DNA of 64,000 nt. Source: Panopea generosa (lineage: Eukaryota; Mollusca; Bivalvia; Adapedonta; Hiatellidae). Of this stretch, positions 1 to 64,000 are shown piece after piece. The stretch spans positions 47,985,228-48,049,227 of the forward strand of contig CM055901.1 of the NCBI GenBank assembly GCA_029582155.1, given 5' to 3'. Below the pieces are notes generated by a model. That model searched no databases. It was not told the origin of the DNA and saw only the letters and a list, made by a program, of their open reading frames with translations. Made by a program: the position numbers and the translations under genes. The number at the start of each line of letters is the position of its first letter. The first letter of the stretch is position 1.

Positions 1-690
1 ATTTAATTCAAAAATAGAAAACAATACTTAAGTGCTTGAAAACTGGGTACTCTACAATACAGTAAACACCCCTGAGTAAATGCCACCCCTGTAAACAAAC
101 CTTTTGCTCATTTTCATGAAAAGTAAAATAAATTAATTCATATAAATATAAAGTTTAAATCCAAATTAAACATTTTAAAGTTGAATAAAAACTTCAACAC
201 TGTCAACATGTTTTATGGAACACACATCATACAAAATAAGGTAAATATATGACAAATATCGGCACATTAATGGAACTTGGTTTGCACTATTTATAAGAAT
301 ATATTTGTCACTTAGGGATACACTAACTAAAAGCCTCATTAAACACAATGCATCTAAATGTTCCTGTGTGTGAAATATGAAAAGCATATAATATCAAATA
401 ATGGTCCTTGTGTGAAATCTATTACAATCTAATGACACATTCAGAAAGAAATGTTTGGACAGGTTCATTGTATATCAAAATAATGTTGCCATTATGTCTA
501 AATCAAGGAAATGTAAGTGTTGTATTTGTGAACGAAATACTTTTATTTGTATCCAAAAAGGTAATGGAATTTAATGTATATCGTCACTTGATATGCAGAA
601 AGTATAGCAGAGGTGTAAAATGTACGAATATATAAGTTTTAATATTACTGTCATCTAAGCATGAGCAGACTAAGTAACTCCCTTTTTAGC
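1..690. other. AT-rich sequence, nothing recognised
   Basis: I see no repeat unit, RNA gene or motif-bearing reading frame here. Only short chance frames (60-75 codons) without recognisable domains are present. Confidence 0.5.
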
Positions 691-697
691 TCAGTCC

Positions 698-950
698 GGC
701 CTGGTTAGCTCAGTCTGTAGTGCATCTGTGGTTCTGAGGTTTAATCCCTGTTTGACCACACTGTCTGTGATTATTGATATACGACATATTGCATCTCATT
801 GTCACTCATCTCTCACCACTGATCAGAGTGAGAATGTTATCAGTTACTTGCTGATATGGGGTGTGCTGTAGCACTAGTTAACCGCCTAAGATCCGTGGAA
901 AGAATGGTTAGGTGAACTGATTGTCTGTTAGCCCTTGATGGTGTAAGAAT
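698..950 (+). mobile_element. tRNA-derived SINE (family A)
   Basis: The head reads like a tRNA gene: an A-box-like GGTTAGCTCAGT at about 703-714 and a B-box-like GAGGTTTAATCCC about 35 bases further on. It is followed by a non-tRNA body with 'ctctcaccactgatcagagtg', 'ttatcagttacttg' and 'ggttaggtgaactga'. The same body recurs, diverged, at 5299-5470 and 31965-32075, which supports a dispersed SINE and not a single tRNA gene. No intact cloverleaf is expected. I see no clear poly(A) tail or target duplication. Confidence 0.65.
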
Positions 951-2235
951 TATGGTAAATATTCAAACAAAGCTTTTAAGATGCTTTAATAACCATAAAT
1001 GTCCAGAGGGGCACAAACCTGTTAAAATTGTGATGTTTTTTTTTTCACTTTATGTAGGGAATCATTTGAATATCTTCTTTGAAATATAAATGCAAGAACT
1101 AAGATATCTTTTTATATATTATAAGTATGAGGTCCACTTTTTTATAAATAAAGCTTAGTCCAATCAAATTTTGAAAAGAAATGACAAGTGAAACTAGGCA
1201 AGCGACTTGGGCTCTCAGCTTGTTTAAATGTAGCAAGCAACTCACTCAGAAGAAATCAGAAAATGAAAATGTTACGAAACCTAAGCAAATCATCTCAAAA
1301 TAACCACTAAAGTTGTAACCCAATGCTGAACGTCTGGCAATAGTCAAATTTCTGCTGGGAAAGATTAGTAAAAGCACAAAAGAAGCAGTATATAATTATT
1401 CTATCATAATATTAAAAAAGTTTACAATAGAACAAGTTTCTACTGGGAGATTTATTATGTTCACTCTGGAGAACTATTAAATCACATCTGGATCCAGTAC
1501 TAAATACCAAGAGTCAAAAATTGATTATGCTGATACCACCATCACTGGGTTAACAACCATTACATTTCACCATGTTCATTAAAGGGATTATATTGGCATT
1601 TAACACAAACACTCTGTTAATCCAGACTTTTCCTGTATGCAGTGTGCACAAAATAATGTTATGTATTGACGTATAACCTTTATTTACTTGAAAGTTATCA
1701 AATAATTGAACAGTTATTGAATATTGACCAAAACTTTAATACGTCCCGCAATAAAGTATTGCGCAATGTTTACACTGAACTCTGTAAACTTCCCGAACAA
1801 AGCCTTGAAAACGAGATCGGGAACGAGTCTTCACGATGTTATCCGATGATTGATCGGAAACCCGAAAGCGGTTCTTTGAAAATGACAAATGAAAACAAAA
1901 ACAAAAACGTGGCTTCAGAAACCCGATGTTTGCAATAAAGAGGTTATGCAATTAAACACTTTAGACGCGTATATCTCTAAGTTATAAGTGTATCTACATG
2001 CTGGGCGTGTGTATTTAGGACAGGGAATTGACAGTAATATGCCAGTGTAATCCCTTTCAGGGGGCCATTTTGAGAGTTGGGTGGTGAATTTGAAAATCTA
2101 TGGGACATAATGTGTCTCAACATAAATAATGTACTTGACCTGTTTTTTATAATACAAATATTAAACATACTGTTCTGTCAAACAAATATTGGGTATTATT
2201 GATTTATTTATTGATGAAATTGTGTTTGATGCATC
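951..2235. other. Unassigned AT-rich sequence
   Basis: No recognised gene or repeat family. A 90-codon plus-strand frame at 1666-1938 has somewhat higher GC than its surroundings but shows no motif, and I do not call it a gene. Confidence 0.45.
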
Positions 2236-2239
2236 TTTC

Positions 2240-2750
2240 TTCATGTCAACTTTCACACATAAAATCAACAGCATTTAAAATTCCTACGTGGAAAATCAAC
2301 AAAATTTTAACTTCCAAATAGACATCCACAAAATATTTATAAACTTCCAAAATCTCAAAACAAGAAAGTATAAACTTTCAAACAGAAAATAAAAAAAAAT
2401 TAACTTCCAAAATTGAAAGTCAACAATATACAAACTTTTAAAACAGAAAATCAACAAAACAAAAACTTCCAAACAGAAAATCCACAAAAAAGTTAAATGT
2501 AAACTTCCAAACAGAAAATCAACCAAATGGATAATCAACAAAATGCATAACTTCCAAATAGAAAATCAACCAAATGTAGACCCCAAAACAGGAAATAATT
2601 TTTTTTACAAATATTCACAGATAATCGACAAAGTGTAAACTGCCAAAGAGAAAATGAACAAAATATAAATATCAAAACAGAAACAAATCAACAAAATGCA
2701 TAACTTTAAAACAGAAAATCAACAAAATGGATAAACAACAAAATACAGTA
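2240..2750 (+). repeat. Degenerate ~30-bp minisatellite, left part
   Basis: Unit approximates 'acttccaaacagaaaatcaa' followed by 'caaaatgtaa'. About 15 diverged copies run from about 2285 to 2745, with length variants. The same unit resumes at about 3415-3510, so the array seems to have been split by the dispersed repeat in between. Confidence 0.8.
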
Positions 2751-3410
2751 AAACCTCTCTAATAAGACCACCATTGGGACCAGGCAAAAGTGATCTTAAT
2801 AACAGGGTGGTCTTATCGAGTTTCAGAGCAAACATTGTATGCCTGTGGGACAAAATCTCACACAGACTCAAAAGTGTTGTCAAACAAACTGAAAATGTTA
2901 CCTTGACCTTTGAGGTATGGATGTGGGTCTTACACATGACACGTAATCATGTCATGCTAATGAATTGAACCAAGTTTTTTTGAAATTTATCCATAGGTGA
3001 CAAAGTTACAAACCAGAACAAAATCTCAGACTGAAAAAATTAATTAATGTCGTCAAAATTAAATTGTGACCTTGACCTTTGAAGTAGGAGTCTGGGTTTA
3101 TGTGCGACACATCCTTACGTTATGTTGATCATTTGTAGCAAGTATTAACAAAATTCCCTCTATATCTCTATGTAAAACAGCGACCCCTTTAGTGGCCCCA
3201 AATGTGACTCCAGGTACCCAACTTTAACAATGTTTTACAGGACCTCTATGTAATGCTACGCATAAAATATCTAAGGTTTTGGCCTTGAACTTTTATGGAA
3301 AATGTTTAAGTTTTGCTTAATTTAGTGTGCTCATAAGCACTGTGGCGAGGGCATTTGTGGTAGAATCACACTGTTGCAAGAACTTGTCTGAGATCTTGTG
3401 GTTAGAAGAG
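2751..3410 (+). mobile_element. Dispersed repeat with CAGTAAAACCTC terminus and GACCTTGACC body
   Basis: The left edge (2753-2825) reads CAGTAAAACCTCTCTAATAA and then contains self-complementary 'aagaccacc...gggtggtctt', typical of the end of a cut-and-paste DNA transposon. The body carries 'ccttgacctttgaggta' and '...gtcttacacatgacacgt', shared with 12018-13035 and 57605-58262. The terminus recurs in reverse orientation at the end of the third copy (about 58215-58262). The right boundary before the minisatellite resumes is not clear, and no coding capacity is seen. The superfamily is not assigned. Confidence 0.55.
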
Positions 3411-3530
3411 CTGAAATGTACATTTCCAAACAGAAAATCAACAAAATATTAACATTCAAACAGAAAATCAACAAAATGTAAGCTTCCAACCAGAAAATCG
3501 ACAAAATACAAAGTATGTCTAAAAAGACGC
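3411..3530 (+). repeat. ~30-bp minisatellite, right part
   Basis: About four more copies of the 2240-2750 unit ('cagaaaatcaacaaaat' with 'cttccaa' linkers), separated from the main array by the dispersed repeat. Confidence 0.7.
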
Positions 3531-4144
3531 ATATAAAATATGGTAACATTAAGGTCTATTAAATTGTCAATGTTCAAACTAATCAAGAACAGTGTTGCTT
3601 AATATAGCATCACTAATCTACGTAAAGTTAATTTAATTTCTAGGAAACTTTTGATGAGAATTTTAAATTGTTTTGCAAGTTTTAATATCTTTCAAATGAT
3701 CTAAGATGATGCCATTTAAATGTCAGGAAGTTGCAGTTGGAAATAACAATCTCTGAGCTTAATTATATAATGTGATATCTGTGAGTATAATGATGACACT
3801 TTCTCAAGAGTGCCGTATGAGACCAACCAGACCCTTAACTTTATGATGGTTGTAGGTCCAAGCCTGCACCACAGTCTAAAGATTTTATGTGACAAAGTTT
3901 GCCAGTTACTTACAGAAGAATGACAGTTCTACTCACATCCATGGCGGAGTCTTCCTCAATTGATAGAACTGGATGATGCTGTGTATAATCTCTTCTTCCA
4001 TTCTAATCCATAGTTATATTTAAACTGATTTGTATGTATGTAAACTTGAATGAATAAAATTAACGTTTAAACCAATCTCTAAAGTGACACTTGGCAACTT
4101 TTTTGTGATTGCATTCTTTTATTGCCACTTTGTCTTGTTTTTGG
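3531..4144. other. Unassigned sequence with a candidate minus-strand exon
   Basis: Apart from the possible exon at 3937-4001 (separate entry) nothing is recognised. Confidence 0.4.
3937..4001 (-). other. Candidate short first coding exon (speculative)
   Basis: On the minus strand an ATG at 4001-3999 opens a frame of about 21 codons (begins MEEEIIHSIIQFYQ) that runs straight into GTGAGT, a consensus 5' splice donor (complement of 3931-3936). Local GC is higher than the flanks. This is the arrangement of a first coding exon, but a match this short arises by chance often in 64 kb, I recognise no protein family, and no downstream exon was identified. It could equally be a shadow. Confidence 0.15.
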
Positions 4145-4863
4145 TTAAGCCTCAGTCACACTTGATCGTACATTTCCGCTCACACCTTCGATAGTAGCTT
4201 ATTCTCAACCAGTAGCAGCCAGTCATGAGATGGGTCTCTGGATCAGATAAAAAGGCTCGCGATCATGTGTCATGTTGCAGTTTGTGGAACATGAACAGTT
4301 CCATGCACATGTAGTTGGTGAAATCGCCCTGGTTGGCGTAGTTGCCGTAGAAGGATTGCCTCTGGATCAAGAGATGCATCCAGTACTGTCACCAGTTCTC
4401 TTTTGGCACTGTTGTTTTCGTCGGAGAAGTATGTCGCTAGCCATAGCACCCAGCTGTTGTTGCTCTATCTGCAGTAGGGCCAACATAAGTTTGAGTCTTT
4501 ATGGGAGCACTTGTACACCCGCCATAGCAATATGCTTTCTTTGGGTAACGTAGTGGAGAGCCACCAATTGTCAGGTGGTAGGACCAGTAGCACGACCAAT
4601 CGTGCAACTATTTGACCTGTGATCATGCACAATTGTTGGTGTGTCCACGCGAGACTGGTGGTACGATCATGTCTGTGGCCTCTTACGATTTGAAATCGCA
4701 GATCAGAAGTTTTGAACATGGCCATCAACCTTGCTGTGACTGACTTCACCCATGATCTCTGCGACTTGTCAAACTCCCTTTCTACATTATATGCGCAATT
4801 TCAACATTTTTCAATCACAGCTAGGTTGGAATTTGGTCGCAGGCCCTGTGTGACTGGGCTTTA
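4145..4863 (-). mobile_element. PIF/Harbinger-like non-autonomous element
   Basis: The ends form imperfect inverted repeats: AGCCTCAGTCACAC at 4148-4161 and GTGTGACTGGGCT at 4848-4860 (complement AGCCCAGTCACAC). Each end is flanked by TTA (4145-4147 and 4861-4863), matching the 3-bp TWA target preference of PIF/Harbinger elements. Internal GC is higher than the surroundings. The minus strand has partly open frames (for example 4465-4749, and a Gln-rich stretch containing QQQLGAMASDILLRRKQQ) that could be remnants of an element protein, but I cannot identify a nuclease domain. At about 713 bp it is too short to be autonomous, so an internal-deletion derivative is likely. Confidence 0.6.
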
Positions 4864-5298
4864 CGAGTGTTTGCAAGATGTGGTGTGGATTCTACTAAAG
4901 CTAAATCATTGACATCACCTGTGAAAGGTCATGATTGTGATCTTGACATTAGGTCCCAAGACCACTCGCACAACAGGGAGACACAAAACCAAGACAGTTT
5001 AAAACAATTGGATCAATATGATTTTGTACATAGTATAAGCTAAATAGAGGAGATGAGGAATTAATACGGATACTTGAAGGCTTTAAAAGTGTAATTATAG
5101 CTGCTATAAAAGCCATGTCTTTCCTACTAAGTGAAAAATGTTGACCATTGAGAAAATGGCTTTTTTAGCTCTCAAGACACATTTAATATACCAACCGGAG
5201 TTCCATTAAACCAAGAAGATATGAGATACTCTGTAATGTATGACACTGTGACACTGTTGTAGTGTTTACATCATTATCTTGTCTCATTAATCTCTGCC
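4864..5298. other. Unassigned sequence
   Basis: AT-rich, no recognised gene or repeat. Confidence 0.4.
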
Positions 5299-5470
5299 AG
5301 GCCTGGTTAGTTCAGCAGGTAGCTGATTATAAATTCAGGTCACAAGGTCGAATACCCCCCCTCCGTTATCAGTTACATGTGGAGTTGAGTGTGCTCAAGA
5401 ACTGAACCTTCAAGGGTCCCAGAAAAGAGTGGTAATGTTAACTGACCTGTGTGTTCAATCAGTAAATCAA
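5299..5470 (+). mobile_element. tRNA-derived SINE (family A), second copy
   Basis: Head GGCCTGGTTAGTTCAGCAGG with a B-box-like AGGTCGAATACC, then a body with 'ttatcagttacatg', 'gtgtgctcaagaactg' and 'ggtaatgttaactgacctg' that parallels the copy at 698-950. Internal deletions make it shorter than the first copy. Confidence 0.6.
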
Positions 5471-6604
5471 TCTTTTATCTCTTTTAGTCCATAATTATCT
5501 TAAACATGGCAGGAATTGTGTGATTTGCGATGATGAGTACACACATTTTGATAGTAATTCCATCATTAATTGATCAACAAGAAAAACAGAGCACTACAAA
5601 TACCGATGGTCGTGAGTTTGATCCTCCACAACAGCTATGTGTGGGGTTCTTTAGCATGACACTTTATCCTCATATACTTACTACTGGGTCTACCCAAGAC
5701 AATTTCTAACATGATTTATCTAAATTGAAAAGAACTTGTCATAATTGATGTAAAACAAATAAGTTAATATATAAGACAATGTGCATTCCCATTCAATTCA
5801 ATGTTTTTGAACTTGAAAATGGGACACAATTCTTTGGAAAGCTTGCCGCTAAATCAGATCTCTAAGAAAATAGGCACTGGTAAATAAAGATCATATAACC
5901 AATACTTTCTCAGTGAAATAAAAAACAAATGCAGCGATTATTCAATCTTTACTTATGTAACCAGAGACATATAAACAGTGTAGATGTAACTTAAGAAAAG
6001 TGTGGGGAAAAAAATCATTCAATGACTTTTGCAACCCATTATGAATAGAGCTAAGCATAGTGTTTAGCCATATTGCGTAAAATAGAATTATCTGCAGTCT
6101 ATGATTGTTTTAATTTTACAGTCTCTTTAAAAACATTATCTTCAGGTTTACACAATTTTGTCTGCATCATTAAAGCGCCTGTCAGAATACAAAGATAAGA
6201 AAACATTGTGATTATACTGGTGAAATCAATCTCTTGTACTAAAATCAATAAACCTGCATTCCACATCTAAATGTTTCTATAGACAAGTTGACACCTTAGA
6301 TAAAGAAAGCTATATATATCTATCTAGACTATTATATTTTTTGTCACCAATGCAATGCATTTTTTTCCAGATTTTCTGTTGTATTGAACAAATGCAGGCA
6401 ACACACTGTCACAATATTTCAGCATGGTATCCATATACAAAACATATACAAGAAGTTGCATTATTTGTAAAGAGAAAGAGTGTTTAAAGAAAGGAAGATA
6501 ATGCTGAGAATATATTGCTGGTTCTTGCACTGTGCACTTTCACACTTTGACCTCTACCCATGTTCTAAGTCCTGTTGGAGTCCAATCAATACTTTTGCAG
6601 ATAA
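5471..6604. other. Unassigned AT-rich sequence
   Basis: No repeat unit or motif-bearing frame recognised. The transition into the 51-bp minisatellite occurs near 6600. Confidence 0.4.
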
Positions 6605-8733
6605 TACTAGACAAGACCAGCAAATACAACTGAAATTAAAGAAGGGAAGATAATCATAGTCTAGAAAAGCAAATATAACCAAAAATACAAGATAAGCAAA
6701 TAAAACCAAATATAATCAAAATGGAAGAAAATTATAGTCTAGACAAGCGAATATAACCAAAAATACTAGACAAGCAAATAAAACCAACAATAATCAGAAG
6801 GGAAGAAAATTATAGTCTAGACAAGCAAATACAACTAAAAATAAATAAAAGGGAAGACAATAATAGTCAAGACAAGCAAATACAACCGAAAATAATCAAA
6901 AGGGAGGACAATTATAGTCTAGACAAGCAAATACAACCAAAAATAATCTTAAGAGAGGACAATAATAGTTAGGTAGACAAGCAAATACAACTGAAAATAA
7001 ACAAAAGGGAGGACATATATAGTCGAAACAAGCAAATACAAAACAAAAATAAACAAAAGGGAGAACAATAATAGTCTAGAAAAGCAAAAACAACCGGAAA
7101 TTAACAAAAGGGATGACAATTATAGTCTAGACAAGCAAATACAACCAAAAATAATCCAAAGGGAGGACAATAATAGTTAGGTAGACAAGCAAACACAACC
7201 GAAAATAAACAAAAGGGAGGACATTTATAGTCGAGACAAGCAAATACAACCGAAAATAAACAAAAGGGAGAACAATTATAGTCTAGAAAAGCAAAAACAA
7301 CCGGAAATTAACAAATGGAGGACAATTATAGCCTAGACAAGCAAATAAAACCAAAAATAAACAAAAGGGAGGACAATTATAGCCTAGACAAGCAAATACA
7401 ACCCAAAAAAATCAAAAGGATGGACAATCATAGCCTAGACAAGCAAATACAACTGAAAATAAACAAAAGGGAGGACAATTAAAGCCTAGACAAGCAAATA
7501 CAACCGAAAATAAACAAAAGGAAGGATAATTACAGTCTAGACAAGCAAATCATCTCAAAATAAACAAAAGGGAGGATAATTAGTCTAGACAAGCAAATAT
7601 AACTGAAAATAAACAAAAGGGAGGATAATCACAGTCTAGACAAGCTAATACAACTGAAAATAAACAAAAGGGAGGATAATCCCAGTCTGGACAAGCAAAT
7701 TCATCTGAAAATAAACAAAAGGGAGGATAATTAGTCTAGAAAAGCAAATACAACTGAAAATAAACAAAAGGGAGGATAATCATAGTCTAGACAAGCAAAT
7801 ACAACTGAAAATAAACAAAAGGGAGGATAATCATAGTCTAGACAAGCAAATACAACTGAAAATAAACAAAAAGGAGGATAATCATAATCTAGACAAGCAA
7901 ATACAACCAAAAGTAATTAAAAGGGAAGATAATCATAGTTAAAACAAATAAACACAACAGAAAATAAACAAAAGGGAATAAAATAATAGTCTAGACAAGC
8001 AAATACAACCGAAAATAAATGAAAGAGAGGATAACCATAGTGTAGACAAGCAAATACAACAGAAAATAATCAAATGGGAAGATAATTATAGTCTAGACAA
8101 GCAAATACAACTGAAAATAAACAAAAGGAAAGATAATTATAGTCTAGACAAGCAAATACAACAGAAAATAATCAAAAGGGAAGATAATCATAATCTAGAC
8201 AAGCAAATACAACCAAAAGTAATTAAAAGGGAAGATAATCATAGTTAAAACAAATAAACACAACAGAAAATAAACAAAAGGGAATAAAATAATAGTCTAG
8301 ACAAGCAAATACAACCGAAAATAAATGAAAGAGAGGATAACCATAGTCTAGACAAGCAAATACAACAGAAAATAATCAAAAGGGAAGATAATTATAGTCT
8401 AGACAAGCAAATACAACAAAAAATCAAATGGGAAGATAATTATAGTCTAGACAAGCAAATACAACAGAAAATAATCAAAAGGGAAGATAATTATAGTCTA
8501 GACAAGCAAATACAACAGAAAATAATCAAAAGGGAAGATAATTATAGTCTAGACAAGCAAATACAACAGAAAATAATCAAAAGGGAAGATAATTATAGTC
8601 TAGACAAGCAAATACAACTGAAAATAATCAAAAGGGAAGATAATTATAGTCTAGACAAGCAAATACAACTGAAAATAATCAAAAGGGAAGATAATTATAG
8701 TCTAGACAAGCAAATACAACTGAAAATAAACAA
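6605..8733 (+). repeat. 51-bp minisatellite array, main block
   Basis: Unit of about 51 bp: 'tagtctagacaagcaaatac' + 'aactgaaaataaacaaaagg' + 'gaggataatca', about 41 copies. The left end is more diverged and the right end (8400-8733) most homogeneous. A block of six units is duplicated: the variant 'aatctagacaagcaaatac' + 'aaccaaaagtaatt' occurs at about 7886 and again at about 8192, an offset of 306 bp. No long reading frame runs through it. The array resumes at 10229 beyond an inserted LINE. Confidence 0.95.
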
Positions 8734-8999
8734 TGAATGAATGAATGAATGTTGATTTACGGCACGTCGACACATAAATAGGTCATTTTGTGCACACAAA
8801 GATTAATGAATGTTATGACAAAAATAGTTATATTAAATAAATATGGTTAAAATTTATTAACTATTTACAAATAAATAAATGAAATTATTTACAAATAAAT
8901 AAATGAAAACATCAATTAAATACAGGGAAATCAACGATTAAATACTAAATCATTTAACCCGTCAACGGGTTTTAAACTAAAAATGTTTAAACAGTTTAA

Positions 9000-9240
9000 C
9001 CTCTTTTAAAAAGGCAAATACACTGGTTACATTAATTTTATTAAAAAGCTCTTTCATACTATCGACCCTGTAGTACTTTGCTCTCATTGGAGCAAAGTCA
9101 ACACAGTCGATAAGTATATGCTTAACAGTAAGCGTTGCAAAACAGGGCACACACTCTGGGACAGCTTCACGCTTTAAAAGATATGAATGGGTACAGCGGG
9201 TATGCCCTATTCAGCACCGAGCTAATGGATTGAGTTGTTT
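9000..9240 (-). pseudogene. LINE C-terminal Cys/His segment
   Basis: Minus-strand translation gives IGHTRCTHSYLLK, then PECVPCFATLTVKHILIDC, the CxxC...H....C arrangement found at the C-terminus of many I/Jockey-type LINE ORF2 proteins. An in-frame stop precedes IGHTR. It is the same element as 9731-10228. Confidence 0.75.
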
Positions 9241-9242
9241 GT

Positions 9243-9730
9243 ATTGTTGATTTTTTTATGGTTTTGTTAAAATTAAAAAACGGTCTTTTTAATTATTGTG
9301 CAGTGTACAAGCTTTCATGGCAATCAATAAATGTTATACTTTTTCGAGTTATGTTGAGGGACAACAATTTTATGGATAAGAAACAAACAAGAGCACTAGG
9401 AATACAATATCGAACCTGCTTTGCTCGAACTCCATGTATTCATCAACTTGGTTCTTTCATGAACTTTATTAAACTGTTATCACTGATGGCTTTAAAAGTA
9501 CGTTAAAAGTACTGCACCAGACAAGGGAAATATATCAAAGGGCAATAACTCTGTAATTAGCAAGAATACAGTTATGTTTCCTGTACACTGCACTTCCTCT
9601 CATTATATTCTACCATTGTATGAAGCTTGATGAAATTCCATCCGGTACTTTTTAAGTTATGCTCTGGACAAGAAAAAAATATCAAAGGGCAATAACTCTG
9701 TAATTAGCAAGAATAGAGTTATGTTTCATA
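9243..9730. repeat. ~480-bp repeat inserted in the LINE C-terminal coding region
   Basis: The LINE coding sequence breaks off after GEWHPSNRIIRREEVMKH (about 9727) and resumes at about 9235 with IGHTRCTHSYLLK. The intervening DNA is unrelated and contains two copies of 'caaagggcaataactctgta' + 'attagcaagaat' (9538 and 9683), a familiar type of dispersed repeat in bivalve DNA. The exact junctions are uncertain by about 10-15 bases. Confidence 0.65.
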
Positions 9731-10228
9731 ACTTCTTCTCGACGAATAATCCTATTGCTAGGATGCCATTCGCCAAGTTTTGGTTTGATATAATGTAACT
9801 TATTATGTATGGCAAGATCCCAAGAGGACTGCCATGAACTAAAAATATACTTATTAATATTACATTTAATTCAGTAAAAGGTAGTTTAAAATATGAAATA
9901 TTCAAGCTTAAGGCCGCTTTCGCAGCTTTGTCAGCTTTATCATTTCCACTAATTCCTGTATGACCAGGAAGCCAGCCAGCAGAGAACAATTGTATTTTCT
10001 TTACATAGTACATTGTATTTATTTAAAAGTTGAAGAACAAGAAGATTATCATCTTTCATGCCATCTATGGCTTGAAGAGATGAAAGTGAATCAGAAAATA
10101 TAATAAACTGTTTTTTATCAGATTCATTAATGTAGTTCAATGCCAAATCAATGGCTTTAAGTTCAGCTGAAAAGATGGAGGCTCCGTTTGGTAAACGGCT
10201 CTTTGATATGTGCTGTCCTGTAACAGCA
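9731..10228 (-). pseudogene. LINE RNase H domain, frameshifted
   Basis: In minus-strand frames one sees SIFSAELKAIDLAL (10180-10130 region), then IFSDSLSSLQAI, then after a frame change near 9985 GWLPGHTGISGNDKADKAA, then WDLAIHNKLHYIKPKLGEWH (about 9830-9770). These match the Glu, Asp and His/Asp metal-binding motifs and the conserved post-RNase H segment of LINE-encoded ribonuclease H, which would remove the RNA strand after reverse transcription. The first Asp-containing strand lies beyond the 5' truncation. The frameshift, and the insertion just downstream, make it a dead copy. Confidence 0.85.
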
Positions 10229-10412
10229 GAAAATACACAAAAGGGAATATAATTATAGTCAAGACAAGCAAATACAACTGAAAATAAACAAATGAGAAGA
10301 TATTCATAGTCCAGACAAGCCAATACAACCAAAAGTAATTAAAAGGGAAGATAATCATAGTCTAGGAAGAAAATACAACCGCAAATAAATGAATGGGAAG
10401 ATTATTCAAGAC
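10229..10412 (+). repeat. 51-bp minisatellite, block beyond the LINE
   Basis: About 3.5 further copies of the 6605-8733 unit ('agacaagcaaatacaactg', 'aaccaaaagtaattaaaagg'). They show that the array was continuous before the LINE inserted. Confidence 0.9.
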
Positions 10413-10596
10413 GGAGTCACTGGCTCTTATCCATGTTTCATGTTAAGCAAGATTAATTTTCATATTTCGTATATACTCTGAACAATCAAAAATAACCAAA
10501 AATAAAGTACAGTAGAGGAGATGATGCTTTTAATATTCAATATAAGAGCTTTTTGCTCTGCACTTCAACACATTGCCTTTTATCTATATTCACAAT

Positions 10597-11585
10597 CAGG
10601 CCTTCTAAAATTCCAAAATGCAAATCGGTCCAGGTTTTTTACTACCGTAAGAATTGCACTTATTTTAAAAAAATCACTAAAATTACCTTACATTATGCCT
10701 TTACATGTATGCATACCCCACCACCATGTAAGCTGCATCATGTATTATCTCCATTTATTTATTAATAGGGAACGATTTCAATTTATTTGTGTATTATTGA
10801 TAACATACTTTATCACAATGTGTACATTTTGATTGACTGACATTATGTTTCCGCTTTACTGAATAATTTTCATTATATTAAAAACGTTCGACCGAACCGG
10901 AAGTGTTGCACGTTCAGGAAGCTGCGTGAAATAATCACCATGGAAACCAGTGTAACGGTTCAACCACCAAAATAAATCATTCAGAACCTGTCCCACATCA
11001 AAACAAAATCGGTCCAGGTTTTATCACTTTCATTAATTAATGTCATTAATTTTATAATTAAATTATTTTTTTTTGAAAGATGAAACAAACAAGTAACACT
11101 GCATGTTTTATCAAATATTTTAATGACGCAAACAGTATTCGGTCCGACTGTCCCAGCTTTGGCTAGCGGTATATCAAAGAAATTATGGACGCAAACACAG
11201 TCTTTTGATGAACCGACAAAACACTATGGGCCGCTGATCACACATCGAAGGTGTGCTACATAGCGATAGACTCTTCCGATAAACTCCCCTAATACCGTCA
11301 ATGGATTAGTCGAAATTGACACCATTTCGCACAGCAGGTGACAAAACAAACTGATTATTGGGTCAAATGCTATTGCCGCAAGGCGTATTTCACAGGTCAG
11401 TATGGCATGGTAAGAGCAATTTATGAGATTTTATACGACCAATAGAAAATATCTGGACCGATTTTTTATTGAACTTTGAAAATATCTGGACCGATTTTTT
11501 ATTAAACATTGAAACTAAAACCGGTTTTGAACTTCAGAAATCTGTTCAAAAACAAAAAAAAAAAACGGCAATTTTAGAAGGCCTG
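10597..11585 (-). mobile_element. hAT-like non-autonomous element, copy 1
   Basis: The ends are perfect 16-bp inverted repeats, CAGGCCTTCTAAAATT (10597-10612) and AATTTTAGAAGGCCTG (11570-11585). They are flanked by an exact 8-bp duplication, TTCACAAT (10589-10596 and 11586-11593), fitting the hAT target pattern nTnnnnAn. Length is 989 bp. No transposase is encoded; the interior has subterminal motifs 'aatatctggaccgatttttt' repeated near the right end. A closely similar copy, in opposite orientation, sits at 23793-24779. It would depend on an enzyme supplied in trans by an autonomous relative. Confidence 0.93.
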
Positions 11586-11593
11586 TTCACAAT

Positions 11594-12017
11594 GTATTCA
11601 TTTTGGGGTCTCTCCTGACCCCTTATGGATATTTAATCCCCATTGAACAATGCTTCAGCCTTAATTTTTGTTAAATATTACCTAAAACAAATTAGGAAAA
11701 GAGGTTCAGTTTCCTGAAGTGTTCCAATGTAAAATTCAAAATCGTCTTCCTGGGCCCAAAAGGACACAAGCAACTTTATTTGAACAAACATAAAATCCTT
11801 TTTTTCACTAAAATCTTTTAAAACAAATATAAACAAATTTGGCTCATCAGTAACTGTTCTTGAGAAGAAAAATTTCAGAACTTCACAAGTGATTCCCTTT
11901 TTGATCACCTAATTGCCTCTTATAGATATAAAATACCAATTAAAAGTTCCAATCACAACTGCTCTAAGTAATGATCTAGACATCATCAAAATGATTAGAA
12001 TAATTTAATAAACATTT
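11594..12017. other. Dispersed-repeat-like sequence
   Basis: Contains 'gggtctctcctgacccctta' and 'ggatatttaatcccc', phrases that recur in variant form at 13225-13260 and 55845-55860, so this is likely an old dispersed repeat into whose edge the hAT element inserted. No gene seen. Confidence 0.4.
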
Positions 12018-13035
12018 GAGAACAAGAAATGTCACTGTTAAGTGTCAGAAGCCCTCCCAAATGGTCTGTGAAAATAATGATATATTTTATAATAGGTAGC
12101 AATTTAAATGTATCCATGGATATCAAGAGTAATGGACTGACATTTCAAACTAGACTACTACATTAACTGCATTAAAGTGTGACCTTGACCTTTGTGTAAC
12201 CTTGACCTTGACATTTCATGTAAGTCTAAGAATTTCTTCAGGTAAATGCAGGTGACACATCATCATGACATGTTGATCACTTGTGTCAAGCTATTTTAAA
12301 ATCCCTCCATGTAAGACAAGGTAACAGACCATACATGAAATCAAACAAACTGAAAGTGTGACGTTGACCTTTGAGGTAAGGTTCTGGGTCTTACACACAA
12401 CACGTCCTCATGTCATGTTGATCAACTTAGCCAAGTGTTTTTGAAATCCATCCATGTATGATAAAGTTACAGACCAGACTTGAAATCTCAAACAGACTCA
12501 AAGTGATGTCAAACAGACTCAAAATGTGACCTTGGCCTTTGAGGTACCGGTCTTGGTCTTACGTGTGACAGGTTGTCATGTCATCTTGATGAAATGAGCC
12601 AAATTAAAGACAAAGTTACAGACAAGGCAGAGTGTTTTGAAATCCATCCATGTATGTCAAAGTTAAAGACTGGACATGAAATGTTACACAGATTCAAAGT
12701 GTTGTAAAACAAACAAACTCAAAGTGTGACCTTGACCGTTAAGGTAGAGGTGTGAGTCTTACCTGCAACATGACATCATGTCATGCTGATGAATTGAGTC
12801 AAGTGTTTTTGAAATTTATTCATAGGTGACAAAGTTACAGACCAGACATATATCTCAAACAGACTGAAGTGTCATCAAAGTCAAATGGTGACCTTGACCT
12901 TTGAAATGGGAGTCTGGGTATTACATGTGACACATCGTCATGTTATGTTGATCATTTGTAGCAAGTATTTATAAAATCCATCTATGCATTACAAAGTTAC
13001 AGGCCAGACATGAAATCTCACACAGACATGAAAAT
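12018..13035 (+). mobile_element. GACCTTGACC dispersed repeat, longest copy
   Basis: Starts 'aacaagaaatgtcactgtta', the same start as the copy at 57605. It contains a degenerate internal repetition of about 170 bp: 'gtgaccttgacctttgaggt', 'ctgggtcttac...cacgtcctcatgtcatgttgatca', 'aaatccatccatgtatgacaaagttacagacca'. Four to five such subunits follow each other. No coding capacity. Present in three places in the window, so it is a family, probably a non-autonomous DNA element. Confidence 0.7.
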
Positions 13036-16000
13036 AAAAAGAGAATTTCCTGTTTTCCCATATCATTCCTATCCCAATTTTATGAACCTAGGCTAAGTCC
13101 ATTTGATGCAACTCGCTTGAAACCCCTACATACATGGATTATATTGTTCATTCCAAATATGAACAAATTTAACTGGTTGGTCCTTGAGAAGTAGATATTT
13201 GAATATTCACTTTTTTATTACCCTTTTTGGGTCTATGAATATTTAATCCCCTTTAAAGAATACGGTTTTATTTTTTATGACTAGACAATAATCGCGATCT
13301 AAACATTATTAAAATTAATGAATATTAAATCTCCTTTAACTGTTCTAAATTGAAAATGCTCCAGATCTCAAGAAGTTTAAAATAATTCCAAAAATTTTGA
13401 AAACAGAATTTCCTGTTTTCCTATGTAAAAACTACATAGCTGACTTTTATTTCAAACTTGTGCCAAGTGGTAAAATCTGTAAATAAACAATGAACACACA
13501 ATAAATGTCTTGAAAATATAGAAAGTCCTTACATTCTCATTATTTAAGCTTGTTACACTTCCGGTCTTTCAGTAATCTTTCACTTATTATGCATAATATG
13601 CTTTATACATATACATTTTATTTCGCTTTGAATCACATGGACATATTATCATCAATTAAGAAGCAATATATAAATATAGTCCTTCATGATTCATAAACGA
13701 ACAATCGGTTTTCTATACAAAACACACAGGTTTATGTCTATGCGAATAAATCACATTTATATAATGTTTTAGAGTTATATATATATTGGGATTGCAAAAC
13801 GTGAAGCAATTAAACACATACATCTAGATAAACAGTTATTAAAACAAACATAATTCTCCCAACCATATAAAACGATTTACTGTTGGTGAAAATAACTCTT
13901 ATCATAGCAGCACACAGAACAAACTGTTTTGGTACGAAGCGGCTGCACATGACAAGCACAGTTTTATCATGTTTTCACAAAAAATAACGTATATGTAGAT
14001 TATTCCAATGATTCTCGAGACAAATAATTAAAAATATATCGATACTTACGTCAAGGTGACATTGGCCAACAGAAAATATCAAAACTTCAGAAACATGACT
14101 ATGCTGTCGCAATAGAATGACCAACATACGAAAAATGTTTTACAAAAGGTGACATCTCAATCAAGGGAGATAAATCATATTTCCTATACGCATATAAGTG
14201 TATCTATATCTACAGACTGAAACAGCACATGGGCCACAATAGTTCAATGTCTCTTTATTTAAACAAACTTGAAATCCCTACTCATAGGGATCATTTATGC
14301 CAAGTTTCTAATTTTATTAGCAAATAAGCAATATTACAAATGCCTTTGACCATTTACAAAATATTTTTACATGAAATATGGCAAAGACAGCAATAAATAC
14401 AAAGTTACAAAATGATACAAATTAAATATAAGTACAGAATAAACAACAAATATGTCATTTATTTTATAAAGTAATTAAATCATTCAAAACAGTTTTATAA
14501 ATATTGAAGGCTTCTTTTATAAATTTGGAGACTTTATACAACAAATATTTTTTCTCAGAAGCCATTATAGAAGTAGATTTATTTAATGAGGGCCATGCTT
14601 GATGGCTCAAGTATTTTGTTATTTCGATTATCAGTATACTTGGTACAACATAATAAGCAGTGATATTCTGTTTAAACTAAACTTTGAGTACATATTATTT
14701 ACCAACAAATATGTTTCAACAGTCAATTTCCGTCATATAAAATATGAAGAAATTGAGCCGGTCAGTTTTTGAGAAGATTTTTCGCATACGGTGAAATTCG
14801 AAGTTATATTTTAATGGCAAACCAATTAGATTTCAACAATATGTGAGGATTATGCAGTAAAAAAAGTGCACTTCCCCCAACCACACATCTTTTTACTATA
14901 AAGATCAGTTGTTTAGTGTGCAGCATTTTGCTGAGGAAACTGGCCTTGTTGCAACATAAAACAAAAATAAACATAACGGCAATGCAACAAATACCTTAAA
15001 TTTTTATGTATGTTAACACAAGTTGTTTGGAACAAAAACTACTAATGCCATTAGTAATTTTCAAGAAAAGTTGTACAAAAATATGTAGTGTCCATTAAAA
15101 TTCACTTAGTTGCCAGTCCTGCATTTGAAAGTACGTCATTTGGCAAATGGTGTTGTACTTAACGAAGAAACATGCCAGACAGTTCTAACCTCTGCCAAAT
15201 ATATTTCTATGTTACAAGAAGCTAAGCCATAAAGAATCTGGGGGAAATATATTTTTATTTTTCATTCTACTCACATGGAGTAAAAAAAGAAGAAGATGAA
15301 AATGACAATCATATTTCTTATGCAAATTGCGGCTGTTCTTTCTGCAAGTTCATCATTTCCAGCTGTGTGGTCAATAATTGTCAGGAATTAAAATACTATG
15401 CTTAAAAATACTGTTAATATGACAGCTTGATGATGCAGTGAAAAGTACAGTCGGAAACAGTTTACAGTTATGTTGTGGCGGAGTGCAGGCAGTATTTTTG
15501 CACTGGTATAAACTGTTGGTACCTGTTTTTTGTTTTAAAAAAATCTCACCTTCTATTAACCTCGGTAAAACAAGTATAATTGCAAAAACACTAGCTAATC
15601 ATTGTAGAAAGCTTGTTGTTGAGAACACACAAGTTAGATGGTAGTAAAGGCAAAACTTCAGAATTTTGCTGAAAATATTTTTCCCCGGTATAGTAACTTC
15701 ACTATACAAATAATTGCAATAAGAATATCTATCACTGCACTACCTTTCAACACGGCAGATGGGTAAATCAGTCTTGAACCTTCGACTACCTCTCAACATG
15801 AAAGACCGGTAAACCGGTCTGTGACCAAAACTGTCATTGCAGCCGTTTTCTTCTTCCAGAAGGCAAGTTTGCAATTTATTTTTATTTTCTGATAATCTGG
15901 TACCCGTTATTTGTTAACCAAATCGTTTTGGAATAGCCCGATTGAAAATTATAACAGATATTTACGATGTTCTGTGAAAACAATGCGCAAAGTGAAAAAA

Positions 16001-16370
16001 GTGTGATCTAAACAAAACAGTGTGTTTTCCGCAATGTTTTTCTCATAGTTTTCGCACAAATAAAAAATAAAAATGTTTTCACCTATAAAACAAAACATAA
16101 AATAGCAAAGATGGGAAACAATTCCATGAATATAAATTAAAATATGATGTTTTTATACCGTTTAAAAATAATTCCTTGTCACATGTGCATCATGTGTTAT
16201 GATGTGTGCTTGTCCCAAAAATAATTCCATATCTGTTCCCTTGCATCAGAAATTCTTTGAATTTGTATTAAATTAATATTCAATCAAATGAGTAAAAACA
16301 AATAGCATTATACTTACAATTCAAAAAAATAATTGAAATCTCACGTGACACTGTCTAGCGCATGGTTCAA
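13036..16370. other. Long stretch without recognised features
   Basis: The first 250 bases still look like dispersed repeat ('ttaccctttttgggtctatg'). From 13300 to 16370 I see only AT-rich sequence, homopolymer runs and short frames. A consensus-like donor (complement CTTGAC|GTAAGTAT) occurs on the minus strand at about 14044-14056, but no coding exon adjoins it. The final part (about 15690-16370) may include the 5' flank of the piggyBac relic, though I cannot locate its terminal repeat. Confidence 0.4.
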
Positions 16371-16371
16371 A

Positions 16372-18242
16372 ATGGCTTCCAATGATAATGACAATGAATC
16401 TGATCTGTTCTGAGACGAGGATTTAAATCTTTGACAGTTCCAGCCAATCAAATAGCGATTTTGTGGGCTTTGAACGGGAGGAAGCGTACCTGGTTCAGGA
16501 GTTCACTAACTGGGTCAGAAACGAGAACAACAGGCAACTTATCGATTTTACTGAAAATGTTGGGCCCACACAAGTTTTAGGTTGGGGTAGTGTGGTGGAC
16601 TTTTTTCAGATATTTTATACAGACCATGTTTTCTCTCATAAAATTCTACCAACGCAAATGCTCAGTCCAAGAGACAAAACGATCCTGATAACAACAAAGG
16701 TAGCTGGACAGATCTTACAGTTCCAGAACTGAAGGCCTTCTATGGCTTGCTAATCCTTATTGACATTATGAGGTTTGACAGAGACAAGCTTTCTTGGCGT
16801 GACAGTGATAAACATTTCTTAATTTTTTCCAAACTGCATAAATCTTGCCCAGGGACAGATATGTTCAGATCAAACGTTACCTGTATTTTAGTGAGAACGA
16901 TGCCAATACCAGAAATGACAAACTCCATAAGATCAGGTACATGTTAGATCATTGTAGAGGAACGCTTCAGTCAGAGTAAACCCTCCACAGGCAGGTAACT
17001 GCAGATGAAGCCATGGTGCCTTTCAAAACAAGGTTAGGGTTCAAACAGTACATGAAAGACAAACCTGTTCATTTTGGTGTAAAGTTGTGGGTGCTTGCTG
17101 ATGCTGTTACAGCTTTAAAGTTTATGTTGGTAAGAATAACACCATTGTAAACCGTAATCTAGGACTGGATGCACAGGTTATGATTATACCGACAAAACCA
17201 ATAGAGATGAAGGGCTATGTTGTATACACGGACAATTTTTACACAAGTCTGGTGCTTGGTGACTATCTGTACTCCAGAAATACTTACTATATAGTCAAAT
17301 CGTACTGGCTTTCCATGGAAGTTACGAACTGTAGCTCAGACCTGGTGTCTTCAGAGAGCTAGGGGCAAGTGATTTTCTTATGTGTGGCCCACTTTTGGCT
17401 TTGTATTTGAAGGACAATAGAGTTGTTTTACCTGTCCACTTACCATGCCCCACAGGATGACACAATCTTACATGTACATCACAAAGAAAGATGGAATACC
17501 GGAACAAGTGCCTTGTCTGCCTGTTATAAAGGAATTTGGACAATATATGGGAGGGGTAGACCACATGGATAAGATGACCCCTGTGAATAAAACTAAACGT
17601 ACATTGAGATGGTACAGATGAGTGGAGTACAAACTGTGTAAATGTGCACTTCATAATGCTTATGTATAAGGGAACTGCAGTAGACCAAAACCCACCCAAC
17701 AAACGCAAATGGGACTTTTTAGATTTTGGCCTTGATGCAGCACACCAGTTAATAACACCATACTTAACTGAAACTCAGTGGCGCCCATTTAAACGTCCAA
17801 GATCAGTTGACAATGAGAACCAGTCTCGTCTGGATTGTTTGAACCACTGACCTGCAGCTGCAGGGGGATCGGACAGGCTGTGCGTTGTGTGTAATAAGAA
17901 ACACAAAGTGAACATGAGGGCCCATCCAGGTACATCAATGGCAGACAATCCATTCAAAAGATCAACAAGAATTCCGCAGAATGATATGTCTCGTCGTGTC
18001 TGCTTTGACCGTTAATACACACATGGAAGAGAAAACAAAAACAAAAACTTAACAGAGCTAAATATAAATGTTTGACACTGCCGCCATCGACGGAAAAGCA
18101 ACACCTTAATCTTGCTTTCGCTCCTTCGTCGCGGCGAGACAAAAACCACTATGATGTGTGAGAAATGTGAGGTACCTCTGTGTTGTAACATTTGTTCCAC
18201 CTGTTTCAAGGACTATCCCACAAATGTGGACTATTGGCAGTA
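16372..18242 (+). pseudogene. piggyBac-family transposase, decayed
   Basis: The coding similarity runs in order but through several frames and stops. An acidic N-terminus starts MASNDNDNESDLF at 16372. Next comes VDFFQIFYTDHVFSH (about 16600) and, after a frame change, TDLTVPELKAFYGLLILIDI (about 16712-16770). The catalytic region shows DEAMVPFKTRLGFKQYMKDK with the first Asp near 17004, YTDNFYTS with the second near 17231, and GGVDHMDKM with the third near 17568. These match the DDD catalytic triad of piggyBac transposases, which cut and paste at TTAA. A Cys-rich C-terminus follows (CVVC at about 17880, CEKCEVPLCCNICSTC at about 18155-18200), split by roughly 130 bp of unrelated sequence. 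Multiple stops and frameshifts make it non-functional. Terminal repeats were not found. Confidence 0.9.
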
Positions 18243-18572
18243 AAAATGAATGGCTTTGTGGCTTACCTGTTCAGGTGAGCTACCTGTAATTAGGCAAGAG
18301 GTGCATACATACACTTTGCACAGAATTGTGATGAAATGCATGTACCTTGCCATTCCTTTCAAAGCTCTAAATATACAGACTGCATAAAATGAAAACAGAA
18401 TGCACATATACAGTTTTATTATCTTTACTGACATTGAAAATAGGACGCACATGTAGTTTTATTACCTTTATTGACTTATGAAAACAACCTACAAATATAC
18501 CATGTACCTTGATCCTGTACCTGTTTCCTGAGATTCCCTGGTGTTGAGTACCATGTCGTCCTGTTCCGTTGA
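18243..18572. other. Unassigned, with a short degenerate repeat
   Basis: Three diverged ~45-bp repeats around 18385-18480 ('gcacat..acagttttattatctttactgac'). No gene seen. Confidence 0.4.
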
Positions 18573-19110
18573 CCAGATTTACTAGAGGTAGTTGGTTGTG
18601 CAAAATAATAACATGTAACACAAAATGTCTCCAGATTTACTAGAGGTAGTTGGTTGTGCAAAATAATAACATGTAACACAAAATGTCTCCAGATTTACTA
18701 GAGGTAGTTGGTTGTGCAAAGTAATAATATGTAACACAAAATGTCTCTAGATTTACTAAAGGTAGTTGGTTGTGCAAAGTAATAATATGTAACACAAAAT
18801 GTCTCCAGATTTACTAGAGGTAGTTGGTTGTGCAAAATAATAACATGTAACACAAAATGTCTCCAGATTTACTAGAGGTAGTTGGTTGTGCAAAGTAATA
18901 ACATGTAACACAAAATGTCTCTAGATTTACTAAAGGTAGTTGGTTGTGCAAAGTAATAAAATGTAACACAAAATGTCTCCAGATTTACTAAATGTAGTTG
19001 GTTGTGCAAAGTAATAACATGTAACATAAAATGTCTCCAGATTTACTAAAGGTAGTTGGTTGTGCAAAGTAATAACATGTAACATAAAATGTCTCCAGAT
19101 TTTACAGTGA
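18573..19110 (+). repeat. 58-bp tandem repeat
   Basis: Nine to ten copies at a strict 58-bp spacing (starts at 18573, 18631, 18689, 18747, 18805 and so on). Unit: 'ccagatttactagaggtagt' + 'tggttgtgcaaaataataac' + 'atgtaacacaaaatgtct'. Variant copies with 'aagtaataatatg' or 'actaaagg' alternate, suggesting spread of two subtypes in pairs. Confidence 0.95.
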
Positions 19111-19324
19111 CGTATGAACTTCGCTGAACATAAAAAAGAAAGAAAATGTATTGGCATAATTTTATCTGCATTTGCCTTTTTTCCACCTGTAGTATGCAAA
19201 GACAGGTATTTAACACTATGTTGTTTTTCCTGTTTTATGATACTTTATGAAATCTTTAAAGTGACACCTTATTTGTTGGGATTTGTTCTCATTTGTAAGG
19301 TAAATGCAAATTTGAAACTTAAAT

Positions 19325-19400
19325 AAACCCTCCAAAAATACTTAGCATTGAAGGGTCGTTCGGTGCATAAAATTACTTAGTGTTGAAAAGTTACTCAATG
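19325..19400 (+). repeat. Relic of the 35-bp minisatellite unit
   Basis: The phrase 'aaattacttagtgttgaaaa' (about 19371-19390) is a single diverged copy of the unit that forms the long array at 21366-22478, located on the other side of the inverted-repeat element. Confidence 0.55.
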
Positions 19401-19438
19401 GATACTGGCATATGGGATCCAAAACAATATAGTTTGTT

Positions 19439-19712
19439 TTGTTTTTTTCATATGCAAAATGTACTCAGCAATGTAAAAAATTGTACATCTCCAATAATCC
19501 AATAATCTTCCAATATTTCTTGGTGATTTGTAAGCAAAATACCTGCAAAACTAAGAGTTTTCCTTATTTTACACCTTTGTTACACCTTTTCTCACCTGTT
19601 TACACACCTGGACAGGTGATTTTTTCATAGTATTTGACCATATCATTTTGGCCTCATTATGCCCAATCCAATGACATACCACTCAAATATATTGGTAAAC
19701 ATGATAGAGAGT
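19439..19712 (+). repeat. Direct repeat flanking the inverted-repeat element, left copy
   Basis: Diverged but collinear with 21073-21310. Shared phrases include 'aatgtaaaaaattgta', 'gcaaaatacctgcaaaacta', 'ttttccttattttacacctt', 'ctcacctgt..acacctgga' and 'gaggtgaattttttcata'. The two copies lie in the same orientation on either side of the 1.2-kb element. Confidence 0.75.
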
Positions 19713-20941
19713 TATAAACCGATTCAGCTATTTTGAAACTACGTCATTCTATTTTTAGATGGAACCTTCCGTATTAGGGGTGTTTGTAGTATGATAGCCG
19801 ATTTATCTGTTACATAAACTATAGAATAAACTAGATATAAATAATAAGTGTTTGTACCACTGTCTGTTCCGATAGCGTAGTGGTAACAGTTTGAACTGTC
19901 AACCCAAATGTCGTGAGTTCGAGACGTACCTATGTTGAATTTTTATTTGCCATAAAAGTATCAGAGTGCCTTGATATATAATATTTACTGTGTTATGCTA
20001 TTTTCCGTTAAAACAACTACGAAATTAATAAAATGCAACGATTTTTTTGTTAAAATCAACCCTCGCGGGGAAAGTTTACTTACAATTTTTTATTTATATG
20101 CACACATACATATTACGTCAGCTGTAATCCGCAGCAGCAAGTCAGCACCGGCATCGGAGGCTCCTTGGAAGCCACAATCAGACAGAATTGTTTTAGATGG
20201 TTTTGACTTGGTGTGGTGAGACGCTACGCTATAAGTATCGCACAACAATTAATTTTGTACTGTTCTACATATAGAGACATGCGCTTCTTGAACACTGGAT
20301 TCATAATCAATGGTTCTAAAAGTGCATTGTTCCCATAGATTGTCCTCTGTTGGGTTAATTATGCAGAAAAAAACTTGAGGTTGACCAGGTTGCTTTTTCA
20401 CAATTTCGATGGTTTTACCAAACAGTTCCCAATGTCATCCAAACTTGGCAGAAATAATAAAAATGATCCCATATGCACAAAAGACATTTTATGTATTTTT
20501 AAAAAAAATGCCAAACCGTTTTACACAGCTCTAATTTCTTTGGTGTAAAAACCTTGATACCATCCTGTAATAATGTAAGGGGGTAATTCTTAAGTGAGAC
20601 CTGTATACAGGCAATGTATATATAGAAGAGATTGCTACCAACACTTACCAAATTAAAAAATACATTGAAACAGTACACTGGGATACTTTTATGGAAAACA
20701 AATTAAAAAAAAAATCAACATAAATAAGCCTCGAACTTGCGACATTTGGGTTGACAGTTCAAACTGTTACCACTACGCTATCGGAACAGACAGAAGTACA
20801 ACACACTTAATATTGATATCTAGTTTATTTTATAGTTTATGTAACAGATAAATCTGCTATCATACTACAAGCACCCCTAATACGGAAGGTTCCATCTAAA
20901 AATAGAATGACGTAGTTTCAAAATAGCTGAATCGGTTTATA
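19713..20941. mobile_element. 1.2-kb element with ~230-bp inverted-repeat arms carrying tRNA-like sequence
   Basis: The left arm (19713 to about 19945) and right arm (about 20713-20941) are near-perfect reverse complements. The outer ends are TATAAACCGATTCAGC and GCTGAATCGGTTTATA. The arms contain, in opposite orientations, a tRNA-Asp-like sequence: TAGCGTAGTGGTAACAG (A box), CTGTCAA (anticodon-loop-like, GTC) and GAGTTCGAGAC (B box) at 19874-19925, mirrored at about 20727-20790. The ~770-bp spacer has no recognised gene. A foldback-type DNA element, or a SINE-like unit duplicated in inverted orientation, would both fit. No unambiguous target duplication (at most TA/TATA). Confidence 0.8.
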
Positions 20942-21072
20942 CACTGGTTACAAAAGAATAGTGCAACTCTCAAAAAATTGTTTTTTGTGTGCTGAAACAT
21001 AGTACATTGTATACACATAAAGCATGCATTAGGTAATGACACACAATATCAAAAATAGTTACTCTTTCATAA

Positions 21073-21310
21073 TGAAAAATGCACCCTACAATGTTAAAAA
21101 TTGTAAATCTTCAATATTTTTAGGTATCTGGTTTTATAGCAAGCAAAATACCTGCAGAACTAACATTTTTCCTTATTTTACACCTTTTTTCACCTGTTCT
21201 CACCTGTAGGACACCTGGAGAGGTGAATTTTTCATAATATTCTACCAAGTCATTTTGATCTGGTTATGATCAATCCACTGATATATCATTCAAGTATATT
21301 GCTGAAGTAC
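21073..21310 (+). repeat. Direct repeat flanking the inverted-repeat element, right copy
   Basis: Same sequence family and orientation as 19439-19712. It leads into the 35-bp minisatellite after about 50 bases. Confidence 0.75.
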
Positions 21311-21365
21311 CTAAAAAGTTACATCACTTACAAGTTATAGCCAAGTTTATTTAAAAATAACACAA

Positions 21366-22478
21366 AGTTACTAAGTGTTGAAAGGTAGTGTAGGTATATA
21401 AGTTACTTAGTGTTGAAAGGTAGTGTAGGTATATAAATTACTTACTGGTGAAAGGTAGTGTAGGTATATTAGTTACTTAGTGTTGAAAGGTAGTGTAGGT
21501 ATATAAGTTACTTTGGGTTGAAAGGTAGTGTAGGTATATAAGTTACTTAGTGGTGAAAGGGAGTGTAGGTATATAAGTTACTTAGTGGTGAAAGGGAGTG
21601 TAGGTATATAAGTTACTTAGTGGTGAAAGGGAGTGTAGGTATATAAGTTACTTAGTGTTGAAAGGTAGTGTAGGTATATAAGTTACTTTGGGTTGAAAGG
21701 TAGTGTAGGTATATAAGTTACTTAGTGTTGAAAGGGAGTGTAGGTATATAAGTTACTTAGTGTTGAAAGGGAGTGTAGGTATATAAGTTACTTAGTGTTG
21801 AAAGGTAGTGTAGGTATATAAGTTACTTTGGGTTGAAAGGTAGTGTAGGTATATAAGTTACTTAGTGTTGAAAGGGAGTGTAGATATATAAGTTACTTAG
21901 TGTTGAAGGGTAGTGTAGGTATATAAGTTACTAAGTGTTGAAAGGTAGTGTAGGTATATAAGTTACTTAGTGGTGAAAGGGAGTGTAGGTATATAAGTTA
22001 CTTAGTGTTGAAAGGTAGTGTAGGTATATAAGTTACTTAGTGTTGAAAGGGAGTGTAGGTATATAAGTTACTTAGTGTTGAAAGGGAGTGTAGGTATATA
22101 AGTTACTTAGTGTTGAAAGGTAGTGTAGGTATATAAGTTACTTAGTGTTGAAAGGTAGTGTAGGTATATAAGTTACTTAGTGGTGAAAGGGAGTGTAGGT
22201 ATATAAGTTACTTAGTGGTGAAAGGGAGTGTAGGTATATAAGTTACTTAGTGTTGAAAGGTAGTGTAGGTATATAAGTTACTTAGTGTTGAAAGGTAGTG
22301 TAGGTATATAAGTTACTTAGTGTTGAAAGGGAGTGTAGGTATATAAGTTACTTAGTGGTGAAAGGGAGTGTAGGTATATAAGTTACTTAGTGGTGAAAGG
22401 TAGTGTAGGTATATAAGTTACTTAGTGTTGAAAGGGAGTGTAGGTATATAAGTTACTTAGTGGTGAAAGGGAGTGTAC
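21366..22478 (+). repeat. 35-bp minisatellite array
   Basis: About 32 copies of 'agttacttagtgttgaaagg' + 'tagtgtaggtatata' at an exact 35-bp spacing. Two variable positions (tgttg/tggtg and tagtg/gagtg) plus a rarer 'ctttgggttg' form recur in blocks, for example a repeated run around 21600-21870, indicating multi-unit duplication. The array ends abruptly in a SINE. Confidence 0.95.
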
Positions 22479-22575
22479 CAACCATCACAGAGATTGTGGC
22501 CAGATGGGGATTAAAACTCACAATCTGGATTGATAGCCAGACGCGCTAGCAACTGAGCTTATTGGGCCCGGTTCA
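22479..22575 (-). mobile_element. tRNA-derived SINE head, reverse orientation
   Basis: The reverse complement contains AATAAGCTCAGTTGCTAGCG (A box), an anticodon-arm-like segment and GTGAGTTTTAATCCCCATCT (B-box region), a clear tRNA resemblance. It begins exactly where the 35-bp array stops. The downstream body is not recognised, so it may be a truncated head. Confidence 0.6.
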
Positions 22576-22747
22576 TATTATTGTTGAACTGAATTAATTT
22601 GAAAGACCCTAGGTGAAGGTAATTAGGCCATGTGTGTGCATGATATTTAATTTTTAGAATAGGTAATCCCATTTTCATTTTGCCCCTCAATTAAAAATCA
22701 TTTGAAATTCACATCTTAGTTAAAAATGATAATTAGATGTTTTCTAT
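22576..22747. other. Short unassigned spacer
   Basis: Nothing recognised. Confidence 0.4.
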
Positions 22748-23004
22748 TAATTTTTTTTATTTTTATTTTTTTTTCTGAATGGGGTTTAATGCCATTTTCA
22801 ACACATTTCAGGTTATACAACACATTTCAGGTTATATATGGCGTATCCAGTTTTATTGGTGGAGGAAGACCTCAGACTGAGTAGAACCACCGTCCTTTCA
22901 CAAGTAATTGGAAACTTTCTCACATAAAGTTTTTGGTGCGAGTGCTACTCGAACCTACGACCTTAGCGTTGAGAGGTAAGTGTGATGTTGAGATGGCACC
23001 TTAG
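22748..23004 (-). mobile_element. tRNA-derived SINE (family F), reverse orientation
   Basis: Read on the minus strand: a tRNA-like head with GGTGCCATCTC...AAGGTCGTAGGTTCGAGTAG, a body with 'gaaaggacggtggttctact', 'caatggcattaaaccccatt' type wording, and an A-rich tail (the T-rich run at 22748-22775 on the plus strand). Bodies of the same kind occur at 54838-54950 on the plus strand and in variant form at 53490-53660. This 'gttctac...ttaaacccc' SINE style is common in bivalve DNA. Confidence 0.7.
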
Positions 23005-23102
23005 TAATTTTTAATATATTTTATTTTATACATATATTTTAATTATATATTGTAATAATTTTTTCTGTCACACTGCTTTCAACATAAAATAATTTCATAC
23101 AA

Positions 23103-23792
23103 TTCAATTCCAGATGATGATATTTCATATATATTTGGCAATGATGTTGACTACCCGTCTGACAATTTTTCGACTCCAAGAAAATCTAAAGATGAAAATT
23201 ATAATCGTTTTGGTTTGTCACTAATTGAGTTATGTTGTATGTACGATGTTCATACTTTAAATGGCCGTCTATTTAGTGATTTGGATGGTAATTTTACATG
23301 TTTTGCCAACAATGGGGCAAGCATTGTTGACTATATGATAGCTTCATCCAGCTTATTTAAGTTTATTACTGATTTTAAAATTGAGGATAAGGATTACTCT
23401 TTACATTTCCCCCTTCATTGTCAGTTTTGTTTTAAATCTTGTTCATATAACCAGTCCCTTAATAATATTGATAGTTCAAATTTGCGGACTTGGCAAAAAT
23501 ATGAATGGAAAGAGGAGTTAAAAGATGATTTTTATGTTAAGTTTTGTGATAATTTCCATTCCTTTAATGAAATAATAAGTAACCGTAATGATCCTTCTCT
23601 CAGTTCATATATACCTGATTTTACTGATGTTTTTAAAAAGGCCGGTGATAATATGAAATTAAAGTCTAATTGTAAACAATACAGTTCAACCCAACCTTCC
23701 TGGTGGGATCATGATTGTAATTCTGCTAAAGTTGACAAATCACGAGCACTACGATATTTTAGAATTACAAATGATAGAAAAGACCTTATTAC
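23103..23792 (+). pseudogene. LINE 1 endonuclease (C-terminal part) and linker
   Basis: Translation from about 23105 runs into SLIELCCMYDVHTLNGR, GNFTCFANNGASIVDYMIAS and DKDYSLHFPLH. These match the second half of an APE-type endonuclease that nicks target DNA: the FT....SxxDYxx.S strand and the terminal SDH motif. Here the motif position reads SLH, so the catalytic Asp appears lost. The N-terminal half with the Asn and Glu residues is absent. The linker continues to RALRYFRITNDRKDL and is then broken by the hAT element; the frame at 23215-23943 ends with about 50 residues of transposon sequence. Confidence 0.85.
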
Positions 23793-24779
23793 CAGGCCTT
23801 CTAAAATTGCCGGTTTTTCGGTTTTTGGACCGATTTCTGAAGTTCAAAACCGGTTTTCGTTTCAAAGTTTAATAAAAAATCGGTCCAGATATTTTCAAAG
23901 TTCAATAAAAAATCGGTCCAGATATTTTCTATCGGTTGTATAAAATCTCATAAATTGCTCTTACCATGCCATACTGACCTGGGAAATACGCCTTGCGGCA
24001 ATATAATTTGACCCAATAAACCGTTTGTTTTGTCACCTGCTGTGCGAAATGATGTCAATTTCGACTAATCCATTGACAGTATTAGGGGAGTTTTTCGGAA
24101 GAGTCTATCGCTATGTAGCACGCCTTCGATGTGTGATCAGTGACCCATAGCGTTCTGTCGGTTCATCAAAAGACTGTGTTTGCGTTCGTATATTTCTTTG
24201 ATATACCGCTAGCCAAAGCTGGGACGGTCGGACCGAATATTGTTTGCGTCATTAAAATATTTGATAAAACGTGCGGTGTTACTTGTTTGTTTCATTTTTT
24301 AAAAAATATAATTTTAATTATAAAATTAATGACATTAATTAATGAAAGTAATAAAAGCCGGACCGATTTTGTTTTTGATGTGGGACAGGTTCTGAATGAT
24401 TTATTTTGGTGGTTGAACAGTTACATTGGTTTCCACGGTGATTATTTCACGCAGCTTCCGAAACTTGCAACACTTCCGGTTCGATCGAACATTTTTAATA
24501 TGATGAAAATTATTCAGTAAAGCGGAAACATAATGTCAGTCATTAAAATGTACACATTGTGATAAAGTATGTTTTAAATAATACACAAATAAACTTGAAA
24601 TCGTTTCCTATTAATAAATAAATGGAGAAATACACGATGCAGCTGACATGGTGGGTGGGGTATGCATACATGTAATGGCATAATGTAAGGCAATTTTAGA
24701 GATTTTTTATAAATAAGTGCGATTCTTACGGTAGTAAAAAACCTGGACCGATTTGCATTATGGAATTTTAGAAGGCCTG
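23793..24779 (+). mobile_element. hAT-like non-autonomous element, copy 2
   Basis: 987 bp with the same 16-bp termini as copy 1 (CAGGCCTTCTAAAATT at 23793-23808; AATTTTAGAAGGCCTG at 24764-24779). It is flanked by an exact 8-bp duplication CTTATTAC (23785-23792 and 24780-24787), again nTnnnnAn. It is inverted relative to copy 1 and similar along its length. It lies inside LINE 1 coding sequence, so it is younger than that LINE. A 126-codon frame within it (24140-24520) shows no transposase motif. Confidence 0.95.
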
Positions 24780-24787
24780 CTTATTAC

Positions 24788-25788
24788 ATATAAAACAAAA
24801 AGGAATCATTTTAAATCTATTTGTCTGAACAAAAAGGCTCTATTAGCTAAGAAAAAACGGAACGAATTAGTTAGTTCTTGAAAAAATTCTTAAGTGTTTT
24901 GAAAAACATTAAAAGGAAATTGTAATAAGCAAAATAATGATATTACAGAAAAAGTGGCACGATTATTTTAAAAGTTTATTTATTTCAAGAGAAAATGACG
25001 ATGATAAGCATAACGATAATATCTTTGAAAATACACATTACGATTCTAGCAGCCTAAACGAACCTATATATAATCAAGAAATAATCGATAGTATACGTCA
25101 TTTAAAATCTAACCGTTCTGGAGGCCCTGACGGAGTATGTATAGAAATGTATAAGTATACACTTAATGACATATTGCCGTTTTTAAATCAACTTTTTAAT
25201 GAAATATTTGATTCAGGTTCGTTTCCTGAAAATTGGAGCGAAAGCATTATAACACCATTACATAAAAAAGGTCCAGTAAATGACCCAAATAACTATCGAG
25301 GCATTTCACTTATCGATTCCCTATGTAAAATATTCTGTCAAATATTAAGTAATAAATTAACTAAATGGTGCGATACTTTTGATGTCATTGATGAGTCACA
25401 GGCAGGATTTAGGAAAAACTATACCACTATAGATAACATTTTTACTTTAATGGCTTTAGGACAAAAGTATCTTTCTAAGAGAAAAGGACATTTTTATTGT
25501 ATATTTGTTGATTTTGCTAAAGCATTTGATAGCATTCAACACCAAAAACTATGGAATGCTTTTACAAGAAAATGTGTCGATGGAAAGTTCTTAATAATTT
25601 TACAGTCTATGTATAGCAAATTAAAATCATGTGTTAAGGTTAATAATGGATTAACTGAGTTTTTCCCATGTAACATTGGAACCAGGCAAGGCTGTGTGGC
25701 CAGCCCCATAATCTTTTCTATGTTTATAAATGATTTATATCATTTCTACATTCTAAATGTGATCGTGGTATATTTGTTTCTGATGATA
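24788..25788 (+). pseudogene. LINE 1 linker and reverse transcriptase, motifs before the active-site loop
   Basis: After the hAT element the frame resumes with YKTKRNHFKSICLNKKALLA, meets stops near 24880-24925, then is open from 24937. It shows HLKSNRSGGPDGVCIEMYK, NYRGISLIDSLCKIF, ESQAGFRKNYTT, IFVDFAKAFDSIQ (with a catalytic Asp, about 25507) and GTRQGCVASPIIFSMFINDL. These are successive RT motifs of a target-primed reverse transcriptase. A one-base deletion near 25742-25752 shifts the frame shortly before the piggyBac-like insertion. Confidence 0.92.
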
Positions 25789-25792
25789 TTAA

Positions 25793-26461
25793 CCCTTTGC
25801 TCCATATAGGTTTTACCTTATCAGCTATCACAGGTCAATACAGTTGATCAGTATCTGATAATCAATACCCAATAGGTAACTGATAAGATTGCATGCACTA
25901 TCTCCATGCAGCTTATTGGAAAAATGTTCAAGTTTGACACCTCTGTTAATTAACTCCTTTTTACAGTGTGAAATACTGATTTTATAGTTATGGTGTAAAT
26001 GTGAAGTTTTTGGAGAATTAATTTCTCTTTCTGGTGATGTAATTTTTTTAAATATAGGACAGTTGGGTGTGAAGTAAGAAAAAAAAAAATGGCAAAAATA
26101 TATTTATTTATGGTAATATACCATATATATCTATGACTAATTCATGTAAATAAACAGTGTACAACTTAATAAATAAATTAACATTCATAACAACTCATTT
26201 ACATTATACAGAATCCAGTTACTGCCCCCCCCCCCCCCCCCTCTCCCTATTCATTTTTTTAATTATTATTACCACCCCTTTCCTGATTTATATTGGAAAA
26301 GTATTTTTCTAGCCTTATACCCCCACCCGACTTATTTACATTATGCAGAATCCAGAGTTTTAAAACTTTGTTTATAAAAAATAAATTTGAAAACATGTTT
26401 CCAACCAATCACCCCCATAAATCCATCCACTACACTACTAAATTTACAGCTGTCGAGTCCA

Positions 26462-26519
<58 letters not shown>

Positions 26520-27626
26520 CACCACCCCTGACCTCGCCACTTCCAATTTACTTTTTGTATTGTTCAAACTTGTAAAGACCATCCTTACTTGTCATACCAT
26601 CTTTATTTCCAACTGATTAGTCTAAAAGTTTTATTTATTCTGTTATTTATTTTGTTTCTACTGCATTCCAGTAGAAAGTGAGAATAAACAAATAGCGGAC
26701 AATTTGTAACGCGTTTGTTTTGCCTGTTTGAACCAGTTATTTATTGACAAAAATTGATAAATCGTTACTTATAAAAAGCTTCATAAAACACACCCTCAAA
26801 TCAGAATAATTGCTCATCCATTCACGAGTCTGATCCTCGTCTCCAGAGAGAGAGAGCTATCATCAGATGAATCAATATCAAAGTCAGAAAAATCACACTC
26901 GTCCAAGTCGCTTTCTAAAAGACGCCGAAAATCTTGAATATTTTGATAAAAAAAATTACAAAACACGGTCGCAATGAAAATTTTGATGTTCTAAAACGAA
27001 CTGGCCGATTGTTTTCATTCTCCTGGTATAATCAACTTGATCCTCTGTTCTCAGCGGGACACTTTTTAATTTTAGTTTTATTGAGATAACAATCAAAGGT
27101 TTATTACCGAAATATCACTGGCCACGTGTCATATACCACCTTCAAATATCCCAACCGACGACAGCTATCAGCTGTAAAAACAAACCAAATCTTCAAAGAT
27201 GCCGATTTTTTTATTTTGATTAGCGATGCATAAAGTAAAAACACGGTTATTTTTAGAAATATGACCTTGTTTCAACTAAATTGTTCCAGATCTCGCATAC
27301 AACTTTCGCGCGTGATCTATGGGAATGCCCTCGTTTCATTGGACGCTATTTATTGCGTTATTATTAATAGTAACCACATGGTTTTTTGGGGGGATCCACT
27401 TCCTGTAGAATTAATGTTTACAAAAAGAAAGGTCGGACATTTGTTTTGAGCGTTAATATGCAATAATTTTGAGTTTAAAAGCACACTGCGGGGAAATGCG
27501 GTATCATGGAGCAGTCGATAACTGCGGGGATTTGCGGTATTGAGGCGCACTGGATATATGCGGTCTTTTGCGGTATTGAGGCGCACTGGATAGGTGCGGT
27601 TTTTTGCGGTATTATGGAGCAAAGGG
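25793..27626 (-). mobile_element. piggyBac-like non-autonomous element in the LINE 1 RT
   Basis: Termini CCCTTTGCTCCAT (25793-25805) and ATGGAGCAAAGGG (27614-27626) are inverted repeats, flanked on both sides by TTAA (25789-25792 and 27627-27630). CCC/GGG ends plus a TTAA duplication are the hallmark of piggyBac. Length 1834 bp. The right end carries tandem subterminal repeats ('gcggtattgaggcgcactgg', 27500-27612) that could be transposase-binding sites. Internally there is a run of about 18 C (26225-26241), an A run of about 50 (26467-26517) and a transposase-like remnant on the minus strand. No intact transposase, so it needs one in trans. Confidence 0.93.
26836..26945 (-). pseudogene. Possible piggyBac transposase N-terminal remnant
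   Basis: Read on the minus strand from about 26940: FRRLLESDLDECDFSDFDID then SSDDSSLSLETRIR and a stop after about 35 codons. Ser/Asp-rich acidic N-termini are typical of piggyBac transposases, and the position inside a TTAA-flanked element makes this a reasonable leftover of its parent enzyme. The catalytic domain is deleted. Low sequence complexity limits confidence. Confidence 0.5.
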
Positions 27627-27630
27627 TTAA

Positions 27631-28853
27631 GGAGTTAGTAGCCTTAATGTTTGCTGATGATGTTTTAAGTTTCTCAGATACTGTTGTACATCTTCAAAGA
27701 CAAATTAATTATATTGAACAATTCTGTGCATCTGTTGATATGAAAATTAATCTCGATAAATCAAAAATTGTTGTTTTTAGAAATGGAGGCATCATCAAGC
27801 TTACAGAAAAGTGGACTTATTGTGGAGATACTATAGATGTTGTTAAATTTTATAAATATTTAGGTGTTTATTTCACGCCAAAATTGCTATGGTCAAAAAC
27901 GCAAGAAATGTTGGCATTGCAAAGTATTAAGTCTGTTGCCTGTATATTTAGATTTCAACGTAAATTTGGACATCTAAATTCAGTACATATGTTTAAAGTA
28001 TTTGATGCTATGGTCAAACCTATACTTTGTTATGGCTCTGAAATTTGGGGATACAAGTATGTTGAAAAAATTGAAAAAGTGCAAGTCAAATTCTGTAAAC
28101 AGTATTGTAATTTATCACAAAATACATCTGATATTCTAGCACTAGGAGAATGCGGAAGATTACCGTTATGTATAACTTATATTCCCAACTGTGTAAAATT
28201 TTGGCTAAGAATTATATGTATGGAAAACCATAGATACCCTAAACAATGTTATAAAATGCTTAAACAATTAGATGAAGCAGGCAGAAGAACTTGGGCTAGT
28301 CATATTAGAGAATTACTTTTTACATATGGATTTGGATATGCTTGGCTTGCCCAAGATGTTAGAAATGACATAAATTTTATTCAGTTATTTAAAACACGCA
28401 TTAAAGACTGCTATTTACAAAGATGGATCACAGGTCTAAACGATTCTCCTAAATCTCTGCATTATAAACATTTTATATCTCATCTGTATTCACATTGATT
28501 TATCATATATTTTAAGAAAAACGTCAAATTTTCGTTGTTAGACCCATACTTTAATGATCGATCGAAGAGTCTTTCGAAGACACTTATCAATAGATAAAAA
28601 TTTAAGATTCTGTCCTATATGTATGAAAAATAATATTTCTGTAGTCGAAGATGAGTTTCACTTCTTCTTTGAATGTAATGAGTATGAAAATTTTAGACAA
28701 ACTTTTTTCAAATCTAATTGGTTAAGAAATAGATCGCTTAACATGTATTACATAATTTTAAGCTTGAAAGATGAGAAAAGCATTGTCAGTATTGCTAGAT
28801 ATCTTTTAAATGCTTTTAAAAGAAGAAAAGAAATTCTAGATTTGCCGATTTAA
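27631..28853 (+). pseudogene. LINE 1 reverse transcriptase C-terminal half and Cys/His tail
   Basis: Resumes directly after the second TTAA with KELVALMFADDVLSFSDT; the FADD box (27650-27661) is the RT active site. It continues through the thumb (FYKYLGVYFTPKLLWSK, AMVKPILCYGSEIWGY) to 28498. After a stop and frame change, 28554-28853 gives FCPICMKNNISVVEDEFHFF then FECNEY, a CxxC...H....C tail. The continuous frame opening at 27506 begins with about 40 residues of piggyBac terminal sequence and is therefore chimeric, not a natural gene start. Confidence 0.9.
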
Positions 28854-29742
28854 AGAAATATTAACAAGAGTAAACTACTGTATTATTAATTAGACAGTAT
28901 TTAAATAGTTTCACTTTATTTTGAATGTAAATATTCATGATATGATTTAATAGTCTTGTTCATTATAGTTTTAATATTGGATTTATATATAGCTACATTT
29001 ATTTCAAATCATATATCTTCAAAAATATATGTTACATCTGTTACTTTATAACACTTTTGAAATGTTTAAACCTGAAATGATCCAATACAAATGTTATTAT
29101 TTTTGAATTTATATGGCATGTTATTAGCTTATATTCACTTGAATATGTGAATTCTGTAATATTGACTTGTATAAATGTATAATATTCAATTTGTGTCACT
29201 CTATATGATGATGTATTTACATGTTGTATTTTGGGCCGGAGGCCTATATTACTTAATAAAATATGTCTAGTATTTCCTAGACCAAAAGGAGTGCCCAGCC
29301 ACCCTATCTTTTTATTATTGGTGAATTATAAATGAAACTATATACGTCTTGTGTTTATCTATGCCAACTTTTACTTAGGACCCCATGACAAACATCCTAG
29401 CTAGCTGTGATGTGTTTTAATATTTATAATAAAAGATGCAGCTACCCAAAGTATGATCTGGATGTGAACAGAAACAAGAGAGCCTCACTAACCCTATAGC
29501 ACTCACTGTCTCAGTTTTGAGACCCAATGGAAAATAGTTTCCTTACAAAGTATCATTTCTCTTCAACTTTGTCAGTGGCACATGTTACTATATAAAATGA
29601 CATTTATGTTGTTGTATGGTGTTTAGCATCGTCACTTTCAACAATTTTTCAGTTATATTGCAATGGTGCCTACTTTAAACAGTATTCTAAGTGCTGCCAC
29701 ACTGGAATATCATGCTGCAGCAATGCATCTTTTCCTTGTATA
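28854..29742. other. LINE 1 3' UTR, then unassigned sequence
   Basis: 28854 to about 29275 is the AT-rich 3' untranslated end of LINE 1. From 29276 to 29742 nothing is recognised. Confidence 0.5.
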
Positions 29743-30733
29743 TGAGGGGGGATCAGAAAGTTGGTAGACTTTTGCCATAACTTTTTTATTTATCATTGTA
29801 TTCTAATAATTCTCAGGGAGCATGTGCCGTTATATATTTGCAGTAATTTTGCAAAAAAATGATAATTTTTCATCATTAATTTATATTCTATAGTAACTAT
29901 GGAAATGTTGATTTACATAGTCGGGGCAGTTTTTGCTTTTTTCCTACCTATTCAAACAAGCGTAGCGTTGCCAAAACGCTTTTAATTTCTAAATAAAAAA
30001 TACCATTGTGTGCTGTATTGAATGCTTGTTTACATCCTTTAAAAAAATGACACCAAATATGCGCATCATAAAATGACATCAATATTATGTTATGGTATGC
30101 CATTTTATTTGAAGCAAAATGACGTGGGGCACTTGAAAATGGATAAGCATGCGAAACTCCGCAGTTCCGTAAAGTTCTTCTCCATGTTAGGTAATACACC
30201 TGCTCATAGAGAGAAACAAAAGTTTATACGGTGAATCTAACGTTTTAAGGTCTCTAGTGTTTAAATTTCAAAAAATTAGTGTTTTTGAGATGGCCGGGAA
30301 TTAGTCATTAAAAAAGAGTAAATGGGAAGTCGATTTGAAGACATTGGAATCAAAGCATGTTTTACAGACTTTTGTGTCCAGTATACCATCCTTTAATTGT
30401 GTTAACATGTTCACTGAATGGTGTAAATGGTGGCAAAAACGTATAGACCATGGAGGAGAGTATTTTGAGAAGAAGTGTCTCAGTAAATTTGATACAAAAG
30501 CACCTGTTTGAAATATTGATGTGTTTTTTATTGAATACAACGTCATCATTTTGCCCCGACATATCTAACTGCTATGCTTTGAATAGTGCCTTATTTTCTT
30601 AATAGTTGACATATCATGCTAAAATTTTCAAAATATGTCCCATATACATTTATTTCAAATACAATAACACTATTGTGCATTGTATAATTGACATAAATAA
30701 GTTATGGCAAAAGTCTACGAACTTTCTGATCCC
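29743..30733 (+). mobile_element. mariner-like element, internally deleted
   Basis: Inverted termini about 35-40 bp long: left GGGATCAGAAAGTTGGTAGA + CTTTTGCCATAACTT (29749-29783), right the complement of GGGATCAGAAAGTTCGTAGA + CTTTTGCCATAACTT (30699-30733), each bounded by TA, the Tc1/mariner target. GGGG(G)TCAGAAAGTT-type ends are usual for mariner elements. Length is about 990 bp against 1.3 kb for a full mariner. Plus-strand remnants include a possible N-terminal MDKHAKLRSSVKFFS (about 30140) and a clear C-terminus near 30407-30478. Confidence 0.8.
30407..30478 (+). pseudogene. mariner transposase C-terminal remnant
   Basis: FTEWCKWWQKRIDHGGEYFE matches the conserved end of mariner transposases (F..W..R...CI...G.YFE pattern). 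The DD(D/E) catalytic core that should precede it is absent, and stops occur upstream, so this is a deletion remnant within the element at 29743-30733. Confidence 0.75.
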
Positions 30734-31093
30734 TAAACACTGCAGGTCATAAAATAGTACAAAACACAAAATAATGTTAAATTTCTATCACAGTGTATGA
30801 AACGAAATATAATAAATGTATTGTATATACTCTAAATAAACCAAATCTCAATAGTCTATTTGACACTTTAGAGTAAAAAAAAACACAACTAGAATCTACT
30901 TATGACTGCAAGTAACCTTCTTATTAAATTTTTTATATTCACCTTTTTTCGTTAATTAAAATAGATCTAGCAGATTATAATATAATAAGCTGTTGCCTCA
31001 ATCAAAATTCATTTTTCTGGTGAATATCCCATCATGTTCAACAGATCTGATGAAAAATTCATATTTGTATGATATTCATCAGGAAAAAATCTC
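30734..31093. other. Unassigned AT-rich sequence
   Basis: Nothing recognised. Confidence 0.4.
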
Positions 31094-31400
31094 TATGAAT
31101 ATAGTTCAGCTTCAGGAATTTTTCTGATCTGATTTAGCCACGAACTACCTGATCTACAGGTATCTTCCAATTATTCCTTAAGCAAATATTCATTCAAATT
31201 TTGTGACAAAATTCCAATATTTAAACATAAGAAATGTCAATTATCTTAGGGAACACTGTAGTAGTTAACAGAAAAAAAGGCAATTAGCGGAACTTAATTA
31301 AAACTCATCAGTCACTCTGCATGAATATAGCTCAGCTTCAAGATTTTTCTGATCTGATATTACCACAAACCATTTGATCTACAGGCATCTTCCATTATTC
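31094..31400 (+). repeat. ~225-bp direct repeat pair
   Basis: 'atgaatatagttcagcttca' with 'tttttctgatctgat...ctgatctacaggtatcttcca' at about 31096-31170 recurs as 'atgaatatagctcagcttca...' at about 31321-31395. The DNA between the two copies also recurs at 47885-48027. Confidence 0.7.
31180..31322 (+). repeat. Dispersed repeat, copy shared with 47885-48027
   Basis: 'gacaaaattccaatatttaa' + 'acataagaaatgtcaattat' and 'aaaactcatcagtcactctg' are identical in both copies, with small indels between. Same orientation, 16.7 kb apart, one on each side of the LINE 3/L1 stack. Confidence 0.85.
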
Positions 31401-31964
31401 ATGAGAAATCCCTAATCAGAAATAATGTTCAACTTGTTGTTCACTTAATCGTTGACAAAGGAGCATACAAGCTAAGAAAATTGGATATTATTGAGCTCTT
31501 TAACCGACAAATACAAATTTATGAAGTGGCAAAGATCAATAAAGAAAAATAGTGTATAAAAATCAAACTAGTGGAACCAAACTGTGAATGCTTTTTGGCT
31601 TGTAATAATTCAATTATGTATTATTATCGGATCACAGAACAGAAAATTGGCCTCAGCAGGCTTATCCAAAGAAGAAGACAAAGCTGTAAACTGTAATTTA
31701 GGTGATTTAGAAAGCAGTAACTGTGGTGCCTCTTAACAGAAGATGTGAAATCTGTTATTAAAGACTGAAATTGCTATTCTTTTCTGTTACGAGATTTCCA
31801 TGCAACTTAACAAAGGTTACATTCAGTTTTCAACCTAGCATCTAACATCATTTATAAATGTAATCAATCAGAAAGAAAATTAAAGTTGGAAGTTCAAATA
31901 TGCAGCCTGGCCAGTCTCCATGGTGATAGAAATGCAAAATTTCGTCTCATTTTCATTTATTTTT
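31401..31964. other. Unassigned sequence
   Basis: No recognised gene or repeat. Confidence 0.4.
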
Positions 31965-32075
31965 CCTCTCACCACTGATTCAAGTGGGAAAGTTATCAGT
32001 TAATTGTGGATATTGGTGTACTCCAGTACCATAAGGCATCCAAGGAAAATGGAAAGGAAGACCACAGATGTATTA
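31965..32075 (+). mobile_element. SINE family A, 5'-truncated copy
   Basis: 'cctctcaccactgattcaag', 'gttatcagttaattg', 'tgtactccagtacc' and 'catccaaggaaaatgg' parallel the body of the copy at 698-950. A tRNA head is not clearly present. Confidence 0.55.
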
Positions 32076-33559
32076 TGGAGTGATTTTTATGAAAATATAT
32101 TTTGCAACTTTTTAGTTTATTTATAAATATTTAATTACATTTTATCTTCAAATCCAACATGTTAAACCTGCTGTGACATATGCTCAATGCCAACTTCTTG
32201 ATATTTTAATTACAACTGTAAAACACTTATTAGCTTTATCTGATTATTAATCAAGTATTATGTGAAATTATTTCAAACTTTGTTTTATGTATATACTGTT
32301 GAAGCCTAATAATTGAAGGTGTGAAAACATTTTGATATTAGTGTACATAACATTTTTACCATGTATTGTCTAGTTTATCTTGTTTGCATTTATGTTTTCG
32401 TATCCAAACCATGCCAAAGCCATGTATGTGCAAACAACACAATTTTAGTATCGTAAGGAAGAAGTTAATAAACGATTGATATTATCACTCTTCAAGCAGC
32501 TGTCAAGCGGGAAGGACGTCTCCTGGGTAAGCTCGATCCTTCTAAGTGGGTCACGGTCCCTTCACTTCTACATGGAGGGATTTTTCACATATCATTTTTT
32601 TTTTATGTTTCTAATGTGGGGTTAGAAAGGGTTGTTTTATAATCAACATGAATCAGCATACCTCCTAGAATCATCTTATCAACAAGACTTTTATCATCAT
32701 TTCAACATGGGCTGTACTGGTCTCTCGTACGAAACCAATGACTACAATTAACCAGATTACTGAGCCCGTCTGTTGGTTAATCTACGGGGAACTAGTCATC
32801 ACCAGCTACAAGACAACAACGATGACTATGACATTACCAGCTATCTCAAAGAAACAACTCAACCGACATAGAAAACAATCATCTTATCTAGCCAGTGGTG
32901 CAGCACCGGGAAGAGTAGTGAACCTGCGGAAGCTGTCCACTGGCATCGTAATCTTCTGTTCCTGCTCGCCAAAAAGCCTAGAGTTAAGTGCAAGGGTTAA
33001 GAAACGCTTATACATATACACATGATTAATACAGATCAATTTTTTAGGACATAGTTACTGTGTGAATATTTTACCAGACAGATCTGAAAATCGTCAGTAC
33101 TTTGTGAAATATATATATATATTTTGATATTATCTGATATTTGGTCAGTGTTTTTATCGGATCCAAGTTATTCACAAATAGTCTGTGTTATGGAAACCGC
33201 TTTTAAAATGTGATTTTAGTGAATCGTATACCAATTTAGATACAATACTGTGATTTTGATTATATTTATATCTTTGGAACTATTGTTTTTATAAACTGTG
33301 TGACTTTAAATTATATTAAAACTGATAGAAATTGACAAATGTCGTCGTATTTGCTGTCTGTGATCTTCAACGTAATAAATTTATTTTAGTATATTCAACT
33401 TCATCAACTCCTTGCAAAACTTACTCATTCATCAATAAACAACGCTCAACGCATCGTCACGTCCGCCCACGCATGTTACGTTGATGAGTCATTCCCCGCT
33501 AATAATCGTAATTTTATAGATGAAACATGAATCTGTGTAGAACCAACATCCTTCTGTAG
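32076..33559. other. Unassigned; may include the 5' end of LINE 3
   Basis: GC rises at 32480-32580 and 32700-33000. A 95-codon frame at 32738-33025 has no motif. The 5' boundary of LINE 3 lies somewhere between here and 33570 and cannot be fixed by eye. Confidence 0.35.
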
Positions 33560-33569
33560 GTAAATGGCA

Positions 33570-34916
33570 AAATTATGCAGCTGTAACCAAGATATTGTGT
33601 TTATGAAAGACTCGCTATCTCAACTTGAAGCAGAGATTTTAATGTTAAAACAAAGTCGGTAAGCAGTATGACAAACAAATTAAGTGTGTTTCAGACTCTG
33701 TTCTTGGTGTCAAAAGTGAATGCATAGCTTATGTTAACATCACAAAACAAGGCGTATCTTAGATTCAGGAAATAATATCCCTGCTGCCTATCAATGATAT
33801 GTACTCTCTAAGGTCAGACATTAACTTGGTAAGGAAGAAACTTGGCATCATTGAGACGTATATAGACAATAATGATACAATCCTGATAACTAAATTAAAT
33901 GTGCCTTTGGTGTCCCTCCTCAACCCGCCCTCCTTATCAGATCTAGCCACTAGTGCATTAATGTCTGGTAACATGGGTGAGTTTGGGCTGACAAGTGCTC
34001 CTATTAACACTTTTGGAAGTTTGGTTATGCCATAATGAACATAGTAATAATGATATGGAAGCTAGTGTATACGAAATAACAGATAGTTTGTGAGTAAACA
34101 ATGAGATGCAATTAACCATGGAACTGATCACCACCTTGCAAACATCAACATGTACTGCTGATGAATGGGTAACAGTCCCATCAAATAAGACAGTTATAAA
34201 TGTATCAGTTCAATGTGGTGAAAGCAACTCATTTCAAAATGATAATGTTGATTATGAGTGGTTCATTTGGAGATCTACAAACTGAGCGGACTAAACGTGT
34301 TTCAGACTGCAGAGTTCCAAAGGAAACTAACAGCTCAACACATTCCAATACCAAACATACAAATACAAAGTAAGACAATGTTTCAGATTCCAGTAACCGC
34401 TATCATAGATATGGTAAAAAAAAAAAAGGATGGTCGCAAAGTGACATTTGCTGATATAGTCTCCACTATCGGAACACCGGAAGTACCACGGAAAAATGGC
34501 ATTCCGGTGAGTCACTCGGCGCCACGATACCAAGATTGATGAAGATTTTAGTGAGAACGCGAACTCGCCGATATTTCATAGGAGGGTTTTCAAACTTGAT
34601 GGCTAAAGATAAACTAAAATCGTTTATAAAACAAAAAGGTCCAAAAGTGACCATGATACGTATATTTCCAGAAAAACATACTCCTGACAGGGCCATTATT
34701 CAACTTAATGTTGAAGCAAATATCGAGTGCTATTCAATTGAGGAAAGAGGTTTTTGGCCACGCGGTGCAACTTGTAAACAGTGGTTGTCACGCAACTCAC
34801 TTGTCAAAAAACGTAAATTGGGCAAACGTCACTTTGCGGACCGATCGGGCAATTATAATGTGTGGTGTGACCCAACCCTGAGTTATGAAGATTACAATAG
34901 GTACTGTAATTTAGAT
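33570..34916 (+). pseudogene. LINE 3 ORF1 (gag-like), broken
   Basis: The start region translates as IVFMKDSLSQLEAEILMLK, resembling the coiled-coil start of CR1/Jockey-group ORF1 proteins. The end (34536-34919) gives RRYFIGGFSNLMAKDKLKSF and GFWPRGATCKQWLSRN, matching the RNA-binding domain that closes such ORF1s with a WP.G....W signature. Several stops and frame changes lie between. The intact protein would coat the element RNA. Confidence 0.65.
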
Positions 34917-35220
34917 TAATCAAGTTTACTAATCTTAAACAAATTACTCAAGGGTATAAACAAGTTGGTGTTTTTTAATACTAAGAAAATTAGTTTATTA
35001 ATATTGAACACGACTGGTGTAAGTTATAATCGTGATTGTCATTGTAATCAATTGAATTTTTGCTTGGCATACAAAGGATGTTCTTCGAGTAACTCTGACT
35101 GCTTACGTGGCTATAACTTACCTTTGTTTGATACGGTATGCAGCAGCTATAAACGGAATTACGTAATATTTACTCAAGCGTCTTTAGTTTACGTGCTTTT
35201 TTTTTTTTTAATCTGCAATC

Positions 35221-36298
35221 ATGATAAATCCCAAGAAACTAAACCTATTATCATGGAATGCAACGAATTTAATGTCTAGTAGCACTTTCCTATGCAATTC
35301 TTTGAACAGACTATTGATAAACATTTGTGGTGTTTCAGAACATTGGTTATCAGATAATAATATACATTTTATAAGTTCTTTAGACAATAATTATAAAGCA
35401 GATGTTGTTATTGACTCTAGTTTAACTGTTAAAGGTAGCAGACGAGTTGGTAAAGGTGGCGTAGCTTTGCTATGGCATATTAAATATGATAGGTTTGCAA
35501 CACCATTAACTACTGATAACGATAGAGTAGTTTGTATACAATTTCAATATGCACAGAGTAAATTTTTGTTTATATTTCAAGTGTATTTACCATGCAGTAA
35601 CCATCCCATTGAAAACTATGGGAGTTATATTGAAAGCTTTTTAATTTATGGAGTTTATATTCAGAAAAATTGTTTTGTTATATTTATGGGCGACTTCAAT
35701 GCAACCTGTTCAAAATTCCCAAGTAATAGCAGAGATCAATCATTCACACAGTTCTTGAATGATACTAATATGATCTCTGCTAATACATCGGATATGTACA
35801 CCAGTGCTTCATCATTCTTTGTATCGTACGATGGAAAGTGTGAACTGCTTACTGAATTCATCATTTTGCCAGTTGAAAAAACAGATTGTATTACTCAAAG
35901 TGTAATAGTAGATGACGATTGTCTAAATGTTTCAAGACATAGACCTATTAAATGTAGTCTGAATATGCCTTCGACTGGTTATAATGCCGATGTGTCGAAT
36001 GTAAATATTTCGCAATTATATAATATCAACTGGAAAAAAGTAAGACAAGTTGATATTACATCCTATCAAAAGATGGTCAATACATCCGAGGATTTGATAA
36101 AAGCACAAAATTGTCCGTCAACATGTCCTGCTTAAATTGATTATATGTATAAAATTTTAAGTGAGACTTGTTCTTGCTCAGCTAAGTGTTTTCGCAAGTC
36201 GAGATTTAAATACTTTTAAGTCGTATTGGAATTCAGAGTTATCTAATTTACAAAGTCATGTTAGAAAACCGGAAAGTCTGGATTCAAAATGATAGACC
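35221..36298 (+). pseudogene. LINE 3 endonuclease domain
   Basis: An open frame of 304 codons starts MINPKKLNLLSWNATNLMSS (the Asn-bearing strand) and shows GVSEHWLS (catalytic Glu), GGVALLWH and FIMGDFNAT (Asp/Asn), ending near NVSRHRPIKCSL, where the usual SDH motif has Arg in place of Asp. So an APE-type endonuclease fold is nearly complete but the final catalytic Asp is lost. After a stop at 36133 degraded linker continues (SYWNSELSNLQSHVRKPES in another frame) to the L1 insertion point. Confidence 0.88.
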
Positions 36299-36311
36299 AA
36301 GAGATCAATCA
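36299..36311. other. Target-site duplication, left copy (AAGAGATCAATCA)
   Basis: 13 bp identical to 42951-42963, on the two sides of the L1-like element. It is part of LINE 3 coding sequence, so it gives the insertion point. Confidence 0.93.
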
Positions 36312-36627
36312 GTTTTTTTTTGCCTCAGGGGTTTAAGCTGAGATGTTATAGGTTAATTCTCTGCTGACATTTTGGTGAATATAAATAGCAAAATAGTGAT
36401 AAATATCTGGAAAATAGCATCTAAATGTGTATAAAGTTTCCAGCTACCTTACTGTGAAAAAATATTTGAAAAATATTTTTTAACTTTGGAGATAATAGTG
36501 AAAAACAAAATTTCAAAAATAAATCCTTTGTTTGATCCTGGACACTTTTCTAGTCAAGAAACACTGTGAAACCATCCCTTGGATTTAAGGATTAAAATTT
36601 TGTGTTTTTCTCACCTGTGTTGTAATC

Positions 36628-37536
36628 ATGAACAAAGGAGATATCATTAAGCCAGCCAAAGCCATTGTTACGGCTAAAATGAACACTGCCTCAGGGAGTA
36701 AACCACCAGCTTCTAAGAGAACAATATCTGAGGTGTCACCCAATGTGAGCATGGAGGAAATTACAGTTATTTCTCACCAACTTGAAAGCCTAACAGAAGA
36801 TGTAAAAAATATGAGGGACGATGTCAAAAATGTGATAAAAAGAAATGAAATGGAATTGTTTATAAAGGACACAGTAACAAAGATCATGAATGAAATCTAT
36901 GAAAACATGGAATTAACAATCAATATGAAAGTAGAGGAAAAAACAAAAGAGGTAAATGAAAGGATGAAAAATGTTCAATGTGAAAATGAGAACTTGAAAA
37001 AAGAACTTGTGGTGATGAAAACAGAACTCACTAGAGTAAAAAACTCATGTTACAATGCAGAAATGCAGTCAAGGGAGGCTCTGTTGAAAAGTAATTACAA
37101 CGAGCAATATTCCCGCAAGAATAACATCAAGATAATGGATGTTAAACCATCAGAAAAAGAAACAATAGAAGATCTGACATCAAAGGTATGTGATTTAGTC
37201 AATAACAAGGGACTTACTTTGGATCCTTCCAACATAGTTGCAATACATCGCATACCAGGAAAAATGAACTGTGTCAAACCAGTATTGGTTAAACTTAAAA
37301 ACAACCATGAAAAAACTAAGATCATGAAAAAACGATCTGAATTCAAAAGAGATGGCAACCGCCTAGTGGATGACGTAACAAAACCAAATGCCAAATTGAT
37401 CCAGACATTGATGGAAAGAGATGACGTAGAACAGGCATGGTTCTTCAATGGTTCTGTATTCGCAAAATTGAGGGCTACAGATAAACGCTACAAAGTTGAT
37501 CTATTTGATGATATCAGCCAAATCCTGAAAAACTAA
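36628..37536 (+). CDS. L1-like ORF1 protein (RNA-binding, coiled coil)
   Basis: 302 residues, beginning at the first ATG after the 5' UTR. Residues 1-40 are basic and Ser/Pro-rich. Residues about 45-150 are rich in Glu/Lys/Met with heptad spacing, a probable coiled coil for trimer formation. Then comes YNEQYSRKNNIKIMDVKPSE (about 153-172), the entry to an RRM-like domain, followed by VAIHRIPGKMNCVKPVLVKL and a C-terminal domain with SVFAKLRATDKRYKVDL. This is the layout of L1-type ORF1 proteins, which bind the element RNA into a particle with ORF2. No stop or frameshift. It shares the element with ORF2 1.2 kb downstream. An RNA-polymerase II transcript would serve both. Confidence 0.88.
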   Translation: MNKGDIIKPAKAIVTAKMNTASGSKPPASKRTISEVSPNVSMEEITVISHQLESLTEDVKNMRDDVKNVIKRNEMELFIKDTVTKIMNEIYENMELTINMKVEEKTKEVNERMKNVQCENENLKKELVVMKTELTRVKNSCYNAEMQSREALLKSNYNEQYSRKNNIKIMDVKPSEKETIEDLTSKVCDLVNNKGLTLDPSNIVAIHRIPGKMNCVKPVLVKLKNNHEKTKIMKKRSEFKRDGNRLVDDVTKPNAKLIQTLMERDDVEQAWFFNGSVFAKLRATDKRYKVDLFDDISQILKN

Positions 37537-38740
37537 GTGTATTAACTGAACTCAGAAACACAGTATACTATTGGAATACTTTTTTGGATTAATGCTTTTT
37601 ATTTAATGCCTTATACCTATTTCCAAATTATGTGATACTTGTGCACAGTGATACCCAAACACTAAGGATTTAAAACTGTCTCCAAAGGGATTTACTATGA
37701 AACTATTTGTGTGTCAGTGTTTTTAATGTATCGATTCCAGTTTGCATTTATCATGCATGTGTTCCTCCTTTTTTCATTTATTGAAGAAATTTCTCTGTGT
37801 GCTAGAATTCCCACATTCTATTATAATGTGAATTATCATTTTTATTCAATTACGGATTACAAAATTAAACAAAGATGCAACTTAGAACTCGGTGAAACTT
37901 TTCAATGTACCACTGCAAGCATCTATACATATTGTGACTTTCTGGATGGATTATTAACATTTCCTTTTTTGACTACACCGCATTTATATATGCAGTGTCA
38001 TGTCACTGGTTATATGTATGCATAGGTAGATTGTTGTGTGTTTGGTGTGAGTGGCCTTGTGTTATTTTTTATTTTTCTCCCCCTCAATGTATTATCCCAC
38101 AGTTCCCTACCAGAAACAGTAAAATAAATATTTATAGGCATATATATTTATACAAATTTATATAAATCTACATGTTGGATACCTGGTTTACGATAACCTT
38201 CCAAACTTACCTTCAAACAGAAAGTTTAGGTTTTCAATAATGATTGATAATTACTTTCAATAAGGCTTATTATTCATTGTGGAATTCTCTTAAGTCTGCT
38301 TCAGAGAAACACTATTAATATGAATATGGTAAACAATTTGACATTCAGACCTAAACCGGAAACGTAATCAGCTTCCTCTTTGGACAGGCTTAAATAACGC
38401 GACTCTTAACAAAAAACAAGTGTCCAGTAGGGCCTTATACCAATAATTTAATAAATTACAGTATTAACTAAAAGATGATCATGAAAAATATTTTATTCAA
38501 ATGTATAATAACATTATTAGAAATTTACACAAATTAGAAAATTACTATTATGAAAACGACCAATTATTTCCAAATAAAAAACACTAAAATGTACAGCTAT
38601 TTTTAGCTTGAAAAGTTAACAGTAAAATTGCTTTACTCAATGGACTGTTTTTCAAATTTGTTCTTATTAGGTTCATACATAAAATTACACATGTTCTCCA
38701 TAAGCAGGTCTTTGTTATATAATACACATTCTATAGATAA
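37537..38740 (+). other. Unusually long inter-ORF region of the L1-like element
   Basis: 1.2 kb separates ORF1 from ORF2. It holds an unrecognised 104-codon frame (37711-38025, Phe/Tyr/Cys-rich with a hydrophobic start) and AT-rich sequence. It could be natural spacer, a remnant of an additional ORF or an older insertion. No terminal repeats were seen in it. Confidence 0.5.
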
Positions 38741-38953
38741 TTATGGAGTTTAAAATACTGTCTCAATTGCCAGGGGCTAGGTTCTGTAGAAAAAAGACTA
38801 GACGTTTTTAATTATTTAAAAGCCAAAAATTGTCATATTTATTGTCTGCAGGACATACATTCTGCACAACACACTAAAAAATTCATTCAGACACAGTGGG
38901 GTAACAATAATTGCCTATTTAGCTCAGTTAATTCTAATAAAAGAGGGGTAGCA

Positions 38954-41900
38954 GTGTTATTTAATAAAAACCTTGACCTTACAATTCATAAACACTTATC
39001 TGACCCTGAGGGGAATTTCATTATAATAGACATAACAGTTGATAATCACAGGTTCAACCTCATTAACTTGTATGGGCCAAATATTGACTCACCAGCATTT
39101 TTTAATAATATTATGTCAAAAGCACGATTCATAAATAATAATAACCCTTATATTCTCTGCGGAGATTTCAATGTTGTACAAGACTACAACCTAGATAACT
39201 GTAATTATAAAAAAGAAAATAATAAAAAAGCTCATGATTTAATTCTTGAAATTATGCAGGATTTTAATCTAATCGATCCTTTTAGAGAAAATAATCCATT
39301 GTTAAGAAGATATACATGGAGGAAAAAAACACCGTTACAACAAGCCAGGCTTGACTATTTTCTTTTATCAGAAAGTTTACATGCTTCAGTAAACAAATGT
39401 TCTATTGAACCTAGTTATAGGTCAGATCACTCAATGGTAATTCTTAATATGTCTTTTACAAATTTTATTCCTGGGCGTCCGTTATGGAAACACAATAATT
39501 CTCTTTTAACCGATCTAGATTATTTAAAGATCATTAATAATAAAATATCAGAAATTAAATGTCAATATGCATTGCCTGTATACAACCTTGAAAACATTAA
39601 TTTGATTCCCGATAACCAATTACAGTTCACTATAGATGACCAGCTATTCCTCGAAGTTTTATTAATGGAAATAAGGGGGAAGTCAATTTCATATTCATGC
39701 TATAAAAAGAAAAAAAATGACCAATTAGAAAAAGATTTAATAATCGAAATAGAAAAACAAGAAAATAAGGTCACAAATGAAAATATAGATTATATTGAAA
39801 ATCTAAAAATGAATTTAAAAAATATACGTAAACACAAAATGCAAGGTCATATGATACGCTCAAGAGCACAAATAATAGAAAATGACGAAAAACCAACAAA
39901 CTATTTCTGTAACTTAGAAACTTTTAAATCTTTAAATAAAATTATACCTAAATTGGAAAAATCAGATGGTAGCATCATAACAGACCAAAAGGAAATATTA
40001 AATGAAGCAAAAGGTTTTTATGAAAATCTTTACTCTAGTAAAGATTACAATTTAATTGATATTAATTTAGAACAGGAATTTATTAATTATGACATTCCTA
40101 AACTTAGTACAGAAGAAAGCAATTTGCTCGAAGGACTAATCACTTATGAACAGGCATCGGCATCTCTAAAAGCCATGGCTAATAACCGTTCACCTGGCAC
40201 ATCAGGATTCAATGCAGATTTCTTTAAAGTGTTTTGGAAACAATTAGGTCATTTTATTGTTAGGTCAATTAATTACGGATTTAAAAAAGGAGAGTTATCC
40301 ATAACACAAAAAGAAGGTATTATAACATGTATCCCTAAAGAAAATAAATCTAGGTATAATATGAAAAATTACAGGCCTATTTCTTTATTAAATTGCATCT
40401 ATAAAATAGCCTCAGGTGTTATAGCAAACCGAATTAAATCAACTTTACATAAATTAATACATAAAGATCAGACAGGTTTTATTTCAGGCAGATATTTAGG
40501 TGAAAATACAAGATTAGTATACGATATTATGCATTGTGCAGAACAAAACAATTTGAAAGGATTACTGCTTTTGATAGATTTTGAAAAGGCGTTTGACTCA
40601 ATATCTTGGGTTTTTATTAATAAAGTTTTAAAATTTTTTGGCTTTGGTAAATCTATCATATCTTGGGTAAACTTATTTTTTAACAACGCAAAGCTTGCAG
40701 TAAACCAAGGTGGTAACTTATCATCATTCTTTAATATAGGCCGTGGTTGCCGACAAGGAGACTCGTTGTCACCATATTTATTCATTTTATGTGCTGAAAT
40801 TCTTGCAATTAAAATAAGAAACAACAAAAATATAAAAGGTATCAAAATAGGCAATACAGAATATAAAATATCACAATATGCAGATGATACATCAGCTTTT
40901 TTAGACGGTTCACAACAGTCTTTAAATGAAACACTATCTGAATTATCAAGATATGCAGAATATTCCGGTCTCAATGTTAACTTTGACAAAACACAAGTTA
41001 TATGGATAGGGCTGAAAAAATACAGTACTGAAACTATCAAAACAAAATGGAAACTAACATGGGGAATAACAAACTTTAAACTGTTAGGAATACACTTTGA
41101 CGTAGATCTGGATAAAATAATATCAAAAAATTACCAAGAAAAAATATCAAAAATAGAAACCTTAATCAAATCTTGGAAACGGAGATATCTTACTCCAATA
41201 GGGAAAATAACGGTTGTCAAATCCCTTCTAATTCCAATATTAAATCACCTATTTATGTCCCTTCCAAACCCAAACCTCAATACTATAAAACACATTAATA
41301 GTCTATTCTACAGTTTTATCTGGAATGGACCATCTAAAATTAAACAGTCGGTTCTTGTTAAAGAGTATAGCCAAGGAGGACTTAAGATGATAAACATTAA
41401 TGCATTCATAGCAGCTTTAAAAGTCACCTGGATAAGACGATTAATATTAAATGATGGAAAATGGGCTAATATAACGCATATACCATTAAAAAAATTGATA
41501 GATTCCGGGGACTCTTATATTTTGAAAATAATGAGAACTATCTCAAATCCGTTTTGGTTAGATGTACTCAAGTCACTACACACATTAATAAAAATAAAGA
41601 AACCTCAAAATATGGATAATATACTACAAACACCCATCTTTTTTAATGAAAATATACGTATTGGAGGAAAACCATTTTTTTACTCAAAATGGTACGATAA
41701 TGGAGTTACATTTATCAACGATTTCGTAAACAATACTGGGGACTTTTATTCAGAATCGGAATTTAAAAATATATTTAATGTAAAAACAAATTTTATACAA
41801 TACAATGGAGTAGTAAATGCTATAAAATCGTTTGTACATAAAAACAATATGACTTTAAATAAAAAATGTCTAAGACCAATACAACCTCCAACATATAATT

Positions 41901-42511
41901 ATATTACAAAATCTAAAAAAGGTTGTCAAGACATATACTCAATACTTAATAATAACAATGATGAACCTACATCAAAGTTAAAATGGCAACAGATCTACGT
42001 CATAGATGAAGTAACATGGGACAAAATATTTGCGTCGCCTTTTAATAACAATCTTAGTGCACAACAACAATGGTTTCAAACCAGAATAAATCATAGGATT
42101 CTACCATGTAAGAAATATCTACATACATTAAAAATAATTAACAGTCCTTTATGTACATCCTGTAACCAGGAAGAGACCCTCATCCACATGTTTTGGACAT
42201 GTCCAACAACACAAACATTCCTTAATAAACTCAAAACTTGGTTCTCTACTATTAATGTAAAATGTTCATTTTATGAAAAATGTTTTATATTTAATTATAA
42301 TATAGAAAACAACATGTCACAAACAGAAATCCAAATTATTCTTGAAATAAAATATTACATATTTTCTACAAGACGACTGAACGGAACACTTTCCACTGTT
42401 GCTTTTAAAAACAGACTCAAATATACACTTTTATCACTCAAAGAAATAGCAATAAAAAACGGAAAAATTGATACCTTTAAAGCACAGTGGCATAAACTTC
42501 TGAATATTTAA
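38954..42511 (+). CDS. L1-like ORF2: endonuclease and reverse transcriptase
   Basis: 1185 residues from the ATG at 38954, but the same frame is open from 38741 and encodes the start of the endonuclease (CLNCQGLGSVEKRLD, CHIYCLQDIH) without an in-frame ATG. An ATG at 38743 lies one base out of frame. From 38954 one sees GDFNVV (D71), RLDYFLLS and SDH (157-159) of the APE nuclease. RT follows with RSPGTSGFNADFFKVFW, NYRPISLLNCIYKI, LLLIDFEKAFDS (D542), GCRQGDSLSPYLF and YADD (642-645). A C-terminal CTSCNQEETLIHMFWTC (from 1067) completes the L1-type plan. The protein nicks target DNA and copies the element RNA there. All catalytic motifs seen are intact apart from Asp replacing the usual Glu in LQDIH. 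Confidence 0.92.
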   Translation: MLFNKNLDLTIHKHLSDPEGNFIIIDITVDNHRFNLINLYGPNIDSPAFFNNIMSKARFINNNNPYILCGDFNVVQDYNLDNCNYKKENNKKAHDLILEIMQDFNLIDPFRENNPLLRRYTWRKKTPLQQARLDYFLLSESLHASVNKCSIEPSYRSDHSMVILNMSFTNFIPGRPLWKHNNSLLTDLDYLKIINNKISEIKCQYALPVYNLENINLIPDNQLQFTIDDQLFLEVLLMEIRGKSISYSCYKKKKNDQLEKDLIIEIEKQENKVTNENIDYIENLKMNLKNIRKHKMQGHMIRSRAQIIENDEKPTNYFCNLETFKSLNKIIPKLEKSDGSIITDQKEILNEAKGFYENLYSSKDYNLIDINLEQEFINYDIPKLSTEESNLLEGLITYEQASASLKAMANNRSPGTSGFNADFFKVFWKQLGHFIVRSINYGFKKGELSITQKEGIITCIPKENKSRYNMKNYRPISLLNCIYKIASGVIANRIKSTLHKLIHKDQTGFISGRYLGENTRLVYDIMHCAEQNNLKGLLLLIDFEKAFDSISWVFINKVLKFFGFGKSIISWVNLFFNNAKLAVNQGGNLSSFFNIGRGCRQGDSLSPYLFILCAEILAIKIRNNKNIKGIKIGNTEYKISQYADDTSAFLDGSQQSLNETLSELSRYAEYSGLNVNFDKTQVIWIGLKKYSTETIKTKWKLTWGITNFKLLGIHFDVDLDKIISKNYQEKISKIETLIKSWKRRYLTPIGKITVVKSLLIPILNHLFMSLPNPNLNTIKHINSLFYSFIWNGPSKIKQSVLVKEYSQGGLKMININAFIAALKVTWIRRLILNDGKWANITHIPLKKLIDSGDSYILKIMRTISNPFWLDVLKSLHTLIKIKKPQNMDNILQTPIFFNENIRIGGKPFFYSKWYDNGVTFINDFVNNTGDFYSESEFKNIFNVKTNFIQYNGVVNAIKSFVHKNNMTLNKKCLRPIQPPTYNYITKSKKGCQDIYSILNNNNDEPTSKLKWQQIYVIDEVTWDKIFASPFNNNLSAQQQWFQTRINHRILPCKKYLHTLKIINSPLCTSCNQEETLIHMFWTCPTTQTFLNKLKTWFSTINVKCSFYEKCFIFNYNIENNMSQTEIQIILEIKYYIFSTRRLNGTLSTVAFKNRLKYTLLSLKEIAIKNGKIDTFKAQWHKLLNI

Positions 42512-42906
42512 ATTAATACGACATATAAAAGGATAACTTTATCCTGGTAATGAAAATATGTAAAATAATCTTTAATAACAATGTTAAGACACTCGCAGAA
42601 TCTGGACCCTGGCACATGACAATTTTCAATTATATTAGTGGATTACTACCACAAGACCGTATATGGAGAACATTGTGTAATATATTTAACCTAGTCAAAG
42701 TATATCAAATTTACCATTTATTTCCCACTAGAAAAACAATGATATCTAGAAAATTGTAACAAAATAAAAAAAAATCTACACCTTTTTAAATTGGAGAAAG
42801 ACTGAGAGAAAGACATTTGTTTAATAGTGAGAAAGATAATGATAATTTGTTATTTGATTACAACTATGCTATACTATGTATTTATAATGTAAATGAAAAG
42901 TGGAAT

Positions 42907-42950
<44 letters not shown>
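42512..42950 (+). other. L1-like 3' UTR and poly(A) tail
   Basis: About 400 bases of AT-rich 3' UTR, then an uninterrupted run of about 39 A. No AATAAA immediately before the tail, though 'gtggaataaatg' (42900-42911) contains AATAAA within 15 bases of it. Confidence 0.85.
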
Positions 42951-42955
<5 letters not shown>

Positions 42956-42963
42956 ATCAATCA
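42951..42963. other. Target-site duplication, right copy (AAGAGATCAATCA)
   Basis: Identical to 36299-36311; LINE 3 sequence resumes after it. Confidence 0.93.
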
Positions 42964-43260
42964 CATTATTTTTATAAAAGTTATGAAACAGCAAAATATA
43001 ATTTCAGAAAAAAACAGGTATTTTGCCAATGAGTATTTAAAAAATCTTGATAAAGAAATTGACACAACTGCTGAACTTGACAAAGAACAATTTTGGAAAT
43101 TAGAGAAATCGTAAAGAAAATGGTCATCAAGTGGAGCAGGCGCTGAAATAAAATTCAATGGCATAATGTATAGGGATAATGACAGTATTACAGAGCAATG
43201 AAAACAATATTTTGAATCGTCAATTGATATTAAATATGATAATATTTGAAAAGCTTCTGT
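42964..43260 (+). pseudogene. LINE 3 linker before the reverse transcriptase
   Basis: Across several frames: DTTAELDKEQFWKLEKS, then IKFNGIMYRDNDSITEQ and KQYFESSIDIKYD. This matches the segment in CR1/Jockey-group ORF2 between endonuclease and RT (D....FWKL......G..Y.DP..I...W..YF). Stops interrupt it. It joins the sequence left of 36299 once the L1 is removed. Confidence 0.75.
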
Positions 43261-43329
43261 TGACGAAAAAAAACAACAACTCTGTTATATATCGCAGTCG
43301 TGCTTGAAAAATCATCTTAGATTACAATG

Positions 43330-43690
43330 TTGAAAACTCATTAGAAAATTTGCAGAAATTAAAAATACTAACAATGTATTTGACAGAGTATATCTTAGAA
43401 AAACAAAAAGTATGTACAAAATAGCAGTCTATAACCCCAATATACATAAATAAAATATTTGATATCAGACAAACAAATAAAAATGCAACTGTAACACGGT
43501 CAAATTCTTCAAATAACTTCATACTACCTAAACCGAAAAAAGAAATATTTAAACAAAGTTTAAAATACTCTGGTCCAATAATATGGAATAATCTACCAGT
43601 AAATATTAAAGAAAAAAACTTCAGTTAAGGTATTTCAAAGCAATTTAATCAAATGGATGAAAAATGTGTAATCCTTAATGTTTTCTGTGC
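43330..43690 (+). pseudogene. L2-like LINE C-terminal fragment
   Basis: About 43450-43660 translates to RSNSSNNFILPKPKKEIFKQ, then SLKYSGPIIWNNLPVNIKEK, the very common LINE C-terminus (P......S..Y.GP..WN.LP..I). Stops lie before it. It is a different LINE from LINE 3 and sits where LINE 3 RT motifs 1-2 should be, so it is probably another nested insertion. The sequence around 44840-44945 ('ataacagagggccgcatgga', 'ctataaataaagtcactta') looks like the 3' end of such an element. Confidence 0.6.
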
Positions 43691-45000
43691 ATCTGTGTCC
43701 AGAATCTTGTAAACAGTTACATACCGCAATGCTCTTTAAATAAATGTTTTCTATTAATATAATGCTTTCAACCCATTTTGAATATAATTCCAATCCTGAT
43801 GATTATATTTAATTTGAGACTCCTCAAGTGAATGAAAAAACAAAAACAAAAATAAATATACACTGCAAAGTAAACGCATAAGAATACATCACCTCTGTCC
43901 TGGTTGACATCAAATTCTCTAAAACTAATATCCAATAATATCGTAACGGCTTTTGTTTCCATTATCAAATGAACTCTCTAACATTAGTTGGTTTATTGTA
44001 AAAAGATGAAATATTTTGGGGTGATTAATTAAACGGCCGCCTTTTAACTCTCGATTTTGACAAACAAAAAATCAATAATTCCAGGAAATACCCACACAGT
44101 GTAGCTGCTGACGTCATTTAGTTTTTGCCTACACGATTGTTTTTAAAAAATGTGTCAATATTTACGAAGGTCATACAAATCCACGCTCAGTGATAGAGAA
44201 TTTGAATTTGGAACGTTTTAAACGACTTTTACGTGCAAGGTTTGTGTATTTGTCTCACAATCGTCTGCTTCTGAACTTCATCTACATGTACGTGTTTTTA
44301 TTTCATTTTTCCTGTCAAATAAATTGGTCTGTCGAAATTTTTGTCAACAACTAGCATTAATGTTCGGTAAATCAGGGTTGTATTCGATGGTAAACTATAC
44401 ATCTCATTGTTTCTCAAAACAACTTATGGTCTGATTGTGAAGCCCGGTTCAATCGCCGAAACAAAGAAATTTATAAAACAATAAACCGAGGAAAACAGCT
44501 AGGACTAGATTTAACATTTGTTTTCGTTGTGTTTTATTATTAAAATTAACGTGGAACCGTTGTGAACGGCATTTAAGTTTGTATTTTGTTAAACCGACCA
44601 TCAAAATGTCGATGCTTCTTAGGTAAAAGTAGTCAGGTTCAAGGGTTTTATCGAAAGATAAGTCTTTAAAAAATTGACGTTGTCCAATGAAAATGCTTTA
44701 AATATATAATATGATAATGAGATTGGAATTATTTTTGACATGTTTTATGAGAGAATGTGTATGAAGAGTCTTGTGTGTGAAGAAGAAATTTGTTGTTTTT
44801 AGCATTGTCTGCACTGAATATTTTATGTACATGTTTATTTCATTTTTGTAAATCTTGTAAATAACAGAGGGCCGCATGGAAGATTAGTTTTAAACTAAAT
44901 GTGTTACCTTCTATAAATAAAGTCACTTATCTCATCTTAACTAGATTTTGTATTGATGACGTCATTAAGGTGTCAAAAACTTCTTTCTTATTTAAGTAAC
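43691..45000. other. Unassigned insert DNA and possible L2-like 3' end
   Basis: 43691-44840 contains no recognised frame; there is a GC-richer piece near 44030-44130. 44840-44945 resembles an L2/Crack-type 3' terminus. The border with LINE 3 is near 45000. Confidence 0.4.
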
Positions 45001-45004
45001 CAAC

Positions 45005-46645
45005 ATGGGATTTCAGGAAGGACTCAGATGTTTGATGACTTCCTTTGCACTAAAAGAATGTATTTTATATGGCAGGGAGCATAAGAGCAAGGTTTTTGTT
45101 AGTTTTTTAGATGCTCATCAAGCTTTTGATAGGATGTGTCATAACTTATGCTTAAATTGTTTGATAGCCGTAATACAAACTATATTTTTATGTCATTCTT
45201 TAATATGTATCATAATATGCAAAGCTTTGTGCAAACCCAAGGGTCAGTTTCTGAGTGGTTCAATGTACTTCAAGGAACAAGACAAGGGGTTTAAAGCTCA
45301 CCAATATTATATCTTGTTTTCATTGATGGTCTGATAAAAGACATAGAAAGTAGCGATCTTGGGTTGTGTATTTTCAACTTGAAGGTTGGTACCCCTACCG
45401 TTGCAGATGATATGGTTCTTGTATTGTATTCAATGTCAGGTTTAGACAAAATGCTAGATATTTGCTACAAATATTCCACAAAATGGAGATATGATAATAA
45501 TCAATTAAAATGTGCTATTGTTGTTTTTAATGAATCCAAACATAACTTTGATAAAAACTGCAGATCATAATGGAAACTAAGATCTAGTAACATTATTCAT
45601 GAAACAGAAAATTATACACATCTAGGAATTATATGTGACAAATACTTGTGTATTAGTGATCATGTTCGACCGTCAAATAATAAGTTATGTAGACTTTTTT
45701 TAAGTTTTATTAAGAGTGGCTTACATCCCTATTAAGTCTTAATCCCTTGACATCATTAACAATATATAAGTCAATCGTTATACCAATTCCCTATATGGTT
45801 GTGAATTATGGAATTCATTTACCAAATCAAATATTATACAACTAGAATGAGGACATAGATTCTGTATAAAATTTATCCAAAATATCCCACAATATGCAAA
45901 TACGAATTTTGCTGTAACTCTATTGGTAAACTTCACTTGAAATGGAAATCGACTACAGGAAGCTTCAATTCTTTGGTCAATTATGCAGACTCCCGAATAA
46001 GTATATTGCTAAGCAGTTATTTGTTAATCGTCTGTTTAGATATCTTAGTGATGATAAACAAACATTAGGTTTTATTCCTGATATCTATAGAATATTAACC
46101 AAGTATATATAATTATTTGGTTAGTTATTCTAAAAAGGCAATATTTCCATCCAAGTATGCATGGAAATATATTCTTAGACAAAAAGTGCTAATACATTAC
46201 TCAGTTACAATGCTAATGAGGTTAGGTGACAAGACGGGTCCATATGTCATGAATATGTTTAACATAAATAGACCTTACTTCATAATTATGGCAATTAAGT
46301 AGGAAAAATCAGTATGTAAACCACAATGTTTTACAGCAGTCTAACTTCTAAGTAAATTGCAATAGTTTACAGCTGTACAGCCATGTAACAAATGTAATAC
46401 GCTTGTAGATAATTTAGTACTACATATTGTTCATTTATGTATTGCAAACACTGTCGAAAGAAATAAGCTTTGGGACGCAGTTATTGACTTGTGGTCTTCA
46501 GGCCTTTAATTCATTTATTAAAAAAACGCCTAAATATCAGATTTCTGCATTGCTTTCCGGGCTTAATGAATATTTATCTGACATTGAACCAATTGAAGAT
46601 ATATTATTGCTCAATATTGGGATAATTCACAGTATGTTAAAGTAA
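45005..46645 (+). pseudogene. LINE 3 reverse transcriptase and C-terminus, degraded
   Basis: MGFQEGLRCLMTSFALKECI then SKVFVSFLDAHQAFDRMCHN (an Asp-bearing RT motif at about 45105) begin the fragment. Next come VADDMVLVLYS (45394-45425), where the YADD box reads VADD, HLGIICDKYL, LQFFGQLCRLPNKYIAKQLF (about 45970) and a zinc-knuckle-like CNKCNTLVDNLVLHIVHLC (about 46384-46440). The ORF is broken by many frameshifts and stops, far more than LINE 1 or the L1-like element. The N-terminal RT motifs are missing, replaced by the L2-like insert. Confidence 0.85.
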
Positions 46646-47084
46646 CTTTTAGCGATACTGCTAATGTTTACTGTTTGTTACTCAGTGTATGATTAATTTC
46701 TTACATTTCGTTTCGGTAAGATACAAAAGGTAAATCGTCATTAGACTATCACTGGGTCTTGCATTTTATTTAGGTAAGATTCATAATAAATGGACAATGT
46801 TATTATTTCACTTATATTATTGTAAAGTACACTACATGACAGTTAAAAAGCTAATAGTTACTGCTTTTAATAAAATCATAATATATTTAGTTATTTTAAC
46901 AATTCCATCATGTAATGAATTCTTTTACAATATGACATCATATTAGGCGTATCGTATGTTCATTTTTCACTTGTAATTCATTGTATATTATTCATTTATG
47001 TGTAATTATTTACTGCAATTTGTATATAATTATTATGTTATTATATGCTCTCCAAATATGGAGGAAATAAAGATTCTACTGAGT

Positions 47085-47480
47085 CAATGACTCCAGAAGA
47101 CATTTACAGCTAACATGCAGAAGTTAAACTTTACAACTAACAACAGCTCAAATATCACATGTAACATCCCCAGATATGCCTTGCCACTTCAGATACACAG
47201 AGTGTGAAAACCAATCAGAATCACTCAAGCTTTATGTTTTATACTCCATCCCAGATAGCTTACAAATGTTTTCAGTTAACATTGTTAGAAATTTTTTACA
47301 GCTAACTGTCATGTTAGCAAATGTTTACAACTGACATTTTAAGTATTTACAGCTAACAACAATTGTAGTAAATGTCTACAGATAACATCATGTCAGCATA
47401 TGTTAACAGCTAACAAAATTTTAATGTCAGTAAATGTTTACAGAACTCTTATGTTGTTAGGGAATGATTTCAGTTAAACT
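47085..47480 (+). repeat. Degenerate ~40-bp repeat
   Basis: Recurring 'tttacagctaaca' phrases with 'gtcagtaaatg' linkers (47100, 47295, 47345, 47400, 47440 regions). Strongly diverged, no fixed period. Confidence 0.55.
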
Positions 47481-47884
47481 ACTACTGAGTTTTTTTTTTT
47501 TTTTGGTTAACACAGTTTAGATTAGAAATTGATGAACACCACCCAGTTTTATAACCATGGTTTGTATGTTATGGGTAAACATGAACATTCTTATCAAATC
47601 ACCATTTAAAACAAACTAATCAACACTGAATACTGAGAATAACCAAGTAAATTCCAATGCTTTATTCAGAAATTGCAATGCTTTATTCAGAAATTTCAAT
47701 GGTTAAATACCCATAGTGCTTATCTGGAGCACCGACTGAAAGTTTTAATATTTTACCTTGTTCAAAGCCACAGTATTTTCATTGTTTATCCATTGTTTAC
47801 TGTTCTTGATTGTACAAGTTTGAGCATTTCCCTAATAATAATTTTTGTATATGGGTTTGTGCCATTTTCAGAAAATAACATCCT
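47481..47884. other. Unassigned sequence
   Basis: No recognised gene or repeat. Confidence 0.4.
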
Positions 47885-48027
47885 GAAACAAATATGCGTT
47901 CAAATTGCGTGACAAAATTCCAATATTTAAACATAAGAAATGTCAATTATCTTAGTGAACACTGTAGTAATTAGAGAAAATAAGGCAATTAACAAACTTA
48001 ATTAAAACTCATCAGTCACTCTGCATG
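47885..48027 (+). repeat. Dispersed repeat, copy shared with 31180-31322
   Basis: See 31180-31322: same orientation, long identical stretches with small indels. Located about 800 bases after the end of LINE 3. Confidence 0.85.
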
Positions 48028-50120
48028 ATTTCAGCATGTTTTAATGACAATTTAAAGATTCTGACATTTATGGATATACTACAGAGACTCTTAAGAAAAG
48101 TCTACAGCACATATAAAAAAATCTCAAGACTAGTAATTGACCACGAAAGATGCTTGTTTTTTTAATTAGTTTTCAATTATTATAAAGCAGTGTGAAGGCA
48201 AGGTTATACTAATTAAGTAGCTAATTTTTTCTCCTAAAATATTGACTTTGGATGTTGGAGTTGTGACAATTACTTCCTAGTACTTTTAAAATCAGACAAT
48301 CCACTGCAAAGTTACAGCACAGAAGGGCATTGGCCTTTGACCATCACAGAAAACTTGGCCTTGGGAGGATTGGAGGTTTACATGACATGCTGTATTCATG
48401 CACCACTATTTCTGCCTAATACTTTTTTTAAATTGGTGCATTGACATTTTGTCCATTATTGATTTCAGACTTTTCCATAATTCTACCTAAAATCAAAATA
48501 AAGTCTCTAGAGTCCCCTTTACAGTAGGGAAAACATACATGAGTTTTTATCGGTGCAAATCAGCATGCCTAAAAAAACAAATTATCATTAATTATGTGAA
48601 GTAGTAACTGAGATAGCAAAATGCCTAAAAACTTTTTACCAAATTTTGTAAGTATCAATAATTCTGTTAAAATAAAAAATGGAGGTATCCCATTTGGCTC
48701 ATTAAATCCCCTTTATGGTAGTTAAAATGTATATGTATGAAGATGCATTGATGTATGAGTAGCTTTAACTGAAATGAGGCCCTCCTAGGGGTTTTGGAGA
48801 TCTGGAAAACATGGCCATTTATTTTCAGAGATCTGGGGAATATTAATCATTACTTTTAGAGATCCAGGGATCAAAGGCCTAATTTAAGACATCTAAGGAT
48901 ATTTTCCTTAAAGAAAAAAAGTACCTAATTTGATCAATTTTATTAGAGACATATAAACAGAGATAGGCAACTTGAGGCACAATATAACATTTTTACTAGT
49001 CAAGAGCAGATAATCAACCATTTAGGGTTGCACCTATCTGGATTTCTAAATTATTTAAAGTCTTACTTTGGTACAACATATCAAGTGTAATTAAAATCCA
49101 ATAAAAAGCTTTTCTCTTATTAACAAGGTGTGTATATATCACATTTTTTCACTATTCAAGGTCTGATAACTCAACCAATCAAAGTTGGATCAGTCTATTT
49201 TTTCATACTTATCAGAGGTCTTATGGTTTTACATATCCAAGTTTGATTTAAATCTGATCCAAAATAAAGCTTTTACCAGACCTAAGCTAAATATCACTTT
49301 TTTCACTATTCAAGTGTAGATAATCCAGGCATCCTTCAAGGTGAGATCAATATGTTTTTCAAACTTATACAAGATGTTATGATGATATATAACATATCAA
49401 AGTTTGATTAACAACAAATTGATAATAAAGCTCCTATTGGATTAATGTCATGGAAACCTTCCGTTGTATTCATTTCGGTTAAACTTTTGCTAATGTTGGT
49501 CAACATATTTTTCTGAACACTGGCTCAAACTTGTATTTGCACGCAGTATGCAATAATTTTAGGGCACCAGGCACATTAAATGTGTTTGCTGTTCAATGGT
49601 GCTGATCGCAGCAGCAGCCCTTGTGGCTGTATGCCCGACATCAATTACCATCATAGAAATTATAAGCTAGTGATAGGTATCGGTTGAAATTTCATAATTG
49701 ATAATCGGTTGTACTCAAATAATAATCAATAGATAATTGTTAACCATGTCTTTATCATAATGTATTAGATTATGTGTTATTTTTTGTGTAAAATTACATG
49801 CAGTGGGTTATTCAGCTCATAATAATAACTAAAATTAAAATATTATCTTATTGTATGTTGACAAGTAGTGAAGTTTGCTGTGTTGCAAAATATAATGAAT
49901 TAAGAAAAATGGGATGTTTAAAGAATTTAAAATCTGAAATTCTTAAAAAGTTCTAAACAACTGAAACACTACGCTACTTTATCATATATCTTCAGTTACT
50001 TTAAAAACAAGAAAATATCAGTGGAACCGATGAATGGTCCCCAAGTGAGTGTTTGACTCTGTGCCATATTCCCTTAGTGCTGATGGCTACTTGGTTGAAA
50101 AGTACGAAACTGCATAGCAG
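48028..50120. other. Unassigned, with a ~160-bp degenerate repeat
   Basis: At about 48990-49440 three diverged units share 'tttttcactattcaagg', 'agataatc' and 'catatcaaagtttgatt'. The rest (48028-48980, 49445-50120) shows nothing recognisable. Confidence 0.45.
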
Positions 50121-51420
50121 GAACAATATGTGGCTCTGCACTTGACAGAACTCATTTGCAAATCATTGAACCAGAACAAAATGACAATATGTGCATATCC
50201 TAGCTAGTTTTACAAAATTAAAAAACAACAGAGGTTGTAGTGAAATTGCATCATGAAGACAATATGCACATTTCCACTTGGTAATCATGCATCCTAGCAA
50301 GTTTCATAAAATTCCAACCAGAGGTTGTAGAGAAATAGGGCGGAGAATAGTTTAGTCACAGACAGAATGAAAGGGTCACAACTCCGTGAAAAATCATCGT
50401 ACTGGAACACAAACATAGCATATTTCATAAAACTCCAACCTGAGGTTATAGAGAAATAGTGCGGACAATAATTTGGTCACAGGCGCAATGAAAGGGCCAT
50501 AACTCCGTGAAAATCATCGAACCAGAACACAAATACAATATGCGCATCTCCACTTGGTAGTGATGCATCCTAGCAAGTTTCATAAAATTTCAATATGGGG
50601 TTGTAGAGAAATAGCGCGGACAAGAATTTGGTCACAGACAAAATTAATGGGCCATAACTCCATGAAAAATCATTGAACCGAAACATAAAGACAATATGCG
50701 CATCTGCACTTGGTAATGATGCATCCTAGCAAGTTTCATAAAATTCCAACCTGAGGTTGTAGAGAAATAGTACAGACAAGAATTTGGTCACAGATTCAAT
50801 TAAAGGGCCATAACTCCGTGAAAAATCATCGAACCGGAATACAAAGATATTATGCGCATGTCCACTTGGTAATGATGTATCCTAGCAAGTTTCATAAAAT
50901 TCCAACATTTGGTTGTAGAGAAATAGCACAGACAAGAATTTGGTCACAGACAGAATCAAAGGGCCATAACTCCGTGAAAAATCATTGAACCGGAACACAA
51001 AGATATTATGCACATCTGCACTTGGTAATGATGCATCCTAGCAAGTTTCATAAAGTTCCAACCTGAGGTTGTAGAGAAACAGCTCAGACAAAAATTTGGT
51101 CACAGACTCAATTAAAGGGCCACAACTCCGTGAAAAATCATTGAACCGGAACACAAAGATTTTATGCACAGCTCCACTTGGTAGTGATGCATCCTAGCAA
51201 GTTTCATCAAATTCCAACATTGGGTTGTAGAGATATAGCCCGGACAAGAATTTGGTCACAAGACAGAATCAAAGGGCCAGTTCTCTGTGAAAAATCATCA
51301 AACCGGAACAAAAAGATATTATGCACATATCCACTTGGTAGTGATGCATCCTAGCAAGTTTCATAAAAATTCAACCAGAGGTTGTAGAGAAATAGCCTGG
51401 ACAAGAATTTGGTGACATAC
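50121..51420 (+). repeat. 156-bp tandem repeat array
   Basis: Eight or so units. The phrase 'gcatcctagcaagtttcata' recurs at 50565, 50721, 50877 (variant), 51033, 51189 and 51346, a spacing of 156 bp. The unit also contains 'ggttgtagagaaatagcgcg', 'gacaagaatttggtcacaga' and 'aagggccataactccgtgaa'. The first two units (50170-50460) have a deletion. Similar 'aagggccataactc' units are dispersed in bivalve DNA; some molluscan Helitron-like elements carry central arrays of about 160 bp, but no Helitron ends were identified here. Confidence 0.92.
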
Positions 51421-52510
51421 GGACAGATGGACGCATGCCAAGGGTGAAACTGTGAGACCCAGAGGCATGACATTCATACTTTGATGGATTCATAGGCCTC
51501 ATTAATTATGCCTACAATTTGTTTTCCAGTGCTTCCTATAATAATAAGAAGAATGTTAAATGTGACTGTTTCGGACAAGCCCCAAGGCTACAGAGGGGGA
51601 TGGGGCACTCAATGAAACCTATTAACTGTCATGTCAGCAACAACAAATCACACCAAACACCATTTGAATTCTGTCATCAGAAATGATGGTGTTTGTCATT
51701 TTCTCTTATAAAGATTTAGTAAAGTAGGGCCCATCCTCAGGGCCAAAGCATGAGTCCCAGGGACATGACAATTTTTATAAAGGACACAATAGATGCCAAT
51801 AATCATGCTCACTAATTGTTTCTGACTGCTTCAGAAGATTTATCTTGAATTTGACTGTTTTGGCCCCATACCTAAGACCTCATGGGGGTATTAACTGTCA
51901 TATCAGCAACAACAAACCACACCAAAAAATATTCACGTAAGTTCATTCAGTTGTAAGAAATAACATTTTTTTTTATTTTCTCTTATACTCGTATAGGTTT
52001 AGTTAAGTAGGACCCAGAGGCATGAAATTCACAAATTTTTATAAAGGACCCAAATGCATCAATAATCATGCTCACAATTTGTTTCCGAGTGCTTCCTATA
52101 ATACCGGTAAGAAGAAAAGTTTAACTTTATTTTTATCAAGCACCATCCCAAGGACCAAACTGTTAGACCAAGGGACTTGGAATTCACAGTTTTTTATAAT
52201 TAAAGACCCATATGCGTCCATAATCATGGTCACCATTTGTTTCCCAGTGCTTCCAAAAATAAGAAAAATATTTTTAAAGATTCCCTTGAAGTTGACTGTT
52301 TTGGCTCGCCTCCAAGACCCCAGGGGGGTGGGGACCATGCAATTCACAATTTTGATTCACCCTTAGGTACCAAAACTGCATACAACATTTCATTACGATT
52401 GAGTTTACTGTTTTTGAGAAGAAGTCGAAGATGTCAATTGTTTACAGATGGACAATGGACGACACATGACAACGGACAAAAGCAATCGCAAAATGTCCCT
52501 TGAGACAAGC
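51421..52510 (+). repeat. Dispersed-repeat tract in irregular ~150-300-bp copies
   Basis: 'gacccagaggcatgaaattcac', 'catcaataatcatgctcaca', 'tgtttccgagtgcttcctat' and 'cagcaacaacaaa.cacacca' recur at about 51460, 51750, 52010 and 52165. It follows directly on the 156-bp array and may belong to the same composite repeat. Frames at 52022-52503 are repeat translation, not genes. Confidence 0.6.
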
Positions 52511-53489
52511 CTCAAGTGACCAAGTCTCAAGGTACCGTAAAAATATTAATCCAATTATTTTTCGCTTGAACTTATTTGTTATCAGAAAATTTAATACTGT
52601 GAATATAACTGATAAAATTTGTGAAAAATGTAATAATAACTATGCAGTACACCTTTTTTGTTTAAAATATGAACATATTAATGCAAATCTAGCTTATTAA
52701 GTTCAATAAACAACAACTTGTTTTGACCCCATTTTTTTGCGTTTTTTTTAATGAGTACATAACAAGAAAAATATTTCCAGATTAATAGAAATTATGAAAT
52801 CATAATCGATTACTTAAAATATAATGGCAATCGATTGATTTTTTATTTTAATTCATTATCGGTATATCACTGATATAAGCCCTATAATGGCCAGTAGTGC
52901 AAACAATGTTAAGTAAAATAATATTGTTTAATACAGTGCTCTGAATGACTGATATCTGAAAAGTCTTCATTCTAAATGATGTGTTTCAGCTAAAATCCAC
53001 ACATAAAGGGTTGTTATGCCTGGCACAAACTGCATACAGCAAATCTATCATTGTAAAACATGTGATAGCCATGACAATCCTAGTGGAATTGGAAATGTGT
53101 TTAAATTTCCTTCACAATTATTATTAATAGATTCACAGAATCTGATATAATATGTGTCTTGATATTATTGTTTTCAATTTCACAAGATTATAAGTATTCT
53201 CATTTAGTTGTTGAAATCTGAAATCAAATCATTTAAAAAGTGGAGATACAGAGACCCAGATCAGATGATTTTGGGGTATTTCAACCTCATGATTTAGCTA
53301 AATATACCTAAGATTTTATAAAAGGGGGTAAATTTACACATTACCATTAAAATAGCTTGTATTGAATATATTGAATGTTTCTTTCAAACATATGATTTTA
53401 TATCTTGTAAAATTTTAATGAACTACTGAAGTTGACTTTGAACTGTTAAATTTACTTATTAGTTTATACTAGTTTATATTTAAGCTTAA
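52511..53489. other. Unassigned AT-rich sequence
   Basis: Nothing recognised. Confidence 0.4.
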
Positions 53490-53660
53490 TTGGGGTGCAA
53501 GCTTGGAGTTTTAAACGACTAACTCTCAGGTTCACTTCCTAGGTAGAACCAGTACTGTGTTGTCTTAGAGAGGCAAACGAGTCAAGCTGGGGCTTAAACC
53601 CTCAACCACTAGCCTGAGAAGCCAACACTCTATCTACTGTACTACCACGGGGCTGGTAAA
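53490..53660 (-). mobile_element. tRNA-derived SINE, reverse orientation
   Basis: The reverse complement has CCCCGTGGTAGTACAGTAGA + TAGAGTG (A box), GGGTTTAAGCCCC (B box) and the body 'acagtactggttctacctag' + 'gaagtgaacctgagagttag'. This body wording is close to that of the 22748-23004 SINE. Confidence 0.7.
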
Positions 53661-54100
53661 ATTTACTAATTGCAATGGACCTTAGATCTTATGCCTATCA
53701 CCACAATATTTTTTGGATAAACAATCTTCTTATTGATAAAACTATCTGGGGTTCTGATTAGAAAATTATTTTTTTAATGTCTGCCTGACAAGTAGCAAGA
53801 TGTTTTCACAGTTTTCTGAGACAATTGAATGATATTCATCCAGCAACAAATGTGCAAATAAATTTCACTTAGGAATTGGTGGTTTTGAAATTGATGATTA
53901 CCAATCAATAGATTCCATGATCAATGCAATCATTAATATAACTATTTATTTTAATTATTTCTCCTGGTGAATTTGATTTGTTTTATTGTGTATTCATTGA
54001 TTCTTGTAATGAAGGAAATTATTGTTTCAATCAGATCGAGTTTTCATATTAAATATAAGATTCATATAAACACATCTCAAGTCTTATTCCATTAAATACT
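53661..54100. other. Unassigned AT-rich sequence
   Basis: Nothing recognised. Confidence 0.4.
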
Positions 54101-54420
54101 GCAGCATGGTCTAGTGGTAGAGCATCCCTTTTGCATGCGAATGGTCTTGGGTTCAATCCCCGGCCAGGTCATACTAAAGACTTAAAAAAAATGACAATTA
54201 GAGCTTCCTCGCTTGGCTCTCAGCATTAAGAGGCAAGTTCAAGTTCTTAATTGGCCTGGTGTCGGTATAATGTGAATGAATGGGGTATCACACTGTGTCT
54301 GCGGCATGATACTCTAATGTGGCATCACTCAGAATACTGTTTCAAGTAGACACAGTCGCGATATGATTGAAAAATTGTTGAAAGCAGCGCTGAACCAACT
54401 ACAACCAATATAGATTTTTT
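54101..54420 (+). mobile_element. tRNA-derived SINE with conserved central domain
   Basis: The head GCATGGTCTAGTGGTAGAGC (54104-54123) and GGTCTTGGGTTCAATCCCCG (54145-54164) form strong A and B boxes, with a TGC in the anticodon-loop position. The body has 'gcttcctcgcttggctctca' + 'gcattaagagg' and 'cgctgaaccaactacaacca'. The acceptor ends do not pair, so this is not a working tRNA gene. It resembles molluscan SINEs with a conserved central domain; the exact family is not assigned. Confidence 0.75.
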
Positions 54421-54646
54421 GGTTAAGTCGCTTACGGACCAAACCCTATATAAAGGTCACTTTAGAAATTTACTCTGGGTGCTGCCATATAGAAATGTCA
54501 CAATCATCATGTGTTAAAAATATGGCTTTCGTTACATGGATGTCGCCATTGGTTGTCAAAACAGTGTATTATGGGAATGTACAAACCGTAATTTCTTATC
54601 GTAACTTTCTCAAACAAAATCATGGGATCCTCTGTGGAAGAGTGGA

Positions 54647-54780
54647 CTAAGGCGCCATCTCCGGACTATTTACTAAGGCGCCATCTCGGGATTGTTTACT
54701 AAGGCGCCATCTCAGGATTATTTACTAAGGCGCCATCTTGGGATTATTTACTAAGGCGCCATCTCGGGATTATTTACATC
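54647..54780 (+). repeat. 26-bp GGCGCC minisatellite
   Basis: Five copies of 'actaaggcgccatctcggga' + 'ttattt'. Each carries the palindrome GGCGCC, which stands out in AT-rich surroundings. Confidence 0.9.
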
Positions 54781-54837
54781 TCACTGCTGAGATTGTGTCC
54801 GGTCCAAAACTGTATATAAGAAAGTTTGACCGTTACT

Positions 54838-54950
54838 TGCGGAAGGACGGTTGTTCTACTTAGATTCAGTCTGATGTCTTCTTCCACCAATAACTGTATA
54901 TTCAGGTCTCACTACACAGTTGAATTTGTTTGAATTTTCACATTAAAAAA
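54838..54950 (+). mobile_element. SINE (family F) body fragment
   Basis: 'gcggaaggacggttgttcta', 'cagtctgatgtcttcttcca' and 'ccaataactgtatattcagg' parallel the reverse complement of 22748-23004. It ends in an A-rich run at 54943-54953. The tRNA head is not adjacent. Confidence 0.6.
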
Positions 54951-55429
54951 AAAATTCCACATAGAGGACGCTCTACTGACTCATTGTTGCCATAGCACTT
55001 TTTGAAATTTCACAATATTTACCCTCATTTGTTGCAAGTATCAACAAAATCCATCTATGCATGACAAAGTTACAAGCCGGAAACAAAATACGGGACGGAA
55101 GGACGGACGGACGGACATTCTCACGAATGGGTATTTAATTGGCTTCTTTGCGTCAATCGTATACTTGTGTGGCTATATTTTAGAAAATTTTAGCCACGTA
55201 AGAGAAAAAAAGCCACATAAATGCTGTTTTTTAAGTGTCTAGAAACAGCCACATAATTATTTTTCAACAGCTTTTCAACTGTCCATAAAAATTACTAACC
55301 CTAAACCCTAGACACTTAACTACCCATTTGTTTCCCTGGAAGGACAGACGGACGTACGCTGCAATTACTATATGCCACCCCAAAAAAATATTTATTATAA
55401 TGACATGTGTCCCCTAATTGAACACTCAG
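54951..55429. other. Mixed dispersed-repeat remnants
   Basis: Includes 'tgcatgacaaagttacaagcc' and 'gacggaaggacggacggacg', typical ends of bivalve dispersed repeats. No gene. Confidence 0.45.
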
Positions 55430-56090
55430 GCGGGGTCAGTTTTAACCCTTTTAACACCATTTGAACAAATCTAACAAAACTATAGTTGGTTATCATAACT
55501 ATATAAACATTTTGAAAATCTGTTGGGTCGTTCATGAGAAGAAAATTTTTTAAGTTTTGGACTATTTTTAGTCCTATGCAATAGAAATATCCATGTGAAG
55601 TTTCAGTTTAATTGGCCAAGTGGTTTCAGAATAGATGAAAATAAGAGAATTTTTTGTTTACCCATAGTATCCCTATGTAAATTTCTAAGTCCCCTTACAA
55701 GGCCCTTATAAATTTAAGCCCCTAAATTCTTATCTGCAATCAAACCCTTATACATAGGGATAATTTATGCCAACTATGAACAAATCTGACATACTGGTTA
55801 AGAAAACGATTTTAGTAATTCCCAATTTTACCCTTTTGGGGCCCCTCCCGACCCCTTAAGACAGTGGAATCGTGTCATTTTTACAAATATGAACCGCCTT
55901 CACCAAACGATGCTTCTGCGAAGATATAGGCAAAATCATTTCTATTCCAAAAAAAAAAATATTATAATGACATTGTCTCCTAATTGAACCATTGGGGCGG
56001 GGTCATTTTTAACACTAGGGACACCATTTGAACAAATCTAACAAAACTATAGTTGGTCATCATTACTACATAAACATTTTGACGACAAAA
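55430..56090 (+). repeat. Direct repeat pair, ~565 bp apart
   Basis: 'ggcggggtcagttttaac', 'caccatttgaacaaatctaa' and 'caaaactatagttggt' at 55430-55520 recur at about 55994-56085, in the same orientation. The 55845-55860 wording 'ggggcccctcccgacccctta' links it to the sequence at 11600. Confidence 0.7.
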
Positions 56091-57309
56091 GACAGACGAC
56101 GGACAACACACCATCACATTAGCACTTGTGGCATTAATTTAGCCAGTAGAGCTAAAAATGAATAAATTCTACAAACATCACCATGTTCACAACAAGAATA
56201 ACACCGAGTACCAAAATCTATAATACTAAATGAATAGATAAAAAAATTCAAGCTTAGAATCTCCATGATGCTAACTTAACAGTACCAATCGATTTTATGT
56301 ATACTGAAGTTGGGAATCTCCCATTAAATTAAATTAAATAGACAAAAAAGGTTCCCATTGTTCCCAGAAAATTGCAAAAATAGCAAAAATTGTAATCGAT
56401 TCTATAAATGGAAGCTCTGTGCGACGCAAAATAATTTGTGCTGAACATTTCTGTGTTATTTGGAAATTGGACCTAAGGCTATTCTGATATACCGGTGTAA
56501 CGGTTCATTGTGGTTTGTTAAATCCACGATACAGTCATAGGTTGTGCATAATTCAACATCTCTTAAAATAAAGTGGACAAAATAGCATCAAAGGCATTCA
56601 AAGGATCAAATACAGTGATCAACAAGCCTTACTTTGTGGAATTTCCAGTCTACTTTTATATGAAGCAGAGCTAGCCATGCAGAAAACCTCTATATAACAC
56701 TGAACTTGATTGCCACTCAATGTCAACGATTTCAATTTATTCAGCAACTCAACAAACTTCAATATACATTGGGCATTTTTTATCCCAACTGCTATCAGTA
56801 TTATATTTTATTAAAATTATATATTTTACTTCAATTGTGATACAAGTTCTTACAACTTAGACAAATCACTACTGAGGTCTTCCTGGGTAGACCCTGTACT
56901 AAGCACAATGTCATGTGGAAAAAGTGTCTTGCACAAGGAAACAACATATAGCTGTGGCCACAAAATGCATAACAAGATATTCCATTGCAATATACAATGA
57001 AAGGTAGCATTTTATTTGAAATACTTAACTGAATATCAGGTAAGAAGAGAAAAAAGCTGTCTATATACTTAAAATTTTCCTAGACATAATTTTTATTAAT
57101 AAATCAATGTCATTTCAACATATTAACTTCAAAAGAAAACCAAATATTTTGAAGTTATTGAGTAGATGCAGTGAAAGTAAACATTCTTATGAAGGCAAGA
57201 AAACTCACTTTGTGAATATTTATGATTTTATGCTCAATGATAAAAAACACCTTTTCAGTTTATACTACCGGTAGTTTATTTTAGCTCAATTGCGAATAAA
57301 GCTCAAAGT
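56091..57309. other. Unassigned AT-rich sequence
   Basis: Nothing definite. 'actgaggtcttcctgggtag' (56871-56890) may be an isolated SINE-body fragment. Confidence 0.4.
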
Positions 57310-57440
57310 TTATATGAACCACTATCGAGTCTGCTACCTGGATAAACAGTACCGTGTGATATCTTTTGAGAGGCATCGGGATGTTTCTCAAACGCGCAAC
57401 CTGTTGCGTAATCAGCAAACACTCTATTCATTCACTACCT
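57310..57440 (-). mobile_element. Probable diverged SINE, reverse orientation
   Basis: The reverse complement shows 'gaggtagtgaatgaatagag' (A-box-like) and 'tgcgcgtttgagaaac' (B-box-like), then 'gatgcctctcaaaagatatc', similar in order to 53490-53660 but strongly diverged. Confidence 0.45.
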
Positions 57441-57604
57441 CCTTAAAACAATGTGTTTGGTGAAGTTTTGATTAAAATGAATTTAACCTTTATTCCTGGT
57501 ATGCACAATGTCGGGATTTATCTTTTTCCAAATTTTTATTAAATTTATTTTTTTAATCTGATCAACCTGAAAGATACTTTTCTAGCCTGGTAAAAAATTT
57601 ACTG

Positions 57605-58262
57605 AAGAACAAGAAATGTCACTAGTAGGTGTCACATGCCCCCCAAATGGTTTGTGAAAAAAACAATACATTTGATAACAGGTAGCGATTTAAATGTATC
57701 AATGAATATCATGACTGACATTTTAGACTAGACACTAATTTTATGTTTATTACATTAAAGTGTGACCTTAACCTTGACAATCTGATTTGATGTAAAGGAT
57801 TGGGTATTTCTACAGGTAAATGCAGGTGACACATCATCATGACAGTCATGTTGATCACTTGTGTAAAGTTATTTTAAAATTCACCCATGTAAGACAAAGT
57901 TCCAGACTAGACATGAAATATCAAACAAATTGAAAGTGTGACCTTGATCTTTGAGGTAAGGTTCTATGTCTTACACATGACACGTTGTCATGTCATGTTG
58001 ATCAATGGATCAGTTGAGCCAAGTGTTTTTGAAATCCATCCATGTATGATGAAGTTAAACGATAGACTTGTAATGTCAATCTCAAAAGTGTGACCTTGAC
58101 CTTTGAGGAATGGTTTTGGGTCTTACGTGCAACACAGTGTTATGTCATATCTTGGTCAAGTGAGCAAAGTTAAAAAACAAATTTACAGGCACGAAATATA
58201 AAAGAAATTGAAAGTGTGATCTTGATCTTTGAGGACAAGTGGCTGTTCAATAGAGGTGACCA
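57605..58262 (+). mobile_element. GACCTTGACC dispersed repeat, copy with both ends
   Basis: Starts 'gaacaagaaatgtcactagt' as the copy at 12018 does. It carries 'gtgaccttgacctttgagg'-type phrases (57765, 57938, 58091) and ends 'agaggtgaccacttacacag' + 'gtttgactatacaactgta', the reverse complement of the CAGT..AAACCT terminus seen at 2753. Comparing the three copies gives the element's two ends. Confidence 0.7.
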
Positions 58263-59007
58263 CTTACACAGGTTTGACTATACAACTGTACTAGTGCTAC
58301 TGCCAACATAAGGGGGAGGGAGTGTGGGGTCCTTACTTCGGGACTATTTGGTGGATTTACAGTTACACATACACATTATATTGCTATACACTTTGCAAGT
58401 ATTTAGAGCATCATTGATTAACATAGAAGCTCAGTGATATCTAGACGATAAAAGTCTAAAATTAATGGAACACAGTCAATTACTATATATGCATTACGCA
58501 TGCATCATCAATACCTTAATTAGTCTGAAATATTTTACTCAAATCATTTTTATCCCCTATGAGAATAAGGGGAACTGGAGTTCGCTTTCATGTGTTCAGA
58601 GATCAGAAATACCCATCCATTTTATCAGCAAAGTATTGGGAAAACCAAAATCTCTTCATGTCAAAGTGCTAAGAACTATTTCTCTTTTATTTCTTATTTA
58701 GTTATTTCCTAGTTTTGAAGTATGTTTTTCTGATCTATTGTCAAACAAAATATTGATTATTATAATTTTTGTTATATTGCTATGTATGCAAAATAATGAT
58801 TAAAAGTTTCCTTAATTTACTCTGTAAGAAACTCTTCAAGGACCCAACTAGATAGTGCCTCGACACAGTTATATTGCACCCTCTAGCCAACTTTTCCCAA
58901 GAAACAGCACAAATAAAAATATTAGAGCATGACATACTGTTGATATGCACAACTAGGCTTGGTGCAGATAGCTCTAAAAATTATCCGAGCACACCATGTC
59001 TACGCTA
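58263..59007. other. Unassigned sequence
   Basis: A 78-codon frame (58465-58701) has no motif. Diverged satellite wording begins at about 58945. Confidence 0.4.
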
Positions 59008-61410
59008 TGTACAACTAGGCTTCAAGAACCAATTTGTCTACAGATGGATGGACTGACAGACAAGCGTGACTCCTATATAGCCCCATTAGGCTTCTGGAAG
59101 TATAACTAGGCTTGGTACAAATTTGTCTACAGATGGCTGGACTGGCAGACAAGCGTAATTCCTATATAGCCCCATTAGGCTGCTGGAAATATAACTTGGC
59201 TTCAAGTACCAATTTGTCTACAGATGGATGGACTGGCAGACAAGCGTAATTCCTATATAGCCCCATTAGGCTTCTTGAGGTATAACAAGGCTTCAAGTAC
59301 CAATTTGTCTACAGATGGCTGGACTGGCAGACAAGCATAATTCCTATATAGCCCCATTAGGCTGCTGGAGGTACAACTAGGCTTCAAGAACCAATTTGTC
59401 TACAGATGGATGGACTGGCAGACAAGCGTAATTCCTATATAGCCCCATTAGGCTTCTTGAGGTATAACAAGGCTTCAAGTACCAATTTGTCTACAGATGG
59501 CTGGACTGGCAGACAAGCGTTATTCCTATATAGCCCCATTAGGCTGCTGGAGGTACAACTAGGCTTCAAGAACCAATTTGTCTACAGATGGCTGGACTGG
59601 CAGACAAGCGCAATTCCTATATAGCCCCATTAGGCTGCTGGAGGTACAACTAGGCTTCAAGAACCAATTTGTTTACAGATGGCTGGACTGACAGACAAGT
59701 GTGATTCCTATATAGCCCCATTAGGCTGCTGGAGGTACAATTAGGCTTCAAGTACCAATTTATCTACAGATGGCTGGACTGGCAGACAAGCGTAATTCCT
59801 ATATAGCCCCATTAGGCTGCTGGAGGTACAACTAGGCTTCAAGAACCAATTTGTTTACAGATGGCTGGACTGACAGACAAGTGTGATTCCTATATAGCCC
59901 CATTAGGCTGCTGGAGGTATAACAAGGCTTCAAGAACCAATTTGTTTACAGATGGCTGGACTGACAGACAAGCGTGATTCCTATATAGCCCCATTAGGCT
60001 GCTGGAGGTACAACTAGGCTTCAAGTACCAATTTATCTACAGATGGCTGGACTGACAGACAAGTGTGATTCATATATAGCCTCATTAGGCTTCTGGAAGT
60101 ATAACTTGGCTTCAAGTGCCAATTTGTCTACAGATGGATGGACTGACAGACAAGCGTAATTCCTATATAGCCCCATTAGGCTTCTTGAGGTATAACAAGG
60201 CTTCAAGTACCAATTTGTCTACAGATGGCTGGACTGGCAGACAAGCGTTATTCCTATATAGCCCCATTAGGCTGCTGGAGGTACAACTAGGCTTCAAGAA
60301 CCAATTTGTCTACAGATGGCTGGACTGGCAGACAAGCGCAATTCCTATATAGCCCCATTAGGCTGCTGGAGGTACAACTAGGCTTCAAGAACCAATTTGT
60401 TTACAGATGGCTGGACTGACAGACAAGTGTGATTCCTATATAGCCCCATTAGGCTGCTGGAGGTACAACTAGGCTTCAAGTACCAATTTATCTACAGATG
60501 GCTGGACTGGCAGACAAGCGTAATTCCTATATAGCCCCATTAGGCTGCTGGAGGTACAACTAGGCTTCAAGAACCAATTTGTTTACAGATGGCTGGACTG
60601 ACAGACAAGTGTGATTCCTATATAGCCCCATTAGGCTGCTGGAGGTATAACAAGGCTTCAAGAACCAATTTGTTTACAGATGGCTGGACTGACAGACAAG
60701 CGTGATTCCTATATAGCCCCATTAGGCTGCTGGAGGTACAACTAGGCTTCAAGTACCAATTTATCTACAGATGGCTGGACTGACAGACAAGTGTGATTCA
60801 TATATAGCCTCATTAGGCTTCTGGAAGTATAACTTGGCTTCAAGTGCCAATTTGTCTACAGATGGATGGACTGACAGACAAACGTGACTCCTATATAGCC
60901 CCATTAGGCTGCTGGAGGTATAACTAGGCTTCAAGTACCAGTTTGTCTACAGATGGCTGGACTGACAGACAAGTGTGATTCATATATAGCCCCATTAGGC
61001 TTCTGGAAGTATAACTTGGCTTCAAGTGCCAATTTGTCTACAGATGGATGGACTGACAGACAAACGTGACTCCTATATAGCCCCATTAGGCTGCTGGAGG
61101 TACAACTAGGCTTCAAGTACCAATTTGTCTACAGATGGCTGGACTGACAGACAAGTGTGACTCCTATATAGCCCCATTAGGCTGCTGCAGGTACAACTAG
61201 GCTTCAATTACCAATTTGTCTACAGATGGCTGGACTGACAGACAAGCGTGACTCCTATATAGCCCCATTAGGCTGCTGCAAGTACAACTAGGCTTCAAGT
61301 ACCAATTTGTCTACAGATGGCTGGACTGACAGACAATCGTGACTCCTATATAGCCCCATTAGGCTGCTGGAAATATAACTAGGCTTCAAGTACCAATTTA
61401 TCTACAGATC
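59008..61410 (+). repeat. 91-bp satellite with 728-bp higher-order duplication
   Basis: About 26 units: 'tgctggaggtacaactaggc' + 'ttcaagtaccaatttgtcta' + 'cagatggctggactgacaga' + 'caagcgtgactcctatatag' + 'ccccattaggc'. A run of eight units starting at about 59403 is repeated at about 60131 with the same pattern of variants, for example the unit with 'tcatatatagcctcattagg' at 60069 and 60797. The offset is 728 bp, 8 x 91. Open frames in it arise because 91-bp units rotate phase; they are not genes. Confidence 0.95.
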
Positions 61411-61415
61411 GAGGG

Positions 61416-61617
61416 TTCAGCGTGAAACTATTGTATCTGACATTTGGAAATATTTTCAGGAGAAGGAAAAAACTACTTTCTAAGTTACAATATTGACCAA
61501 ATTAATAGTAAACTTAGATTTTAATATCATTTAGTATTACAATTGCAAGGATAATCTTGAAAAACTTCTATTCCAATAAATAAAGAAATATGGCAGTTAC
61601 AATAGTTTCACGCTGAA
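61416..61617. mobile_element. 202-bp miniature inverted-repeat element
   Basis: The ends are perfect 20-bp inverted repeats: TTCAGCGTGAAACTATTGTA (61416-61435) and TACAATAGTTTCACGCTGAA (61598-61617). The interior is AT-rich and non-coding. It sits exactly between the 91-bp satellite and the quasi-palindromic array. No clear target duplication, so the superfamily is open. Confidence 0.75.
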
Positions 61618-61812
61618 TGAGTGATATCACCTATTTGAAACAAATGTCACTCATTCAAATAGGTGGTACCACTCATTTGAATAGGTGATATCACTCATTT
61701 GAATAGGTGATATCATTTATTAGAATGAGTGATATCACCTATTTGAAACAAATGTCACTCATTCAAATAGGTGGTACCACTCATTTGAATAGGTGATATC
61801 ACTCATTTGAAT
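61618..61812. repeat. Quasi-palindromic tandem array
   Basis: Alternating forward and reverse copies of 'cactcatttgaataggtg' joined by GATATC or GGTACC palindromes. The block 'gagtgatatcacctatttga' + 'aacaaatgtcactcattcaa' occurs at about 61618 and again at about 61724 (offset about 106). The tract can fold into several alternative hairpins. Confidence 0.9.
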
Positions 61813-63524
61813 TTGATACATTGTATGAACCAGCTGTGTAGCTACCTATCTGTATATATATCCACAGAAGCTTCCTACTATCAGTAGAAAAAAAATAAAA
61901 TAAAAAGAAACATGAAAAACATTGCTACAGAAATGACCTTGAAAAGCTTGCTTCAGAGTGCATCTATGTTATATATATTTTCTTGTGGGGGAACATGCCC
62001 CCAGACTACCCCCAGCAGTTATGTAATATCTTGCGAGAACGCCTAGCTTTGCCCCTGTATTCCATAATCATTATAATTATGAAATACACAAAAGACAGTT
62101 TCACATTCAGGGCATACAAGTTAGAACAAAACAAGACTAACTTTTTACTGAAGCTACAAAAAATTTTGTAAGATCATCTGAATCATAATTTTCTGAGTAA
62201 TTCTGAAAGATTTTTATAATGTTGAATACATAGAATCTGCCTGAAATATGCTGAAATACTATGGCATGTTGAACTATTCAACATGAACCTCTTATAACTT
62301 TAATATAAAAGTAAATGTAACATCAGTTAAGATTTTGTAAATAGCTGTGGCAATCCTCAATACATTTTGTTGCTCATTCCCAACTGACTCAAATTTAATG
62401 GCCTGACTTTAAACATGTATTTCACGTTTGCATGAAAATAATATTTATCCGACTGTGGAAATCCCTGAATTTTTTTTTGTGTGAGTGTTACAGTAGAAAT
62501 TGTTTCTTATAAAACAACAATAAATAATTACTTCTGAAAAAAGTATGCAATAAAAACCAATATGAATCTCAACTGAAATAATTTGCCTATACCTACCCAG
62601 CATTTTAATAGACTCTGAACTGGGCAAACACAGAACCTCTTATGGTCAGCAAAACAGTCATGTAGTTATCAATTAATCAATAAAAGTAATTAATTCAACA
62701 AGTAATAAAGTAATACATGATTGTATGATTACTGACAAGTCATTAACTATACTATTTCATCAAATTATTATTATGTAAATAAAGTAACATAAAATGACTT
62801 TTCTCAAGTTTCACAATTCAATAAAGAGGAGTATGATTTCCAGTAGGTTTTTTTTGTCATGAAGACTTGAAGCAGAAAAGTTTTAACCCTGCACTGAATA
62901 ATAAGCAGTTATGTTATGCATAATCTATGCTGCAGTTAATAAAACTATTACTTGTTATGTGTCATTTTAACAAACATTTTGTTAATTTGAAAGTGGACTG
63001 CTTATCAAACCAATACAAAAATCATATCAGCTTGTAGCACTCAACTTGAGTTAAATGAATTAAAACCCTTGAAAAGGTTTGTTTTGATTCTTTTGAAATA
63101 ATGAAAAATTACAATTGTTCTGTCTTTACCGCAAAACATATTATGACCTGCATATTTTGTCATTGTTAGTGTTAAAAATGCTTATTTTCCTTCATTTATA
63201 TTTTCAATAAAAAAAAATTGCAGATTATAAAAAAAACTTGAAAGTAACATGGAGGTTTGACATAAAGAAAATCATATTAAACGTTTTATTCAAGAAAGAT
63301 TCAACATAAGCATTTCAATTTGGCCTGTTGTTTATGACAAACCTATCGCTAGTCTACAGCTGTGCAGCGTGGCTACAAGGCATAACAAATTTGATGAGGT
63401 TTTGGAATTATATCATTGATGATTCAAACACAATGATACCAGGTCACTGTACATTTTGAAAGATACGGGTATGAGTTCACTTCTCGACAGTTGCAGGTCA
63501 TATAATTTGGGGTTCACATCTTCA
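61813..63524. other. Unassigned AT-rich sequence
   Basis: No recognised gene or repeat. Short frames at 61983-62171 and 62445-62627 have no motif. Confidence 0.4.
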
Positions 63525-63794
63525 GTCATTTGTGCCCTTTTTGAGTTTCTTGGCAGTATGTTTATAAATTGGTCTGTCCATTATAAGTGTATTGGAAGCT
63601 AAATGCAATTTTGTCATAGATCTCTGATCTTTTAGTGTTGAAAATCCTTTCCAAGACACTCTGTCATTGCAATCGTCAGTTTCAAAGTTGACGAATTTGT
63701 CTGAAATTTTCTTGAAGTAACAAAAATCAGTCTTACTCATTTCCTTTACAATATATGGATGTATTTTTTGGCACCCTGTATGACTGTGGCCCAT
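63522..63794 (-). CDS. Unrecognised 90-codon ORF, possible coding fragment
   Basis: An open frame on the minus strand starts at ATG 63794 (GHSHTGCQKIHPYIVKEMSK...) and stops at 63522. Composition (balanced charge, His/Lys/Asp, few low-complexity runs) looks more protein-like than other short frames nearby. I do not recognise the family. It could be an exon or fragment of a transposon-encoded or host protein, or chance. The frame reads no further upstream, and no splice acceptor or partner exon was identified. Confidence 0.25.
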   Translation of the reverse strand: MGHSHTGCQKIHPYIVKEMSKTDFCYFKKISDKFVNFETDDCNDRVSWKGFSTLKDQRSMTKLHLASNTLIMDRPIYKHTAKKLKKGTND

Positions 63795-64000
63795 TGTGAA
63801 GTGGTGTATATACTCAACTTTCTACTGGCTCTTTCAATTGCAGCATACAAAGGGTCATTTTCATTTTTGTTATAACTTTTTCTAGGTATTTATGCTCAAT
63901 TGAAATTAGATCAAATTTACAATACCAAAGCAAACTTAGATAATACATGTAACTGTTTTTGTTTTGAGGCACACAATTATCAGAATAAAATACAAACTTT
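63795..64000. other. Unassigned sequence to window end
   Basis: Nothing recognised. Confidence 0.4.

Follow-up and report, generated by a model that had tools for sequence, protein, structure and literature searches.

The L1-Tx1 group of non-LTR retrotransposons is reported from 35 mollusc species, in a set where members of the L1 superfamily have a mean size of 5,851 bp (PMC10294476). Across 31 mammalian species, the intergenic spacer of L1 is given as 18-580 bp, with a median of 63 bp, and lineage 1 of megabat L1, a lineage that was active, is described as having a 445-bp intergenic region (PMC4072516). The Tx1L group of Xenopus is placed within the L1 superfamily, and the Tx group is described as target-specific (PMC3747384).

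We analyzed a 64,000-nucleotide stretch of Panopea generosa DNA (hereafter the window) that carries a further L1-type element, a kind already known, at 36312-42950; all features below lie on the + strand. Like mammalian L1, as represented by the human ORF1p and ORF2p structures, the element has two ORFs, an ORF1p modeled with a coiled coil and an RRM, an ORF2p with an APE-type endonuclease, a reverse transcriptase (RT) and a Cys/His motif, a poly(A) tail and, where they are found in the family, target site duplications (TSDs) of 9-16 bp. It also resembles the mollusc L1-Tx1 elements in kind and size, as far as their published description goes (PMC10294476). Two features differ from mammalian L1: the spacer between the ORFs is 1.18-1.35 kb, well above the reported mammalian range (PMC4072516), and the endonuclease has Asp (LQDIH) where the mammalian enzyme has Glu (QETH). 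The megabat lineage is alike in that a once active lineage retained a long intergenic region, but that region (PMC4072516) is less than half the length of the spacer found here in two families. With Xenopus Tx1L the element shares the L1 superfamily (PMC3747384), whereas eight distinct insertions here occupy eight different target sites. We conclude that the element is very probably a full-length, recently inserted L1-superfamily retrotransposon that was frameshifted after insertion and whose locus is present again in the assembly as an inverted duplicate.

Structure and insertion footprint of the element

The element is flanked by an exact 13-bp TSD, AAGAGATCAATCA, at 36299-36311 and 42951-42963 (13/13 identical), and ends in 39 uninterrupted A residues at 42914-42952, the last two of which may belong to the TSD. 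Both features had been noted in the original prediction and were borne out, although the tail is not exceptional, as runs of 26 to about 40 A residues occur repeatedly in other copies. The 5' UTR (36312-36627) starts with one G followed by a T run, and the 3' UTR (42512-42913) ends in AATAAATGTT. The 5' end lies within 10 bp of 36312 in 16 of the 21 family copies, which were picked with a 5' query that over-represents full-length copies. The window copy is thus full length at its 5' end, and the earlier description of it as complete is true for length. The insertion is supported as recent by the exact TSD, the long A tail and the low divergence from both the nearest distinct insertion (L045, 0.39%) and the element's own duplicate (L046, 0.35%).

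A poly(A) end adjoining a TSD of variable length, the footprint of target-primed reverse transcription in the L1 superfamily, was found here and in relatives. Both ends were read in 17 copies; nine of these, representing eight distinct insertions, had TSDs of at least 9 bp (9-16 bp), and the other eight had none or just a doubtful 8-mer. For L053 we used a by-eye reading of 15 bp, since the 25-mer returned by the script stems from a local tandem repeat. The eight distinct insertions had eight different target sites and thus give no indication of Tx1-type site specificity. By analogy with the rest of the family, from which the mechanism is inferred, the element would have inserted, with no strict choice of target site, by target-primed reverse transcription from its poly(A) end. 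We also considered a 3' stem-loop for stringent recognition and rejected it: the 3' UTR of the window copy shows no unusual structure (fold z-score 0.41) and has no similarity to the 3' UTR of a sister family.

The family would make an ORF1p with a coiled coil and an RRM and an ORF2p with endonuclease, RT and Cys/His motif. ORF1 (36628-37536) is open from its start codon for 302 aa, intact as had been claimed. Pfam and PDB sequence searches with ORF1 gave no useful match, and a single-sequence fold gave helices only (pLDDT 63.9). The best match of its structural model is human L1 ORF1p, and the modeled protein resembles it in combining a coiled coil with an RRM. The C-terminal part is poorly resolved; region 253-291, predicted as a helix and strands, is a low-confidence part of the model and lies outside the L1 rows of a second aligner.

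The ORF2 body (38741-42511) is open from stop to stop for 1,256 codons. When 300 random sequences were generated with a first-order Markov model of the element, their longest open runs had a median length of 94 codons and reached at most 179 codons. Pfam identified RVT_1 (1.9e-36) and Exo_endo_phos (1.5e-12), with zf-RVT (0.0011; 20.1 bits vs 27.5) and Exo_endo_phos_2 (6.1e-06) under their curated cut-offs. Among the solved LINE structures to which the comparison was confined, human L1 ORF2p matched ORF2 with E 1.3e-89 and the best R2 with 2e-15, placing its RT closer to L1 than to R2. The human L1 endonuclease aligns from ORF2 residue 7 on, so that an APE-type endonuclease sits at the N terminus, although in this copy a frameshift separates it from its start codon. 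Near the C terminus, the residues of a C-x2-C-x7-H-x4-C motif (C1138, C1141, H1149 and C1154) are invariant in 4/4 sequences. These results agree with the original prediction of an L1-type LINE, on the strength of the ORF2p match and the ORF1 model, and of a frame of about 1256 codons with all three motifs. The Asp of LQDIH is not damage to the window copy, as it occurs in 4/4 sequences from both families.

The spacer between ORF1 and ORF2

ORF1 is separated from the ORF2 start codon by a non-coding spacer of 1,206 bp with 27 ATGs (37537-38742), the element's most unusual feature and one that the earlier note missed. It is 1,348 bp long in another family copy (L049), and the sister family has spacers of 1,184 and 1,182 bp. 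The two families are well separated in their coding regions, with a dN of 0.248 and a dS of 2.3, near saturation, for ORF2, and a dN of 0.323 and a dS beyond saturation for ORF1. Their 5' UTRs are 62.4% identical, compared with 43.0-52.8% in 10 shuffles. Their spacers are 46.4% similar, compared with an average of 46.3% across 20 shuffles (highest 48.2%), and the best short blastn match between them is 20 bp on the opposite strand (E 0.005). In 7/7 diverged family copies measured, the spacer drifts no more slowly than ORF2 third positions.

A spacer that is no more alike between families than shuffled sequence, and that drifts this fast, could be an old nested insertion or a dead third ORF, and not part of the element. 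We consider this quite unlikely, because the long spacer occurs in four copies from two families (window, L049, L065 and L066), three of them with both ORFs open; because, of the 20 inverted-repeat pairs listed, not one lies with both arms in the spacer; and because coding log-odds for its last 240 bp, the part scored, favor no frame steadily. Terminal inverted repeats in the spacer were likewise absent among the 20 pairs listed. Taking the spacer as part of the element, we tentatively suggest that an active L1 lineage may have kept a spacer of ~1.2 kb with ~30 ATGs while its sequence changed wholly between two families. If so, short-range reinitiation would hardly reach ORF2, which would depend instead on splicing, internal ribosome entry or a promoter of its own. 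That would be a different mode of ORF2 expression within the L1 superfamily. A spacer kept in length and not in sequence makes it testable how the second L1 protein arises past a gap of more than 1 kb.

The ORF2 frameshift and the inverted duplicate

In the assembly, the window copy lacks two bases at 38762-38763, seven codons past the family's ORF2 start codon (38743-38745), and both columns are filled in 20/20 other fetched copies. The start ATG, flanked by A at -3 and G at +4, is kept in 16/20 other copies. In the window copy it does not share the frame of the ORF2 body and opens another frame of just 22 aa. The first ATG in the frame of the body is at 39113, giving 1,132 aa; a start there would drop about 124 codons of the endonuclease. 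ORF1 is thus open from its start codon but ORF2 is not, ruling out an intact window copy in this assembly. The original prediction had called the element possibly competent, which fails as assembled because the two missing bases leave the ORF2 start codon out of frame with the coding sequence that follows it. As it stands in the assembly, the window copy would not be autonomous, and we infer loss of function through two bases lost at ORF2 codon 7-8 after insertion. A stop-to-stop open frame is not an intact gene, and comparing sister copies exposed the break at once.

ORF2 could instead be translated through a non-AUG codon or frameshifting, leaving the window copy competent as it is; the frame is indeed open from 39113 back to 38741, with endonuclease residues inside. 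Such a route is needed by no other copy, given the two bases in 20/20 and the ATG in 16/20, and we regard it as highly improbable.

Whether the deletion is real bears on the same point, and here a second copy of the locus is informative. The same insertion was found again, inverted, about 156 kb away (L046), with the same TSD and flanks and 98.77% identity over 11,046 bp; its reading frames are also broken. Within the element, the duplicate has 12 gap events, including those in the poly(A) and T runs, vs 1 in the window copy, and over all 11 kb it has 27 vs 5. Because this excess looks like indel error, no individual indel here can be taken as certain in a single assembly. The 2-bp deletion might therefore be an assembly or polishing error hiding an intact, possibly competent copy: it is absent from the duplicate of the same insertion, whose many small deletions are such as uncorrected long reads leave, so such errors occur nearby. 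We nevertheless think this unlikely, since the window copy has at least 21 private substitutions but only this one private indel and does not look indel-prone; a 3-bp gap at 37984 is common to L046 and hence not private. We therefore retain the frameshift as a probable lesion of the window copy.

The substitutions were compared among 13 of the 20 fetched copies plus the window copy, leaving out L056, L058, L059, L060, L062, L063 and L064 because they were diverged or fragmented. All 21 copies entered the counts of ORFs, start sites and 5' ends. The rows of L055, L057 and L061 held bases ahead of their truncated 5' ends, making private counts in the 5' UTR unreliable, so the 21 private substitutions of the window copy are a lower bound; the duplicate has 2. 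The two diverge by 2.35% in the left flank, yet by only 0.35% in the element itself. Neither these counts nor this drop is what a simple duplication produces. Gene conversion from another copy was also rejected as the source of the private substitutions, since the window base was carried at 15/21 positions by none of the further readable copies (6 to 24 each), and at the other 6/21 by one to five copies, mostly diverged. Two 901-bp spot checks for a wider inverted duplication, at the mirrors of about window 63,500 and 20,500, found no match. The duplication thus spans at least 11 kb but seems bounded, with drift of the mirror positions possible.

Family copies and genomic surroundings

With 40 of the 74 candidates scored, at least 47 stretches match the 5' kilobase; some belong to the sister family, and several are parts of a single copy. 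For the 3' kilobase, 40 of 463 candidates were scored, all at least 95% identical, so copy number is a lower bound. Two copies at different target sites (L047 and L048) differ by only 0.09%, and both frames are open in 1/21 family copies and 2/3 sister-family copies. Because near-identical copies occupy different target sites and relatives have open frames, the family seems to have been recently active in this genome, as judged from sequence. The wider idea of current or late activity in the genome, raised in the original prediction, is upheld by the same figures, and the family may serve as a natural case of recent L1-type activity. Relatives were also sought in viral contigs, and none was found.

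The element would have landed beside or within the broken ORF2 of another LINE. The left part of this apparent host (35212-36311) consists of an endonuclease-like ORF at 35212-36135 and the bases that follow; its Pfam matches (1.4e-05 and 0.00015) are both under curated cut-offs. Once joined, the empty site has two open frames, of 56 and 65 codons, so openness alone is no proof of a host reading frame. Rfam and tRNA scans of the window found nothing. Among stop-to-stop ORFs of at least 150 codons, six were Pfam-scanned besides the element's two, and the remaining RT and endonuclease pieces detected in the window are fragmentary, consistent with the earlier statement that every other element here is broken. 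The animal with both long-spacer families also bears LINEs unlike L1.

The insertion and its frameshifted ORF2

On the + strand, the L1-like element starts at window position 36312 and extends to about 42950. It is bounded by an exact 13-bp repeat (36299-36311 and 42951-42963) and ends in a run of 39 A. On its left it adjoins an endonuclease-like ORF of another LINE (35212-36135), for which both Pfam matches, at 1.4e-05 and 0.00015, fall under the cut-off. When the flanks are joined without the element, two frames, of 56 and 65 codons, stay open across the insertion site; thus the element apparently sits within the broken ORF2 of this host LINE, a conclusion that in part comes from inspection by eye. 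A third copy of the target-site 12-mer AGAGATCAATCA lies in the host LINE at window 35731-35742; it encodes RDQS at both places and is probably there by chance.

ORF1 spans 302 codons. A second frame of 1,256 codons (38741-42511) contains endonuclease, RT and Cys/His motifs; the longest open run among 300 random sequences of similar composition was 179 codons. The original prediction described this frame as open for about 1256 codons and the element as possibly competent. The length holds, but the count begins at a stop codon, and the first ATG in the frame is at 39113. From the ATG at 38743, only 22 codons can be read, and two bases just past it, present in all 20 other copies fetched for comparison, are absent. 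The ORF2 ATG is kept in 16 of these 20. Two family copies, L048 and L049, have ORF2 open throughout, and their protein also has 1,256 codons; because it begins at the family ATG, the matching length is a coincidence. The window copy is therefore broken as assembled, and in that state the suggestion that it might be competent fails.

An inverted duplicate of the locus

The same insertion recurs, inverted, about 156 kb away on the same contig (copy L046), sharing its target duplication and its flanks. The duplication pairs window 34216-45251 with G000:C8:48181500-48192500 (L091, L046 and L090), at 98.77% identity over 11,046 aligned bp. L046 has the two ORF2 bases, yet carries other small deletions. 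Substitutions number 49/2,082 (2.35%) in the left flank, 23/6,619 in the element and 16/2,277 in the right flank. Divergence shifts sharply at the element's 5' end, and window 36500-38500 has no substitutions. Changes are also unequal between the two copies, with 27 gap events missing in the duplicate versus 5 in the window copy, and 21 private substitutions in the window copy versus 2 in the duplicate. This pattern could have arisen if the inverted copies underwent gene conversion with each other, if polishing was uneven, or through a combination of the two.

A family with signs of recent movement, and its sister

L1-Tx1 elements are recorded from 35 mollusc species, RepBase mollusc LINE entries include 14 L1-Tx1, mostly oyster sequences (both PMC10294476), and proposed horizontal transfers include Tx-like L1s of marine animals (PMC6036668). 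Thus the kind of element is already known. The window copy does not belong to a new category, and in the assembly it is not intact.

The 5' kilobase matched at least 47 stretches when 40 of its 74 candidates were scored, a number that counts pieces of copies and members of the sister family; for the 3' kilobase there were 463 candidates, and the 40 scored were all at least 95% identical. The 5' ends of 16 of 21 copies fall within 10 bp of one shared point; the element starts with between 2 and about 11 T residues, depending on the copy, followed by GCC. Both ends could be read in 17 copies. A target duplication, 9-16 bp long, flanks 9 of them, representing 8 distinct insertions at 8 different sites; in the other 8 copies it is absent or doubtful. 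Two copies that lie on separate contigs, each at its own target site, are only 0.09% apart, which suggests that the family moved very recently. Full-length ORF1 is open in 8/21 copies, ORF2 in 2/21 and both in 1/21.

A sister family shares 65.9% identity in ORF2 and 58.9% in ORF1. Both frames are open in two of three copies fetched; these two are 99.48% identical, with target sites that differ when read by eye. Sister-family 5' ends lie near TTAGCC or ATGCC, and one copy (L065, positions 1-602 plus right flank) also appears by eye to lie within another L1-like ORF2. Between families, dN is 0.248 and dS 2.3 (near saturation) for ORF2, and dN is 0.323 with dS past saturation for ORF1; both proteins were thus subject to selection. 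Both families read LQDIH in the endonuclease (frame 38741-42511, L049, and the sister-family copies L065 and L066), with Asp where human L1 endonuclease has its catalytic Glu.

A long spacer between the ORFs

The part worth following is the spacer from ORF1 stop to ORF2 ATG, which measures 1,206 bp in the window copy, 1,348 bp in L049, and 1,184 and 1,182 bp in the sister family. Mammalian L1 spacers, in contrast, span 18-580 bp across 31 species (PMC4072516). In a tissue-culture assay described there, replacing the human intergenic region with a long megabat one reduced retrotransposition about 25.7-fold. In the literature covered, including parts of PMC4072516, PMC2951350, PMC4176376 and PMC7140322 and excluding most subscription papers and RepBase, we found no report of an L1-type spacer above 1 kb. 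Many near copies have a spacer about 144 bp longer than the window copy, the extra part lying between 42-bp direct repeats; it is absent from the window copy (repeat site at window 37883-37924), L045, L046 and the diverged L056. Between families the spacer aligns no better than shuffles (46.4% identity versus a mean of 46.3% in 20 shuffles), but the 5' UTR reaches 62.4% versus 43.0-52.8% in 10 shuffles. Within the family, the spacer drifts at least as fast as ORF2 third positions in all seven diverged copies measured.

Elsewhere in the window, a second, broken LINE (23059-28498) has RT pieces in separate ORFs (24913-25809 and 27479-28498) and a run of 51 A (26467-26517). Tandem arrays have units of 51 bp (6766-8733), 58 bp (18573-19102), 35 bp (21365-22477), 156 bp (50416-51417) and 91 bp (59009-61409).
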